From positions 1,364,001-1,428,000 of the forward strand of contig NZ_JBEGIK010000001.1 of the NCBI RefSeq assembly GCF_040675855.1: DNA of 64,000 bases, read 5' to 3'. A program made the translations under genes and the position numbers. This document shows, piece by piece, positions 1 through 64,000 of the stretch; positions within the stretch are counted from its first letter, which is position 1, and every line of letters starts with the position of its first letter. This DNA is from Microbacterium sp. LWH3-1.2 (GTDB taxonomy: Bacteria; Actinomycetota; Actinomycetes; Actinomycetales; Microbacteriaceae). The notes under the pieces are model-generated. The model had not been told where the DNA came from, searched no databases, and saw only the letters and a program-made list of their open reading frames with translations.

Positions 1-1457
1 TCGCGGGCCGTCATATCGGCCATCTGCACGTACGTGGCCACCGACTCCGGCACGATCAGCCCGTCGGGACCGATCCGCTGCGTCGGCAGCACCGACTCGA
101 TCACGGTGTAGTAGTCCGTCGACACGTCGAGGCGGCGGGCGTTCTGCCAGAGGAACCGCGACACCTCGTCGCGGTCGCTGCGCAGCCCCGCGAAGTTGAT
201 CCCGAGGTAACGCGGCGGCAGCTCCGACTCGAGCACGTCGGTCACGCGCCCGGACGGGAGCGTGATACCGGCCTTGGCGAACCCGTCGACCAGCAGCTTC
301 CGGTACCCGAGGTCGTCGTCGGGCACGACCTCGTGGTCCGCGAGCAGCACCGCGTTGAGCAGGTCGCCGAAGTCGAACTCGACGGGTGGCAGGTAGTCGA
401 GGCCGCGGATCAGCATCGTGAGCAGCTGCGACGCCGCCTTCGCCCCCTCCTCGGCGGCACGCGCGCGGTCGACCGTGACGCCCTTGCCCGTCACGGCCGT
501 CCCGTTCGGCCGTGAGAACAGCGCCCGCAGCCGCTTGTCCCAGATCTCGATGAGCAGATCGAACGCGATCGCCACCAGCACCTCGCCGCGCCGGTGCGGC
601 TCGAGGAAGTCCGTCCGCCTCGCCCAGTCGGCCGGCGGCGGGTTGAGCGCCGATTCCCGCAGCGCGCCGCGGCCCTGCGTCAGCACGCTGCCGATCTGCT
701 CGGCGACACGGGCAAGCATGTTCTTGCGCAGCGCATCGGGCTCCACATGACTGCGGGGGATGCGTCCGCTCTTGTCGGGCTTGCCGAGCGCCTGCTCGAT
801 CACGGGGCGCATCGAGAACACCGACAGCAGCGCGACGATGTCGGCGAACCCCTCGTGGAACGCGGCCTGGTCGGGCAGGCTCGGTTCGAGGAACCGGCCG
901 CGCAGCCCGTCGAGCACCGCGTGCGTCGTCTCGTGCACCACGACGTCGTGGCTCAGGCAGGTGTAGATCGCCTCGCCGGTCGGGTTCGCCGGCGGCACGT
1001 AGCCGAACAGCAGCGCGCGATCCTCGAAGGAGTAGTACGCGTTCGCCTCGGCGAACGCGTGCGGCACGAGGAACAGCTGGTGGCTGCGGAAGCCCCAGGG
1101 CAGGCGGCGGCCCAGGGCCGTCTCGAACGTGGCGAGCGTCCGCGCCGCGGTGGCATACACATGCTGCGCGTGGAAGGCCCAGTCGGTGCGCAGGACGTCG
1201 TCGGTGGCCTCCGCGAACAGGTCGTCCTTGCCCAGCGGCTCGTGCTTCACGTACCGGCCGGTCGCGGTGTCGTAGTCGACCACGTGCAGCCGTGCGCCGC
1301 GGGGCCCGTCCTCCATGCGCGACCACGGCACTTTCACGGTGGCGGTGAGGATCCGGTCGTCGTCCCCGCTCACCGAGGGATCCTGCGCGATGAGCCGCAG
1401 CGTCACGTGCGTCCGCGGTTCATCGGCCGGTTCCGCGAAATCGACACCGTCCGCCAT
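1..1457 (-). CDS. HEXXH zinc metallopeptidase-like protein (C-terminus beyond window)
   Basis: An open frame runs leftward from an ATG at 1457 off the window edge, giving at least 485 residues. Residues 175-179 read HETTH in the context VVVHETTHAVLDG. Glu202 follows in HEGFADIVAL, a spacing and context like the third zinc ligand of gluzincin (thermolysin-type) peptidases. I infer a zinc-dependent hydrolase, but I see no signal peptide at the N-terminus (MADGVDFAEPADEPRTHV), so it may act in the cytosol. A GGGGGTG ribosome-binding site lies about 6 bases before the ATG. The N-terminal 170 residues resemble nothing I recognise. The fold assignment is moderately sure; the substrate is unknown. 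Confidence 0.75.
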   Translation of the reverse strand, partial: MADGVDFAEPADEPRTHVTLRLIAQDPSVSGDDDRILTATVKVPWSRMEDGPRGARLHVVDYDTATGRYVKHEPLGKDDLFAEATDDVLRTDWAFHAQHVYATAARTLATFETALGRRLPWGFRSHQLFLVPHAFAEANAYYSFEDRALLFGYVPPANPTGEAIYTCLSHDVVVHETTHAVLDGLRGRFLEPSLPDQAAFHEGFADIVALLSVFSMRPVIEQALGKPDKSGRIPRSHVEPDALRKNMLARVAEQIGSVLTQGRGALRESALNPPPADWARRTDFLEPHRRGEVLVAIAFDLLIEIWDKRLRALFSRPNGTAVTGKGVTVDRARAAEEGAKAASQLLTMLIRGLDYLPPVEFDFGDLLNAVLLADHEVVPDDDLGYRKLLVDGFAKAGITLPSGRVTDVLESELPPRYLGINFAGLRSDRDEVSRFLWQNARRLDVSTDYYTVIESVLPTQRIGPDGLIVPESVATYVQMADMTAR

Positions 1458-1541
1458 GTCACACCCCCAGGGTCTACGGCTCCACAATGCAGCGACATTC
1501 CCCGCTCTGGAAGAGGGTCGGCGCGCGGGGGTGATACTCGG

Positions 1542-1571
1542 CGGCCCGGGCGCAAGGGGGTGCCCGGGCCG
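1542..1571. terminator. GC-rich hairpin at FMN-reductase deletion junction
   Basis: Two 10-base arms, CGGCCCGGGC (1542-1551) and GCCCGGGCCG (1562-1571), flank a 10-base loop. No T-run follows. It lies between the metallopeptidase start and the point where the FMN-reductase homology begins, so it could be an old terminator or part of the rearrangement junction. Confidence 0.4.
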
Positions 1572-1602
1572 GGGGCGCCGGTGCAGGCGATCGCCTGGGG
1601 GG

Positions 1603-1890
1603 AGCCGGCCCTACGGCGACAACGCCTGGGAGGACAAGCCCACGGGCGTCATCGGAGGGTCGCCGGGCAGGATCGGCACGGCGGTCGGCCAGCAGACGCT
1701 CCGCAGCACGCTGAGCTACCTCAACGCGCGGCAGATGACGTCACCCGAAGCGTACGTCCAGATCACGCCGGGTCCGATCGACGACGACGGACGCGTGACC
1801 GACGCCGAGACCGAGACGTTTCTCCGGACGTTCATGGTGAGGTTCCCGGAGCACGTCGCGCGGGGCCTGACCGTCATCCCGCAGGAGTGA
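1603..1890 (+). pseudogene. 3' remnant of NAD(P)H-dependent FMN reductase
   Basis: About 95 codons, from SRPYGDNAWEDKP to VIPQE-stop, match the C-terminal half of flavodoxin-fold NADPH-dependent FMN/azo reductases. The recognisable parts are KPTGVIGGSPGRIGTAVGQQ, the LNARQMTSPEAYVQ strand and the ITPGPIDDDGRVTD tail. The N-terminal half, with the FMN phosphate loop, is missing. Upstream in the same frame the sequence is low-complexity and arginine-rich, and an in-frame ATG at 1315 lies inside the opposite-strand metallopeptidase gene. The full family length is about 180-190 residues, so this is a 5'-truncated relic and probably not expressed. It ends just before a palindrome. Confidence 0.7.
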
Positions 1891-1894
1891 GGCG

Positions 1895-1921
1895 ACGGAT
1901 GCTGCGGGCCGCAGCATCCGT
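1895..1921. terminator. Perfect palindrome built from paired ACGGATGC motifs
   Basis: Two 13-base arms (ACGGATGCTGCGG at 1895-1907 and its complement at 1909-1921) surround a single G. It lies 4 bases after the FMN-reductase remnant stop and 1 base before the end of the convergent SRPBCC gene, so it can act as a bidirectional terminator. No T-tract is present. Both arms carry the window-wide GGATGC motif. Confidence 0.6.
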
Positions 1922-1922
1922 G

Positions 1923-2432
1923 TCATTCTTCCCTGGCGAGTTCGGGGTCGTGGGCCCACGTGGGCGCGAGGGCGCGCACGCGCGCGGCCCGCCACTGCCA
2001 CATGCCCCACAGCACGGGCCAGAGGAGGGGTGCGGTGGGGCCGCCGATCACCAGCCGGTCGCGCCACAGCGTCCTGCCGGGCTGACCGGGCGCCGGCGAC
2101 ACCGCCATCTGGTGGTCCCACACGTCGAGGCTCGCGAGCGGACCTGTGAGCGGGATGCCGCTGTCGCGGAAGATCCAGACACGGCCGCCGGTTTCGTCGA
2201 CCGAGCGGTCGCTGACATGGATGAGCTGCCGCCCCATCGGCACCGCGCCGAACGCGGACAGCTGCACCGGCACGTCGTCGCCGGGCGTCCACGAGGTCGG
2301 CAGTCCGCTCGGAACCAGCGGCGCGAGGTCCATCAGCGGGCCGTAGAGCTCGGCCACCGCCCGGGGCGAGTGCACCGCGCGCCATGCAGCGTCGGCATCG
2401 CAGTCGATCACGAACTTCAGCAGGATCCGCAT
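1923..2432 (-). CDS. SRPBCC-family protein
   Basis: A 169-residue protein starting MRILLKFVIDCDADAAWRAV, the usual first strand and helix of the SRPBCC (START/Bet v1-like) hydrophobic-ligand fold. The central part reads DRSVDETGGRVWIFRDSGIPLTGPLASLDVWDHQMAV, and the C-terminal helix (LLWPVLWGMWQWRAARVRAL) is Trp-rich. The ligand is unknown; relatives act as lipid or polyketide binders or as generic uncharacterised proteins. The chosen ATG at 2432 has GGAG close upstream; an in-frame ATG at 2462 would add 10 residues that do not look like the family. It is convergent with the FMN-reductase relic and divergent from comB. Confidence 0.7.
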   Translation of the reverse strand: MRILLKFVIDCDADAAWRAVHSPRAVAELYGPLMDLAPLVPSGLPTSWTPGDDVPVQLSAFGAVPMGRQLIHVSDRSVDETGGRVWIFRDSGIPLTGPLASLDVWDHQMAVSPAPGQPGRTLWRDRLVIGGPTAPLLWPVLWGMWQWRAARVRALAPTWAHDPELAREE

Positions 2433-2514
2433 GCGCTCCAGTGTCGCACCCGCTCCCCTCATCGGATCCGGGGTTGCGCCGATCGCCGAAGACGGGGGGA
2501 CGGATGCCGCGGCC

Positions 2515-2520
2515 TAGGCT
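2515..2520 (+). promoter_or_regulatory. -10 element for leaderless comB-like gene
   Basis: TAGGCT is followed by exactly six bases and then the ATG at 2527. This TANNNT-N6-ATG layout places the transcription start at or next to the A of the start codon, as in actinobacterial leaderless genes. I see no convincing -35. Confidence 0.5.
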
Positions 2521-2526
2521 GGACGG

Positions 2527-3168
2527 ATGCCCGACCGCCCGTTCGACCAGCACCGCTACCAGGTCCGCCACGACTGGGGGATCGAGGGGCTGCGGCGCCT
2601 CGCGCCCGCCGACGTCATCGTGGTGGTCGACGTGCTGCGGTTCTCGACGACCGTGACCGACGCTGTGGCCGGGGGTGACGGCGTCGCCCTCGACGGGGAT
2701 GCGCACGCGGTGTCGATCAACGGTGCGGCGGTGGCCCAGGCGGCGGGAGAGAGCGGTGCGGTGGTGCTGCTCGGATGCCTCCGCAACGCGGCCGCGGTCG
2801 CCCGGGCGGTGCTCGACATCCAGCACGAGCGCGCTGCGCGCACCAGCATCGCTGTGATCGCGGCGGGCGAGCCCGCGGGCCGCACGCCCGACGCGCCGCT
2901 CCGGTTCGCGGTCGAGGACCAGCTCGGCGCCGGCGCGATCGTCGACGCCCTCGGCGGTCTGGGCGTCGATCACACCTCACCGGAGGCAGCGGCCGCGTGC
3001 GAGGCGTTCCGCGGGCTGCGCGGCGCCGTGCGTCACCTGCTCACCGCCGCCGGCTCGGGCCAGGAGCTTCTCGCCCGCGGCGCCCGCGACGAGGTGCTGA
3101 ACGCGGCCGCGGTGGACGCGGCATCCGCCGTCCCCGTCCTGCGCGACGGGGCGTTCGTCGCGTACTGA
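2527..3168 (+). CDS. 2-phosphosulfolactate phosphatase (ComB) family protein
   Basis: A 213-residue protein with the ComB signature VIVVVDVLRFSTTVTDAVA at about residues 30-48. It also has GAVVLLGCLRNAAAVARAV and a C-terminal SGQELLARGARDEVLNAAAVDAASAVPVL segment. ComB is a Mg-dependent phosphatase that releases sulfolactate in coenzyme M synthesis in methanogens. Actinobacteria make no coenzyme M, so the real substrate here is unknown. No SD is seen; the start is supported by the leaderless arrangement just upstream. It is convergent with the SprT-like gene, 6 bases apart. Confidence 0.85.
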   Translation: MPDRPFDQHRYQVRHDWGIEGLRRLAPADVIVVVDVLRFSTTVTDAVAGGDGVALDGDAHAVSINGAAVAQAAGESGAVVLLGCLRNAAAVARAVLDIQHERAARTSIAVIAAGEPAGRTPDAPLRFAVEDQLGAGAIVDALGGLGVDHTSPEAAAACEAFRGLRGAVRHLLTAAGSGQELLARGARDEVLNAAAVDAASAVPVLRDGAFVAY

Positions 3169-3174
3169 CGCGGC

Positions 3175-3666
3175 TCAGTCGCGGGGGGTCATCGCCGCGA
3201 GGCGGGTCGCCCGGGTGATCTCGCGACGGGTCCAGCTGAAGGCATGGCGCTCGTCGAACTGCGGGGCGCACTTGGCGCACGATGTCGGCCGCGTCGCCTT
3301 GCGGTGGCGGTACGCGACATGGCCGGCCGGGCACACGCCGATCCACGGCGCGAGCTCTGTGGCCGTCTCGCCGTGGTGGGTGGTGCCGCCGACGTAGCCG
3401 AGGTCGCGGGCGACGGCCTTCCATCGCGCACCGTGGCCGGCACGCGGACCGGCGAGCGCGTGGGCGATCTCGTGCAGCAGCGTCTGGTGGTTGGTGTCGT
3501 CGTCGTATCGCGCGGCGAGGTAGCGCGAGACGCTGATGCGCTTGTGCGTGTAGTCGCACAGCCCCGCCCGGCGCTTCGCGTTGTCGAACGCGAAGCTCCA
3601 GGAGTCGTCGAGGTGGAGGGCGATGAGGGCCTCGGCCCAGTGCCGCACGCGATGAAGATCCGACAT
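3175..3666 (-). CDS. SprT-like zinc metallopeptidase-fold protein
   Basis: A 163-residue SprT-like protein. The HEXXH zinc site reads TLLHEIAHALAGPRAGHGARW (about residues 63-83), and a second His follows in GHGARWKAVA as in the family. A C-terminal zinc-ribbon pair is formed by the Cys of IGVCPAGH and by CAKC. Eukaryotic relatives (Spartan) cleave DNA-protein crosslinks; the bacterial role is poorly known. The ATG at 3666 has no SD but sits 7 bases after TAGTCT, so it is probably leaderless. Translation upstream of this ATG is low-complexity. Confidence 0.85.
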   Translation of the reverse strand: MSDLHRVRHWAEALIALHLDDSWSFAFDNAKRRAGLCDYTHKRISVSRYLAARYDDDTNHQTLLHEIAHALAGPRAGHGARWKAVARDLGYVGGTTHHGETATELAPWIGVCPAGHVAYRHRKATRPTSCAKCAPQFDERHAFSWTRREITRATRLAAMTPRD

Positions 3667-3673
3667 GTGCGCG

Positions 3674-3679
3674 AGACTA
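3674..3679 (-). promoter_or_regulatory. -10 element for leaderless SprT-like gene
   Basis: On the minus strand TAGTCT is followed by seven bases and the ATG at 3666. This fits a leaderless transcript; no SD is available for this start. Confidence 0.45.
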
Positions 3680-3716
3680 GAACGTATCTCCGACACTCCG
3701 GCCTGCGGTGCCCACC

Positions 3717-4244
3717 TCAGCTGGCGACGGATGCCGCGGCCCGGCGCCGGTCGGCGGCGTCGATGGCGAGGAGGGTGGACTCGAGCTGGTCCTCGGTGGC
3801 GCCGGACTCCTGGCGCAGGAAGAGTGCGCGCTTGAAGTCCTTGCGGGCCGCCTCGAAGTCGCCGGCGTCGTAGTTGACCTTGCCGCGGTGCTGGTAGGCG
3901 AAGGCGCCGATGCCCGCCCAGCCCTGGCCGTCCGCCTCCTCGGCGCAGGTGGTCAGCTCCTGGTCGGCGGCGGCGTACGCGCCACGCGCCTGCAGCACCG
4001 TGGCGTGCAGGATGCGCGCCCGCAGGAGGTCTTTGCGGGTGCCCGCCATGCGCGCGACGCGCACCGACTGCTCCGAGATGACGAGGGCCTCGTCGGCGCG
4101 GTCCAGAACCTTGAGCAGCCACACCCGCTCGAGCAGCGCCGGAAGGCTCCGCTGGTCGCCGATCTCCTCCAGCCGCTCCCTGCACTGGCTCGCGTTCACC
4201 TTTTCGCGGAGAGTGTCGGGATCGTACCCGCTGATGTAGCTCAC
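3717..4244 (-). CDS. TPR-like protein of unknown function
   Basis: A 175-residue, almost all-helical protein with about three degenerate TPR units: LLERVWLLKVLDRADEALVI, RARILHATVLQARGAYAAAD and AYQHRGKVNYDAGDFEAARK, the last being the clearest. It has no signal peptide or membrane segment, so it is presumably a cytosolic scaffold. The GTG start at 4244 (VSYISGYDPDTLREKV) is chosen because AAGGGAG lies about 7 bases upstream; further upstream the frame runs into the palindromic repeat array. Weak resemblance to the TPR tails of the STAND proteins 8 kb away gives no firm link. Confidence 0.65.
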   Translation of the reverse strand: MSYISGYDPDTLREKVNASQCRERLEEIGDQRSLPALLERVWLLKVLDRADEALVISEQSVRVARMAGTRKDLLRARILHATVLQARGAYAAADQELTTCAEEADGQGWAGIGAFAYQHRGKVNYDAGDFEAARKDFKRALFLRQESGATEDQLESTLLAIDAADRRRAAASVAS

Positions 4245-4365
4245 GTCTGACTCCCTTCGCCGCGCCCGGTGGCCTGTTCCAGTGTGCCTTGCCGCGTCCC
4301 CGGTGGCGGTCGTGCCACGCCGGGTCGCGGCATCCGTCCCCGGGCGCCGTCGGCAACCGGCCGCG

Positions 4366-4590
4366 TCTTGGCGAGTCGCCACGAAACCGCTGACGAATCG
4401 GCACCTTCTGGCGAGTCGCCAGAAGGCGCCGTGGGAACGTCGCCTCGGCTTCTGGCGAGTCGCCAAGACATTCCAGTGGCGACGGGGTTTCTGGCGAGTC
4501 GCCAGAAGGTGCCGTGGGAACGTCGCCTCGGGTTCTGGCGAGTCGCCAAGACACTCCGGTGCCGACGAAGCTTCTGGCGAGTCGCCAGAA
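4366..4590. repeat. Six-copy TGGCGAGTCGCCA palindromic repeat array
   Basis: The 13-base near-palindrome TGGCGAGTCGCCA occurs at 4369, 4409, 4453, 4492, 4536 and 4575. Starts are spaced alternately about 40 and 44 bases apart, so the larger unit is about 83-84 bases and is present about 2.5 times. Copies 2, 4 and 6 extend into longer palindromes (CTGGCGA-G-TCGCCAG plus AAGG); copies 1, 3 and 5 continue as CCA-AGACAYTCC or similar. The sequence between copies is also conserved (GCCGTGGGAACGTCGCCTCGG after copies 2 and 4). It fills most of the 352-base gap between the TPR gene and the spermidine synthase-like gene. Confidence 0.9.
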
Positions 4591-4596
4591 GGCGCA

Positions 4597-5460
4597 TCAG
4601 CGCAGGAAGACGGATGCCGAGGGCTTGGGTGAGGGCGTCGCGTCGGCGTCGGTCGCGACCCGCGCGCCGCGCGCGAACTCGTCGAGCTCGCGCCCCTCGG
4701 CGACCTTCGCGGGGTGCGGCCCGGCGGCCATGAGGCGCGGGAGCCACTCGGTCGGAAGCGGGGCTCGGGATGCCGCGATCACGAGGTTGCCGAAACGGCG
4801 GCCCTTGAGGGTCTGCACCTCCGCCAGCACGATGACGTGGTCGAGCACGGCCTGCACCGTCGCGACCTCGCGGCGCGCGAACGCGAGTCCGGCGCCGTCC
4901 GCGACGTTGACCAGCAGCACGCCGTCGGGTGCGAGGAATCTCGCCGCCTCCGTGAAGAACTCCACCGTGGTGAGATGCGCGGGCGTCTGAGCGCCGGAGT
5001 AGACGTCCGAGACGACGAGGTCGGCGGCCCCCACCAGACCCGCGGGCAGGCGCCCGAGCGCTTCGCGCGCGTCGCCGATCCGCACGCGGATCGAGGCGCC
5101 CCGCGGGATCGGCAGGTTGTCTCGCACGAGATCCCACAGCGCCGGCTCGAGCTCGACGACCTGCTGCCGTGAGCCCGGACGCGTCTGCTCGATGTAGCGC
5201 GGGATCGTCAGGGCGCCGGCGCCCAGATGGATGGCGGTGAGCGGCTGCCCGGGCATCCGCAGCCGGTCGATGACGGCGCCCATGCGCGCGACGTACTCGA
5301 AGTGCAGGTGCGTCGGGTCGTCGAGGTCGACATGCGACTGCGGTGTGCCGTCGACGTCGAGCTCCCACCCGCCGCCGAACGGCGAGCGGATGACGCGGGC
5401 GAGGGTGCCGTCCGACAGCCGGGCGGAGGGGACGGATGCCTCTTCCCTCGCGCGTGCCAT
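4597..5460 (-). CDS. Spermidine synthase-like methyltransferase-fold protein
   Basis: A 287-residue protein with the Rossmann fold of polyamine synthases. The SAM/dcSAM-binding loop reads AIHLGAGALTIPRYI, followed by the acidic strand QQVVELEPALWDLV. RVRIGDAREAL and DLVVSDVYSGAQTPAHLTTVEFF match the catalytic-loop region of SpeE-type proteins. The second-site residues differ from true SpeE, so it may not make spermidine; many actinobacterial homologues are annotated only as spermidine synthase-like. The ATG at 5460 follows TAACGT by 7 bases (leaderless layout). It is divergent from pxpA with 66 bases between. Confidence 0.8.
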   Translation of the reverse strand: MARAREEASVPSARLSDGTLARVIRSPFGGGWELDVDGTPQSHVDLDDPTHLHFEYVARMGAVIDRLRMPGQPLTAIHLGAGALTIPRYIEQTRPGSRQQVVELEPALWDLVRDNLPIPRGASIRVRIGDAREALGRLPAGLVGAADLVVSDVYSGAQTPAHLTTVEFFTEAARFLAPDGVLLVNVADGAGLAFARREVATVQAVLDHVIVLAEVQTLKGRRFGNLVIAASRAPLPTEWLPRLMAAGPHPAKVAEGRELDEFARGARVATDADATPSPKPSASVFLR

Positions 5461-5467
5461 GCGCACC

Positions 5468-5473
5468 ACGTTA
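5468..5473 (-). promoter_or_regulatory. -10 element for leaderless spermidine synthase-like gene
   Basis: TAACGT on the minus strand is followed by seven bases and the ATG at 5460. It is back-to-back with the pxpA element in the same 66-base divergent gap. Confidence 0.45.
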
Positions 5474-5514
5474 GCCGCCTCCGGTTCCGCACCGCCGACC
5501 GCAGGGCTCCGCAG

Positions 5515-5520
5515 TACCGT
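5515..5520 (+). promoter_or_regulatory. -10 element for pxpA
   Basis: TACCGT is followed by TGAGGA and the ATG at 5527, a TANNNT-N6-ATG layout. The GAGGA is too close to the start to be a normal SD, supporting leaderless initiation. Confidence 0.45.
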
Positions 5521-5526
5521 TGAGGA

Positions 5527-6282
5527 ATGGCGGCGATCGACCTCAACGCGGACCTCGGCGAGACCGTCGACGGGCTGCCCACGGCCGACGACGAGGCGAT
5601 GTTCGCGGTCATCTCGAGCGCGAACGTGGCCTGCGGCGGGCACGCGGGCGACGCGGCCTCGATGCGCGAGGCGGTGCTCCGCGCCGAGCGGTTCGGGGTC
5701 GCCGTCGGGGCGCACCCGTCCTATCCCGATCGCGGGAACTTCGGGCGCGTGGCCGTCGTGATCGACCCCGCCGAGCTCACCGCCACGGTCGCGCGGCAGC
5801 TGGCCGCCCTCGCCGATGCCGGCGCCGACCTCCGCTACGTCAAGCCGCACGGCGCGCTGTATCACGCGGTGACCGCCGACCCGGTGCAGGCCGAAGCCGT
5901 CGCCCGGGCGATCGCACACAGTTCGGCGCTGGTCGGCCGGCCTCTGCCGGTGCTGGGCCTGGCGGGCGAGATCGAGCGGGCCGCAGCATCCGTCGGTCTG
6001 CCGTTCGTCCACGAGGCGTTCCTCGATCGGGGCTATCTGCCGGACGGCTCGCTCGTGCCGCGCACGCAGCCGGGTGCCCTGCTCGGCGACCCCGAGCTGG
6101 TGGCGGAGCGGGCCGTGCGCCTCGCGCGCGAGGGCGTGGTCGAGGCGGTGGACGGCTCTCTCGTGCGAGCGGATGCCGCATCCCTGTGCGTGCACGGCGA
6201 CTCGCCGTCGGCCGTCGACATGGCCCGCGCCGTGCGCGCGGCGCTGGACGCCGCCGGCGTGGAGGTGCGGGCGCCATGGTGA
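5527..6282 (+). CDS. pxpA: 5-oxoprolinase subunit A (LamB/YcsF family)
   Basis: A 251-residue protein with the full LamB/YcsF signature set: IDLNADLGE at the N-terminus, ISSANVACGGHAGD at about residues 29-42, GAHPSYPDRGNFGR, and LRYVKPHGALYH at about residue 100. PxpA works with PxpB and PxpC in ATP-dependent hydrolysis of 5-oxoproline (pyroglutamate) to glutamate, a damage-removal and salvage reaction in the cytosol. The next gene, a pxpB-pxpC fusion, overlaps its 3' end by 7 bases, indicating translational coupling and a two-cistron operon encoding all three subunits. Confidence 0.93.
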   Translation: MAAIDLNADLGETVDGLPTADDEAMFAVISSANVACGGHAGDAASMREAVLRAERFGVAVGAHPSYPDRGNFGRVAVVIDPAELTATVARQLAALADAGADLRYVKPHGALYHAVTADPVQAEAVARAIAHSSALVGRPLPVLGLAGEIERAAASVGLPFVHEAFLDRGYLPDGSLVPRTQPGALLGDPELVAERAVRLAREGVVEAVDGSLVRADAASLCVHGDSPSAVDMARAVRAALDAAGVEVRAPW

Positions 6283-7907
6283 CTCCGCGCGTGCGGCCGA
6301 TGGGGGAGCGCGCGTTCCTCCTCGAGGTCGGCGCGCTCGACGACGTGCTTCCGCTGCGCGCCGCGCTCGCCGGATCGCGGCCCGCGGGGGTGACCGATCT
6401 CGTGCCGGCGGCGCGCACGGTGCTCGTGCGGATCGATCCGCGGGTGCTCCCGCTGTCCACGGCGCGCGCGTGGGCGCTCGCCGCGGCGACGACCGCGGTG
6501 CAGGAGACCGATGCCGCGGCCCCGATCGTCGAGCTCGACATCGCCTACGACGGGGCCGACCTGGCCGACACCGCACGACTGCTGGGCGTCGAGGTCGACG
6601 AACTCGTGCGGCGCCATGCCGAGGCGGCCTGGCGGGTGGCGTTCACCGGCTTCGCCCCCGGTTTCGGCTACCTCGTGAGCGACGACTGGCCGTTCGATGT
6701 GCCGCGACTGGAGTCGCCCCGCACCCGCGTACCGGCCGGCTCCGTCGGGCTCGCCGGCGTCTTCAGCGGCGCGTACCCGCGCGACACTCCGGGCGGCTGG
6801 CGGCTCATCGGCACGACCGCGGCACGCCTGTTCGATCCGGATGCCGCGTCCCCCGCGCTGCTCGAACCGGGAGCGCGCGTGCGGTTCCGCCCCGTGCCCA
6901 CCGGCGGCGGAGCCCGCCCCGCCCCGGTCGAGAACCGCTCCTCTGCCGCGAATGGCCGGCCGGAGCGACACGTCATGACCGGTGAGCGGCGGCATGCCGG
7001 GGATGCGGGGGCGCCGTCGGGCGAGCCGGCGGCGGGCCGCAGCATCCGTGTCCTCGAACCGGGCCTCTTGACGACCGTGCAGGATCTCGGGCGAGAGGGC
7101 GCGGCGTCTGTCGGCGTCGCCGTGTCGGGAGGCCTCGACCGCGGGGCGCTGCGCACCGCGAACCGTCTCGTCGGCAACCCCGAGGAAGCCGCCGGGCTCG
7201 AGGTGACGATGGGCGGACTGCGCGTCGCGGCAGGCGCCGACCTCTGGGTCGCGGTGACGGGCGCGTGGGGCACGATGCGCATCGACGGGCGCGAGGTCGA
7301 TCCGTACGAGGCCCACGCGTGGCCGGGCGGCGCCGAGCTCCACCTCGACTGGTTCGCACACGGCGCGCGCGGCTACGTCGCCGTCCGCGGCGGACTCGAC
7401 GCGCGGGTCGCGCTCGGCTCGCGGTCGACGGATCTGCTCGCAGGGCTCGGGCCGGCGGCGCTGCGCGCCGGCGATGTCGTGGGCGTGCGCGACGACGAGA
7501 CGGGGCCGATCCCCGTCGCGCCTCCGGGCGGGTGGGGAGCGCCCCACGACGATGAGCTCGAACTCGAGCTCGCGCCCGGTCCGCGCGCCGACTGGTTCGC
7601 CCCCGCGGCGCTCGCGACCCTCTATGACACCGTGTGGACCGTCTCGAACCACGCGGACCGCGTCGGCGCACGCCTCGACGGGCCGGAGCTCGCGCGCGTG
7701 CGCACCGGGGAGCTCGCGAGCGAGGGCATGGTGCCGGGCGCGCTGCAGGTGCCGCCCAGCGGCCGGCCCACGATCCTGCTCGCCGACGGTCCGGTGACGG
7801 GCGGCTACCCCGTGATCGCGGTCGTGACCGATGCGAGTCTCGACCTCGTCGCCCAGGCCCGTCCGGGCACCCGCATCCGCTTCCGCCACGCGCGGCCGGC
7901 GTCCTGA
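6276..7907 (+). CDS. Fused 5-oxoprolinase subunits B and C (PxpB-PxpC)
   Basis: A single 543-residue frame with no internal stop. Residues about 1-205 are the PxpB/KipI-type domain (MGERAFLLEVGAL; FTGFAPGFGYLV; TRVPAGSVGLAGVFSGAYPRDTPGGW). Residues about 250-540 are the PxpC/KipA-type domain (VLEPGLLTTVQDLGREG; GGLDRGALRTANRLVGNP; ASEGMVPGALQVPPSGRPTI; ADGPVTGGYPVIAVV). The roughly 45-residue linker is low-complexity and includes an in-frame ATG at 6975, as if an intergenic spacer had been read into frame. Together with PxpA it should form the ATP-dependent 5-oxoprolinase. The ATG at 6276 overlaps the pxpA stop. B-C fusions are known in this family, including urea amidolyase-related proteins. 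Confidence 0.9.
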   Translation: MVTPRVRPMGERAFLLEVGALDDVLPLRAALAGSRPAGVTDLVPAARTVLVRIDPRVLPLSTARAWALAAATTAVQETDAAAPIVELDIAYDGADLADTARLLGVEVDELVRRHAEAAWRVAFTGFAPGFGYLVSDDWPFDVPRLESPRTRVPAGSVGLAGVFSGAYPRDTPGGWRLIGTTAARLFDPDAASPALLEPGARVRFRPVPTGGGARPAPVENRSSAANGRPERHVMTGERRHAGDAGAPSGEPAAGRSIRVLEPGLLTTVQDLGREGAASVGVAVSGGLDRGALRTANRLVGNPEEAAGLEVTMGGLRVAAGADLWVAVTGAWGTMRIDGREVDPYEAHAWPGGAELHLDWFAHGARGYVAVRGGLDARVALGSRSTDLLAGLGPAALRAGDVVGVRDDETGPIPVAPPGGWGAPHDDELELELAPGPRADWFAPAALATLYDTVWTVSNHADRVGARLDGPELARVRTGELASEGMVPGALQVPPSGRPTILLADGPVTGGYPVIAVVTDASLDLVAQARPGTRIRFRHARPAS

Positions 7908-7922
7908 CTTCGTGCAGGGCCG

Positions 7923-10130
7923 CTACGGAGAGCCGGACTCCAGCAGGTCGGCGGTGGCCCGCAGGATCGCGACGATCGCGGCGGTGCGCACGTCGGCCGG
8001 CGAACGCTGACCGTCGGGCTCGACGATGACCTTCTGCTGATCGACGGCGTCGTGCAGTGAGGTCAGCAGCACCCTCGAGCCGAGCGAGCCGGCGGCCGAG
8101 AGCAGCGGCCGCTGCTCGTAGTCGTCGTCGATGATGTCGAAGACCGCGGCGACGAACTCGCTGTTCGTGAGACCCGGGCTCTTCGCCAGCACCGCGAGGG
8201 CCGCGGTCGTGAACACACCGTGCCCGTTCGTCTCGAGCGCCACCTGATCGGGCTGACACGCACTGACGAGCACCTCGCGCTGGTCGCCGCGGGGCGCCGG
8301 GGCTTCGGCGGCGCGGTCGGTCTCGACGGCGACGACGCGGTCCCAGGCGGCTCGGCGGAACTCGTCGCCGAGCGCGGCGGCACGCTTGCTGCGGAACGCC
8401 TCCTCCTCGTCGCCGTCCAGGACCGTCATGCGGGGCGTCGCGCCGACGGGGTACCGCTTCGCGTCGAACTCCGAGCGCGTGAGGCCGCGGTTGACCGTTC
8501 CCGAGTGGCACGAGTCGAAGAAGAGCGTCGCCGAGACCCCGTCGGGGATCGCGTCCCAGATCGCGCCGAGGTCGTCATCGACGATGAGCTCCCCCCCTCG
8601 GAAGTCGACGGGGCAGAGCGCTTCGTCGCTCGCGCCGAACGCGTCGGTCTCGTCGCCGTCGAGGTCGGGGACGAACGTGCCGTGCCCGGCGAACTGGATG
8701 GCGACGACGTCGCCGTCCCGCGCGCTCGAGATCTTGTCGAGCATCGCCCGCAGGATCTCGTCGCGTGTCGCATCGCCGTCGCGGATGTACTCGACGTCGA
8801 ACCTCGCGGCCTCAAGGGCCGCGCCCCACGCGTCGGCATCGGCCACGCAGCCGCCGAGCGGGTCCTTCGGGTACTTGTCGATGCCGATGCACAGGGCGAG
8901 CTTGCGCGGCACGGCACCGCGCACCCCCGTCGGCTCGGGGCGCGGCATGCGCGAGCTCCCGCCTTCGAGCGCGACCTCTCGCGCCCGCATCGGGAAGTCC
9001 GCGACACCGTCGGGCTCGTCGCTGTCGGGGACGCCGACGACGCGGCGCGCGAGGCTCATCATTGTCTCGACGTCGTTGTCGAAATCGCCGTGGGAGGTCG
9101 CCTGCGTGCTGCTGAGACGACCCTTCGAGATCGGCCCCTTCACAAGGCGGCCGGGGTCGTCTCCGAGGTAGGCCATCGTCCTCCCGGCACTGCGGAGATG
9201 CTCGTCCAGGCCGAGGATCTTGGCACCGCGCTCGGCCTCGAACGCCCGCGAGACCAGGTACAGCAGCGATTTGCGGTAGACCCCCGCGGTGTTGTCCCGC
9301 TTCTCGTGGGTCTCATCCATCGTGAAGATCGCGACGTCGTGGATCTTCCCGCTCTCGGCCAGGGGCAGGAGGGTCGCCTCGAAGGTGTCGAGCCGCACGG
9401 CCGGCGCGAGGAATGTGACGCTCGCGACGTGATCGATGGCATCGGCGCCGTCGAACAGGCGGGGGACGAAGTGCGAGTGGTAGATCGAACCGGCGCTGTG
9501 CCCGGCGACGTGGATGTCGATCGCCCCCTGATTGGCCGCCATGTACTCTCGCAGCGCGCCGGCGAGGACGTCCGCGCCGCCGCGGGTCCCGTCCTTCATC
9601 GCGGGGAGGCAGGCCGCCGCCGAGTCCAGCTTCATGTCGTCCCAGAACTTGCGCCCGCCGAGCACGCGGGCGGCGGCCTCGACGGCGCGATCCGTGATGT
9701 CGGTGAACCCCCGCTTGCCGGTGGCCTTCCCCGAGATGACGTCGGCGAGCGTCGTCATGAGCCCGCTCTCCCAGACCAGGTGGATGGGGTACACGCCGTT
9801 CTTCTTCCACCACGCGACCTGGTGGTGGGCCGTCAGCAGCCCGGCGCTCTTGTCGGTGAGCCCGCCGTGCGCCCAGATCAGCACAGGGACCGGTGGCGGC
9901 ACGTCGCCCTTCGGCGCCTTCTTCGCCTGCTGCTCGACGAACGCGGCAAGGTCGGTCGCGACGATCCGGCGCACGTCGTCAGCGGTGGTCGCGAACTCCT
10001 CGACGGTGCGAGGCTTGGTCACCGACGTCGTCGCGAGCTTGCCGTCGGCGGTGTGGACGACGTGCTTGCGCAGCGCGGCCAGATCCGCCGCGCTCAGGGT
10101 CGCTCCGCGGGATGCTGTGGTGGTGGGCAT
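7923..10130 (-). CDS. Alpha/beta-hydrolase-caspase (peptidase C14) fusion
   Basis: A 735-residue two-domain protein. The N-terminal half is an alpha/beta hydrolase of the lipase/esterase type: VPVLIWAHGGLTDKSAG near the oxyanion region and nucleophile Ser212 in HVAGHSAGSIYH. The C-terminal half is a caspase-like domain (KLALCIGIDKYPKDPLGGCVADADAW) with catalytic His483 in FAGHGTF and Cys541 in FFDSCHSGT; VLVSACQPDQVALE follows. No signal peptide or membrane segment is visible. Metacaspase-like domains usually cut after Arg or Lys, but specificity cannot be read here. The ATG at 10130 has AGGA 9 bases upstream; the ATG at 10190 would overlap the CHAT stop as ATGA and is a possible coupled start. 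It is the last gene of the island. Confidence 0.88.
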   Translation of the reverse strand: MPTTTASRGATLSAADLAALRKHVVHTADGKLATTSVTKPRTVEEFATTADDVRRIVATDLAAFVEQQAKKAPKGDVPPPVPVLIWAHGGLTDKSAGLLTAHHQVAWWKKNGVYPIHLVWESGLMTTLADVISGKATGKRGFTDITDRAVEAAARVLGGRKFWDDMKLDSAAACLPAMKDGTRGGADVLAGALREYMAANQGAIDIHVAGHSAGSIYHSHFVPRLFDGADAIDHVASVTFLAPAVRLDTFEATLLPLAESGKIHDVAIFTMDETHEKRDNTAGVYRKSLLYLVSRAFEAERGAKILGLDEHLRSAGRTMAYLGDDPGRLVKGPISKGRLSSTQATSHGDFDNDVETMMSLARRVVGVPDSDEPDGVADFPMRAREVALEGGSSRMPRPEPTGVRGAVPRKLALCIGIDKYPKDPLGGCVADADAWGAALEAARFDVEYIRDGDATRDEILRAMLDKISSARDGDVVAIQFAGHGTFVPDLDGDETDAFGASDEALCPVDFRGGELIVDDDLGAIWDAIPDGVSATLFFDSCHSGTVNRGLTRSEFDAKRYPVGATPRMTVLDGDEEEAFRSKRAAALGDEFRRAAWDRVVAVETDRAAEAPAPRGDQREVLVSACQPDQVALETNGHGVFTTAALAVLAKSPGLTNSEFVAAVFDIIDDDYEQRPLLSAAGSLGSRVLLTSLHDAVDQQKVIVEPDGQRSPADVRTAAIVAILRATADLLESGSP

Positions 10131-10186
10131 GGTGTCACGTCCTGTCTGCTGGTGGTGGCGGTGGGCGGTGGTGCGCGTGGATCCGG

Positions 10187-12325
10187 TCATCGGGGTTCGA
10201 ACTTCGCGCGGGGATCGGCGAAGACGGTGAAGGCGAGCGAGGTGAGATCACCGGCGTCGCGCGCGGCGCGGCGCGCAGCCAGGACGGCCTCGCCGAGCGT
10301 GGCCCCGTCGCGCAGCGCGTGCTCGTAGAACGTGCGGACGAACAGTGCCGTGACGTCGTCGCGTACGGCCCAGGAGCATCCGATGAACACTCCGACGCCG
10401 CCGCGGAGGAACACCTCGGCGAACCCGCCGAGTCCGGTGGCCCCCGAGCGCAGGCGTCCCACGTCGCACGCGCTCAGGAACACGAACGGCGTCGACGGCC
10501 TCCCCTCGTCTCCGCCGGCCTCGGGCAGGTCCCGCCGGGCATCCGAGTCGGTGTATGAGGCGGAGCCGTCGTTGCGACGCAGCGAGAAGCGGGCGAACGC
10601 GATCTCCTGGCCCAGCGGCGCCACGTCCCGCCATCTGCCGTGTCCCGCGAAATGGAGGAGGTCGAACTCGCCCTGCGAGATCGCGGCACGCAGCTGCGCG
10701 GCGTCGGCGGCCGTCTGCGGAGTGCGCTTGAGGAGCTTCTTGAGGATCGTGACCTCTTCGCGGGCGCGCGGAAGGCGCAGACGCCGGTTGACATAGCTCG
10801 GCGCGATCGCGACGACGCGGCGGGGATCGATCGGAATGACCGTGGGCCGGGGCGTCCCGTACATCCAGCGCATGAGCCCGAGGTCGCCGAGGAAGAACCG
10901 GTCGGCATCGGGACGCTGATTGCCCACCGGTACCAGGTGCACGATCTCCCACGGGATGTCGAGTTCACCCGACGTCTGCAGGACGAGCTGCGAGATCCGC
11001 CGTCGCCGGTTCCAGAGCAGGGCGTTGACGTCGTCGCCGAGGAGCTCGCGCGCGATCCGCGCGCCGAGGGACCGCACCTCCCGTCGGGCGGTCGCGGCGG
11101 CCGCCTCGGCGTCGGCATTCGCCTCCTCCTCGTAGGCGGAGCGGATGCCCGCGAGATCGGTGTAGATCTGCTCGACGTAGCCCGCCTTGTCGGGCAGGTG
11201 CGCCGTGTGGCGCGCCACGGTGTCGCCGATCTTCGCGGTGATGACCAGCTCGCTCTCACCGCGGGCGATGGACTCGTCGATCGCGAGCGTCGGCAGGTCG
11301 GCGATGCTGCGCGGCGGGACGGCGACGGATGCCTCGACCACCTGCGCATCGCCGGTGCCGACGCCGTCCGCATCGGCGGGCAGGATCGGGGCGCTCAGCG
11401 CAAGGGTGGCGAGCGTGGCCATGACCGGCGGCTGCGTGAACTTCACGGTGATGTGGCCGCGCCCGGGATCGCGCGGGACGAGACGGAAGACGAGGCGCCG
11501 GGGCGCGTCGCCAGAGGTGGGCAGAGTGGTGGTGAGGGATGCCGGCTGCCCTTCGGCGAAGGAGAGGCCGCGCAGCTGCACCGCCACCTCGATCTCGCGC
11601 GTCGGGTCGAACTGCGCCGGAACCCTGATGTGTGCGGTGCCCGCCGTCGGGACGAGGTCCTGCAGCGACACCCGGACGACCGCCTCGAACTCGATTTCCT
11701 GCACGAGCCGTGACGGCATCGCCGCGTCGACGAAAGCCGGCACGGGTGCCGCGCCGGCCACACCCGTCGACGGCACGGCGGGCCGCGCCGCGGGCCCGGG
11801 GGGCGGGAGGGGCGCGGGCGCCGGTGCCGGAGCCGCCATCGGCGGCGGTGCGAGTCCGGGCGATCGCCCTCCGACGGAGAAGCCCCCGCCGAGGATGTCG
11901 CCGAGGTCGGGTGGCGGGACGGCCCGAGGCAGGGGCCGCGCGGGGGTCGCGCCCATGCCGCCGTGCGCGACCTTCTCCTCGAGCGCGGCCATCCCCGTCT
12001 CGGCCTCGCTCGCGACGATGCTGAGGTGCACCCTCTCCCCACCGCGCACGACGATCCGCGCCGAGTACCCGTGCCCGTCGGGCTCGAGGTGGACCAGCAC
12101 CACTCCGGAGTCGCGCGAGACGATCACGGCGTAATGGAAGTCGTCGGACCCGTGCACGCGCACCGTGGCCACGGTGTCCGCTCGCCCTTCCAGCAGGGCG
12201 TCGGCCAGCAGCATGATGCCCGTCCGGTCGGGGCCGGTGCCGGGCGGGGCGGGGTCCAGACGCACCTCGAGGGCATCGGCGTCGGCATCGACGTCGACGC
12301 GCGGCCCATCCGGAACCAGAGTCAT
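10187..12325 (-). CDS. CHAT-domain protease with long non-catalytic N-terminus
   Basis: A 712-residue protein. The C-terminal ~300 residues are a CHAT (caspase HetF-associated with TPRs) domain with catalytic His562 in LLHFAGHGRW and Cys620 in FVFLSACDVG; both are intact. CHAT proteins are cysteine peptidases of the caspase-separase clan. Residues about 1-130 form an unrecognised domain (ADALLEGRADTVATVRVHGSDDFHYAV). A Pro/Ala/Gly linker spans about 145-200, and a beta-rich region (SRLVQEIEFEAVVRVSLQDL...) extends to about 370. A GAGGGGG SD lies 5-6 bases before the ATG at 12325. Its stop overlaps the first possible start of the caspase gene, so the two are probably co-translated. I infer that one activates the other. 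Confidence 0.88.
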   Translation of the reverse strand: MTLVPDGPRVDVDADADALEVRLDPAPPGTGPDRTGIMLLADALLEGRADTVATVRVHGSDDFHYAVIVSRDSGVVLVHLEPDGHGYSARIVVRGGERVHLSIVASEAETGMAALEEKVAHGGMGATPARPLPRAVPPPDLGDILGGGFSVGGRSPGLAPPPMAAPAPAPAPLPPPGPAARPAVPSTGVAGAAPVPAFVDAAMPSRLVQEIEFEAVVRVSLQDLVPTAGTAHIRVPAQFDPTREIEVAVQLRGLSFAEGQPASLTTTLPTSGDAPRRLVFRLVPRDPGRGHITVKFTQPPVMATLATLALSAPILPADADGVGTGDAQVVEASVAVPPRSIADLPTLAIDESIARGESELVITAKIGDTVARHTAHLPDKAGYVEQIYTDLAGIRSAYEEEANADAEAAAATARREVRSLGARIARELLGDDVNALLWNRRRRISQLVLQTSGELDIPWEIVHLVPVGNQRPDADRFFLGDLGLMRWMYGTPRPTVIPIDPRRVVAIAPSYVNRRLRLPRAREEVTILKKLLKRTPQTAADAAQLRAAISQGEFDLLHFAGHGRWRDVAPLGQEIAFARFSLRRNDGSASYTDSDARRDLPEAGGDEGRPSTPFVFLSACDVGRLRSGATGLGGFAEVFLRGGVGVFIGCSWAVRDDVTALFVRTFYEHALRDGATLGEAVLAARRAARDAGDLTSLAFTVFADPRAKFEPR

Positions 12326-12497
12326 CCCGACCCCCTCGCTCCGCTGCCCGTTCCCCACGAGCACCGCCACCTGGTGAATCCGAGGAGTGCAGTCCGGTGC
12401 ACAGCATACGAGCGCACGCCTCACCGCACCAGAGCGCGCCGCGCCGGGTCCTGATACCTCGGAAGCACGGATGCCGAGGCCCGCGGCATCCGTCCCG
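12326..12497. other. 172-base gap within STAND/CHAT island
   Basis: This non-coding stretch separates the second STAND gene from the CHAT gene. It holds an inverted pair of ACGGATGCCG motifs (12467-12476 and 12484-12493, 7-base loop) right after the STAND stop, which could terminate or attenuate transcription into the CHAT-caspase pair. I see no clear -35/-10 promoter. Confidence 0.55.
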
Positions 12498-15137
12498 CTA
12501 CCAGGCGTGCAGCGCCTCGGCGACGGTTTCGAACTCGTGCTCGGAGAGGGCCAGCTGCACCGCTTCGGCGATGGTGAGTTCGGCCCCCGCGAGTTCACCG
12601 GCCTCGACGCTCTGCGGATCGCGGCCGCGGAGGATCTCGAGGTACGGGGTGTGGACGGTGAAGGCCTCCACGTCGAAGATGCCGATGCGCCGGCGGATCT
12701 CCCCGGCCGCCACGGCCAGCGCGGCCGCCCGCCATGCCTCGCCGTGCGCGGCGGCGACCGCGCACACCCCCTCGAGCCCGTACGCGACCCCCTCGTCATA
12801 GTGCAGTCCGACCGAGATCAGGAGGGTGTGCACGAACTCACGCTCGGCCTCGTCGATGCGGCCGAGCTGGAAGTTCAGCCGCGCGCGGAGGTTGCCCGCG
12901 ACGGAGGTCGTGAACAGATCGCCGCGGGACTCGGCGACAGAGGTGGCGCGGTCGAAGTGCGCGAGCGCGTCGTCGGTGGAACCGCGCACCCAGGCGAGCC
13001 GGCCGAGCGAGACCTCGGTGATCGCCTCCGCCCATGTGTTGCCGAGCTCTCGCAGGGTCACGACCGCCTCGCGCAGTTCGCCCGCGGCCTTGTCGGTGTC
13101 GAGGGGGGAGAACTGCACGCGCGCGGTGGCACGGGCGGCGAGGGCCATCGCTGCCGCATCCTCGTCGCCGCTCTCGCGGAACAGACGGACGCATTCGCCG
13201 AGTCCGGCCACCACCTGCTCGCTGGGCCGCTGCCACATCTCGCCCCACAGCGCGAAGAACCAGGCGATCGCGCGAGTGTGCGGGGTGATCGGCTGCTCGT
13301 GCTGCTTCTCGAGGAGCTCCAGCATCCACACCCGGACCTCCGCGAAGAAGCCGGAGATCCACCAGTAGATCAGCAAGCACCAGGCGAAGTCGCCGGCGTC
13401 GTCGAGCCGGTTCGTGTAGACGAGGTGGCGAACGGCAGCGCGGAGGTTCGGCAGATCGAGGCCGAGCCGCACCACAGCCTCGGCCTGGCCGCGTCCGCCG
13501 AGATCGGGGGCGATGCGCTCGACGAGCCCCCGGTAGTAATCGGCGTGGGCGCGCCGCACGCGCTGCGCGTCGCCGCGCTCCTTGAGGCGCCCGAGCGCGT
13601 ACTCGCGCACGATCGCGAGCAGTGAGAAGACCCGCCGGCCGCCGAGCTCGCTCTGCTTCACGAGCGAGCCGTCCGCGAGGGCGGCGAGGGCATCGATCGC
13701 GTGAGGGCCCCACGGACGGCCCTCGCCCAGCGCCTCGACGGCGTCGAGCGTGAACCTCGTCGCGAACACCCCGAGGTCCTCGAGGAGGTCGCGGTGCTCG
13801 GAGGGCAGCAGGCTCACGCTCCAGTCGATCGTCGCCCGCATCGTGCGGTGCCGCTCGGGCAGATCGCGCACTGCCGCCGTCAGGAGCGGCAGGCTCTGCT
13901 CGAGGCGGCTCGCGATCTGCGCCGGGTTCAGGATCCGCACCTTCGCCGCGGCGAGCTCGATCGCCAGCGGCAGGCCCTCCAGGCGCCGGCAGATGTCCGC
14001 GAGATCCCGCGCGTTGCCCGGCGTGACGTCGAAGCGGGGATCGATCGCGCGTGCGCGGTCGACGAACAGCGACACCGCCGCGGAGCGCGTGGTGCGGTCG
14101 AGGCTCGCCGGGCCGTCGCCGGCCGGAGTCGTGAGCGGCGGCACGTCGTACACGTGCTCGCCGCGGATGCGCAGCACGATCCGGCTCGTCACCAGGAACG
14201 TCGCCGCCGGCGCGAGGGTGTACAGCCGCACCAGGACGGGTGCGGCATCCACGATCTGCTCGAAGTTGTCGACCACGATCAGCACGCGGCGATCCGTGAG
14301 GGCGTGGGCGATGCGCTCCTCGAGCGCGGCTTCGCCGTTGTCACGGATGCCGAGATAGTAGGCGATCGTCGGCAGCAGCAGCCCGGGTTCGAGCACGCCC
14401 TCGAGGAGGACGAAGTACACGCCGTCGGGGAAGAGGTCGCCGCAGGCCAGCGCGGACTCGATCGCGAGCCGGCTCTTGCCGATGCCGCCCGGCCCGATGA
14501 GGCTCACCACGCGGTCGGTGCCTCGCGCCAGGAGCGTGCGCACCGCGTCGATGTCGGCTTCGCGGCCGATGGTGGTCGTGTAGGGCACGGGGACGCGGCC
14601 GACCAGGCTCACCGGTACCGCATCGGCGTCGGGCACCTCCGGCGCACGGGATTCGTCGAAGCGTTCGGCGAGGAGCATGGCGAGGTCGCCGGCGACGTGG
14701 TCTTCGAGGTCGTGGGCGTTGTGGAAGTGGAGGTAGGCGGCGGTGTCGTCGGCTTGGATGCGGGCGATGAGGTCGGTGAGCCGCTGGTCGCGGGTGTCGG
14801 TGTCTTTGACGTAGATGAGTTTGGGCATGCCGGCGGGGGCGAGGTTGTATTCGTCTTCGAGGCCGGAGACGTTCTCGTCGGGGGCGACCCAGCCGTAGCT
14901 CTGGCCGTAGATGCCGATGAAGATGTCGGATTGGGCGAGGTAGGAGCGGTAGAGGTCGCGGGGCGGGTGGGGGCGGGCGCCGAGTTCGAACATCACTGGG
15001 GCGAGCCGGAGCCGCTCGATGGCCGACCGCACTGCTTCTCGTTCTTCCGCGAGCTCGCGCAGGGTCGAGCTCACGAACACCCGGATCCGCTGGTCGGGCG
15101 TACGGATCACCGGGGTTCGCTCGGGGCCTGTCACCAC
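12498..15137 (-). CDS. DUF4062-STAND NTPase-TPR protein (second copy)
   Basis: An 879-residue protein. Residues 18-160 form a DUF4062 domain (RIRVFVSSTLRELAEEREAV; SDIFIGIYGQSYGWV), a TIR-like Rossmann module common in signalling and conflict proteins. The NB-ARC/AAA-type NTPase follows, with Walker A GPGGIGKS (Lys221), Walker B RVLIVVDNFEQI, and the sensor/winged-helix region GLPLAIELAAAKVRIL, then HRTMRATIDWSVSLL. The C-terminal ~350 residues are TPR-like helices. It starts at a GTG that overlaps the preceding STAND stop by 7 bases. Residues 10-161 are encoded by DNA identical to the first copy; the rest is clearly diverged. I infer a switch-like sensor with an N-terminal effector or adaptor. 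An AfsR/MalT-like regulator is less likely because no DNA-binding domain is seen. Confidence 0.87.
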   Translation of the reverse strand: MVTGPERTPVIRTPDQRIRVFVSSTLRELAEEREAVRSAIERLRLAPVMFELGARPHPPRDLYRSYLAQSDIFIGIYGQSYGWVAPDENVSGLEDEYNLAPAGMPKLIYVKDTDTRDQRLTDLIARIQADDTAAYLHFHNAHDLEDHVAGDLAMLLAERFDESRAPEVPDADAVPVSLVGRVPVPYTTTIGREADIDAVRTLLARGTDRVVSLIGPGGIGKSRLAIESALACGDLFPDGVYFVLLEGVLEPGLLLPTIAYYLGIRDNGEAALEERIAHALTDRRVLIVVDNFEQIVDAAPVLVRLYTLAPAATFLVTSRIVLRIRGEHVYDVPPLTTPAGDGPASLDRTTRSAAVSLFVDRARAIDPRFDVTPGNARDLADICRRLEGLPLAIELAAAKVRILNPAQIASRLEQSLPLLTAAVRDLPERHRTMRATIDWSVSLLPSEHRDLLEDLGVFATRFTLDAVEALGEGRPWGPHAIDALAALADGSLVKQSELGGRRVFSLLAIVREYALGRLKERGDAQRVRRAHADYYRGLVERIAPDLGGRGQAEAVVRLGLDLPNLRAAVRHLVYTNRLDDAGDFAWCLLIYWWISGFFAEVRVWMLELLEKQHEQPITPHTRAIAWFFALWGEMWQRPSEQVVAGLGECVRLFRESGDEDAAAMALAARATARVQFSPLDTDKAAGELREAVVTLRELGNTWAEAITEVSLGRLAWVRGSTDDALAHFDRATSVAESRGDLFTTSVAGNLRARLNFQLGRIDEAEREFVHTLLISVGLHYDEGVAYGLEGVCAVAAAHGEAWRAAALAVAAGEIRRRIGIFDVEAFTVHTPYLEILRGRDPQSVEAGELAGAELTIAEAVQLALSEHEFETVAEALHAW
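14655..15110 (-). repeat. 456-bp identical DUF4062 block, copy B
   Basis: Base-for-base identical to 17273-17728 by direct comparison, in the same orientation, offset 2618 bases. It encodes residues 10-161 of the second STAND protein. Sequence on both sides diverges at once. The block uses codons that are rare in its neighbours (AAA, CAA, GAA, GCA). Confidence 0.97.
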
Positions 15138-17755
15138 GAAGGGACCTTCGCTCGGACGTCCGCGTCGGCGTCGGGCAGTGCGATCGAGATGGCCTCCGCA
15201 AGGCCCATCTCCCTCCCCGCGCGCTCGCCGGCCTCGACGCTCTCGGGGTCGACGGCCCGCAGGGCCTCGAGCGGCGCCAGGTGGATGGCGAAGCCTTCGA
15301 TGTCGTAGATGCCCGTCGTCTCACGGATCGTCGCCGCCACCGCCGAGAGAGCGCCGGCACGCCACGCGTCGCCGTGCGAGGCGGCGATCGCGCACATGCC
15401 CTCCAGCCCGTAGGTGGCGCCGTCGACGAAGTGCAGCCGGATCGACAGCAGCAGCGTCAGCAGGAACTCCGCCTCGGCCTCGTCGCGCTCGCCCAGAACG
15501 AAGCGCAGACGCGCGCGGTTGTTGCCAGCAACGACGCGGGTGAAGGCGTCATCGGCGGCGTCGGCGATGTCGACCGCGCGACCGAGGTGCTCCAGCGCCG
15601 CCGGGATGTCGCGACGCAGCATGCCGAACTGACCGAGCACCGTCTCGGCGAGGGACTCCGACCAGCTGTCGCCGAGGTCGTGGAGGGTCGCGATCGCCTC
15701 GCCGATCTCGGCCAGGAACACCTCTTCGTCGAGGTCGGTGGACTGCAGCCGGGTCGACGCCTTCGCGGCGAGCGCCATCGCGGCGGCCTGCTCGTCGCCG
15801 CTCTCGGTGAACAGCCGCACGACCTCGCCGAGGCGCTCCACCGCCTGATCGTTCGGGCGCTGCCACAGCTCCGCCCACAGCGGGAAGAACGTCGCGATCG
15901 CGCGTGTGCGCGGGGTCAGCGGCATCCGTTTCTCGAGCAGTTCCAGCATCCACAGCCGCACGTCGGCGAAGTACCCGCAGATCCACCAATAGGGGAACAT
16001 CGTCCATGCGAAGTCGCCCGCATCGTCGAGCCGGTTCATGGAGACGAGGTGGCGCGCCGCCGCGCGCAGGTTCGGCACCTCGAGCCCCAGTTCGGCGACG
16101 GCGTCGATCTGCTCGGCGCCGCGCAGGCGCGGCGCGACCCGGTGCACCAGGTCGAGGTAGTAGTCGGCGTGCGCGATCCGCATCTCGTCGGCCGCCCTGC
16201 GGGACTCGAGCGTGTCGAGCGCGTATTCGCGCACGATCGCCAGAAGCGAGAACACCGAACGGCCGCCCGAGTCGATGCGCTGCACCAGGGACGCGTCGAT
16301 CAGCGCGGCGAGCGTCTCGATCGTCTCGGAACCCCACGCACGGTTCTCACCCACCGCCTCGACCGACTCGAGACTGAACCGGGCGGCGAAGACGCCGAGG
16401 TCCTCGAGCATCGCCCGCTGCTCATCGGTCAACAGGCCCACGCTCCAGTCGATCGTCGCGCGCATGGTGCGGTGACGGTCGGGAAGGTCGCGCACCGAGG
16501 TCGACAGCAGCGGGAGGCTCTGCCCGAGCCGCTCGGCGACGTCGCGGGGCGAGAGGATCCGGATCTTCGCCGCGGCGAGCTCGATCGCCAGGGGCAGACC
16601 GTCGAGCTGCCGGCAGATGGCGATGACGTCGGCCGCGTTGTCGGCGGTCAGCTGGAAGCCGGGGAGTGCGGACGCGGCACGCTCGGCGAACAGCACGCAC
16701 GCCGAGGAGGCCTGCGCCTGCGCGAGTGTGGCAGGAAGGTCTGGTGCGGGGGTGTCGAGCGTCTCGACCTCGAACACGCGCTCCCCGCGGATGCGCAGCA
16801 CGATGCGGCTCGTCACCAGGAAGCACGCGCGCGGTGCCAGCGAGTACAGCCGCACCAGGACGGGCGCCTCGTCGATGATCTGCTCGAAGTTGTCGAGCAC
16901 GATGAGCACGTGGCGGTCCCCGATCGCCTGCGCGATCCTCTCCTCGAGCGTAGCCGCGCCGGTGTCGCGCACGCCGAGGATGTAGGCGATCGTGGGCAGC
17001 AGCAGCCCCGGTTCGAGCACGCCCTCGAGCGGCACGAAGTAGACGCCGTCGGGGAACAGGTCGGTGTTCGCGTGCGCCGCCTCGATGGCGAGCCGGCTCT
17101 TGCCGATGCCGCCCGGCCCGATGAGGCTGACGACCCGGTGGAGGCCGCCGGCCAGCAGCGCCCGGATCTCGGCGAGCTCGCCCTCGCGACCGATCGTCTC
17201 GGTGTACGGCTCGGGCACGCGTGCCGCGAGCGAGATCTCGGCGGCCGTCGCCGGCTCGGTGCGCCGCGACTGGTCGAAGCGTTCGGCGAGGAGCATGGCG
17301 AGGTCGCCGGCGACGTGGTCTTCGAGGTCGTGGGCGTTGTGGAAGTGGAGGTAGGCGGCGGTGTCGTCGGCTTGGATGCGGGCGATGAGGTCGGTGAGCC
17401 GCTGGTCGCGGGTGTCGGTGTCTTTGACGTAGATGAGTTTGGGCATGCCGGCGGGGGCGAGGTTGTATTCGTCTTCGAGGCCGGAGACGTTCTCGTCGGG
17501 GGCGACCCAGCCGTAGCTCTGGCCGTAGATGCCGATGAAGATGTCGGATTGGGCGAGGTAGGAGCGGTAGAGGTCGCGGGGCGGGTGGGGGCGGGCGCCG
17601 AGTTCGAACATCACTGGGGCGAGCCGGAGCCGCTCGATGGCCGACCGCACTGCTTCTCGTTCTTCCGCGAGCTCGCGCAGGGTCGAGCTCACGAACACCC
17701 GGATCCGCTGGTCGGGCGTACGGATCACGGGGTGTTCCACCCCAGTCATGTGCAT
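15131..17755 (-). CDS. DUF4062-STAND NTPase-TPR protein (first copy)
   Basis: An 874-residue paralogue of the next gene with the same architecture: DUF4062 (residues about 18-160), NB-ARC-type NTPase with Walker A GPGGIGKS (Lys219) and Walker B HVLIVLDNFEQI, the GLPLAIELAAAKIRIL region, and a TPR-like C-terminus with WMLELLEKRMPLTPRTRAIA. By eye the NTPase halves are about 70 percent identical and the TPR tails less so, while the N-terminal 152 residues match exactly at the DNA level. The start is ambiguous: ATG at 17755 or 17749 (MHMTGVEHP), neither with a good SD; 17755 is chosen because it aligns with the paralogue start. It heads the four-gene minus-strand island. Confidence 0.87.
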   Translation of the reverse strand: MHMTGVEHPVIRTPDQRIRVFVSSTLRELAEEREAVRSAIERLRLAPVMFELGARPHPPRDLYRSYLAQSDIFIGIYGQSYGWVAPDENVSGLEDEYNLAPAGMPKLIYVKDTDTRDQRLTDLIARIQADDTAAYLHFHNAHDLEDHVAGDLAMLLAERFDQSRRTEPATAAEISLAARVPEPYTETIGREGELAEIRALLAGGLHRVVSLIGPGGIGKSRLAIEAAHANTDLFPDGVYFVPLEGVLEPGLLLPTIAYILGVRDTGAATLEERIAQAIGDRHVLIVLDNFEQIIDEAPVLVRLYSLAPRACFLVTSRIVLRIRGERVFEVETLDTPAPDLPATLAQAQASSACVLFAERAASALPGFQLTADNAADVIAICRQLDGLPLAIELAAAKIRILSPRDVAERLGQSLPLLSTSVRDLPDRHRTMRATIDWSVGLLTDEQRAMLEDLGVFAARFSLESVEAVGENRAWGSETIETLAALIDASLVQRIDSGGRSVFSLLAIVREYALDTLESRRAADEMRIAHADYYLDLVHRVAPRLRGAEQIDAVAELGLEVPNLRAAARHLVSMNRLDDAGDFAWTMFPYWWICGYFADVRLWMLELLEKRMPLTPRTRAIATFFPLWAELWQRPNDQAVERLGEVVRLFTESGDEQAAAMALAAKASTRLQSTDLDEEVFLAEIGEAIATLHDLGDSWSESLAETVLGQFGMLRRDIPAALEHLGRAVDIADAADDAFTRVVAGNNRARLRFVLGERDEAEAEFLLTLLLSIRLHFVDGATYGLEGMCAIAASHGDAWRAGALSAVAATIRETTGIYDIEGFAIHLAPLEALRAVDPESVEAGERAGREMGLAEAISIALPDADADVRAKVPSW
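17273..17728 (-). repeat. 456-bp identical DUF4062 block, copy A
   Basis: Partner of 14655-15110. It encodes residues 10-161 of the first STAND protein. Identity stops sharply: base 17729 differs from 15111, and 17272 from 14654. Confidence 0.97.
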
Positions 17756-17971
17756 ATACTGGCGCGATCGGGGAAGTTTCGCCATGGTTTCGGTGCACGG
17801 ATGCATCGGATGCCCGGTCCCGTTTCGGCTCGGGCGCACCTCGTTCCGCGTCCCGGCCCCGCTCTTCCGTGAGGGCGCGCGCAGGAGTATGGTGCGGCGG
17901 TGACGGCGTCGGAGTGGACGCCGTTCGTCCGGATCGGGGCTTCGGGCGTCATCCCATGGGAGGGGAATTCG
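17756..17971. other. Divergent intergenic region, STAND island and secreted protein
   Basis: A 216-base gap that must carry the island promoter (leftward) and the promoter for the secreted-protein gene (rightward). For the latter, TATGGT at 17888-17893 is a possible -10, with TTCCGT 17 bases upstream as a poor -35. I could not find a convincing promoter for the island. Confidence 0.35.
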
Positions 17972-18337
17972 ATGAAGAAGGTACTGGCGTGCGCGGTCGT
18001 GGCGATCGGGCTGGTGCTGGGCAGCGGCGGCGCGGCGATGGCGGGCGAGGTCAACGGGAACGGGGACGACACACCGATCGCGGGGCATGACACTGCTGCC
18101 TCGATCTGCGCGTTCTCGGGATTGGACACGGCGGACTCCATCGAGGGCGTCATCCCGTTCCCCGACGACACGCTCGCCCTGCGGGGCAACCAATCACCGG
18201 CGGGCAACGATCGCCACCACGGCGTGCAGAACTATGGGATGTTCCAGCGTCCGCTCGCCAAGGAGATGGGCATCGACGAGCTGGTGCCTTCTCCGGGCGC
18301 GGAGTGTCGCGGCAACCTCGAAAGCACCGCACCGTAA
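17972..18337 (+). CDS. Small secreted protein of unknown function
   Basis: A 121-residue protein with a classical Sec signal peptide: MKKVLACAVVAIGLVLG, then SGGAAMA, with cleavage likely after AMA. The mature part has two cysteines (SICAFSG and AECRGN), which could form one disulfide, plus His/Asn/Gly-rich segments (GNDRHHGVQNYG). I do not recognise the family. The ATG at 17972 is chosen because GGAGGGG lies 6-7 bases upstream and it opens directly into the signal peptide; an upstream in-frame GTG at 17900 would spoil it. A strong hairpin follows the stop. Confidence 0.7.
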   Translation: MKKVLACAVVAIGLVLGSGGAAMAGEVNGNGDDTPIAGHDTAASICAFSGLDTADSIEGVIPFPDDTLALRGNQSPAGNDRHHGVQNYGMFQRPLAKEMGIDELVPSPGAECRGNLESTAP

Positions 18338-18350
18338 AGCCTGCAGCCTG

Positions 18351-18378
18351 GCCGCCTCCGCGCAGGTGCGGGGGCGGC
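18351..18378 (+). terminator. Hairpin terminator after secreted-protein gene
   Basis: Eleven-base arms GCCGCCTCCGC and GCGGGGGCGGC (one T-G pair) with a 6-base loop, 13 bases after the stop and followed by TTCGG. It insulates the rpoB promoter region. Confidence 0.75.
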
Positions 18379-18434
18379 TTCGGCGTTCCGGGCAGGCTTA
18401 TACCGCAGCATCCAGAACTTTTCAAGAATCCGAC

Positions 18435-18463
18435 TGGACACGGCGCGTCGTGCGACGTATAGT
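18435..18463 (+). promoter_or_regulatory. rpoB promoter
   Basis: TGGACA (18435-18440), a 17-base spacer, then TATAGT (18458-18463): a good housekeeping-sigma promoter. The predicted start near 18470 leaves a leader of about 155 bases before the rpoB TTG. Confidence 0.8.
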
Positions 18464-18624
18464 GGGTCTTTGCGCTCTTGGATTCCCCCTGCCCTCATAT
18501 GGTGGTCGGCTGTGCCTGCGCCCCCTCACGTTCACGTGGGGAGTGCCGCGCGGGTTTCGGGGATGAGGAGCACTCCACCTGACGACAAGGAAACGAGCCC
18601 TACGGGCCCACGGAGGTAATCCCC

Positions 18625-22122
<3,498 letters not shown>

Positions 22123-22163
22123 GCGCGCCAGGTAACGAACGAATTTCCGACACAGGAGAACCA

Positions 22164-26036
<3,873 letters not shown>

Positions 26037-26065
26037 GTCCGGGGTCTTCGAGACCCTGGAACACA

Positions 26066-26095
26066 CGAAGGGCCCTGGCTTGCCAGGGCCCTTCG
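26066..26095. terminator. Strong bidirectional terminator after rpoC
   Basis: Perfect 12-base arms (GAAGGGCCCTGG and complement), extendable by flanking C-G pairs, with a 4-base CTTG loop. It lies 30 bases after the rpoC stop and also downstream of the convergent DUF3618 gene. Confidence 0.9.
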
Positions 26096-26120
26096 CCGTT
26101 GCGGGAACGGATGCTGCGAC

Positions 26121-26780
26121 TCAGTACTGCGTCGGCCCCCCGGTGTCGCCGGTGGTGCCGGTCGTTCCCGTCGTTCCCGTGGTTCCCGTCGAGCCGCTGC
26201 TCGGTGCGACGTTCTCCTTGACCCGCTCGGCGGTGCTCTGCGCCTCGTCCTTCACGGTCTCCGCCGACGAGACGGCCGACTCCTTGACCTGTTCGACGGC
26301 GTCCTTCGCCGGCTCCTTGAGGTTCTGCGCGACCTCCTGCGCAGCATCCTTCGCCTTGTCGACCGCCTTGTCGACGAGCGGCTGAGCCTGGTCGCGCAGC
26401 TGGGTGCTCCAGCGCTTCTCGGCATCGGTCGTCGGGATCAGGCTGGCGACGAGGAAGCCGGCGCCCGCGGCGAGGAGGCCCACCACGAGCGGCGTGCCCT
26501 GGGTCTGGCGCCTGGCCCTGTGCGGCAGGTCCTTGACCGCCTCGCCCGCGGCGCCGACCTTGTCGCCCACCGTGTGGCCGGCCGAGGAGGCCGAGTCGCC
26601 GATGTCGTCGGCGACTCCCATCACGCGACCCCTGACGTCGCCGAGCACCTGCCGGACGCGCGTCTTCTGCCGCTCCATGATCTTCGGGGGCGAGACCTTG
26701 TCGGCGAGTGCGTCGACGTCCCGGCCCAGTTCGTCCCGCGTCACCTCGATGTCGGCGCGGATCTGATCTGCGTTGCTCAT
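26121..26780 (-). CDS. DUF3618 membrane protein
   Basis: 219 residues. The N-terminal 60 residues are the DUF3618 pattern (ADQIRADIEVTRDELGRDVDALADKVSPPKI). One membrane segment follows at about 98-115 (PLVVGLLAAGAGFLVASLIP), then a long Ala/Lys/Glu amphipathic helical stretch like LEA or apolipoprotein repeats. The tail is a Gly-Thr-Thr run. These proteins accompany Holin-X genes across Actinobacteria and are linked to envelope or stress physiology, but no activity is proven. ATG at 26780 with AGGAGA upstream; it overlaps the preceding stop as TAATG. Third gene of a three-gene operon. Confidence 0.85.
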   Translation of the reverse strand: MSNADQIRADIEVTRDELGRDVDALADKVSPPKIMERQKTRVRQVLGDVRGRVMGVADDIGDSASSAGHTVGDKVGAAGEAVKDLPHRARRQTQGTPLVVGLLAAGAGFLVASLIPTTDAEKRWSTQLRDQAQPLVDKAVDKAKDAAQEVAQNLKEPAKDAVEQVKESAVSSAETVKDEAQSTAERVKENVAPSSGSTGTTGTTGTTGTTGDTGGPTQY

Positions 26781-27199
26781 TATCGGTTCTCCTGGTTTCT
26801 CTTGAGCGCCTCGGGGATCTCCTTGACGGTCTCCACCGTCTTCGGCGCCCCTTGCACGGTCTTCAGTCGCTTGCGCCCGACGGCGTAGAGGATCCCGGCC
26901 ACGATGACCCAGAGGACCGCCACGATGACGGCCGACCAGCCCAGGCTGTCGACGAGATCGCCCAGACCCCACCAGATCGCGACGGACAGGAAGAACACGG
27001 CCATCAGGCCGGCGTATCCCGCCCCGCCGAGGAGCCCGGCACCTGCACCGGCCCGTTTGGCCGACTCCGAGAGCTCGGCCTTCGCGAGTTCGAGCTCCTT
27101 GCGCATGAGATCTGAAAGGTCACGGGAGACCTCGCCGACCAGCTCGCCCAGCGATGTCTCGGCCGCCTTCTGCTGAGACGGCGTGGGCATGTCCGTCAT
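26780..27199 (-). CDS. Actinobacterial Holin-X-like membrane protein
   Basis: 139 residues. An N-terminal amphipathic helix (SLGELVGEVSRDLSDLMRKELELAKAEL) precedes two membrane segments at about 57-77 (GYAGLMAVFFLSVAIWWGL) and 87-105 (AVIVAVLWVIVAGILYAVG). It ends in a basic cytosolic tail. This is the pattern of the Holin-X (phage holin superfamily III) family, which despite the name is chromosomal and not clearly lytic. It overlaps both neighbours by 4 and 1 bases, so translation is coupled. GGGAGAGG precedes the ATG at 27199. Confidence 0.85.
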   Translation of the reverse strand: MTDMPTPSQQKAAETSLGELVGEVSRDLSDLMRKELELAKAELSESAKRAGAGAGLLGGAGYAGLMAVFFLSVAIWWGLGDLVDSLGWSAVIVAVLWVIVAGILYAVGRKRLKTVQGAPKTVETVKEIPEALKRNQENR

Positions 27200-27987
27200 C
27201 GTCGTACCTCTCCCGTCGCGGACCACTCGTCTCCTGCTCCGCCGGTGACCGAGGTGTCGGCGCCGGTGGTCAGCGGATCACCCGCGAGCGCGTCGCCGAT
27301 GGGCGTCTCGCCTTCGTAGCCCGCCGTTCCCACGGTCGCGGCGCCCGCAGCCGTGCCGCCGTAGCCCGCGCCGACGGTGCCGCCGGCCGTCGGCAAGGAC
27401 GTGGCGAGGGCCGGCCGCGTTCCACCCGAGTAGTCGAGCGCTCTGTCGGCGTTCCGGTCGTTGTCGTGGGCGTCGGACACGAGTGCCTTCGTCACCCGCC
27501 CGGCGAGCAGACCCACGCCGACGGCGATGGCCAGGAACGCGCCGGTGTGCCGTCGCGCGAACGAGCGCACCTCGTGGATGACGTCGGCCGGCTCGCGCTG
27601 CTCCAGCCAGTCGGCGACCCGGCGAGTCTGATCGCCGAAAGCGCGGACGGCGTCGGTGGCCATTCCGCCCGAGCCCGTGGCCGTGCCGTTGGCCAGCCCG
27701 GAGAGCTCGTCGCTCGTGCTCTGCAGCGCCTGTGCGGCGCGGCGCTGCTGGCTCGACGCCTGGTCCGACAGCTCCGTGCGGGCCTCGTAGAGGAACCCGC
27801 GCGCAGCATCCTTCGCGTCGTGGGCCACGCTCTTGGCCTCCTCACCGGCCACTCCGGCGACGTACTGCGCGCCGGCCTGCGCCTCGGCGGCGCCGTCGAC
27901 GACGCGCTCCTTCATGTCGCCTGAGTCCGTGCTCTGGCCCGGACCCGTGCTCCGGGTCGCGTACGGATCGGTGTCGTAAGTCGACAT
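27196..27987 (-). CDS. Membrane-associated protein in Holin-X/DUF3618 operon
   Basis: 263 residues, first gene of the operon. Residues about 35-110 are Ala/Glu-rich helices (AAEAQAGAQYVAGVAGEEAKSV). One membrane segment lies at about 160-178 (GAFLAIAVGVGLLAGRVTKAL), preceded by a helix VIHEVRSFARRH. The C-terminal 80 residues are Gly/Thr/Ala-rich and probably disordered. Similar proteins sit beside Holin-X in Microbacteriaceae. The ATG at 27987 has GGAGGAGGA just upstream. No function is assigned; an envelope-stability role is only a guess. Confidence 0.75.
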   Translation of the reverse strand: MSTYDTDPYATRSTGPGQSTDSGDMKERVVDGAAEAQAGAQYVAGVAGEEAKSVAHDAKDAARGFLYEARTELSDQASSQQRRAAQALQSTSDELSGLANGTATGSGGMATDAVRAFGDQTRRVADWLEQREPADVIHEVRSFARRHTGAFLAIAVGVGLLAGRVTKALVSDAHDNDRNADRALDYSGGTRPALATSLPTAGGTVGAGYGGTAAGAATVGTAGYEGETPIGDALAGDPLTTGADTSVTGGAGDEWSATGEVRR

Positions 27988-28256
27988 GCTCCTCCTCCAT
28001 CTCACGTGCGGCGTCGGACCGGCGATGTGCTGGTCCTCGGGGATCCGCGGTGACCAACACCGTCCGTCATGAAGAGCAGAAGTGAAGAGAGGCTGGCACT
28101 CCGGGGGACGGCGGAGTATCCTTCACGGCCGCTGGCGCCGCGTCGGGAGGTACGAGCGGCGGATGCCGGGCCCCGCGGCTTCCTCGGCTGCCCCGCGCGC
28201 GCCGCGGCGCAGCATCCGTCCCTCCGGCTTACCGTGGAGACGGAGGTGGGGGCCCC

Positions 28257-28871
28257 ATGGCGCGGATCGGCGGACGCAACCCGTGGATCGCCGTGCCCGC
28301 CGGGATGCTGTGCGCCGCGGTCGTCGCCTCGCTCGTGTGGCTGGCGCTGCCGATGGTGCCCGTTGCCGTCGCGTGGGTCGGTGACACGCTGCGCGGCGCC
28401 ACGGCGCCGCGGCCCGAGGCGACGCCCGCGCGGACGCCTGCGCAGACCGCGGCGGCGGGCGGAGCGGTCGACTGCCGCACGCTGTACTCCGACGACCTGT
28501 GGAACGAGCTGACGTGGCGGGAGGGGTCGCTGCTGGACCAGTCGATGGCGGCGCCCGCGACACAGGCGACGGCGTTCGCCGACGCGGCCGCGCCCGACGT
28601 GCTCGTGACCTGCACGTGGCGGTTCGACGCGGGCGGCATCGTCACGACACTGTCGAAGGTCGATGCCGACGCCGGGGCGATCGCCGAGGCCGCACTGGCG
28701 GGGGACGGGTTCGCGTGCCGGTCGCGGGATGGAGCGACGGTGTGCGACCGGACGCGCGGTGCGGTGCGCGAGGAGCACACCCTGCGCGAGGGGCTGTGGC
28801 TCGTCAGCGTCGAGACGGACTGGCACCCTGAGGACTACGGCCCGCGGCTCGACCGCACGGTCTGGGGCTGA
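28257..28871 (+). CDS. Membrane-anchored protein, paralogue of the convergent lipoprotein
   Basis: 204 residues with an uncleaved signal anchor at about 10-38 (AVPAGMLCAAVVASLVWLALPMVPVAVAW). A Pro/Ala/Thr linker leads to an extracytoplasmic domain with four cysteines (VDCRTLYS, LVTCTWRF, FACRSRD, TVCDRT). The domain resembles the lipoprotein encoded opposite: both have CR at the domain start, V-C-x-W-R, a G-[FY]-x-C then R-C or V-C pair, and a closing W-or-F-G. GGAGG lies 10 bases before the ATG. Function unknown. Its stop lies 1 base from the stop of the convergent paralogue. Confidence 0.75.
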   Translation: MARIGGRNPWIAVPAGMLCAAVVASLVWLALPMVPVAVAWVGDTLRGATAPRPEATPARTPAQTAAAGGAVDCRTLYSDDLWNELTWREGSLLDQSMAAPATQATAFADAAAPDVLVTCTWRFDAGGIVTTLSKVDADAGAIAEAALAGDGFACRSRDGATVCDRTRGAVREEHTLREGLWLVSVETDWHPEDYGPRLDRTVWG

Positions 28872-28872
28872 C

Positions 28873-29466
28873 TCAGCCGAAGATGCTCGCCACGACGGCC
28901 GCCGTGTAACCCGTGGGCGCGAGGTTCGAGTACTGCGTGTCGATGAGGATGTCGTCGCGCCAGAACAGTGTGCGCCCGTCGGTGACCGGATAGGTCTCGT
29001 TCGGCCACGTCTTCTCGCAGCGCGTGCCGCCGTCGGGGGTGTAGCAGGTGTAGCCCTCGTCGGTCACGAGCTTGTTGAGCATGTCGAGCGCAGGTCCCCG
29101 CGACATGTCGGTGATCTTCGTGACCAGGCCCGTGGTGTCGGCGGCGGGGTCGCGCCACACGCACACCAGGCTGCCGTCCGGCTGTGGTCCGGAGGCGCCG
29201 AAGGCGGGGTCGTTGAGCGGCACGCCCTCGAGCTGCGCGAGCACGTCGGCGGTGAGGATCGCGCGGCAGTCGTCGGGGATCTCGGCGCGGGCAGTCGGCG
29301 AGGGCGTCGGCGTGGGTGTCGCGGAGGCAGGCGTCGAGGCCGAGGGCCCCGGCGTGAAGGTGAGTCCGCCGCCGGAGGGGGCGTCGGGGGCGCAGGCCGT
29401 CAGCGCCGCGAGTGCGAGAAGGGTGGATGCCGCGGCTGCGGCGAGCCGGAACGTCCGTGGTGCCAT
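28873..29466 (-). CDS. Putative lipoprotein
   Basis: 197 residues with a lipoprotein signal peptide ending LTAC (lipobox; Cys near residue 25). A Pro/Thr/Ser-rich spacer follows (TPASATPTPTPSPTA), then a soluble domain with four cysteines (DDCRAI, SLVCVWRD, YTCYTPD, TRCEKT). Predicted lipid-anchored outside the membrane. The ATG at 29466 follows TACCCT by six bases and lacks an SD, so it is probably leaderless. The Cys pattern and C-terminal layout match the convergent gene at 28257, suggesting an inverted duplication with later divergence. Confidence 0.8.
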   Translation of the reverse strand: MAPRTFRLAAAAASTLLALAALTACAPDAPSGGGLTFTPGPSASTPASATPTPTPSPTARAEIPDDCRAILTADVLAQLEGVPLNDPAFGASGPQPDGSLVCVWRDPAADTTGLVTKITDMSRGPALDMLNKLVTDEGYTCYTPDGGTRCEKTWPNETYPVTDGRTLFWRDDILIDTQYSNLAPTGYTAAVVASIFG

Positions 29467-29472
29467 GGGGTC

Positions 29473-29478
29473 AGGGTA
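29473..29478 (-). promoter_or_regulatory. -10 element for leaderless lipoprotein gene
   Basis: TACCCT on the minus strand, six bases, then the ATG at 29466. No SD is present. Confidence 0.45.
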
Positions 29479-29579
29479 CTGGGGCTGGAGCGGATTCCCC
29501 GGCACGCCTCCCTCGTGTGCGCGGAACTGCGGGTTACTCTGCCTCTGCGGGGATGATCCCTGCGTGAGGAGTGCCTGCG

Positions 29580-30542
29580 ATGAGTGACCCCAAGTCGTCC
29601 TACGGCGAGCCGGTCGAGGAGCCGCACGGCGTCGACGACGTCGTCGGCCGTGCGAACGAAGGCCTCGCCGACGCCGAGGCCGCCCGCCGTGATGCCGGCG
29701 CCACCGAGACTCCCGCCGCAGAGACCCCCGCCGACGCTGCCGGGACGCCCGACACCTCCGGCGCGGCCGCGTCCGCCGACGGCGCCTCGACCACCGTCGC
29801 GACGCCGGCCGCCGCCCAGCCCGACCCGTGGGACTCGCCGGAGGCGGCGTCCCTCGACTACACGTCGACCCCGACCCCCGCCGCTGACGACTCGCCGACC
29901 GTCGTGGTGCCACCGGTCGTCACCCCGAGCGAGCCCGTCATCGCCGAGCCCGCGGTCGTCGCCGCGCCCGCCCCGCAGCCGATCTTCGTTCAGGCGCCCG
30001 AGGCGCCGCGTCCGCGGGGAAACCGCGCCGCCGCCGGCGCGATCGGCCTGCTCGCCGCCCTCGCGTTCGCCGTGCTCTACCTGGCGGTGTGGCTCGGCGT
30101 CGACGCGATCAAGGGCGACGTCACCGGCGACAACGTCGGGACGACCGCCCTCGAGGCTCTCGCGACCTGGTCGCTGTGGGTGCCCGTGGTGGTGTTCTTC
30201 ATCGGCTTCTGGCTGCTCGGCGCCATCATCAATCGCGGCCGTTGGGGCGCGTGGGTGATCTTCGGCATCCTCGTCGGTGCCGCCGCCTACGGCGGACACA
30301 TCCTGGGAGCGCTGTTCCAAGCGCCGTTCTGGAACCTCACCGCCAGCGAGGGTGCGAAACTCGTCGAGGCCGAGCTGCTGGCGCCGCTGGCGATCGCCGC
30401 GTTCATCATCGGCCGCGAGCTCACGATCTGGTTCGGCGCGTGGGCAGCCGCGCGCGCGAAGCGCGTCACCGAGCTCAACGTCGAGGCGCAGCGCGAGTAC
30501 GAGCGCACGCTCGAGGCAGGCCCGCAGCTCGTCCAGCAGTGA
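29580..30542 (+). CDS. Multi-pass membrane protein with disordered N-terminus
   Basis: 320 residues. The first ~145 are Ala/Pro/Thr/Glu-rich and probably disordered in the cytosol. Four membrane segments follow: AIGLLAALAFAVLYLAVWLG, WVPVVVFFIGFWLLGAII, GAWVIFGILVGAAAYGGHIL and LLAPLAIAAFIIGRELTIWF. It ends in a helical tail. I do not recognise a family. The ATG at 29580 (MSDPKSS) is chosen with GAGGAG about 8 bases upstream; an in-frame GTG at 29571 adds three residues. The next two genes run in the same direction but may have their own leaderless starts. Confidence 0.75.
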   Translation: MSDPKSSYGEPVEEPHGVDDVVGRANEGLADAEAARRDAGATETPAAETPADAAGTPDTSGAAASADGASTTVATPAAAQPDPWDSPEAASLDYTSTPTPAADDSPTVVVPPVVTPSEPVIAEPAVVAAPAPQPIFVQAPEAPRPRGNRAAAGAIGLLAALAFAVLYLAVWLGVDAIKGDVTGDNVGTTALEALATWSLWVPVVVFFIGFWLLGAIINRGRWGAWVIFGILVGAAAYGGHILGALFQAPFWNLTASEGAKLVEAELLAPLAIAAFIIGRELTIWFGAWAAARAKRVTELNVEAQREYERTLEAGPQLVQQ

Positions 30543-30567
30543 CCCCCGTTCGCGTCCGTGGCCGCCG

Positions 30568-30573
30568 TAGGCT
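30568..30573 (+). promoter_or_regulatory. -10 element for leaderless membrane-protein gene
   Basis: TAGGCT, six bases, then the ATG at 30580; the same hexamer and spacing as upstream of the comB-like gene. Confidence 0.45.
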
Positions 30574-30579
30574 GGCGGC

Positions 30580-31158
30580 ATGGCCGCTGACGGTTCGGAT
30601 GGGCCGTCGCAAGGACCCGTGCGACCGCCCGTCGCCCTGGCCTTCGCGACGCTGGGCTTCGTCGCGCTCCTGATCTTCGGGCTCGGAATGACCAGCCTGG
30701 CGACGGGGCAGGACGTCATCGCGACCCCCGGGCTCGGGCAGGTCCCCGGGATCACGGGTGTCGTGTGCGCGACCCTGGCGTTCGCCGCCGGCCTGTGGGC
30801 CGCGATCGCACGCGCCGGAAGACGGACGGATGCTGCCACCTCGGATCGCGACGACGCTTCGGCTGCGTCGGGCGCGGCGCCCATCACCGGCGCCGGGGCG
30901 CAGCATCCGTCGTACTGGGGCGCCGCGTGGACGACCGCCGCGACCTTCCTCGCGTACCTCGGGGGAGTCTGGTTCGGCGCCGTTCTCACCGGCGCCGATC
31001 TCGGCGTCGCGACGGCGGTGGTGGGCCGGCTCGCGACCACCTGGTTCGGGCTCGTGGTGGCGGCGGCCGCGTTCGTGTCGGCCTGGTCGGGCATCGCGCT
31101 CGTGCGCACCCGGGCCCGCCGCCCGCGGTGGCCGTGGGAGGACGAGTTCGATGAGTGA
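30580..31158 (+). CDS. Four-segment membrane protein of unknown function
   Basis: 192 residues with four predicted membrane segments: VALAFATLGFVALLIFGLG, GVVCATLAFAAGLWAAIA, TTAATFLAYLGGVWFGAVL and WFGLVVAAAAFVSAWSGIAL. A cytosolic linker between segments 2 and 3 is polar and codes for one pair of ACGGATGC-type motifs. It ends in a basic-acidic tail (RARRPRWPWEDEFDE). No family is recognised. No SD; the start is supported by the TAGGCT-N6-ATG layout. A 22-codon ATG-initiated frame (31151-31219) overlaps its stop, but I give it no weight. Confidence 0.7.
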   Translation: MAADGSDGPSQGPVRPPVALAFATLGFVALLIFGLGMTSLATGQDVIATPGLGQVPGITGVVCATLAFAAGLWAAIARAGRRTDAATSDRDDASAASGAAPITGAGAQHPSYWGAAWTTAATFLAYLGGVWFGAVLTGADLGVATAVVGRLATTWFGLVVAAAAFVSAWSGIALVRTRARRPRWPWEDEFDE

Positions 31159-31216
31159 TGCGGGCGCAGATGGTCCTGGCGCCGCGGAAATCCGCGCGAG
31201 CACGGATGCCGGGCAC

Positions 31217-31222
31217 TAGCGT
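31217..31222 (+). promoter_or_regulatory. -10 element deciding the start of the 31230 gene
   Basis: TAGCGT, seven bases, then GTG at 31230. It supports this downstream leaderless start over the in-frame GTG/ATG codons at 31155, 31158, 31206 and 31221. Confidence 0.4.
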
Positions 31223-31229
31223 GGAACGC

Positions 31230-31892
31230 GTGGAGCGGTCGCTCGAGACCCAGGTCAGCCAGGCGGTGGACGCCTGGCTCGCGTGGGTGCCTCGCTGGGA
31301 GCCCGCGACCCACCACGGCCGGACCGCCCCGTGTCGCCGCTGCTTCGGGTCGCCCGTGCTCTCGGCCGCCGGCCTCGGCGCCGATGTGCCGCACGGTGTG
31401 CAGCACGGCCTGTCGACCCGGATCAAGACGATCGTCGACCGGTCCGTCGCCGAGTACACCGCGCTGAACCTGCCGATGCTGCAGGCCGAGCTCGACCAGC
31501 AGGCCGCCCGCAACCGCGCGCGCAGCTACCGTCCGGGCGAGGGGCTCGACCCCGAGTTCGAGGGGCTGCCGATGGACCCCGATCCGGTGCCGGGCGCACC
31601 CTTCCTGTTCACGATCGCGGGACTCGCCGAGGAGGCCGACGCGCACGTGCCGGCGCTCCCGCCGCTGAGCGAGGAGGCCAAGGCGGCGCTCCGCCAGGAG
31701 GTCGGGCTCGCCGACGACTACGCGAACATGGTGGGCCGCGAGGTGTGCACGATCCTGTTGCACCATCGCCTGCGCATCCAGGCCGCGGTGACAGAGTACG
31801 TCGAGCCCCAGATCGAGGCGATGCTCGCCGATCTCACCAAGTCGCTCGACGCACCGTTCGACCCCCACGACCCCGGGGGGCTCCGCGGCTAG
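31230..31892 (+). CDS. Conserved-looking cytosolic protein of unknown function
   Basis: About 220 residues from GTG 31230 (VERSLETQVSQAVDAWLAW). A CRRC pair (TAPCRRCFGSPV) with nearby His and a distant Cys (GREVCTILLHHRLR) could bind a metal. The rest is mixed helix, with PYxP-type features absent and no membrane segment. I do not recognise the family. The region between 31155 and 31230 is low-complexity with no SD, so the longer 245-residue reading is less likely. It precedes the kinase operon by 180 bases and may be a neighbour only. Confidence 0.6.
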   Translation: MERSLETQVSQAVDAWLAWVPRWEPATHHGRTAPCRRCFGSPVLSAAGLGADVPHGVQHGLSTRIKTIVDRSVAEYTALNLPMLQAELDQQAARNRARSYRPGEGLDPEFEGLPMDPDPVPGAPFLFTIAGLAEEADAHVPALPPLSEEAKAALRQEVGLADDYANMVGREVCTILLHHRLRIQAAVTEYVEPQIEAMLADLTKSLDAPFDPHDPGGLRG

Positions 31893-32071
31893 ACTGACGC
31901 CGGCCCCGTCGTCGCGGCTCGTCCGGTGCCGGCCCGCCGCACGCGCTCGCACTGTCCACATCTCTGCTTGCCACGCGGGTTCCCGGGAGGTGGGTTTTGT
32001 TAGCATGACCGGGTTTGTCGTCGCGCTGGCGGCAGTGGTGTGACGGTAGCGGACTGCGGGGAGGTGTGCGG

Positions 32072-33211
32072 GTGGCGGCACGGCTTCCCTCGGCGCCCCC
32101 GATCCTTCCGGGACTCGCCTACATCCGCCCGCTCGGCTCGGGCGGATTCGCCGACGTCTTCCTCTACGAGCAGGACATGCCACGTCGCAACGTCGCGGTG
32201 AAGGTCATGCCGAGCGACGTGCGCGACCCGGAGCTTCGGCGAATGTTCAACGCCGAGGCCGACGTGCTGGCGCACCTGTCGGCACACCCTTCGATCGTGA
32301 CGGTCTACCAGGCGAGCATCTCGGCAGACGGCCGCCCGTACATCGTCATGGAGTACTGCCCCGGCTCTCTGGCGCAGCGCTACCGAGTCGAGCGCATCCC
32401 GGTCGAGGAGGTGCTCGCCATCGGCGTGCGCATGGCGAGCGCGCTCGAGTCCGCGCACCGCGCCGGCCTCATCCACCGCGACGTGAAACCCAGCAACATC
32501 CTCATCACCACATTCGGCACGCCCGTGCTCGCCGACTTCGGCATCTCAGCCTCGCTGCAGCGCAAGAGCGGCGGCGAGGTGCTGGCGATGTCGATCCCGT
32601 GGAGTGCTCCCGAGGTCGTCGCCGAGCGGACGAGCGGGACGGTGACGAGCGAGGTGTGGAGCCTCGGTGCCACGGTGTACTCGCTGCTGGCCGGCCACAG
32701 CCCGTTCGAGCGCCGCGAGCGCGGCCAGAACACCAAGGACCTGCTGCGCAAGCGCATCGCGCGCGCCACCTACGTCGAGATCCCGCGGGCCGACGTCCCG
32801 GCGTCGCTGCAGGCCGTGCTCGCGACCGCGATGAGCCGCGACCCCGGTCGCCGCCACGACTCCGCCCGTGCCTTCGGCGAAGGGCTGCGCGAGGTGCAGT
32901 CGGGGCTCGGCCTCTCGCCGACGCCGCTCGAGATCCCGGACGAGGAGTGGTCTCCCGCATCCGCTCCCGTCGATTTCGCGGATTCGGCGCTGCGAGGACC
33001 CGCGCGTTCGCACGTGGAGCGCGATCTCACGCGCAAGGCGCGCGCCGGCACCGGCGTCGCGCAGCTCGCCCGTGACGAGGACACCGAGATCTCCGCACCC
33101 GCCCGCCGCCGCGGTCGGGCCGTGCTGCCCTGGGCCATCGGCGTCGGAGCGGGGATCGTCGCGGGGGCCGGCGCGGTCGTCGTGGCGCTGATGGTCGCAG
33201 GGGTGCTCTGA
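32072..33211 (+). CDS. Membrane-anchored serine/threonine protein kinase
   Basis: 379 residues. Kinase domain at about 10-270: Gly loop LGSGGFADVF, ATP-anchoring Lys44 in VAVKVM, catalytic loop HRDVKPSNIL (Asp137), ADFGIS metal loop, and SAPEV. One membrane segment lies near the C-terminus (AVLPWAIGVGAGIVAGAGAVVVALMVAGVL) with only a few residues outside, so there is no PASTA or other sensor domain. The GTG at 32072 is preceded by GGAGG at 7 bases; a TTG at 32015 gives a longer but odd N-terminus. The stop overlaps the ATG of the giant Ig-like gene (TGATG). Likely targets include the FHA protein of the same operon. Confidence 0.92.
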   Translation: MAARLPSAPPILPGLAYIRPLGSGGFADVFLYEQDMPRRNVAVKVMPSDVRDPELRRMFNAEADVLAHLSAHPSIVTVYQASISADGRPYIVMEYCPGSLAQRYRVERIPVEEVLAIGVRMASALESAHRAGLIHRDVKPSNILITTFGTPVLADFGISASLQRKSGGEVLAMSIPWSAPEVVAERTSGTVTSEVWSLGATVYSLLAGHSPFERRERGQNTKDLLRKRIARATYVEIPRADVPASLQAVLATAMSRDPGRRHDSARAFGEGLREVQSGLGLSPTPLEIPDEEWSPASAPVDFADSALRGPARSHVERDLTRKARAGTGVAQLARDEDTEISAPARRRGRAVLPWAIGVGAGIVAGAGAVVVALMVAGVL

Positions 33212-36200
33212 TGCGACGCGGCGCGATCACCGGCCTCGTCGCCGCCGGGGCCGTGGCGGCCAGCATCATCGGCATCAGCATCGTGTGGCCGGGGCTCGAC
33301 GCGCAGCAGACCCCTGACGTCGACACCGCGGTGTGGGCGCTGCAGACCGGCGACGGCCGCCGCTACGCCCGCGTGAACACGTCCGTCGGCGAGCTCGACA
33401 CGGTCCGCAGCATCAGCAACCCCGACCAGGTGGTGCAGACGGGGGATGCCGCATACCTCTTCAGCGACAGCTACTCGACGCTCACGCGCATCGACGCCGC
33501 GATGCCCGCCGACCTCGACGAGGAGGCGCTGAAGTCCTCGCAGAAGACCCCGTCCGGCACGACGGAGGTCGTGACGGCCGGGGACTGGGTCGCCTACCTC
33601 ACCGACTCGGGCGCCGTGCACGCGGGGCGTCTCTCCAGCGGCGCGTCGTCGCAGCTCGACCCGTTCGGCGCCGACGACGAGGACGCCCCGCAGTACACCG
33701 CCGAGGCGATCGCCGTCGACGTCCGCGGCATGCTGTTCGCCTACTCGGCCGCTGACGACTCGGTGCTGCGCTACGACATCCCGGGCGGTGAGGTGCGCGG
33801 ACGCGATCCGCTCGACGCCGACGGGCTCGAGGCGCCGGCCATCACCGCGGCGGGCGACACGTGGGCCGTCGTCGACACCGAGAGTGGCGAGATCTGGCTG
33901 CGGGGGCAGGACGCCTCGACCCGGGCGCCGTCGACCGGCACCGTCGTCGTCGGCGCACCGGACGCGAGCGGCACCGCCGTCTACCTCGCCGACGACACCG
34001 GGCTGGTGCGGGTACCCGCGGACGGGTCGGCGATGGAGACACCGGTCGGAGGCGGTGCGGAGACGGTGCTCGGAACTCCTGCGCAGCCGGTCGCGCACGA
34101 CGGCGAGACGTACGCCGCGTGGCTGGGCCAGGGCGACGCGGGCGGCCTGCTGTGGCGCTCGGGCGGCACCACCGCGACGCTGGACTACGGCGACCGGACG
34201 ATCGGCGACCAGCCGCGCCCCGCATTCGTCGCGAGCGATTCCGCGGTCATCCTCAACGACACCCGGTCCGGGTGGGCGTGGTCGGTGCCCGATGGCGCGC
34301 TGATCCCGTCGAGCCAGGACTGGAGCCTCGACGACCGCACCGACCCCGACGCCGTGCCGAGCGAAGAGCAGCTGCAGGTCGTGCTCGACCCGAAGCCGCC
34401 GGTCGCCGAGCCCGACGCGTTCGGCGTGCGGGCCGGCGCGCTCGCGTCGCTGCCCGTGCTCATGAACGACCACGACCCGAACGAGGACGTTCTCACGATC
34501 GACCCCGCGTCGGTCACCGGCCTCGACCCCGCGTTCGGCACGGTGTCGGTCACCGACGACGATCAGCGCCTCGCGATCCGCGTGCAGCCCGGCGCGACGG
34601 GATCGGCGACGTTCTCCTACGCGGTCGCCGACGGCACCGCCGCCAACGGCCTGACGTCCGGGCCGACGACGGTCACCGTCACGGTGGCGGATGCCGCGGC
34701 CGACTCGGCGCCGGAATGGTGCGGCGTCGAGCGATGCCTCGTCGAGTGGCCGCAGCCCGAGGTCGCGCGCGGCGGCACGGTGACCGTGCCGGTGCTGCCG
34801 GGCTGGGTCGACCGGGAGGGCGACCCGCTGCTGCTCCTCTCGGTCGAGAACACGAGCGGCGTCGGCAGTGTTGCGGCGACCCCCGGCGGCGACGTCGTCT
34901 ACCAGCACGACGACGCGGGCGACGGCGGGGAGCAGCTCGTCGAGCTCGACGTCACGGTGGCCGACACCCAGGGTCTGACGACGGTGAAGCCGCTCGTGGT
35001 GAAGGTATCGCCCCAGCCACAGCTCACAGTGCAGTCGTTCGCGGTGACCGACACGGTCGCCTCCGGCATCACCGTCGACGTCGCGGACCACGTCACGGGC
35101 ACCGCCGGCACGCTGTCACTCGGATCGGTGCGCGTGCTCGACGACGCCGCCGCAACCGCGACCGCCGTCAGCGGCTCCACCTCCTTCGACTTCGCGGCCG
35201 AGAACCCGGGCACGTTCCGCGTCGACTTCACGGTGACCGACGGCGTCGGCGAGGCGACCGGCACCGCCCGCATCACGCTGCTGCCCACCGACGCGCCGGC
35301 GCAGCTGGCGACCTCGCCGGTGGTGGCGTTCGTGCACCCCCAGCAGGACGCGACCCTCGAGATCTTCGACGCCGTCTCGAACCCGACGCGCCGCGTGCTG
35401 CTGCTGAGCGACGTGGTCGCACGGGCGGATGACGGCGCCACGCTGTCGGTCGACGCGGTCGGACAGAACCACCTCCGGGTGTCGGGCACGACGGAGGACG
35501 GCGCCGCCGGCCGCCTCGGCACCGTCTCGTATGTGGTGAGCGACGGGACGGAGGACGCCGGTGCGAGCGTCGCGGGCGAGGCGACGGTGTACCTGCTGCC
35601 GCCCGCACCCGAGCTCGCCCCGATCGCGGTGGACGACTCCGTGATGGTGCGCTCCGGCGCCCAGATCGACATCCCGGTACTCGACAACGACATCTCGCCT
35701 GCCGGCGGGCGGCCGACGCTGAACCCGGCATCCGTGCGCTCGTCGTCGGAGGGCGCACTCGCCTTCGCGTCGGGCGACCTGCTGCGGTATCTCGCCCCGG
35801 GCGAGCCGGGGGAGTACGCGATCGAGTACTCCGTGTTCACCACCGGCGCTCCGGCGCTCGCGGACACCGCGACGGTGCGCGTGACGGTGATCGATGCCGA
35901 GGCCAACCGCGCACCCACGGCCGACACCCTCGAGGGTCGCGTGCTCAGCGGACAGTCGGCGCTCATCGAGTTCGACGACTTCGGCACGGACCCCGACGGC
36001 GACGTCGTGACCCTCGACCGCATCGTCGATCAGCCCGAGCGGGGCGCGGCCACCGTCACCGCCGACGGCGCGTCGATCATGTACACGAGCGTGCCCGGCG
36101 ACAGCGGTCAGGTGTCCTTCCGCTACCGCGTGGTCGACGCGTTCGGTGCGACGGCCGACGGCACGGTGCGGATCGGAGTGCTCGACGGCCAGGCCAACCC

Positions 36201-39180
36201 GAGTCCGGTCACGTTCACCGACTACGTCCAGGTGCAGGCGGGCGAGGGCAATACGATCCGGGTCAGCCCGCTCTCCAACGACGCCGACCCCACGCTCGGC
36301 GAGCTGCGGATCACCGACATCCGCCCGGACGTGCCGGGGACCCTCGTCGACGGCAGCGAGAACCCTGAGTACGCGCGGCTGAACGAGCAGATCGTCGGCG
36401 CGGATGACACCACGGTCCGGATCGCCGCGGGCGACGACCCGGCGACGATGTCGTTCCTCTACGACGTCGAGTCTTCGTCGGGAAACACCGGTCGAGGACT
36501 CATCGTCGTACGGGTCGTGCGCGAGAGCGTGCCCGACTTCCCGGTCGTCGCCGACACCGGCCTCACGGTCGAGACCCGTGAGGATTTCCCGCGCGGCGTC
36601 GACGTGCTGGCCGGCAAGGTCACGTGGTCGGGCGGCGATGTGGACGACCTCGAGCTGTCGCTGTGGGGCGACCCCGACGGCGTCGCGGTGCAGGGTTCGC
36701 GACTGCGCGGGGCGCTGCCCGAGACCACCCGGCTGATCCCGTTCGCCGTCACCGGCGACAGCGCCGCGGGCGAGGTCACGTCGTACGGCTTCCTCCGCGT
36801 GCCGGGCGACGACGACCTGGCCCTGACGCTGCGCGCGAACGCGGCGTCGCCCGAGGTCACCGAGCTCGAGTCCACCACCTTCGACATGGCGGACCTCGTC
36901 GCGCGCCCGCGCGGCGCGGTCGTCGAGCTGGGCGATGACGTGCGGTCATCGGGCGCACGCGTCGAGGCATCGTGCACGATCGACGCGGGCGCCGTCGTCC
37001 GCTACGTCGCGGGCGCGGGCGCCCCGTGGGTCGACGCCTGCCAGGTGCCCGTGCGCCTGACCGGCCAGGAGGACTGGACGTACCTGTCGGTGCCGATCGT
37101 GGTGCGCCCGCGAGACCCGCAGCCCGAACTGCGCCCGGCATCGATCACGGTGGGGCCGGGCGAGACCGCGACGTTCGACCTCGCGAACATGACCACGTGG
37201 CAGCTGCGCCCGGACTGGGACGGCATCGTCTACGCGACCGAGCATTCGGGCACCGCCTTCGCGGTCACCCAGGAGGGTTCCGTCGTGACCGTGACCGGCG
37301 CGGACCGCGCCGTCCCCGGCTCCGAGGAGGCCGTGCTCGTCTCTGTCACGAGCCATCCGTCGGTGTCGCCGGCGCGGCTCATCCTCCGGGTCGGTGCCGC
37401 TCCTTCCACTCTTCCGCAGGGCGGCTCCGTCGTGCAGCAGTGCTCGCAGGCCGGAGGACCGTCGTGCACGATCCCGGTGATCGGCGCCGGCGGCGAGGTC
37501 AACCCGCTGCCGCGCACGCCGCTCGAGGTCGTCGCCGTGCGCCCGGCCGGCGCCTGCGCCGGCGTGAGCTTCCAGGTGGCGTCGGCGACGTCGATCACAG
37601 CGAGCTGGACGACGGATGCTCCGGGCGCGACGTGCACCGCCACGTTCTCGGTGCGCGACGCCCAGGGCCGCGTCACGAACGCGGAACGCGACGGCCGCGT
37701 GCTTCTCGACCTGCTCGGGTACCCCAAGTCTCCCGCGAGTATTACTCAGACGGCATATGCCGAGGGGACCGTCACTCTGCGGATCGATCCGGGCGAGGCG
37801 CGGTCGGCCTACCCGGCGCTGTCCGGCTTCGTCGTCCGCACCGGTGGGCAGGAGGTCGCGCGCTGCGGGGCCGACGGCGTGTGCCCCCCGATCCCTGCTC
37901 CGAACGGGGAGCAGCGCACGTACGACGCGTGGGGCGTCAACGCCGTGGGTGAGTCGAAGGCGGGCGTGCGCACGATCGCGTGGGCGTACGATGCACCGCT
38001 CGCGCCCGCGAGCGTGACCGCGGCTCCCGTCGTCACCGGCGACGGCGCGGGCGGCATCGTGTCGCTGGTCATCGACGGGATCGAGGCCGGCGAGACCGGC
38101 AGCCTCGAGATCGCGAGCCCCGCCGGCGAGACCGTGCGGGTGCCGGTGAACCCCCGCCAGACCCGCGTCGAGGTGCCGTGGTTCCGCGTGGGCAGCAACA
38201 CCGGCACGCTCGTGACGGTCACTCCCTACTCGCGTTACGACCTGCCGCCCGGCCTCGGCGGCAACGCGTCGGGCGCGGCCGCGACGGTGCAGACGAACGG
38301 CATCGGCAGTCCGCTGTCGCCGCAGCTCACCCTGAGTTCGGTGTCCAACGGCGACGGCACCGCGACGGTCACGGCCCGAGCCACCGCGCAGCGCAACGGC
38401 GACGGCTCGGCGCTGCGCTACGGCATCGTGCTGGATGGTGATCGCTGCAGGGTCATCGACGGCGGCGAGACGGCCTCCTTCCCCGGACTGGAGGACGGCG
38501 AGGAGTACGCGGTCCGGATGTGCGTCGAGTCGTGGTGGGATGACGAGTCCTTCGGCCGCGCCGAGGCGACCGCGACCGTCCGCGCCCAGCAGTCGGGCCG
38601 GGCGCCGGAGGGCTGGACGTTCGTCGTGGACGGCCGCCCCGAAGTGCAGGCGCAGCGCGCCGACTGGGTGATCCGCGAGAACCCGACGACGACGGAGCGG
38701 CTCCCCAACCGCAACCACGCCGAGTTCCAGGGCTGGGGCCCGGGGAGCACGGTGTTCGGCCAGGACCCCGGCATCCAGGTGCGGTACGTGCACGACTTCT
38801 GGGACACCGCGAGCGCCTGGTCCACCGTGACTCCGCGTTCGGGCAGCGCCCCGTATCAGGTGCAGGCGAACTGGACGGTCACCTCGTGCGTCGGCGGCAG
38901 CCCGCTCACCTACCGCGGCCAGTCGTCGAACGCTCCGAACGGCTCCTCCGCAGCCTTCACGTTCGGCAACGCGGGCCTGCGCTACTACGACGAGGACAAC
39001 ACGCTCCTGCCGCACACCGTCGACACGTGGGAAGTGCCGGTCGGCGCGAAGCGGGTCGAAGGCATCTCGGTGACGGTGAACTGGGACGCCCAGGGCTGGG
39101 GGCTCGCCCCCGCGAGCACCGAGTTCTCGGCGGCGTGCCAGCCGAACAACGGCAGCCCCGGCCCACCCGCCGCACCCTGA
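33211..39180 (+). CDS. Giant exported Ig-like / fibronectin type III repeat protein
   Basis: 1989 residues. An N-terminal membrane anchor (ITGLVAAGAVAASIIGISIVW) precedes a region of WD/propeller-like strands to about residue 380. Cadherin/Ig-like repeats follow, with signatures VLMNDHDPNEDVLTID, VLDNDISPAGGRPTLNP and DDFGTDPDGDVVTLDR. From about 1590 there are fibronectin type III-like modules (PASVTAAPVVTGDGAGG). The C-terminus has Trp-rich segments (FQGWGPGSTVFGQDPG) and four or more Cys. It has no sortase signal, so the N-terminal helix probably tethers it to the membrane outside the cell. It is translationally coupled to the kinase. Homologues lie in kinase-MoxR-DUF58 operons of Actinobacteria; role unknown, perhaps surface sensing or adhesion. 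Confidence 0.88.
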   Translation: MRRGAITGLVAAGAVAASIIGISIVWPGLDAQQTPDVDTAVWALQTGDGRRYARVNTSVGELDTVRSISNPDQVVQTGDAAYLFSDSYSTLTRIDAAMPADLDEEALKSSQKTPSGTTEVVTAGDWVAYLTDSGAVHAGRLSSGASSQLDPFGADDEDAPQYTAEAIAVDVRGMLFAYSAADDSVLRYDIPGGEVRGRDPLDADGLEAPAITAAGDTWAVVDTESGEIWLRGQDASTRAPSTGTVVVGAPDASGTAVYLADDTGLVRVPADGSAMETPVGGGAETVLGTPAQPVAHDGETYAAWLGQGDAGGLLWRSGGTTATLDYGDRTIGDQPRPAFVASDSAVILNDTRSGWAWSVPDGALIPSSQDWSLDDRTDPDAVPSEEQLQVVLDPKPPVAEPDAFGVRAGALASLPVLMNDHDPNEDVLTIDPASVTGLDPAFGTVSVTDDDQRLAIRVQPGATGSATFSYAVADGTAANGLTSGPTTVTVTVADAAADSAPEWCGVERCLVEWPQPEVARGGTVTVPVLPGWVDREGDPLLLLSVENTSGVGSVAATPGGDVVYQHDDAGDGGEQLVELDVTVADTQGLTTVKPLVVKVSPQPQLTVQSFAVTDTVASGITVDVADHVTGTAGTLSLGSVRVLDDAAATATAVSGSTSFDFAAENPGTFRVDFTVTDGVGEATGTARITLLPTDAPAQLATSPVVAFVHPQQDATLEIFDAVSNPTRRVLLLSDVVARADDGATLSVDAVGQNHLRVSGTTEDGAAGRLGTVSYVVSDGTEDAGASVAGEATVYLLPPAPELAPIAVDDSVMVRSGAQIDIPVLDNDISPAGGRPTLNPASVRSSSEGALAFASGDLLRYLAPGEPGEYAIEYSVFTTGAPALADTATVRVTVIDAEANRAPTADTLEGRVLSGQSALIEFDDFGTDPDGDVVTLDRIVDQPERGAATVTADGASIMYTSVPGDSGQVSFRYRVVDAFGATADGTVRIGVLDGQANPSPVTFTDYVQVQAGEGNTIRVSPLSNDADPTLGELRITDIRPDVPGTLVDGSENPEYARLNEQIVGADDTTVRIAAGDDPATMSFLYDVESSSGNTGRGLIVVRVVRESVPDFPVVADTGLTVETREDFPRGVDVLAGKVTWSGGDVDDLELSLWGDPDGVAVQGSRLRGALPETTRLIPFAVTGDSAAGEVTSYGFLRVPGDDDLALTLRANAASPEVTELESTTFDMADLVARPRGAVVELGDDVRSSGARVEASCTIDAGAVVRYVAGAGAPWVDACQVPVRLTGQEDWTYLSVPIVVRPRDPQPELRPASITVGPGETATFDLANMTTWQLRPDWDGIVYATEHSGTAFAVTQEGSVVTVTGADRAVPGSEEAVLVSVTSHPSVSPARLILRVGAAPSTLPQGGSVVQQCSQAGGPSCTIPVIGAGGEVNPLPRTPLEVVAVRPAGACAGVSFQVASATSITASWTTDAPGATCTATFSVRDAQGRVTNAERDGRVLLDLLGYPKSPASITQTAYAEGTVTLRIDPGEARSAYPALSGFVVRTGGQEVARCGADGVCPPIPAPNGEQRTYDAWGVNAVGESKAGVRTIAWAYDAPLAPASVTAAPVVTGDGAGGIVSLVIDGIEAGETGSLEIASPAGETVRVPVNPRQTRVEVPWFRVGSNTGTLVTVTPYSRYDLPPGLGGNASGAAATVQTNGIGSPLSPQLTLSSVSNGDGTATVTARATAQRNGDGSALRYGIVLDGDRCRVIDGGETASFPGLEDGEEYAVRMCVESWWDDESFGRAEATATVRAQQSGRAPEGWTFVVDGRPEVQAQRADWVIRENPTTTERLPNRNHAEFQGWGPGSTVFGQDPGIQVRYVHDFWDTASAWSTVTPRSGSAPYQVQANWTVTSCVGGSPLTYRGQSSNAPNGSSAAFTFGNAGLRYYDEDNTLLPHTVDTWEVPVGAKRVEGISVTVNWDAQGWGLAPASTEFSAACQPNNGSPGPPAAP

Positions 39181-39231
39181 GCGGCAGCATCCGTTCGCCC
39201 CACGATCCCCGCAGACGACGAAGGACACCAC

Positions 39232-40197
39232 ATGACGATCACGCAGGAGCAGGCCGACTGGTTCGCGCAGACGTTCGGGCAGATCGCCGACAACGTCGAG
39301 CGCGCCGTGCTCGGCAAGCGCCACGTCGTCGAGCTCGTGCTCACCGCGATGCTCAGCGACGGCCACGTGCTCCTCGAGGATGTGCCGGGAACCGGCAAGA
39401 CGTCGCTGGCGCGGGCCATGGCGCAGTCGGTGCAGGGCACGAACACGCGCATCCAGTTCACTCCGGACCTGCTGCCGAGCGACATCACGGGCCTCAGCGT
39501 GTACGACCAGAAGGAGGGCGTGTTCGAGTTCCACGCCGGTCCGATCTTCGCCAACATCGTGCTCGCCGACGAGATCAACCGGGCGAGCCCGAAGACGCAG
39601 TCGGCGCTCCTCGAGGTCATGGAGGAGGGGCGCGTCACGATCGACGGCGTCTCGCGCGAAGCCGGTGTGCCGTTCCTCGTGCTCGCGACGCAGAACCCGG
39701 TCGAGCAGGCCGGTACCTACCGCCTGCCCGAGGCGCAGCTCGACCGCTTCATGATGCGCACGTCGCTCGGCTACCCCGACCACGCGGCGACCGTCCGCAT
39801 CCTCGACGGTGCCGCCGTCGCGACCGCCGAGCTCTCGCCGATCATCACGCCCCAGGCGCTCGTCGGCATGGCCGACCTCGCCGCCGACGTGTACGTCGAC
39901 GCGCTCGTGCTCGACTACATCGCCCGCCTCGTCGACAGCACGCGCACGGCTGACGAGGTGCGCCTGGGGGTCAGCATCCGCGGCGCCCTCGCCCTCACGC
40001 GCGCCGCGCGCACGCGGGCCGCCTCGCAGGGCCGCACCTACGCGACCCCCGACGACGTCAAGACGCTCGCCGTGCCCGTGCTGTCGCACCGCCTGATCCT
40101 GCACCCCGAGGCCGAGTTCGACGGCGTCACCCCCGAGACCGTGGTCGGGCAGGTGCTGCTCGACGTGGCGCCGCCTTCGAGGCGCGAAGCGATATGA
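39232..40197 (+). CDS. MoxR-family AAA+ ATPase
   Basis: 321 residues. Walker A EDVPGTGKTSLARA; Walker B IVLADEINRASPKTQ; sensor-1 region LVLATQNPVEQAGTYRLPEAQLDRF; the C-terminal lid is MoxR-like. MoxR ATPases act as chaperones that assemble or activate partner complexes, usually with a DUF58/VWA protein and a transglutaminase-like protein, all present here downstream. Start ATG 39232 with GAAGGA upstream. Its stop overlaps the DUF58 ATG as ATGA. Confidence 0.95.
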   Translation: MTITQEQADWFAQTFGQIADNVERAVLGKRHVVELVLTAMLSDGHVLLEDVPGTGKTSLARAMAQSVQGTNTRIQFTPDLLPSDITGLSVYDQKEGVFEFHAGPIFANIVLADEINRASPKTQSALLEVMEEGRVTIDGVSREAGVPFLVLATQNPVEQAGTYRLPEAQLDRFMMRTSLGYPDHAATVRILDGAAVATAELSPIITPQALVGMADLAADVYVDALVLDYIARLVDSTRTADEVRLGVSIRGALALTRAARTRAASQGRTYATPDDVKTLAVPVLSHRLILHPEAEFDGVTPETVVGQVLLDVAPPSRREAI

Positions 40198-41603
40198 GCG
40201 TCCCCGAGCGCCGCGGCGGTTCCACCAGCACGATGGAGCCGCGCATCACGCGGACCGTCCAGGCCACCGGCACGACCAGCCGCACGCACGTGACCGCTAC
40301 GGCCACGAGCGTCGGCGGGTCGCGCCGCGGTCGCACGTTCGTGCGCGTGGCCGTGTGGTGGACGCGTGTGTGGCGGGCGGCGGGCTCGGGCATCACCACC
40401 GCAGCCGAGTGGGCCGCAGAGGCGATCCGGCCCGCGGGAGCCCTCGTGGCCGTCGCGGCGACCGCGGGCCTCGTGCTCGGGATCGTGTTCGGCTGGGTGG
40501 AGTTCATGGTCGCGGGCGCAGCATCCGTGGTCCTCCTCATCGCGGCCGTGCCGTTCCTGTTCGGCGCCCGCGCTTACGACGTCGACCTCTCGCTGACGCA
40601 CGAGCGGATCGTCGCGGGCGAGGGCGTCGCCGGCCGCATCGGCGTGCGCAACGACGGCCACCGCACGGCCCTGCCGGGCCGCATCGACATCCCGGTCGGG
40701 GCCGGGCTGGTCGAGTTCGGCGTGCCGCTGCTGCGTCCCGGCCACGCGGTCGAGCAGCCGCTCGACATCCCCGGCCTCAAGCGCGGCATCGTGACGGTCG
40801 GTCCCGCGACCACCGTGCGCAGCGATCCGATCGGGATGCTGCGACGCGAGCACTCGTTCCCCGACGTGCACGACCTCTACGTCCACCCCCGCACGGTCTC
40901 GCTGCCGTCGACGAGCGCGGGGCTCATCCGCGATCTCGAGGGCGCGCCCACCCGCCGCCTGGTCGACGCCGACATGTCGTTCCACGCCATCCGCGAGTAT
41001 GCGCCGGGCGATTCGCGTCGCCAGATCCACTGGCGGTCGACGGCCAAGACCGGGCGGCTCATGGTGCGCCAGTACGAGGAGTCCCGGCGCTCGCGCATGG
41101 CCGTGGTGCTCGCGGCCTGGGACTCCGAGTACGCGGACGCCGACGAGTTCGAGCTGGCCGTGTCGTGCGCGGCATCGCTGGGATTGCGGGCCGTCCACGA
41201 CGCCCGTGACGTGCAGATCGTGACCGGATCCGAGATCCCACGCGTCGTGCGCGGGCGCCTCCGCGCGATCCGCCACATCCCCGCCGCGGCGCCGCGCCCC
41301 ATGCTGGACGGCTTCAGCGGGGTCGATCTGCTCGAGAGCACGATGCCGGTCGGCGAGGTGTGCCGCCTCGCCGCCGAGTCGGGCGAGCGGCTCTCGATCG
41401 CGTTCGTCGTGGTCGGCTCCCGCGTGCCGCTCACGAGACTGCAGCGGGCCGCCCTCGCATTCCCGTCCGACACCGCGGTGGTCGCCGTCATCTGCGACGA
41501 GCGCGCCCATCCGCGCATGCAGCCGCTGTCGGGCATGACGGTGCTCACCGTCGGAACCCTCGAAGACCTCTCGGGCCTCCTGCTGCGGGGAGCCGCGTCG
41601 TGA
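40194..41603 (+). CDS. DUF58 domain protein
   Basis: 469 residues. Two membrane segments near 80-125 (AGALVAVAATAGLVLGIVFGWVEFMVAGAASVVLLIAAVPFLFG) are followed by a beta-rich domain. The DUF58 signature is DMSFHAIREYAPGDSRRQIHWRSTAKTGRLMVRQYEESR at about 260-300. A VWA-like Rossmann region follows. DUF58 proteins are the usual MoxR partners. It overlaps the MoxR gene by 4 bases and the next gene by 4 bases. Substrate unknown. Confidence 0.93.
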   Translation: MSVPERRGGSTSTMEPRITRTVQATGTTSRTHVTATATSVGGSRRGRTFVRVAVWWTRVWRAAGSGITTAAEWAAEAIRPAGALVAVAATAGLVLGIVFGWVEFMVAGAASVVLLIAAVPFLFGARAYDVDLSLTHERIVAGEGVAGRIGVRNDGHRTALPGRIDIPVGAGLVEFGVPLLRPGHAVEQPLDIPGLKRGIVTVGPATTVRSDPIGMLRREHSFPDVHDLYVHPRTVSLPSTSAGLIRDLEGAPTRRLVDADMSFHAIREYAPGDSRRQIHWRSTAKTGRLMVRQYEESRRSRMAVVLAAWDSEYADADEFELAVSCAASLGLRAVHDARDVQIVTGSEIPRVVRGRLRAIRHIPAAAPRPMLDGFSGVDLLESTMPVGEVCRLAAESGERLSIAFVVVGSRVPLTRLQRAALAFPSDTAVVAVICDERAHPRMQPLSGMTVLTVGTLEDLSGLLLRGAAS

Positions 41604-44161
41604 GCGGGCAGATCCCGGTGATGGGGCGGATGGATGCTGCATCCCGGGGGGCGACCGAGACTCCGAGTCTGCGCGCGCCGCGGCTCGTCGCCCGCGTGTG
41701 GGTCGGGGTGGCTTTCGCCGCCGTGATCGCCGTCGTCGCAGCCGTCGCCGGGTGGCCCATCTACCGCTCGGGCGCCTTCGCGCTCCTGGTCGTCGTCGCC
41801 ACCGTCGCGGGGGGTGGGATCGCCGCCCTGGCGTGGTGGCGGCACTGGAGCGGGTGGGCGGTCGCCGGGGCGCTGGCCCTCGCGATCCTCGTCGTCGGCG
41901 TGCCCCTCGCGGTGCCTTCCCGCCTCGGCTCACCGGCCGACCTGGTGCGGGGTCTCGGAGAGCTGGCGAGCGGGCTGGTGCTGGGCTGGAAGGACCTCGT
42001 CACCGTCGAGCTGCCGGTCGGCTCGTACCGCAACCTGCTCGTGCCCGCGCTCGTCGTCTTCCTCGTCGGCACCTGTGCGGTGCTGCTCCTCGCGTGGAGG
42101 GAGGATCGCGCCGCCTACGCCGCGGTTCCGGTGGCGCTCGGCATGGTGACGTTCGGGCTCTTCTTCGGCCGCACCACCGTGAGCTCCCCGCTCGAGCTCG
42201 GGCCGGTGTTCCTCTACGCGCCGGTCGAGACCGCGGTCGGTGTCGCAGGACTCGTGGCGTGCCTGCTGTGGCTGGCCTGGCGCACGCATGACGAGCGCAT
42301 CCGCGCCCTGCAGCGGGCCGCGGCATCCAGCGGCGTCCGCATCTCGCGCCGCCCCTCCGCGGCCGACCGCCGTCGCACCGCGCTCGGCGCGGGCATGGTG
42401 GCGGTGGCTCTCGTGCTGGCCGTGGCGATCGTGCCCTTCGCCGCCCGCGGCGCGGAGCGCGACGTGCTGCGCTCGGCCATCGGCCCTGACGTCGACCTGT
42501 CGGCCGAGGTGAGCCCGTTGTCGCGGTACCGCGCGCTGTTCGCCGACGCCCGGGCCGACGACGTGCTGTTCACGGTCGAGCCCGTCGTGATCGACGGCGT
42601 CGTGGAGACGCTCCCCGAGCGGGTGCGGCTGGCGACCCTCGACGCCTACGACGGCGAGGTGTTCCGCTCGGGCGGCGAAGGCGCCGTCGACGCCGGTCGG
42701 TTCGTCCGCGTGCCGTCGGCGCTCGACGCCGGCGAGGGCACGCCGGTCGCGGCGCGCATCGAGATCGACGCGTGGGACGGGATCTGGATGCCGACGGCCG
42801 GTCGCCTCGAGGCGGTCGCATTCGACGGCGACCGCGCCGCATCACTGGCCGACAAGTTCTACTACAACGCCGCCGCGTCGGCGGCGGTGCAGACGGCCGG
42901 GGGCGGGTTCGAGTCGGGCGACGCATTCGTCGTGCGCGGCGTCGAGCCCGCAACCCCGGTGCTCGCGGAACTGGAGGCCCCCGGCAGCCCGGGTGGCGTC
43001 GCCGCACCCGACAGCCTTCGCACGTGGATGGACGAGCACGCTACGGGGTCGGGCGGTCCCGCCCTCGAAGGCGCGGTCGCGATGCTGCGCGATCGCGGCT
43101 ACCTCAGTCACGGTCTCGCCGAGGGCGAGCAGGAGCCGGCATGGGCGGCCGCCCTGCCCGACTACGCATTCCAGCCCAGCGCCTCGGGCCACTCGCTCGC
43201 CCGCGTCGACACGATGTTCGCGCGCCTGCTCGAACGCGAGACCGACCCGCGGGCGGTTGCCTCCGGCAACTACTTCGCTGCGATCGGCGACGACGAGCAG
43301 TTCGCCGTCGCGGTGGCCCTCATGGCCCGCGAGCTCGGGTTCCCCTCCCGGGTGGTTCTGGGTGCGCGGCTGACCGCGACGGAGCCGGGTCTCGCGACGT
43401 GCGACGAGGGCGCCTGCCGCGCACAGGACCTCACCGCGTGGACGGAGGTGCAGTCGGCAGCCGGCGACTGGGTCGCCATCGACGTCACGCCCCAGTACGC
43501 CCAGTCGCCGAGCCTGGACACGACCGAGCAGCGCGACCCCGAGAACGTCACCGAGGTGCGCCCCGAGTCGGTCGAGGAGGTCGTGCCGCCCGATCCCGCC
43601 CAGGAGGACTCCGCGGCGGACCGCCCCGCCGACGAAGATGCAGGAGCCGACCTGGCGTGGCTTTGGCCGATGCTGCGGATCGGCGGCGTCGCGCTTCTCG
43701 TGCTCGTGCTCGCGCTCGGTCCGTTCCTCATCGTGATCGGCACGAAGGCCGCGCGCCGCCGGGGCCGTCGCCGCACCGGGACACCGGCGAACCGCGTCGC
43801 GGGCGGGTGGGACGAGTACGTCGACGCGGCGCTCGACAGCGGCCGTGCCGCAGCGCGCACCTCCACGCGCTCAGAGCTCGCCGCCGCCTTCGCGACGCCC
43901 GCCGGGGCCGCCCTCGCGCGCGACGCCGACCGCGCCGTGTTCGCGCACGCGGACATCTCCGCCGACGAGGCGAAGCGCTACTGGGTGGCCGTCGACGCGG
44001 AGCGGCGCGCCCTGCGACGGGGACGAGGGTTCTGGCGCGCGGCGCTCGCGACCGTATCGTTGAGATCGTTGTTCCGTCCGATGGCGCCCCAACCGGGCGG
44101 CCGCACGCGATTCGCCGAGAGGGGGAGACGACGGGCACAGCCCGTGCGTCCCATGCCATGA
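41600..44161 (+). CDS. Transglutaminase-like membrane protein, catalytic residues replaced
   Basis: 853 residues, TgpA-like layout: about six membrane segments in the first 285 residues, an extracytoplasmic transglutaminase-fold region (about 370-660), a further membrane segment (MLRIGGVALLVLVLALGPFLIVIG) and a cytosolic helical tail. In active family members the core reads G-x-C-E-Q-F and later H-A-W. Here it is GDDEQFAVAVALMARELGF with Asp565 in the Cys position, and LTAWTEV with Thr612 in the His position; the last Asp (AIDVTP) remains. It is therefore probably a pseudoenzyme. GTG 41600 overlaps the DUF58 stop (GTGA); an ATG at 41621 is an alternative. Confidence 0.9.
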   Translation: MSGQIPVMGRMDAASRGATETPSLRAPRLVARVWVGVAFAAVIAVVAAVAGWPIYRSGAFALLVVVATVAGGGIAALAWWRHWSGWAVAGALALAILVVGVPLAVPSRLGSPADLVRGLGELASGLVLGWKDLVTVELPVGSYRNLLVPALVVFLVGTCAVLLLAWREDRAAYAAVPVALGMVTFGLFFGRTTVSSPLELGPVFLYAPVETAVGVAGLVACLLWLAWRTHDERIRALQRAAASSGVRISRRPSAADRRRTALGAGMVAVALVLAVAIVPFAARGAERDVLRSAIGPDVDLSAEVSPLSRYRALFADARADDVLFTVEPVVIDGVVETLPERVRLATLDAYDGEVFRSGGEGAVDAGRFVRVPSALDAGEGTPVAARIEIDAWDGIWMPTAGRLEAVAFDGDRAASLADKFYYNAAASAAVQTAGGGFESGDAFVVRGVEPATPVLAELEAPGSPGGVAAPDSLRTWMDEHATGSGGPALEGAVAMLRDRGYLSHGLAEGEQEPAWAAALPDYAFQPSASGHSLARVDTMFARLLERETDPRAVASGNYFAAIGDDEQFAVAVALMARELGFPSRVVLGARLTATEPGLATCDEGACRAQDLTAWTEVQSAAGDWVAIDVTPQYAQSPSLDTTEQRDPENVTEVRPESVEEVVPPDPAQEDSAADRPADEDAGADLAWLWPMLRIGGVALLVLVLALGPFLIVIGTKAARRRGRRRTGTPANRVAGGWDEYVDAALDSGRAAARTSTRSELAAAFATPAGAALARDADRAVFAHADISADEAKRYWVAVDAERRALRRGRGFWRAALATVSLRSLFRPMAPQPGGRTRFAERGRRRAQPVRPMP

Positions 44162-45777
44162 ACGCCACAGATGCCACCGCAGCCGTCGTCGGCACCCTGG
44201 TCAGCCTGCTCCTGTTCGCCGGTCTCTACATCTGGACCGCCCTCGCACTGTCGGCGGTGTTCCGCAAGTCCGGGGTCGAGGCGTGGCAGGCGTGGGTGCC
44301 GATCCTCAACACCATCGTGCTGCTCCGCCTCGCCGGGTTCTCGCCGTGGCTCGTGATCCTCGCGTTCATCCCGTTCGTCGACATCGCGTTCCTGGTCGTC
44401 TGGGCGATCGCGCTGTTCCGCGTGAACGTCGCTTTCGGCTTCGGCGCCGGCATGACCGTCCTCGGCTTCCTGCTGTTCCCGGTGTGGGCGTCGATCGTCG
44501 GCTGGGGGAGTGCGCGCTGGGTCGGACGGGAGACGGTCCCCACGTCCCCTTCGCACGCCGCCGGCGCGTCGCGCGGAGCCTCCGGGCAGCGGGGCCCGGC
44601 CGGCACCCGCACCCCCTTCGGCGCCGGCGTGCGTCGCACCCCGGGCGACGCCGAGCTGCCTCCCCTTCCATCGTCGCCCGCAACGGCTGCGCTGACCGGT
44701 GCGCGGGCGGCGTATCCCACCCCGCCGGCGGTCCCTGCGCCGACGAGTGCGGGTGCGGGGTTCGCGCCGTCCGCGTATGCTCCGCCCGCGCCGGGTGCCG
44801 CGCCGCGTGCTGCCGCCGCGCCGCCTGCTCCCGGCGCGCCCGCCCACGCGGCATCCATGACGGCCGCCGGGGCCGATGTCCCGCCGCCCGCCGCGGGCTG
44901 GACGCCTCCACCGGTGCCCGGTCGCCCCGTCGCTGCGACGCCGGGCGAGGCGAGCGGGAACGGTTCCGGTGACGCGGACCCGTGGCAGGGATTCGCGCTC
45001 GACGGCATCGACCTGAGCGCGGAGGTCACCGGTGCCGTGCCCGGTGCTCCCGCGCCGATCTCCGCGGTGCCCGCGACCCCGCTCGCGTCCGTTCCCCCCG
45101 CGGCCGCGGCGCCCGCGCCCGCCGGTCCCTCGCGCAGCGCCGCGCAGCCGTTCACGGCGCCTGAGGCGGCGACGACGGGCGAGGAGGGCATCACCCGGCC
45201 GCCGGTCACGCGCGTGCCCGCCGCCCCGTCGTCGGACGAGGACCACGAGCCGTGGGCCCCGGCGCGCTCGCCGATGAGCGAGGCCGACGCCTTCCCCGAG
45301 ACCTCCGGCCCGGTCTCGGCGATCCACGGCTCGCCGGATGCCGGATCCCCGCGCTCGGCGCGGTCGTCGGTGTCGGCGTTCCACACCAAGCCCGAGATCC
45401 CCGACGAGCAGGACATCCTCGAAGAGACGATCATCGCCCGTCGCAAACGGACGGACTGGGCGCTCGTGCCGCCGACCGGGGAGCCCGTCGCGCTCTCGTC
45501 GGAGGTGGTCATCCTGGGCCGCCGCCCCGCCGCCGACCCGGAACACCCGAGTGCGCAGCTGGTCTCGATCCAGGACGGCACGGTGTCGAAGACGCATGCA
45601 CGGCTCCAGCTGCGCGACGACAAGTGGTACGTGACGGACCTCGACTCCACCAACGGCGTCCTGTTCGCCACCGTGATGGGCACCGAGGTCGAGGCACCTG
45701 CGGGCGTCGAGGTCGAGGCCGGCGACCGGTTCCTGCTGGGCGACGCCGAGGTCCGGCTGCGGCGGAGCGACGGGTGA
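44158..45777 (+). CDS. Membrane protein with C-terminal FHA domain
   Basis: 539 residues. The N-terminal ~125 residues hold three to four membrane segments with the small-membrane-domain pattern [26 protein letters not shown] (DUF5684-like). A ~290-residue Ala/Pro/Gly disordered linker follows. The C-terminal FHA domain (about 440-535) has VVILGRRP, the SKTHARL core and DLDSTNGV, the residues that bind phosphothreonine. ETIIARR just before the FHA domain is a plausible kinase target, like FHA proteins phosphorylated by Pkn kinases. ATG 44158 overlaps the previous stop (ATGA), and its own stop overlaps the next start (GTGA). Confidence 0.92.
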
Positions 45778-46355
45778 TCGATTCGGACGACGAGCACACG
45801 GCTCTCTCCCGGCGGAGGGGCCCGGCGCCCGCGCCGGAGCACGAGGACCCCCTCGACGACCGGACCCTGCCGTCGCGGCGTGCCTCGGGCGAGGCCCAGG
45901 CGGCAGACGACACCGTGATCTCGGTCGGTTCGGCCGTCCGCGCCGATTCCGAGCAGGCCACGCAGGCGGCGACCGAGTCGGCACCCGCGGGTCCGCGACG
46001 GACCGCGCATCCGGCAGCACACGAGCCGCGGGAAGCCCCCGCAGCCTCGAGGCGCGCTCCCTCGCCGGCACCGCTCGCCCCGGAGCCCGCCGCCGGGACG
46101 TCCGCGGCCCTCGGCCGGGTCGCCGCTCCGCCCGCCTCCGCAGTCGCCGCCTACCGGGCGCGCGACGTCCCTCCGGTCACCGTGGTGCGCGCCGAGCCGG
46201 CCCGGCGTGCGCCGCAGGACCACGTCGACACGGCGGCTGCCGATCAGGCCCGCACGCGTCGCCGCCGGCGCCAGACGATCGCCGTCGTGTTCGCAGCATC
46301 CGTCCTCATCATCGTCGCCGCGCTGGCGCTGGTCGCCCTGCTGACGACCGGCTGA
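45774..46355 (+). CDS. Single-pass membrane protein ending the kinase-FHA operon
   Basis: 193 residues. A long, disordered, Ala/Pro/Arg/Glu-rich N-terminus with TALS and DDTVIS motifs is followed by a basic stretch (RTRRRRRQ) and one membrane segment at the extreme C-terminus ([24 protein letters not shown]). This is a tail-anchored, N-inside arrangement. It has Thr residues in acidic contexts (DDRTLP, DDTVIS) that could be kinase sites read by the FHA domain next door; that is inference. GTG 45774 overlaps the FHA stop. Family unrecognised. Confidence 0.75.
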
Positions 46356-46431
46356 GGGGTACGCCCGACGGCGATCTGGGCCGCGCTGCGGCGTGTCGTC
46401 CCTCCGTCGGGCCTGTCACGTGCTTCCGCGT

Positions 46432-46460
46432 TTGCCCGACCCCCGAAACCCACGTATCAT
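46432..46460 (+). promoter_or_regulatory. str operon promoter
   Basis: TTGCCC (46432-46437), a 17-base spacer and TATCAT (46455-46460). The predicted start near 46467 gives a leader of about 270 bases before rpsL. Confidence 0.8.
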
Positions 46461-46735
46461 GGATCGGGTGTGCGCTCACGCGCGCCGTCGACCGTGCCTT
46501 GGTGCGGGAATCGGTGCGAGCGCCGCATCTCAGGGAACGGCCTGCGAACAGGCCACCCCCACGGCATACCCACCAACGAGAGCGCGACAGTCATTCTGGC
46601 GCGTCGGTGGGTCAGCGTGAGCCCGCAGCGTCACGAATCGAAAGATCCGGATGCCGCGGGGGAGACCACGACGCTGTCACCGTGCAGCACCTGTGCGAAG
46701 CCGACAGGCACCGTGCAGTACAACAAGGAGAGAAC
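46461..46735 (+). promoter_or_regulatory. Long rpsL leader with hairpin
   Basis: The leader carries a long-range stem, CCCACCAACG (46569-46578) with CGTCGGTGGG (46602-46611), one A-C mismatch, enclosing a shorter GCGC stem. A GGATGCCGCGG motif lies at 46649. It could be a site for ribosomal-protein autoregulation, but I cannot match a known S7/S12 leader. Confidence 0.4.
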
Positions 46736-47104
46736 GTGCCAACCATTCAGCAGTTGGTTCGCAAGGGTCGCTCGCCCAAGGTCTCGAAGACCAAGGCGCC
46801 GGCGCTCAAGGCGAACCCGCAGCAGGCGGGTGTCTGCACCCGCGTGTACACCACCACCCCGAAGAAGCCGAACTCGGCGATGCGCAAGGTCGCCCGTGTC
46901 AAGCTCCGCAACGGCACCGAGGTCACCGCGTACATCCCCGGCGAGGGCCACAACCTGCAGGAGCACTCGCTCGTGCTCGTCCGCGGCGGTCGTGTGAAGG
47001 ACCTCCCCGGTGTCCGCTACAAGATCGTCCGCGGTGCGCTCGACACCCAGGCAGTCAAGAACCGTAAGCAGGCTCGCAGCCGCTACGGCGCGAAGAAGGG
47101 CTGA
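46736..47104 (+). CDS. rpsL: 30S ribosomal protein S12
   Basis: 122 residues, starting at GTG 46736 with AAGGAGA 6-7 bases upstream ([15 protein letters not shown]). The conserved decoding-centre loops [14 protein letters not shown] and [11 protein letters not shown] carry the wild-type lysines at which streptomycin-resistance changes usually occur. It belongs to the accuracy centre of the 30S subunit. First gene of the str operon; rpsG follows after 5 bases. Confidence 0.98.
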
Positions 47105-47109
47105 GAAAG

Positions 47110-47580
47110 ATGCCTCGTAAGGGACCCGCCCCGAAGCGCCCCGTCGTCAACGACCCGGTCTACGGCGCTCCGATCGTCAGCCAGCTCGTGAACAAGATCC
47201 TCGTCGACGGCAAGAAGTCGCTCGCCGAGTCGATCGTGTACACCGCCCTCAAGGGCGTCGAGGCGAAGAACGGCCAGGACGCCGTCGCCACGCTCAAGAA
47301 GGCGCTCGACAACGTGCGCCCGACCCTCGAGGTCAAGTCGCGCCGCGTCGGCGGCTCGACCTACCAGGTGCCGGTCGAGGTCAAGCCTCACCGCGCCAAC
47401 ACGCTCGCCCTCCGCTGGCTCGTGAGCTACGCCAAGGGCCGTCGTGAGAAGACGATGACCGAGCGCCTCCAGAACGAGATCCTGGACGCCTCGAACGGCC
47501 TCGGTGCCGCGGTCAAGCGCCGCGAAGACACCCACAAGATGGCCGAGTCGAACCGCGCCTTCGCGCACTACCGCTGGTAA
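47110..47580 (+). CDS. rpsG: 30S ribosomal protein S7
   Basis: 156 residues, standard length ([31 protein letters not shown]...AFAHYRW). It nucleates assembly of the 30S head by binding the 3' major domain of 16S rRNA. The beta-hairpin [18 protein letters not shown] is present. It lies between rpsL and fusA; the 74-base gap to fusA is free of a strong hairpin, so transcription should continue. Confidence 0.98.
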
Positions 47581-47654
47581 CCAGCATCCCCGCCGCTCCT
47601 GCGACCCGCGGGAGCGGCGGGCCAGCTACCACTTTCAACAGCTAAGGACACCCC

Positions 47655-49769
47655 GTGGCACAAGAAGTGCTCACCGACCTCAACAAGGTCCGCAACATCG
47701 GCATCATGGCGCACATCGATGCCGGCAAGACGACGACGACCGAGCGCATCCTGTTCTACACGGGCGTCAACCACAAGATCGGCGAGACGCACGACGGCGC
47801 TGCCACCACCGACTGGATGGAGCAGGAGCAGGAGCGCGGCATCACGATCACGTCGGCCGCCGTCACGTGCTTCTGGAACAAGAACCAGATCAACATCATC
47901 GACACGCCCGGCCACGTCGACTTCACGGTCGAGGTCGAGCGGTCGCTGCGCGTCCTCGACGGCGCGGTCGCCGTCTTCGATGGCAAGGAGGGCGTCGAGC
48001 CCCAGTCCGAGACCGTGTGGCGTCAGGCCGACAAGTACGACGTGCCCCGTATCTGCTTCGTCAACAAGATGGACAAGCTGGGCGCCGACTTCTACTTCAC
48101 GGTCGACACCATCGTCAACCGCCTGAAGGCCAAGCCGCTCGTGCTCCAGCTGCCCATCGGCTCGGAGAGCGACTTCGTGGGTGTCGTCGACCTCGTCGAG
48201 ATGCGCGCACTGGTGTGGCCCGGCGACGCCAAGGGCGACGTGACCATGGGTGCCAAGTACGAGATCCAGGAGATCCCGGCCGACCTCGCCGACAAGGCCG
48301 CGGAGTACCGCGAGATCCTCCTCGAGACGGTCGCCGAGTCCGATGAGGAGCTTCTCGAGAAGCACTTCGGCGGCGAGGAGCTGACGGTGGCCGAGATCAA
48401 GGCCGCGATCCGCAAGCTCACCATCGCCTCGGAGCTCTACCCCGTGCTGTGCGGCTCGGCGTTCAAGAACCGCGGCGTGCAGCCGATGCTCGACGCCGTC
48501 GTGGACTACCTCCCGTCGCCCCTCGACGTCCCCGCCATCGAGGCGAAGGACCCGAAGGACGAAGAGATCATCATCGAGCGTCACGCTGACCGTGACGAGC
48601 CGTTCGCGGCCCTCGCCTTCAAGATCGTGACGCACCCCTTCTTCGGTCGCCTCACCTACATCCGCGTCTACTCCGGTCACCTCGACTCGGGCGCCCAGGT
48701 CGTCAACGCGACCAAGGGCAAGAAGGAGCGCATCGGGAAGATCTTCCAGATGCACGCCAACAAGGAGATGCCGGTCGACTCGGTCACCGCCGGTCACATC
48801 TACGCGGTCATCGGCCTGAAGGACACCACGACCGGTGACACCCTCGCCGACTCGAACAACCAGGTCGTCCTCGAGTCGATGACGTTCCCGGAGCCGGTCA
48901 TCGAGGTCGCCATCGAGCCGAAGACCAAGGCCGACCAGGAGAAGCTGGGTCTCGCGATCCAGAAGCTCGCCGAGGAGGACCCGACGTTCCGCGTCGAGCA
49001 GAACGCCGAGACCGGCCAGACGGTCATCAAGGGCATGGGCGAACTGCACCTGGACATCCTCGTGGACCGCATGAAGCGCGAGTTCAAGGTCGAGGCCAAC
49101 GTCGGAAAGCCCCAGGTGGCGTACCGCGAGACGATCAAGAAGACCGTCGAGCGTCACGACTACACCCACAAGAAGCAGACCGGTGGTTCGGGCCAGTTCG
49201 CGAAGATCCAGTTCGCGCTCGAGCCCCTCGAGGTCACGGCCGACAAGACGTACGAGTTCGAGAACAAGGTCACCGGTGGCCGCATCCCGCGCGAGTACAT
49301 CGAGCCGACCAACCAGGGTTTCCAGGACGCCATGAACGTCGGCGTGCTCGCCGGCTACCCCATGGTGGGCGTGAAGGCCATCCTCATGGACGGTGCGTCG
49401 CACGACGTCGACTCGTCCGAGATGGCGTTCAAGATCGCAGGCTCCATGGGCTTCAAGGAGGCCGTCCGCAAGGCGAACCCCGTCATCCTCGAGCCGCTCA
49501 TGGCGGTCGAGGTGCGTACCCCCGAGGAGTACATGGGCGACGTCATCGGCGACCTGAACTCGCGTCGTGGCCAGATCCAGTCGATGGAGGACGCCCAGGG
49601 CGTCAAGGTCGTCCGCGCGCTGGTGCCGCTGTCCGAGATGTTCGGCTACATCGGCGACCTGCGCTCGAAGACCTCGGGCCGCGCCGTCTACTCGATGGAG
49701 TTCGACAGCTACGCCGAGGTTCCTCGCAACGTGGCCGACGAAATCGTCCAGAAGGTCAAGGGCGAGTAA
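47655..49769 (+). CDS. fusA: Elongation factor G
   Basis: 704 residues from GTG 47655. GTPase motifs: G1 [16 protein letters not shown]3 DTPGHVDF, G4 NKMDKLGAD. Domain IV tip [11 protein letters not shown] is intact. It catalyses ribosomal translocation and, with RRF, recycling. Weak AGGACACC upstream serves as SD. The stop is followed 6 bases later by a perfect 16-base-stem hairpin, so part of transcription may end before tuf. Confidence 0.98.
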
Positions 49770-49775
49770 CCCTTT

Positions 49776-49811
49776 CCGTCGGGATGCCTCGGTGACGAGG
49801 CATCCCGACGG
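49776..49811 (+). terminator. Perfect 16-bp stem hairpin between fusA and tuf
   Basis: Arms 49776-49791 and 49796-49811 are perfectly complementary with a GTGA loop. The stem contains GGGATGCCTCG, a relative of the window-wide GGATGC motif. No T-run follows, so it may only attenuate. The remaining 115 bases to tuf may hold a second promoter (TAAGGT near 49848), which I cannot support firmly. Confidence 0.75.
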
Positions 49812-49926
49812 CACAACTTCACACAGAATCACCAGAACCGTCTCTACTAAGGTGGAGATATCCCCGTAGACGACCGGCGCACACCAGCGCCCGGAACCTC
49901 TACACGAACGTCCTGAGGAGGACCCA

Positions 49927-51120
49927 GTGGCTAAGGCCAAGTTCGAGCGCACCAAGCCGCACGTGAACATCGGAACGATCGGTCACGTCGACCACGGCAA
50001 GACCACGCTCACCGCCGCAATCTCGAAGGTGCTCGCCGACACGTACCCGTCGGCCACCAACGTGCAGCGCGACTTCGCGTCGATCGACTCGGCTCCCGAG
50101 GAGCGTCAGCGCGGTATCACGATCAACATCTCGCACGTCGAGTACGAGACCCCGAAGCGTCACTACGCCCACGTCGACGCCCCGGGTCACGCCGACTACA
50201 TCAAGAACATGATCACCGGTGCCGCTCAGATGGACGGCGCGATCCTCGTGGTCGCCGCCACCGACGGCCCGATGGCTCAGACGCGTGAGCACGTGCTGCT
50301 CGCCAAGCAGGTCGGCGTGCCCTACCTGCTCGTGGCGCTGAACAAGTCGGACATGGTCGACGACGAGGAGATCCTGGAGCTCGTCGAGCTCGAGGTTCGC
50401 GAGCTCCTCTCGTCGCAGGACTTCGACGGTGACAACGCTCCTGTCGTCCGCGTCTCGGGCCTCAAGGCTCTCGAGGGCGACGCCGAGTGGACCGCCAAGA
50501 TCCTCGAGCTCATGGAGGCGGTCGACGAGTCGATTCCCGACCCGGTGCGTGACAAGGACAAGCCGTTCCTCATGCCCATCGAGGACGTCTTCACCATCAC
50601 CGGCCGTGGCACGGTCGTCACGGGTCGCGCCGAGCGTGGCACGCTGGCCATCAACTCCGAGGTCGAGATCGTGGGTCTGCGCCCGACGCAGAAGACGATC
50701 GTCACCGGTATCGAGATGTTCCACAAGCAGCTCGACGAGGCCTGGGCCGGCGAGAACTGTGGTCTGCTCCTGCGCGGCACCAAGCGTGACGACGTCGAGC
50801 GCGGCCAGGTCGTCGTGAAGCCCGGTTCGGTCACCCCGCACACCAACTTCGAGGGCACGGCGTACATCCTGTCCAAGGAGGAGGGCGGCCGTCACAACCC
50901 GTTCTTCACGAACTACCGTCCGCAGTTCTACTTCCGCACCACCGACGTCACCGGCGTCATCACGCTGCCCGAGGGCACCGAGATGGTCATGCCCGGCGAC
51001 ACCACCGACATGACGGTCGAGCTGATCCAGCCGATCGCCATGGAGGAGGGCCTCGGCTACGCCATCCGTGAGGGTGGCCGCACCGTCGGCGCCGGCACGG
51101 TCACGAAGATCCTCAAGTAA
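49927..51120 (+). CDS. tuf: Elongation factor Tu
   Basis: 397 residues from GTG 49927 with GAGGAGG 6 bases upstream. G1 [14 protein letters not shown]; switch [25 protein letters not shown]4 NKSDMVDD. Domain II/III residues that contact kirromycin-type drugs look ordinary. It delivers aminoacyl-tRNA to the ribosome. Last gene of the str operon, followed by a strong terminator. Confidence 0.98.
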
Positions 51121-51139
51121 GGTTCTTCGCGCGATCTCC

Positions 51140-51175
51140 AGAGGGGGTCGGATCCGCAAGGGTCCGGCCCCCTCT
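51140..51175 (+). terminator. tuf terminator
   Basis: Sixteen-base arms (51140-51155 and 51160-51175, two G-T pairs) with a GCAA tetraloop, followed by TTCGTCG. It lies 19 bases after the tuf stop. Confidence 0.88.
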
Positions 51176-51186
51176 TTCGTCGTCCC

Positions 51187-51341
51187 CGTGTCGCGACCAT
51201 GCCCTTCGTGTCGCGACCATGCCCTTCGTGTCGCGACCATGCCTGGGCATCCTCGATGTAAAAGGGGCGCGGTCGCGGTGGAAGGGGCACGGTCGCGGTG
51301 GAAGGGGCGCGGTCGACAGAGAAGGGGCCCGGTGGCGTGGA
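51187..51341. repeat. Composite array of 20-base direct and inverted repeats
   Basis: Unit A, CGTGTCGCGACCATGCCCTT, is repeated at 51187, 51207 and 51227 (last copy incomplete). Unit B, AAGGGGCGCGGTCGCGGTGG and variants, follows at 51262, 51282, 51302 and 51322. The complement of B shares the core CGCGACCGYGCCCC-TT with A, so B is a diverged inverted form of A. Both have an exact 20-base period. No coding pattern is apparent. Confidence 0.9.
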
Positions 51342-51449
51342 GCACGGAGGCTCCTCCACAGGGGGGCGGGGCGACGGGACTGACGAGGAAGATTCCACGG
51401 ATGCTGCGTCCGGGCGGATCGCGGAAGCGCCGCCGGGAAGAGTGGGGCC

Positions 51450-52409
51450 ATGTCGCGAAGGAGTCGGACTGTCCGAGTCGTTCCGCGCCATGCGCATGGC
51501 GCCGGGGAGCCGGCGTTCGACGGCATGTCTCCGGATGACTTCACGCAGCTGCGACCTGGCGCCTACGTCCGTACGTCGGAGTGGGATGCCGTGTTCGCGG
51601 AGGAGCGGCTGCGGGCCCGGGCACGCGCTGTCGCGCGGCGCGCAACGGCGCCGGGAGCCGCGTTCTGCCGGATGACGGCAGTCGCATGCCACCGGCTCCC
51701 CGTCTACCGGTGGCGTTTCGACCGCGTGGACATGATCTGCGCGCGGCCGCATACGCGACGCAACGCGCGGGACGTGATCCGACATCAGGAACCGCTTCCC
51801 GAGCAGGACGTCGTCCTCATCGACGGCCTTCGCGTGACGTCGCTCGACCGTACGGTCTACGATGTGATCCGCACGGCGTCGATGGAGACCGCGCTCGTCG
51901 TATACGACGCAGCACTCCGGAAATGTGCGTGGAACGAAGCCACGCGTTCGTATGACGAAGCCAGGGCGGCGGGGTTCCGTGCGCTCGTCGACACGCGGAT
52001 CGTCCGCGGCGCCGGTGCCCGCGGCATCCGTCAAGCGCGCCTCCTCTCCGCGATCGGGGACGGGCGTGCGCAACTGCCCGGAGAGACCATCACCCGGCTC
52101 TGGCTGCTCCAGCTCGGCGTGGCCAAGCCCGAGCTCCAGCACCGCATCGGCTTCCCCGACGGCGCCTTCGCGCTGCTCGATCTTGCTTGGCCCGCATTGG
52201 GGCGGTGGGTCGAGTTCGACGGCGCCTTCAAGCTCACCGACGAGGACGTGATGGGCGGGCGCACCGCCGACGACGTGCGCGCAGATCAGCAGAGCCGTGA
52301 AGACCGCGTACGGCGGCTGACCGGGTGGCGATGCGATCGCCACGGATTCGAGCGGATGCTGAGCATCGACGCATTCGCGGAGTACCTTCGCTCGATCGGG
52401 CTGCTGTGA
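51450..52409 (+). CDS. AbiEi-antitoxin/DUF559-like protein
   Basis: 319 residues. The middle part ([47 protein letters not shown]) follows the pattern of actinobacterial AbiEi-type antitoxin-like proteins. The C-terminal ~100 residues ([21 protein letters not shown]...[21 protein letters not shown]) resemble the Vsr/DUF559 endonuclease fold: VEFDGxxK in place of the usual [VI]E-x-D-G, then R-E-x-x-R. No AbiEii-type nucleotidyltransferase partner lies nearby. Start ATG 51450 with GAAGAG upstream. It could be a solitary regulator or a nuclease; function uncertain. It uses a few rarer codons than neighbours (AAA, GCA, CGT). Confidence 0.75.
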
Positions 52410-52537
52410 AACCCTCATCGGGGAAGGGGCGCCCGCTGCGCGTCCCCTGCTCACGGAGGAGGGGTTCCGCCGCAGCATCCGTCCCGACATGATGGGTGTG
52501 GTGTCGCCCCGCGGTAGGGGTGTGCGAAGGAGAGAGC

Positions 52538-52756
52538 ATGGGCGGTTTCGACGACCTCGTCAACCAGGGCAAGGACCTGTATGCGCAGAACAAGGACAAG
52601 ATCGGCGAGTTCCTGAAGTCCGAGCAGGCCGAGGACATCAGCGACAAGGTGCTCGATGGCGCCTCGGATCTCGCCAAGAAGGTCGTGCCCGAGGAGCACC
52701 ACGGAACGGTCGACGACGTCCGCGGGAACGTCGACGGAGCAGTCGGCAACCAGTAG
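52538..52756 (+). CDS. Rv0909/MT0933-type antitoxin-like small protein
   Basis: 72 residues (MGGFDDLVNQGKDLYAQNKDKIGEFL..., ending VRGNVDGAVGNQ), a charged, Lys/Asp-rich helical protein of the MT0933 antitoxin-like family. AAGGAGAGA lies 6 bases upstream of ATG 52538. In Mycobacterium the family is paired with a toxin gene (Rv0910-like SRPBCC). Here no toxin is adjacent and a terminator follows immediately, so the protein may have another role (stress-induced, CsbD-like in composition). Confidence 0.75.
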   Translation: MGGFDDLVNQGKDLYAQNKDKIGEFLKSEQAEDISDKVLDGASDLAKKVVPEEHHGTVDDVRGNVDGAVGNQ

Positions 52757-52774
52757 CGGCGGAATCATCGACAG

Positions 52775-52798
52775 GCGGCCCGGGGCGACCCGGGCCGC
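52775..52798 (+). terminator. Terminator after antitoxin-like gene
   Basis: Perfect 10-base arms GCGGCCCGGG and CCCGGGCCGC with a GCGA loop, followed by TTCTTCGTT. Confidence 0.88.
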
Positions 52799-52852
52799 TT
52801 CTTCGTTCCCTCAGGAGATGCGCGCGAGAGCCCGCAGTTTCCGCGCGGGTTC

Positions 52853-52881
52853 TTGACGCGCGGCGGTGTCGCGAATACGTT
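52853..52881 (+). promoter_or_regulatory. Promoter of LPATG surface-protein gene
   Basis: TTGACG (52853-52858), a 17-base spacer, TACGTT (52876-52881). Predicted start near 52888, leaving a leader of about 140 bases with three TTGGGGA/CTGGGGA-like repeats (52911-52948). Confidence 0.75.
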
Positions 52882-53029
52882 TGGCGGCGGGAACACGCTT
52901 CGGCTCGTGTTTGGGGAGAACGCCGAACCATTTGGGGATCATCTGGGGACGCCTACTTCGCTGGCCGTTGCGTGCTGGGAGGGGCTCCATCTGGGGCACC
53001 CTGTGTCGTTGCGACCAAGGGTGAAGGAA

Positions 53030-56000
53030 ATGTTCAGTCGTACTTTCGTGCGCGCCTCGAAGTCTGAGGGTCTGCGCAGCCGCATGCGTCAGGAGCGGAA
53101 TCAGGAGCGCAGGATCGCGCTGCAGAACCGCTGGTATGTGGGAGGACTCGCGGCCATCGTCGCGAGTTCTCTTGTGTTCTCGGGGATGTCCCCCGCGTCG
53201 GCGGAGGAGGTGACCACAGATCCCGCCGCCACGACAGAGGCGACGACCGATACGACAGCGACGGATGCTGCGACTCCGCCGCCTGCCGAGGAGCCGGTCG
53301 CGGAAGAGCCGGCCGCGGAAGAGCCGGCCGCGGAAGAGCCGGCCGCGGAAGAGCCGGCCGCGGAAGAGCCGGCAGCCGAAGAGCCCGCGGCTCCCGTCGA
53401 GGAGCAGAAGGCCGAAGAGCCCGCCACCGAGGAGCTGGCCGCTCCGGTCGCCGCGCTTGCCGCGCCCACGGAGGAGGACGTCGTGGCACTGGCGTGTCCG
53501 CCGCTCTTCTACGGTTTCGAGATCGACGGTGACCGGCCGGTCAACTGTGGTGGCCAGGACTGGGACAGCGTGCCCGACGCGAGCACGAACAGCCACGGTC
53601 CGTACAAGACCACCAACGACAACACCGACCCGTCGACGTGGTACGCCGCGGGAAGCCCGTCGCAGCACGCCACGATCCTCAACGCGCAGGCGTGGTCCAC
53701 GACCGTGGGTGGCGACCCGATCCTGTTCGCGGCCTGGGATCGCGCCAGCGGCACCGGATCCTCCGGGTTCATCATCGAGATCACCAAGGCTCCGACGCGC
53801 TCCGGTGGTGAGGGCAACGTGCCCCAGCCGGACCGCTCGCTCGGCGGCACGGTCTTCTTCCTCGACCAGAGTGGCAACGACGGGACCATCCTCCGCGGCG
53901 TGTGCACGTACACCGATACCGCCTCGTACCCGGGCACCTGCCTCACGAGCAACTTCCCGGCGAACAGCTTCATGGGTCTCACCAACGCCGACGGCACGTT
54001 CGTGGAGGTCGGGCTCAACCTCGCTCTGCTCGCGAACGTGAAGCCCGGTTGCCCGCCGTCGCTCGGCTCGGCCGTCTACATCCGCTCGTTCACGGGTAAC
54101 AACAACGAGCTCGGCGGCAACATCCAGGCGTGGGCCGGCCCGCTGACGATCACCCCGCCGTCGACGTGTGTGCCGCTGACCGCGACCAAGACCGCTGTCC
54201 CGTCCTTCGTGCGCGACTACGACTGGCAGATCGAGAAGACGGTCGACCCCGCGAGCGCCACCGTGCGCCCCGGTGAGAACGCGACGTTCGACTACACCGT
54301 CACGGTCACTCCCTCGGCGCCGATCGACTCGGGCTACACCGTCAAGGGCGTGATCACGGTCACCAACACCAACCCGATCGATGTGCCGATCACCGGGGTC
54401 ACGGACTCGATTCCCGGCGCACAGTGCACGATCACGACCCCGCAGCTGCCGACGGTGCCGAAGAACGGCGGCACCGCGCAGGTCGAGTACAGCTGCACAC
54501 TGCCCTCGGGAACGGCCGGCACGAACACGGCGACCGTGACCTGGGACTCGTCGGCGATCCCCGCCGGTTCGACGAATGCGACCGCGGACTTCACCTTCGC
54601 GGGCGTGGCGCCGAGCACGACGACGGATGCCTCGGTGACCGTGTCCGACACGGCCCCCGAGTTCGACGGGCCGGTGGTGGTGACCAAGCTCGACGGCCCC
54701 ACGGTCTTCGAGTACTCGCGTGACCTCGGCGACGATGTCGCAGCCGGCGCATGCAAGGAGTACGACAACACCGCGACCATCGCCCAGACGAGGACCCAGC
54801 CGGAGCTCTCCGACAGCGCCACCGTCGAGGTCTGCACCGGTGAGAACCTGACCATCGAGAAGAACGTCGTGGTGAGCCTGACGCGGACGTACGCGTGGGA
54901 CATCGACAAGAGCGTCGATGAGACGCTCCGGACGGTCGACGAGAACGGCCAGGCGACCTTCGAGTACACCGTCGAGGTGACTCCGGGTGCCGCGACCGAC
55001 TCCGACTGGGCGATGGAGGGTGAGATCGACGTCTCCAACCCGAACAACGAGGACGTGACAGCGACCGTGACCGACGTGCCGTCGTTCGAAGGCGCCTCGT
55101 GCACGGTGACCGATGGCGTCGATGCGACGATCCCTGCGAACTCGACCATGACATTCGAGTACACCTGCAGCTTCTCGGAGGACGGCCCGTTCATCACGGG
55201 GTCCAACAAGGCGACGGTGACGTGGGACGCCGACGAGGCGTCGAGTCCCGACTCGAGCGCCGAGTACACCGCGCAGATCACCGAGGCCGACTGGGACATG
55301 ACCCTCGTCAACGACACCATCACGGTGATCGACGACATGACCGACCCGGAGAACCCGGTCGAGCTCGGCACCGCGAACTGGGCCGACGGCCCGCGGGAGT
55401 TCACGTACGAGCTGACGCTCGACGGCACGCCGGGCACCTGCGTCGACTACACGAACACCGCGTGGATCGAGGAGACGGGGGAGCGGGCGGACGAGACCGT
55501 CACGGTCTGCGACTACCAGGACCTCATCGTCAGCAAGTCGGCTGAGGGTTCGTTCGACCGCGACTACAACTGGACGATCACCAAGACGGTGGACCACACC
55601 TCCGCCACGGTGGGCGCCGGTGCGTCGGCGACCTTCGCGTACACCGTGACCGTCACGCCGACGGCGGCCATGGACTCGAACTTCGCGGTATGGGGCAGCA
55701 TCTCGGTCACCAACCCGAACGACGTGGACGTGGCCATCACCCTCGAGGACGCTCTGCCGGGCGGGGAGTGCGAGGTCGGCGGGACCGACGACCTCATGAT
55801 CCCGGCCGGTGCGACGGTCGAGTTCCCGTACGAGTGCACCCTGGCCGACGCGACCGCCGAGACGGCCGTGACGAACCCGGTGGACATCACATGGGACGCC
55901 GAGGAGCTGCTCGGCACCTCGGGTGCCGCCCAGGCGACCGCCGACGTGGACTTCGCGGAGGTGACGCCGGTGACGACGGACGCCACCGCGACCGTATCGG

Positions 56001-56326
56001 ACACCTCGGCGGAGTTCGGCGGCGAGGTCGTGCTCGACGCGGTCGACGGCGAGAAGGTCTTCACGTACTCGCGTGACCTGTCGACGGTCGACGGCGCGTG
56101 CGCGAAGCACCCGAACACGGCCACGGTCGCCCCGTCGGACGACGAACCCGTCTCGGCGTCGCAGTCGGTCGAGGTGTGCCCTGCGGCGCAGCCGCCGCTG
56201 CCGGCGACCGGTGGCGGACAGGTGCCGCCGCTCCTGGTCCTGCTCAGCGTGCTCGCCCTGCTCGGAGGCACGACGATGCTGATCGTCGCCCGCCGCCGTC
56301 GCGGAGAGGCCAAGGCGACCCTCTGA
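53030..56326 (+). CDS. LPxTG-anchored surface protein with DUF11-like repeats
   Basis: 1098 residues. A long signal peptide (basic N-region RQERNQERRIALQNRW, core YVGGLAAIVASSLVFSG, cleavage near SPASA) is followed by a Thr/Ala-rich segment and seven EEPAA-type pentapeptides. A globular domain (about 155-380, ALACPPLFYGFEIDGDRPVNCGG) comes next, then three tandem ~240-residue DUF11/Ig-like modules, each opening with [FTR]-x-W-x-I-[ED]-K-x-V-D and containing paired Cys. The end is LPATGGG, a membrane helix (LLVLLSVLALLGGTTMLIVA) and RRRRGE, a class D/E-like sortase signal. ATG 53030 with GAAGGA upstream. No sortase gene is in the window. Confidence 0.88.
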   Translation: MFSRTFVRASKSEGLRSRMRQERNQERRIALQNRWYVGGLAAIVASSLVFSGMSPASAEEVTTDPAATTEATTDTTATDAATPPPAEEPVAEEPAAEEPAAEEPAAEEPAAEEPAAEEPAAPVEEQKAEEPATEELAAPVAALAAPTEEDVVALACPPLFYGFEIDGDRPVNCGGQDWDSVPDASTNSHGPYKTTNDNTDPSTWYAAGSPSQHATILNAQAWSTTVGGDPILFAAWDRASGTGSSGFIIEITKAPTRSGGEGNVPQPDRSLGGTVFFLDQSGNDGTILRGVCTYTDTASYPGTCLTSNFPANSFMGLTNADGTFVEVGLNLALLANVKPGCPPSLGSAVYIRSFTGNNNELGGNIQAWAGPLTITPPSTCVPLTATKTAVPSFVRDYDWQIEKTVDPASATVRPGENATFDYTVTVTPSAPIDSGYTVKGVITVTNTNPIDVPITGVTDSIPGAQCTITTPQLPTVPKNGGTAQVEYSCTLPSGTAGTNTATVTWDSSAIPAGSTNATADFTFAGVAPSTTTDASVTVSDTAPEFDGPVVVTKLDGPTVFEYSRDLGDDVAAGACKEYDNTATIAQTRTQPELSDSATVEVCTGENLTIEKNVVVSLTRTYAWDIDKSVDETLRTVDENGQATFEYTVEVTPGAATDSDWAMEGEIDVSNPNNEDVTATVTDVPSFEGASCTVTDGVDATIPANSTMTFEYTCSFSEDGPFITGSNKATVTWDADEASSPDSSAEYTAQITEADWDMTLVNDTITVIDDMTDPENPVELGTANWADGPREFTYELTLDGTPGTCVDYTNTAWIEETGERADETVTVCDYQDLIVSKSAEGSFDRDYNWTITKTVDHTSATVGAGASATFAYTVTVTPTAAMDSNFAVWGSISVTNPNDVDVAITLEDALPGGECEVGGTDDLMIPAGATVEFPYECTLADATAETAVTNPVDITWDAEELLGTSGAAQATADVDFAEVTPVTTDATATVSDTSAEFGGEVVLDAVDGEKVFTYSRDLSTVDGACAKHPNTATVAPSDDEPVSASQSVEVCPAAQPPLPATGGGQVPPLLVLLSVLALLGGTTMLIVARRRRGEAKATL
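53288..53392 (+). repeat. 15-base coding repeat (EEPAA pentapeptides)
   Basis: Seven head-to-tail 15-base units based on GAAGAGCCGGCCGCG; units 2-5 are identical. They encode a Glu-Glu-Pro-Ala-Ala wall-spanning stalk and are prone to slippage, so the copy number may vary between strains. Confidence 0.93.
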
Positions 56327-56402
56327 ACGTGAGAGAGAGCGGGAGCGCTCCGAGGCCCGCTCTCTCCCACACGATTCCGGCCGCGTGAGCGGAAAGGACG
56401 CT

Positions 56403-56435
56403 CGAGCCCCTCGCACCCCAAAGGCGAGGGGCTCG
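56403..56435 (+). terminator. Terminator after LPATG surface-protein gene
   Basis: Twelve-base arms CGAGCCCCTCGC and GCGAGGGGCTCG with a 9-base loop, followed by TTCGT. Confidence 0.82.
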
Positions 56436-56705
56436 TTCGTGCGCCGGGGAGGGACGGATTCCGCGACCCGCAGCATCCGTCCCGCGCGCCGATTTCGCGC
56501 ATCCGGGCGTGTCGCGATAGCCTGCACGAACGGCGGTTCTCCGCCCGTTCCGCAACCTTCGGGAAGGACGCGGAACCGGATCCCATTCGGCCCGAACCGC
56601 GTGGAGTCCGACACCCGTTCCCCCCGACGGGTGGGTGGTGCGCCCTGCGCATCGAAGGAACGCGGTACCCCCGTGCCGCAGCAGTGACGACGTGCCCCCG
56701 CACGT

Positions 56706-56826
56706 CGCTGGGATCTACGGCGCGCCCTGCGCGTCGCTGGGAAGTACGGCGTGCCTCGATGGTGCGCCGCTGGGATGACGGTGCGCCTCGGCGCACCGCT
56801 GGGACGGCGCCGTGCGCCGAAAAAGG
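56706..56826 (+). repeat. Degenerate ~30-base tandem repeat upstream of LAATG gene
   Basis: Four units each begin CGCTGGGA (56706, 56735, 56768, 56797) and continue to ACGGYGYGCC-like sequence; spacings are 29, 33 and 29. The array ends just before the SD of the next gene, so it probably forms part of its leader. Confidence 0.75.
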
Positions 56827-56837
56827 GGAGGACCACT

Positions 56838-57899
56838 GTGTCTGCAGTGCGCAAGCGAACATTCAAGGCACTGGCTGGGGCGCTGGTCGCCGCCGCCCTC
56901 GTGGTGGCACCGCTGGTGACCGCCGGAGCGTCCGCTGAGGAGGCGCCCGCCACCTGGCCGGCCGAGACCGTCGGCGAGAAGGGTGAGCTGGTCGAGTGGA
57001 CGCCGGAGACGAACCACACCGACTACTGGGAACAGGAGTATCCGAACGCCATCAAGTGCTACTCGAGCGACGGGAACACCGACCACGGCGAGATCACGGA
57101 CGACGGCAAGACCGTGACGCTCAATGAGTACGACCCGTCGTGGCCGGGCGACCACTGGGAGCTGCTCGTCATCAAGGCGGGCAACCTGTGGAACAGCGTG
57201 ATCGAGAACCCGGAGGCCGGGGTCGCGTACGCCTCGCCGCCCAACAGCGGCGGCCAGCAGGCGAACGTCTCGCACTGGATCGTCTGCAAGGGCGAGACGC
57301 CCGAGCAGCCGAAGGACAAGGTCACCGAGAGCAAGCAGTCGACCACCGATTGCGGTGAAGACGTCGTGGTCACCGTCACCACCACCACGACCACGCCCTA
57401 CAAGTGGGACGCCGAGGCGGACGAGTGGGTCCTCGACGAGGCCAACGCGAAGACGGAGGAGAAGCGCGAGACCCGCGCGCTGACCGAGGAGGAATGGGCG
57501 GACTGCAACCCGACCACGACCAAGACCACCTACGGCGAGTGGGCCGACGGTGAGTGGGAGTGCGGCGACACGAGTGTGACGCAGACGCGCGAGGTCTACA
57601 CCACCGTCTACCACGGCGAGGTCGCGGAGCCGACCGTCACGACGACGCAGACGCAGACCCGCGAGCTCACGGCCGAGGAGTCCGAGAAGGACTGCGAGCC
57701 GACCCCGACCCCGACCCCGACGCCGACTGAGACGCCCGTCGTGCCGGCGACGCCGGCATCCACCGATCCGGGAGCCCTCGCGGCCACGGGTGGCGGCATC
57801 AGCCCGATGTTCGCGGTCGCCGGTGGCGCGGTGCTGTTCGCCGGCGTGTCGGCCGTCGCGTTCGCCGCCTACCGTCGCCGTCAGGTCAGCGCGGAGTAA
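56838..57899 (+). CDS. LAATG-anchored cell-wall protein
   Basis: 353 residues from GTG 56838 with GGGGAGGA upstream. Signal peptide: VSAVRKRTFKAL, core AGALVAAALVVAPLVTAG, cleavage near ASA. The mature part is Thr/Glu/Trp-rich with two related halves (EKRETRALTEEEWADCNPTTTKT and TQTRELTAEESEKDCEPTPTP), then a Pro-Thr stalk. It ends ALAATGGG, a membrane helix (MFAVAGGAVLFAGVSAVAFAAY) and RRRQ. LAxTG is the motif of class E sortases, unlike the LPATG of the upstream gene. Ligand unknown. A strong terminator follows. Confidence 0.85.
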   Translation: MSAVRKRTFKALAGALVAAALVVAPLVTAGASAEEAPATWPAETVGEKGELVEWTPETNHTDYWEQEYPNAIKCYSSDGNTDHGEITDDGKTVTLNEYDPSWPGDHWELLVIKAGNLWNSVIENPEAGVAYASPPNSGGQQANVSHWIVCKGETPEQPKDKVTESKQSTTDCGEDVVVTVTTTTTTPYKWDAEADEWVLDEANAKTEEKRETRALTEEEWADCNPTTTKTTYGEWADGEWECGDTSVTQTREVYTTVYHGEVAEPTVTTTQTQTRELTAEESEKDCEPTPTPTPTPTETPVVPATPASTDPGALAATGGGISPMFAVAGGAVLFAGVSAVAFAAYRRRQVSAE

Positions 57900-57919
57900 C
57901 ACCGCACAGATAGGAAGAG

Positions 57920-57948
57920 AGGGCGGTCGCGCGCGGCGCGGCCGCCCT
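57920..57948 (+). terminator. Terminator after LAATG surface-protein gene
   Basis: Thirteen-base arms (57920-57932, 57936-57948; one T-G pair) with a 3-base loop and TTTCG after it. Confidence 0.85.
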
Positions 57949-57990
57949 TTCGCCTGGGTGCGCAGCATCCGTTCCCGTCCGCTGCTGAGA

Positions 57991-58042
57991 AACGCCCGAG
58001 CGTACCCGCGTCGCGACACGCCCGAGTTTGCGACACGCCCGG
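57991..58042 (+). repeat. Triplicated ACGCCCGRG at the S10 promoter
   Basis: ACGCCCGAG or ACGCCCGGG occurs at about 57992, 58018 and 58034; the last two belong to a longer direct repeat GCGACACGCCCG that overlaps the -35. It may be a regulator site or a duplication of promoter sequence. Confidence 0.6.
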
Positions 58043-58056
58043 GCTGCACGTAGACT
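58028..58056 (+). promoter_or_regulatory. S10 operon promoter
   Basis: TTGCGA (58028-58033), a 17-base spacer, TAGACT (58051-58056). Predicted start near 58063. Confidence 0.78.
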
Positions 58057-58062
58057 AGTGAG

Positions 58063-58374
58063 GTTCCACATTCCGACGCCCCTCTTGGCGTGCGTCGGAT
58101 CACTGCCAGGGCAGTGCATAGGCAGCGCGACGCGCAGGGTCCTAGGCCGCGGGCAGCAGAACCACCACATCATGAATCCACCTCGGGCGGAGCGTTGCTT
58201 CGCGCGCGGGGGAGGACGGATGCCGGGACGCGGCGCTTCGGCGCGGCACCCGGGTTGACAGCAGAACAGCGGTGCAGCACGCACTGCGTAAGCGGTGCAG
58301 AAGTGCCATGGCGCTTTGCGCCACGTGCGTCCAATGCCACAGGGGTATGACGCGAGAAAGAGAGTGAGCAGACA
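58063..58374 (+). promoter_or_regulatory. Long S10 operon leader
   Basis: About 310 non-coding bases before rpsJ. It holds several small hairpins, for example TGGCGC-TTT-GCGCCA at about 58310, and one ACGGATGCCG motif at 58214. The length suggests a control leader, comparable in role to the L4-binding leader of other bacteria, but I cannot match its fold. Confidence 0.45.
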
Positions 58375-58683
58375 ATGGCGGGACAGAAGATCCGCATTCG
58401 CCTGAAGTCGTACGACCACGAGGTCATCGACTCGTCGGCGCGCAAGATCGTCGACACCGTGACCCGTGCGGGCGCGACGGTCGTGGGCCCCGTGCCCCTT
58501 CCGACGGAGAAGAACGTGATCGCCGTGATCCGTTCTCCCCACAAGTACAAGGACAGCCGCGAGCACTTCGAGATGCGCACCCACAAGCGTCTGATCGACA
58601 TCATCGATCCGACGCCCAAGGCTGTCGATTCGCTCATGCGCCTCGACCTCCCGGCCGATGTCAACATCGAGATCAAGCTCTGA
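58375..58683 (+). CDS. rpsJ: 30S ribosomal protein S10
   Basis: 102 residues ([29 protein letters not shown]...). Standard length and sequence, including the [13 protein letters not shown] loop. S10 is in the 30S head and is also NusE, the partner of NusB in antitermination. First gene of the S10 operon; a GAGAGTGAG sequence provides the SD. rplC follows after 8 bases. Confidence 0.98.
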
Positions 58684-58691
58684 GGTTCGAC

Positions 58692-59351
58692 ATGGCTGAC
58701 ATCAACAACAAGGTTTCCAAGGGCCTGCTGGGCACCAAGCTCGGCATGACCCAGGTCTGGGATGAGAACGGCAAGCTCGTTCCCGTCACCGTCATCGAGA
58801 TCGCCCCGAACGTGGTCACCCAGGTTCGCACCCCCGAGAAGGACGGCTACAAGGCCGTGCAGATCGGCTACGGGCAGATCGACCCCCGCAAGGTGAACCA
58901 GCCCCTCACGGCCCACTTCGAGGCCGCGGGTGTCACCCCGCGCCGTCACCTCACCGAGATCCGCACCGCGGACGCCGCTGACTACTCACTCGGTCAGGAG
59001 CTCACGGTGGACGGCACGTTCGAGGCTGGCCAGCTGGTCGACGTCGTCGGCACCAGCAAGGGCAAGGGCACCGCGGGTGTCATGAAGCGCCACAACTTCA
59101 AGGGTGTCTCCGCTTCGCACGGTGCGCACCGCAACCACCGCAAGCCCGGTTCGATCGGCGCGTCGTCGACCCCGAGCCGCGTCTTCAAGGGCATGCGCAT
59201 GGCCGGCCGTATGGGTGGCGAGCGCGTGACCGTCCTCAACCTCAAGGTGCACGCCGTCGACGCCGAGAAGGGTCTGCTGCTCGTCAAGGGCGCCGTCCCC
59301 GGTGCTCGCGGCCGCATCGTCTACGTCCGCAACGCAGTGAAGGGTGCCTGA
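58692..59351 (+). CDS. rplC: 50S ribosomal protein L3
   Basis: 219 residues. N-terminal [26 protein letters not shown] and the central loop [45 protein letters not shown], which reaches the peptidyl-transferase centre, are typical. It is one of the early 50S assembly proteins. Start ATG with GAGGTTCG upstream; its stop lies 4 bases before the rplD ATG. Confidence 0.98.
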
Positions 59352-59355
59352 TCTC

Positions 59356-60018
59356 ATGGCTGACTCGACTCTCGCGCTCGACGTCGTGAAGGCAGACGGC
59401 AAGAAGGCTGGCTCGGTCCAGCTGCCCGCCGCTCTCTTCGACGTCAAGACGAACATCCCGCTCATCCACCAGGTCGTCGTCGCGCAGCTCGCGGCGGCTC
59501 GCCAGGGCACCCACTCGACCAAGCGTCGCGGTGAGGTCTCGGGCGCCGGTCGCAAGCCCTTCAAGCAGAAGGGCACGGGTAACGCCCGCCAGGGCTCGAT
59601 CCGCGCGCCGCACATGACCGGTGGTGGCATCGTCCACGGCCCGAAGCCGCGCGACTACTCGCAGCGCACCCCCAAGAAGATGATCGCGGCCGCCCTCCTG
59701 GGCGCGCTCAGCGACCGTGCTCGTGGCGAGCGCCTCCACGTCGTGGAGTCGTTCGCGATCGAGGGTGCCCCGTCGACCAAGGCTGCCGCTGCGGTCCTGA
59801 CCGCTCTCGGCGCGACCAAGAACGTGCTCGTGGTCGTCGACCGCTCGGACGACATCAGCGTCCTGAGCGTCCGCAACATCGCGTTCGCGCACGTGCTGCC
59901 GGCTGACCAGCTCAACGCCTACGACGTGCTCGTCTCGGACGACATCGTCTTCACCAAGGCTGCTTACGACGCTTTCGTCGCGTCGAAGAGCGCCGCCACC
60001 GAGGAGGCCTCGGCATGA
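59356..60018 (+). CDS. rplD: 50S ribosomal protein L4
   Basis: 220 residues from ATG 59356 ([17 protein letters not shown]). The macrolide-site loop [22 protein letters not shown] is intact. L4 lines the peptide exit tunnel and in some bacteria autoregulates the S10 operon. An upstream in-frame GTG at 59344 is possible but would overlap rplC. Its end overlaps the rplW ATG by 4 bases. Confidence 0.97.
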
Positions 60019-60314
60019 CCGCCGTGAACAAGGACCCGCGCGACATCATCCTCAAGCCGGTCGTTTCGGAGAAGAGCTACGGGCTCATCGACGAGGGCAA
60101 GTACACCTTCCTCGTCGACCCCCGCGCCTCGAAGACCGAGATCAAGCTCGCCATCGAGAAGATCTTCGGCGTCAAGGTCGCTGCGGTCAACACGCTCAAC
60201 CGCACGGGCAAGGCCCGTCGCACCCGCTTCGGCACCGGCAAGCGCAAGGACACCAAGCGCGCCATCGTGACCCTGAAGTCGGGCACCATCGACATCTTCA
60301 CGGCAGTCGGCTGA
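60015..60314 (+). CDS. rplW: 50S ribosomal protein L23
   Basis: 99 residues ([32 protein letters not shown]...). It lies at the tunnel exit and docks trigger factor and SRP. FxVD-type strand and the basic hairpin [20 protein letters not shown] are present. ATGA overlap with rplD shows coupling. Confidence 0.98.
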
Positions 60315-60338
60315 CGGTCGGGATAGAGGACTAGAGAT

Positions 60339-61178
60339 ATGGCTATTCGCAAGTACAAGCCCACGACCCCGGGTCGCCGCGGCTCGTCGGTGGCCGACTT
60401 CGCCGAGATCACCCGATCGACGCCTGAGAAGTCGCTCCTCCGCCCGCTCAGCAAGACCGGTGGCCGCAACAACCAGGGCCGCATCACCACGCGTCACATC
60501 GGTGGTGGCCACAAGCGCCAGTACCGCGTCATCGACTTCCGTCGTAACGACAAGGACGGCATCAACGCCAAGGTCGCTCACATCGAGTACGACCCCAACC
60601 GCACCGCGCGCATCGCGCTCCTGCACTACTTCGACGGCGAGAAGCGCTACATCATCGCGCCGAACAAGCTGGCGCAGGGCGACATCGTCGAGTCGGGTCC
60701 CTCGGCCGACATCAAGCCGGGCAACAACCTGCCGCTGAAGAACATCCCCACCGGTACCGTGATCCACGCGATCGAGCTCCGCCCCGGCGGCGGCGCGAAG
60801 CTGGCCCGCTCGGCCGGCGCGTCGGTTCGCCTCGTGGCGAAGGACGGTCCCTACGCCCAGCTGCGTCTGCCCTCGGGCGAGATCCGCAACGTCGACGCGC
60901 GCTGCCGCGCGACCGTCGGCGAGGTCGGCAACGCCGAGCAGTCGAACATCAACTGGGGCAAGGCCGGCCGCAACCGCTGGAAGGGCATCCGCCCGACCGT
61001 CCGCGGTGTCGCCATGAACCCGGTCGACCACCCGCACGGTGGTGGTGAGGGTAAGACCTCCGGTGGTCGTCACCCGGTTTCGCCGTGGGGTCAGGCCGAA
61101 GGCCGCACCCGTCACGCGAACAAGGAAAGCGACAAGTACATCGTCCGTCGTCGCAACGCCGGCAAGAAGCGGAAGTAG
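60339..61178 (+). CDS. rplB: 50S ribosomal protein L2
   Basis: 279 residues. The [24 protein letters not shown]-terminal region and the C-terminal [25 protein letters not shown] segment, with the functionally important His, are intact. It supports subunit association and the peptidyl-transferase centre. The 24-base gap from rplW carries GAGGA as SD. Confidence 0.98.
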
Positions 61179-61190
61179 GAGTAGAGGAAG

Positions 61191-61472
61191 ATGCCTCGCA
61201 GCCTTAAGAAGGGCCCCTTCGTCGACGAGCACCTGCTTCGCAAGGTCGTCGTCCAGAACGAAGCCGGCACCAAGAACGTCATCAAGACCTGGTCGCGCCG
61301 TTCGATGATCATCCCGGCCATGCTGGGTCACACCATCGCCGTGCACGACGGACGCAAGCACATCCCTGTGTTCGTGTCCGAGACCATGGTCGGCCACAAG
61401 CTGGGCGAGTTCGCGCCCACCCGCACCTTCCGCGGCCACGTGAAGGACGACAAGAAGGGCCGCCGCCGCTGA
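61191..61472 (+). CDS. rpsS: 30S ribosomal protein S19
   Basis: 93 residues ([20 protein letters not shown]...). The [27 protein letters not shown] core and a C-terminal KDDKKGRRR tail are normal. It pairs with S13 in the 30S head. GAGGAAG precedes the ATG. Confidence 0.98.
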
Positions 61473-61494
61473 CGCGGGGGCAGAGGAGAGAGAA

Positions 61495-61893
61495 ATGGTG
61501 GAGTCCATCGCACGCGTGCGACACATCCGCGTGACCCCTCAGAAGGCTCGTCGTGTCGTTGCGCTCATCAAGGGCAAGCAGGCTGAGGAGGCCCTGGCCA
61601 TCCTCAAGTTCGCACCGCAGGGTGCGAGCGAGCCGATCTACAAGCTCGTCGCCGCCGCGATCGCGAACGCTCGCGTCAAGGCTGACAAGGACGGCGAGTA
61701 CCTGGACGAGCAGGACCTGTACGTGAAGAACGCGTACGTCGACGAGGGCACGACGCTCAAGCGTTTCCAGCCCCGCGCGCAGGGTCGTGCCTTCCAGATC
61801 AAGAAGCGCACCAGCCACATCACCGTCGTGCTCTCGACCCCCGAGGTCGCGGAGACGGCGCCGGCTGCCAAGAGCAAGAAGGCGAGCAAGTAA
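61495..61893 (+). CDS. rplV: 50S ribosomal protein L22
   Basis: 132 residues. [23 protein letters not shown] and the tunnel-lining hairpin [26 protein letters not shown] are intact. The last ~17 residues ([13 protein letters not shown]) form an Ala/Lys-rich tail beyond the usual ~110-residue core. Its stop overlaps the rpsC ATG (TAATG). Confidence 0.98.
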
Positions 61894-62675
61894 TGGGACA
61901 GAAGGTCCACCCGTACGGCTTCCGCCTCGGCATCACGACCGACCACGTGTCGCGTTGGTTCTCGGACTCGACGAAGCCCGGCCAGCGTTACGCCGACTAC
62001 GTCGCCGAGGACATCCGCATCCGCAAGCTCCTGCAGACCCAGCTCGACCGGGCCGGCGTGAGCAACATCGAGATCGAGCGCACCCGTGACCGCGTTCGCG
62101 TCGACATCCACACCGCCCGTCCGGGCATCGTGATCGGTCGCCGCGGCGCCGAGGCTGAGCGCATCCGCGCCGACCTCGAGAAGCTCACCGGCAAGCAGAT
62201 CCAGCTGAACATCCTCGAGGTCAAGAACCCCGAGGCCGACGCCCAGCTCGTCGCGCAGGGCATCGCCGAGCAGCTCACCGCTCGCGTGGCTTTCCGCCGC
62301 GCGATGCGCAAGGGCCTGCAGGGCGCTCAGCGCGCCGGCGCCAAGGGCGTCCGCATCCAGGTCTCGGGCCGTCTCGGCGGCGCCGAGATGAGCCGCTCGG
62401 AGTTCTACCGCGAGGGTCGTGTGCCGCTGCACACGCTGCGCGCGAACATCGACTACGGCTTCTACGAGGCGAAGACCACCTTCGGCCGCATCGGCGTGAA
62501 GGTCTGGATCTACAAGGGCGACCTCACCAACAAGGAGCTCGCGCGCGAGCAGGCCAACGCGCCGAAGTCGGACCGTCGTCGTGACGACCGTCGTGGCGGC
62601 CCGCGTGGCGACCGCGGCGAGCGTGGCGGCGACCGCCGCAACGAGGCCCCCGTGGCAGAAGGAGCGTCGGCGTAA
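61893..62675 (+). CDS. rpsC: 30S ribosomal protein S3
   Basis: 260 residues. The KH domain has [23 protein letters not shown], followed by the conserved [33 protein letters not shown] ~45-residue C-terminal Arg/Gly/Asp-rich extension ([19 protein letters not shown]) is probably disordered and RNA-binding. S3 forms the mRNA-entry side of the 30S. It overlaps rplV and rplP by one base each. Confidence 0.98.
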
Positions 62676-63094
62676 TGCTCATCCCCCGCAAGGTCAAGTA
62701 CCGCAAGCAGCACCACCCCGGCCGCTCGGGCCAGGCCACCGGTGGCACCAAGGTGTCGTTCGGTGAGTTCGGCATCCAGGCCCTCACGCCCGCGTACGTG
62801 ACGAACCGTCAGATCGAGTCCGCTCGTATCGCGATGACCCGTCACATCAAGCGTGGCGGCAAGGTGTGGATCAACATCTACCCCGACCGTCCACTCACCA
62901 AGAAGCCGGCCGAGACCCGCATGGGTTCCGGTAAGGGTTCGCCCGAGTGGTGGGTCGCAAACGTCAAGCCGGGTCGCGTCCTCTTCGAGGTCGCCGGCGT
63001 CAACGAGGAACTCGCTCGTGAGGCCCTGACCCGTGCCATCCACAAGCTGCCTCTCAAGGCACGCATCATCAAGCGCGAGGAGGGCGACGCGTAA
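62675..63094 (+). CDS. rplP: 50S ribosomal protein L16
   Basis: 139 residues ([33 protein letters not shown]...). The [28 protein letters not shown] segment that contacts tRNA and avilamycin-type sites is intact. Its TAA shares one A with the rpmC ATG. Confidence 0.98.
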
Positions 63095-63408
63095 TGGCGA
63101 TCGGCACCAAGACGCTCGCCCCGAGCGAGCTCGACACGTTCGAAGATCAGCGCCTCGTCGAGGAGCTGCGCAAGGCCAAGGAAGAGCTGTTCAACCTGCG
63201 CTTCCAGTCGGCCACCGGCCAGCTCGAGAGCCACGGCCGCATCCGTGCGGTCAAGCGCGACATCGCGCGGCTCTACACCGTGATCCGTGAGCGCGAGCTC
63301 GGCATCCGTGCCACGCCCGCGCCGCTGGAGACCGCGACGAAGGCGAAGAAGACGAAGGCCAAGAAGTCGGATGAGGCTTCCGAGGCCGCGAAGGAAGAGG
63401 CCGAGTGA
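63094..63408 (+). CDS. rpmC: 50S ribosomal protein L29 with long C-terminal tail
   Basis: 104 residues; the core ([55 protein letters not shown]) is normal, but a ~35-residue Lys/Ala/Glu tail ([20 protein letters not shown]) makes it much longer than the usual 60-75. L29 sits near the tunnel exit. The tail may be specific to this lineage. rpsQ starts at ATG 63408, overlapping by one base. Confidence 0.97.
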
Positions 63409-63740
63409 TGGCTGACAAGAAGCAGACCGCCGAGGCGGTCGAGGTCAAGGGCCACGAGTCGTCGGAGCACGACGTCCGCGACGCCGACGCCCGCGGTTAC
63501 CGCAAGGCCCGCCGTGGCTACGTCGTCAGCGACAAGATGGACAAGACCATCGTCGTCGAGGTCGAGGACCGCGTGAAGCACCCGCTCTACGGCAAGGTCA
63601 TCCGCCGCACCTCCAAGGTGAAGGCGCACGACGAGACGAACTCCGCCGGCATCGGCGACCTCGTCCTCATCAACGAGACCCGCCCGCTCAGCGCCACCAA
63701 GCGCTGGCGTCTGGTCGAGATCCTGGAGAAGGCCAAGTGA
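63408..63740 (+). CDS. rpsQ: 30S ribosomal protein S17
   Basis: 110 residues from ATG 63408. The core [43 protein letters not shown] is standard; the ~30-residue acidic N-terminal extension ([24 protein letters not shown]) is longer than usual. It binds the 5' domain of 16S rRNA early in assembly. The rplN GTG overlaps its stop (GTGA). Confidence 0.97.
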
Positions 63741-64000
63741 TTCAGAACGAGTCCCGCCTCAAGGTCGCCGACAACACGGGCGCCAAGGAGCTGCTCACCA
63801 TCCGCGTTCTCGGTGGCTCGAACCGCCGTTACGCGGGCCTGGGTGACATCATCGTGGCCACCGTCAAGGACGCGATCCCGGGCGGCAACGTCAAGAAGGG
63901 CGACGTGGTCAAGGCCGTCGTCGTCCGCACCGTCAAGCAGACCCGTCGTGCCGACGGTTCGTACATCAAGTTCGACGAGAACGCCGCCGTCATCCTGAAG
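63737..64000 (+). CDS. rplN: 50S ribosomal protein L14 (cut by window end)
   Basis: The first 88 codons from GTG 63737: [65 protein letters not shown]. This is the standard L14 N-terminus and core; about 34 residues are missing beyond the window. L14 lies at the subunit interface and binds the silencing factor RsfS. Confidence 0.97.

Follow-up and report, generated by a model that had tools for sequence, protein, structure and literature searches.

A CHAT protease/hydrolase-caspase pair and two DUF4062 STAND genes beside rpoB in Microbacterium probably form two separable self-destruct modules

Does the group of four genes on the minus strand between pxpABC and rpoB in the window, a 64,000-nt stretch of DNA from Microbacterium sp. 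LWH3-1.2, encode one integrated pathway, or do separate devices share the place? A sequence-only reading had assigned the genes to two DUF4062-NB-ARC-TPR proteins of the STAND type, a CHAT protease and an alpha/beta-hydrolase-caspase fusion (CASP), and had linked them in a chain in which the STAND switch activates CHAT, which in turn activates the hydrolase-caspase. ORF listing confirms the four genes and their coordinates, and Pfam their DUF4062, CHAT and Peptidase_C14 domains:

15131..17749, minus strand: STAND1, DUF4062 - NB-ARC - TPR-like, 872 aa; Walker A K217, aligned NADase Glu E92
17300..17716, minus strand: DUF4062 domain of STAND1, residues 12-150; DNA practically identical to the STAND2 copy
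12498..15137, minus strand: STAND2, DUF4062 - NB-ARC - TPR-like, 879 aa; Walker A K221, aligned Glu E94
14682..15098, minus strand: DUF4062 domain of STAND2, residues 14-152; near-identical counterpart of the STAND1 copy
12464..12500, minus strand: stem-loop at the stop codon of STAND2 (-20.5 kcal/mol, z -2.3), which lacks a T-run but may act as a terminator
12400..12434, minus strand: promoter-like block upstream of CHAT: TCTGGTGC, 17 nt, TATGCT
10187..12325, minus strand: predicted CHAT-family cysteine protease, 712 aa; beta-rich N-terminus, DUF7363, CHAT
11396..11725, minus strand: DUF7363 domain of the CHAT protein, residues 201-310 (Pfam)
10256..11062, minus strand: CHAT protease domain, residues 422-690; H562/C620
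7923..10130, minus strand: hydrolase-caspase fusion (CASP), 735 aa
8991..10091, minus strand: predicted alpha/beta-hydrolase domain of CASP, residues 14-380; HGG 88-90, S212, D279, H347
8058..8915, minus strand: metacaspase-like domain of CASP, residues 406-691; H483/C541
18625..22122, plus strand: right-hand flank of the accessory site, which we take to be rpoB
5527..7907, plus strand: left-hand flank, which we take to be pxpA to pxpC (5-oxoprolinase subunits); PxpA is LamB_YcsF in Pfam

Two details of this layout depend on the start codon. The 7-base overlap previously described for the STAND genes holds for the STAND2 start GTG 15137 and becomes 4 nt with the start at 15134. An ATG at 10190, from which CASP would overlap the CHAT stop as had been suggested, does exist, but the start kept in the alignment is 10130.

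The CHAT protein matches the Pfam CHAT domain with 81 bits, besides matches to DUF7363 and Peptidase_C25. H562 and C620 are invariant in 19 aligned sequences and each kept in 38 of 40 in a larger alignment, so that domain and His-Cys dyad together place the protein among the predicted CHAT proteases. In CASP, the C-terminal part is a metacaspase (C14 peptidase) by its p20 fold and His-Cys dyad; it scores 84 bits against Peptidase_C14, and a fold search with the structure model returned caspase-fold rows only. The N-terminal hydrolase part has no Pfam match at cut-off, and the DUF900 alpha/beta-hydrolase profile is weakly matched by 5 of 27 aligned CASP members (best 3.4e-4, the window's own 0.042). 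Motifs, secondary structure and these weak profile matches suggest an alpha/beta-hydrolase fold, with a predicted nucleophile motif GHSAG at S212. Among 78 relatives, S212, D279, H347 and C541 are present in all, while H483 and the HGG histidine are each kept in 77. The catalytic residues had been described as intact, and K217, K221, H562/C620, S212 and H483/C541 are indeed all present. PADLOC assigns the pair a generic caspase match (9e-15) and weak matches to SAVED_CHAT (7e-4, spanning only CHAT residues 543-685) and JetC (0.04); it returned no match for the two STANDs.

The distribution of CHAT and CASP supports treating them together. Across 198 Microbacterium genomes sampled from a larger group, CASP is found in 13 and CHAT in the identical 13 (E <= 1e-20), the two genes being adjacent by coordinates every time. 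Sequence identities over 66 pairs of 12 loci correlate with a rho of 0.91 for CHAT-CASP, 0.64 for STAND2-CHAT and 0.71 for STAND2-CASP; with RpoB, rho is 0.87 for STAND2, 0.43 for CHAT and 0.57 for CASP. Given RpoB, the partial rho for CHAT-CASP is 0.90, a value reached by 0 of 2000 permutations, compared with 0.59 for STAND2-CHAT (18/2000) and 0.51 for STAND2-CASP (38/2000). CHAT and CASP form a conserved unit, and their coupling, grounded in genomics, is well supported.

The STANDs follow a different distribution. A STAND search at E <= 1e-30 reaches 86 of the 198 genomes, distant NB-ARC proteins among them. A hand count gives 41 genomes with matches at E = 0, the best of which covers all or almost all of the protein; this count takes E = 0 only, and G067, G085, G118 and G163 have weaker long matches reaching into DUF4062. 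Eleven of the 13 pair genomes belong to these 41, against 2.7 expected (Fisher p 5e-7, without phylogenetic correction), and 10 of the 13 have a STAND immediately upstream of the pair. The association of STANDs and pair is real, yet neither module requires the other, because 30 of the 41 strong-STAND genomes lack the pair, and G032 and G150 (the latter only 72% complete) carry the pair with no match in the STAND search. Moreover, pair and STANDs lie at separate places in G112. The sequence-only reading had proposed a search for co-conservation of all four genes and had named homologues found mostly apart as a sign against its interpretation. The CHAT/CASP half of that search turned out as it anticipated, whereas STAND homologues lie mostly apart from the pair. 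Its activation chain thus keeps the CHAT/CASP coupling, which adjacency, co-variation and the fusions described below sustain, and loses the obligate STAND trigger. Nor are the four genes an undescribed four-part combination, since each half, CHAT/CASP and the STANDs, turns up elsewhere without the other.

The two modules also seem to differ in their history. The pairs of L019 and L020 are alike (91% for CASP and 87% for CHAT between them), and this shared allele stands at 59/50% and 59/47% for CASP/CHAT relative to the window, while their RpoB is 99%, their STAND2 88-90% and their STAND1 82-87% identical to the window's; between the two loci, STAND1 is 81% and STAND2 91% identical. This looks like the replacement of a pair allele beside a stable STAND array.

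Further, the rpoB site itself varies in content. In 20 loci where STANDs have no pair next to them, between one and four STAND copies lie near rpoB. Conversely, the pair adjoins rpoB without a STAND in L054, where pxpC forms the opposite flank, and in L023/L055, a single contig ending inside CASP. Ten more rpoB loci were taken from ten genomes outside the 41 STAND genomes: in four (L146, L147, L148 and L150) the rpoB and pxpC matches are separated by about 265-670 bp only, in L149 a small ORF lies between them, and in L151-L155 no pxpA or pxpC match was found within the fetched rpoB stretch. We read the site as an accessory hotspot holding independent modules. Carriage by plasmids or phages was considered and set aside: among 102 plasmid records matching in tblastn, one (Kovacikia) covers at least 80% of CASP, and three partial phage matches to STAND1 were found, none over its DUF4062 part.

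The gap between STAND2 and CHAT raises the question of transcription units. It spans 172 nt and contains the stem-loop and the promoter-like block, which makes a single four-gene operon doubtful. Over seven related loci, the gap region has a mean column identity of 77%; the promoter-like block has one exact copy in the genome, and its TATGCT is kept in 6 of 7 aligned loci. The stem-loop at the STAND2 end is present in L019 and L046 too, is not evident in the alignment of L014 and L018, and is not shown by the folded L016 piece, which was incomplete. A generic sigma-70 promoter and terminator scan found nothing in the gap, so the case for separate units rests on sequence conservation.

What might the STANDs do by themselves? 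Both match DUF4062 in Pfam far above its curated cut-off of 24.7 (STAND1 76 bits, STAND2 75.9 bits). Their NB-ARC matches of 16 and 19 bits fall under the curated cut-off of 23.5, and the TPR_12 match, found in STAND2 only, falls under its own (21 bits, cut-off 30). In a PDB search, residues 175-511 of STAND1 match the solved STAND core of AfsR (E 9e-7); Walker A lysine and NB-ARC core together assign both proteins to the predicted NB-ARC/AP-ATPase-type STAND NTPases. DUF4062 was reported as a TIR-like NADase in a 2026 preprint, excerpts of which describe KpSwz, a protein that depends on E97 and has a phage portal as its trigger (PMC13174449). The KpSwz DUF4062 structure matches STAND1 weakly, over residues 13-100 only (E 0.003); in this weak match E92 of STAND1 aligns with residue 82 of chain 10wc, and the same motif supplies E94 in STAND2. 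Residue 82 probably corresponds to KpSwz E97, as construct numbering suggests. With a domain above cut-off and an aligned catalytic glutamate, both window STANDs classify as putative members of the DUF4062 TIR-like NADase family. They may therefore be executioners themselves, predicted sensor-executioners in their own right that might need no downstream protease.

The two DUF4062 domains of the window are nearly the same in DNA, rounding to 100% identity over residues 12-150 and 99% over a 300-nt piece. The sequence-only reading had the domains of the STAND pair right and passed over this near-identity. Within one genome, DNA identity between two copies is 99-100% for the window, L014, L016, L019, L027, L036 and L048, and 95-96% for L017, L020 and L028, whereas in the same gene pairs NB-ARC reaches 71-75% and TPR 63-67%. 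Compared with six sister loci, the DUF4062 domains of the window are 78-94% identical. Since the DUF4062 copies are near-identical within a genome while NB-ARC and TPR diverge, the predicted NADase effector domain apparently undergoes recurrent gene conversion in one group of STAND arrays. Against such conversion, the DUF4062 copies are only 71-86% identical in L021, L026, L029, L030, L032, L033, L035, L037, L041 and L042, as are the DUF4062 domains of the third STAND copies of L027, L028 and L036.

Taken together, two separable self-destruct modules probably share one accessory site upstream of rpoB. The pair would act as a protease-gated executioner, a proposal that draws on constant adjacency in the genus sample, co-variation, fusions and the replacement of CHAT elsewhere by an HExxH protein. 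An infection or damage signal would reach CHAT via its beta-rich N-terminus and DUF7363; CHAT would then cut the hydrolase-caspase, with the low-confidence linker 383-405 and the p20-p10 linker as possible sites, and thereby free or activate caspase and hydrolase, which would cleave proteins and probably lipids and lead to death or arrest. A conflict or suicide role of CHAT/CASP is plausible from the families involved; the direction of the cascade, its substrates and the lipase activity we infer. The two DUF4062 STANDs would form an independent sensor-executioner, in which a ligand on the TPR part would drive NB-ARC oligomerization, switch on the TIR-like NADase and empty NAD+. The sequences show its predicted NADase domain to be homogenized while the sensors diverge, and co-location of both modules would amount to layered defence. 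If this holds, the DUF4062 domain, newly assigned as an NADase, is placed in a bacterial STAND layout resembling human TEP1, and its gene conversion offers a natural experiment on how sensor arrays diversify.

Relatives beyond the genus widen the picture of the pair. A scan of 84,980 species genomes yielded 281 CASP relatives spread across many phyla, the best 80 of which gave 78 loci; these are non-independent, with many from Cryobacterium, Microbacterium and Polaromonas and some from one organism. In six-frame profile searches, 26 of the 78 have CHAT as partner (22 as a neighbouring match, 4 in the same ORF as CASP), 42 an unrelated HExxH protein, none both, and 10 neither. Under the scoring criteria used, these 10 partnerless loci speak against the two-module model; L107 was scored among them though a CHAT gene is adjacent, its CHAT domain lying too deep in the gene, and L117, with its CHAT gene on the opposite strand, was scored as CHAT. 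The alternative partner is about 600 aa long. Since HExxH occurs in 40 of 41 matches longer than 300 aa, with an HEAxAD motif downstream in many, this family is probably a zinc metalloprotease; five of its proteins searched against Pfam gave no match. In Sinorhizobium L156, a region 32% identical to the window hydrolase follows a papain-like domain (25.1 bits, cut-off 20.7). Thus, the hydrolase or its relatives appear alongside four kinds of protease. A STAND match lies within 6 kb of CASP in 10 of the 78 loci, nine in Microbacterium with CHAT and one in Sinomonas (L082), where CHAT is absent and the match does not include the DUF4062 part. In the search for that STAND type, CHAT occurs together with a DUF4062 STAND at nine loci, out of 78 in all and 26 that have CHAT, and these nine are all Microbacterium.

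As a tentative extension, CASP could lie at the centre of a widespread, as yet undescribed class of hydrolase executioners that are gated by a protease and whose activating protease is interchangeable (CHAT, HExxH or, for a related hydrolase, papain-like) and either fused or adjacent. The window would then hold the CHAT version on a DUF4062-STAND array, whose gene-converted NADase and diversifying sensors would provide a second line of suicide defence. If true, this is a two-protease device in which CHAT acts on a caspase with its own hydrolase and the activator can be swapped for an unrelated protease, a close parallel to the initiator and executioner proteases of animal cell death.

Several known systems resemble parts of the locus. 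Swarozyc shares DUF4062 with the aligned catalytic glutamate and a C-terminal sensor part in the excerpts of PMC13174449, but in KpSwz the domain sits on a portal-binding HTH/winged domain, in the window on a predicted NB-ARC-TPR STAND; the window layout is APAF-1-like, as the same excerpts discuss for TEP1/NWD1. Proteolytic cascades of type III CRISPR SAVED-CHAT are known (PMC11229360, in excerpt). The window resembles these and the TPR-CHAT of Craspase in that a CHAT protease has a (here predicted) proteolytic target, and its CHAT model matches 8tl0 and Craspase chains in a fold search; in contrast, the CHAT protein of the window has DUF7363 and, by Pfam, no SAVED or TPR domain, and its neighbour is a hydrolase-caspase. 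Protease-activated pro-enzymes that move between systems, caspase-activated nucleases (canu) included, are described in excerpts of PMC12799240. As in these nuclease-protease pairs, a protease is combined with a proenzyme, mobile between contexts, and different protease families serve the same enzyme; here, however, a predicted alpha/beta-hydrolase joined to a caspase takes the place of the enzyme, its partners are CHAT or the HExxH protein, and Pfam finds no nuclease domain, such as the MBL-fold hallmark of canu, in the four genes. In VMAP ternary conflict systems, the caspase always occurs with a neighbouring alpha/beta-hydrolase gene (PMC7159879, in excerpt), whereas in the window the two are one polypeptide, and no MoxR, vWA or VMAP domain was found by Pfam in the four genes. 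The caspase-dependent ternary systems named CATRA (Burroughs and Aravind 2020), compared through a single mention in PMC8195603, are likewise caspase-centred conflict systems and could overlap with the window pair. Fusions of Amidase_2 and metacaspase in Polaromonas and others were noted in 2012 (PMC3501461), and L083, with Amidase_2 ahead of hydrolase and caspase, is of the same kind; the excerpts of that article mention no alpha/beta-hydrolase and no metalloprotease-like neighbour, and CHAT 0 times. The terms CHAT and DUF4062 occur 0 times in the main text of PMC8195603 and PMC7159879. Among the matches listed in the open-access literature searched, we recognised no paper that pairs CHAT with a hydrolase-caspase. 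The protease pair is most likely a variant of protease-gated suicide effectors.

A housekeeping or stress role of the hydrolase-caspase and its partner protease, in protein quality control, peptide or lipid turnover or developmental lysis instead of immunity, appears fairly unlikely. The distribution over many phyla would suit it, as would ordinary metabolic genes, often found alongside in the few places examined: of the neighbour genes tested at L024 and L025, pair loci away from rpoB, 5 of 6 look metabolic or structural, while PADLOC restriction models match one, an AAA gene near L025. The two loci thus lie in no clear defence island, which counts against the two-module model. The functions of prokaryotic metacaspases are also described as largely unknown (PMC3501461, in excerpt). 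Patchy presence (13/198), divergence that is fast relative to RpoB, and an accessory site with empty alleles and allele replacement argue against such a role.

Integration of all four genes into one pathway, as in the sequence-only reading or a Thoeris-like version of it, is unlikely. The STANDs would sense infection and either contact CHAT or use their TIR-like DUF4062 to make an NAD-derived signal that passes via CHAT to the hydrolase-caspase. TIR signalling to a caspase-like protease is known, reportedly from Rousset 2025 (cited in PMC12799240). The enrichment of strong STANDs in pair genomes, their same-strand position directly upstream and the STAND2-pair correlation that persists with RpoB held constant (0.51-0.59) are what coupling would produce; co-occurrence above chance fits coupling as well as the shared hotspot of the two-module model. 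Against it, G032, G150 and L054 carry the pair but no STAND, and the other genera seen have it with no STAND of this type; many STAND genomes lack the pair, a promoter-like block and a stem-loop lie ahead of CHAT, and the pair was apparently replaced beside stable STANDs. Moreover, Pfam finds no nucleotide-sensing domain in CHAT. Quite unlikely is a third option, in which the partner protease is no activator, the hydrolase domain is a sensor that binds lipid or cell wall, and both proteases are parallel effectors: Amidase_2 in L083 could sense or cut peptidoglycan and the papain-like domain of L156 precedes a hydrolase relative, but the invariant Ser, Asp and His and the HGG histidine kept in 77 of 78 suggest catalysis.

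Returning to the protease-gated pair, its architecture varies in some relatives. A second caspase is present in 14 of the 78 loci (11 Cryobacterium, two Arthrobacter and Desulfopila L087). The four fused ORFs run as CHAT-CASP in L065, L066 and L080, and as CASP-CHAT in L061. The L061 protein has Phe at the place of Cys620 in its CHAT part and Gln at the places of H88 and H483, and this fusion seems degenerate.

The interval between rpoB and pxpC (window 7907-18625) is an accessory hotspot beside rpoB in Microbacterium. Across the genus, it holds nothing, arrays of STAND genes, the pair of CHAT protease and hydrolase-caspase, or other cargo, namely:

L037: LuxR-type regulator
L022: Ig/cadherin-like protein
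L031 and L149: unknown ORFs

The DUF4062 domains of the two STAND proteins (17300-17716 in STAND1 and 14682-15098 in STAND2) are practically identical at the DNA level, while the genes share only 67-74% identity outside this domain. Concerted evolution of the DUF4062 copies, as in the window, recurs in some sister species. One further ORF lies between STAND1 and rpoB:

17900-18337, divergent: small ORF with a signal-peptide-like start

It has counterparts in several relatives (49-90% identity), and a Pfam scan of it returned no match.

Six-frame profile searches revealed three-protease clusters at 13 loci of Cryobacterium and Arthrobacter (L067-L077, L081, and L100), in which the hydrolase-caspase is flanked by the putative HExxH metalloprotease, in opposite orientation, and a second, short caspase. 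A reverse-order fusion occurs in Agromyces cavernae:

L061, 7402-13185: caspase-then-CHAT fusion, 1927 aa

Here, the places of H88 and H483 of the hydrolase-caspase and of Cys620 of the CHAT protein are all substituted. The fusion is thus probably catalytically dead and may perhaps act as a regulator or decoy.

Elsewhere, the window carries another locus:

32000-46400, plus strand: large gene cluster including a 1989-aa protein

The neighbors of this protein at 39232, 40194, and 41708 presumably resemble a MoxR/DUF58/transglutaminase set.
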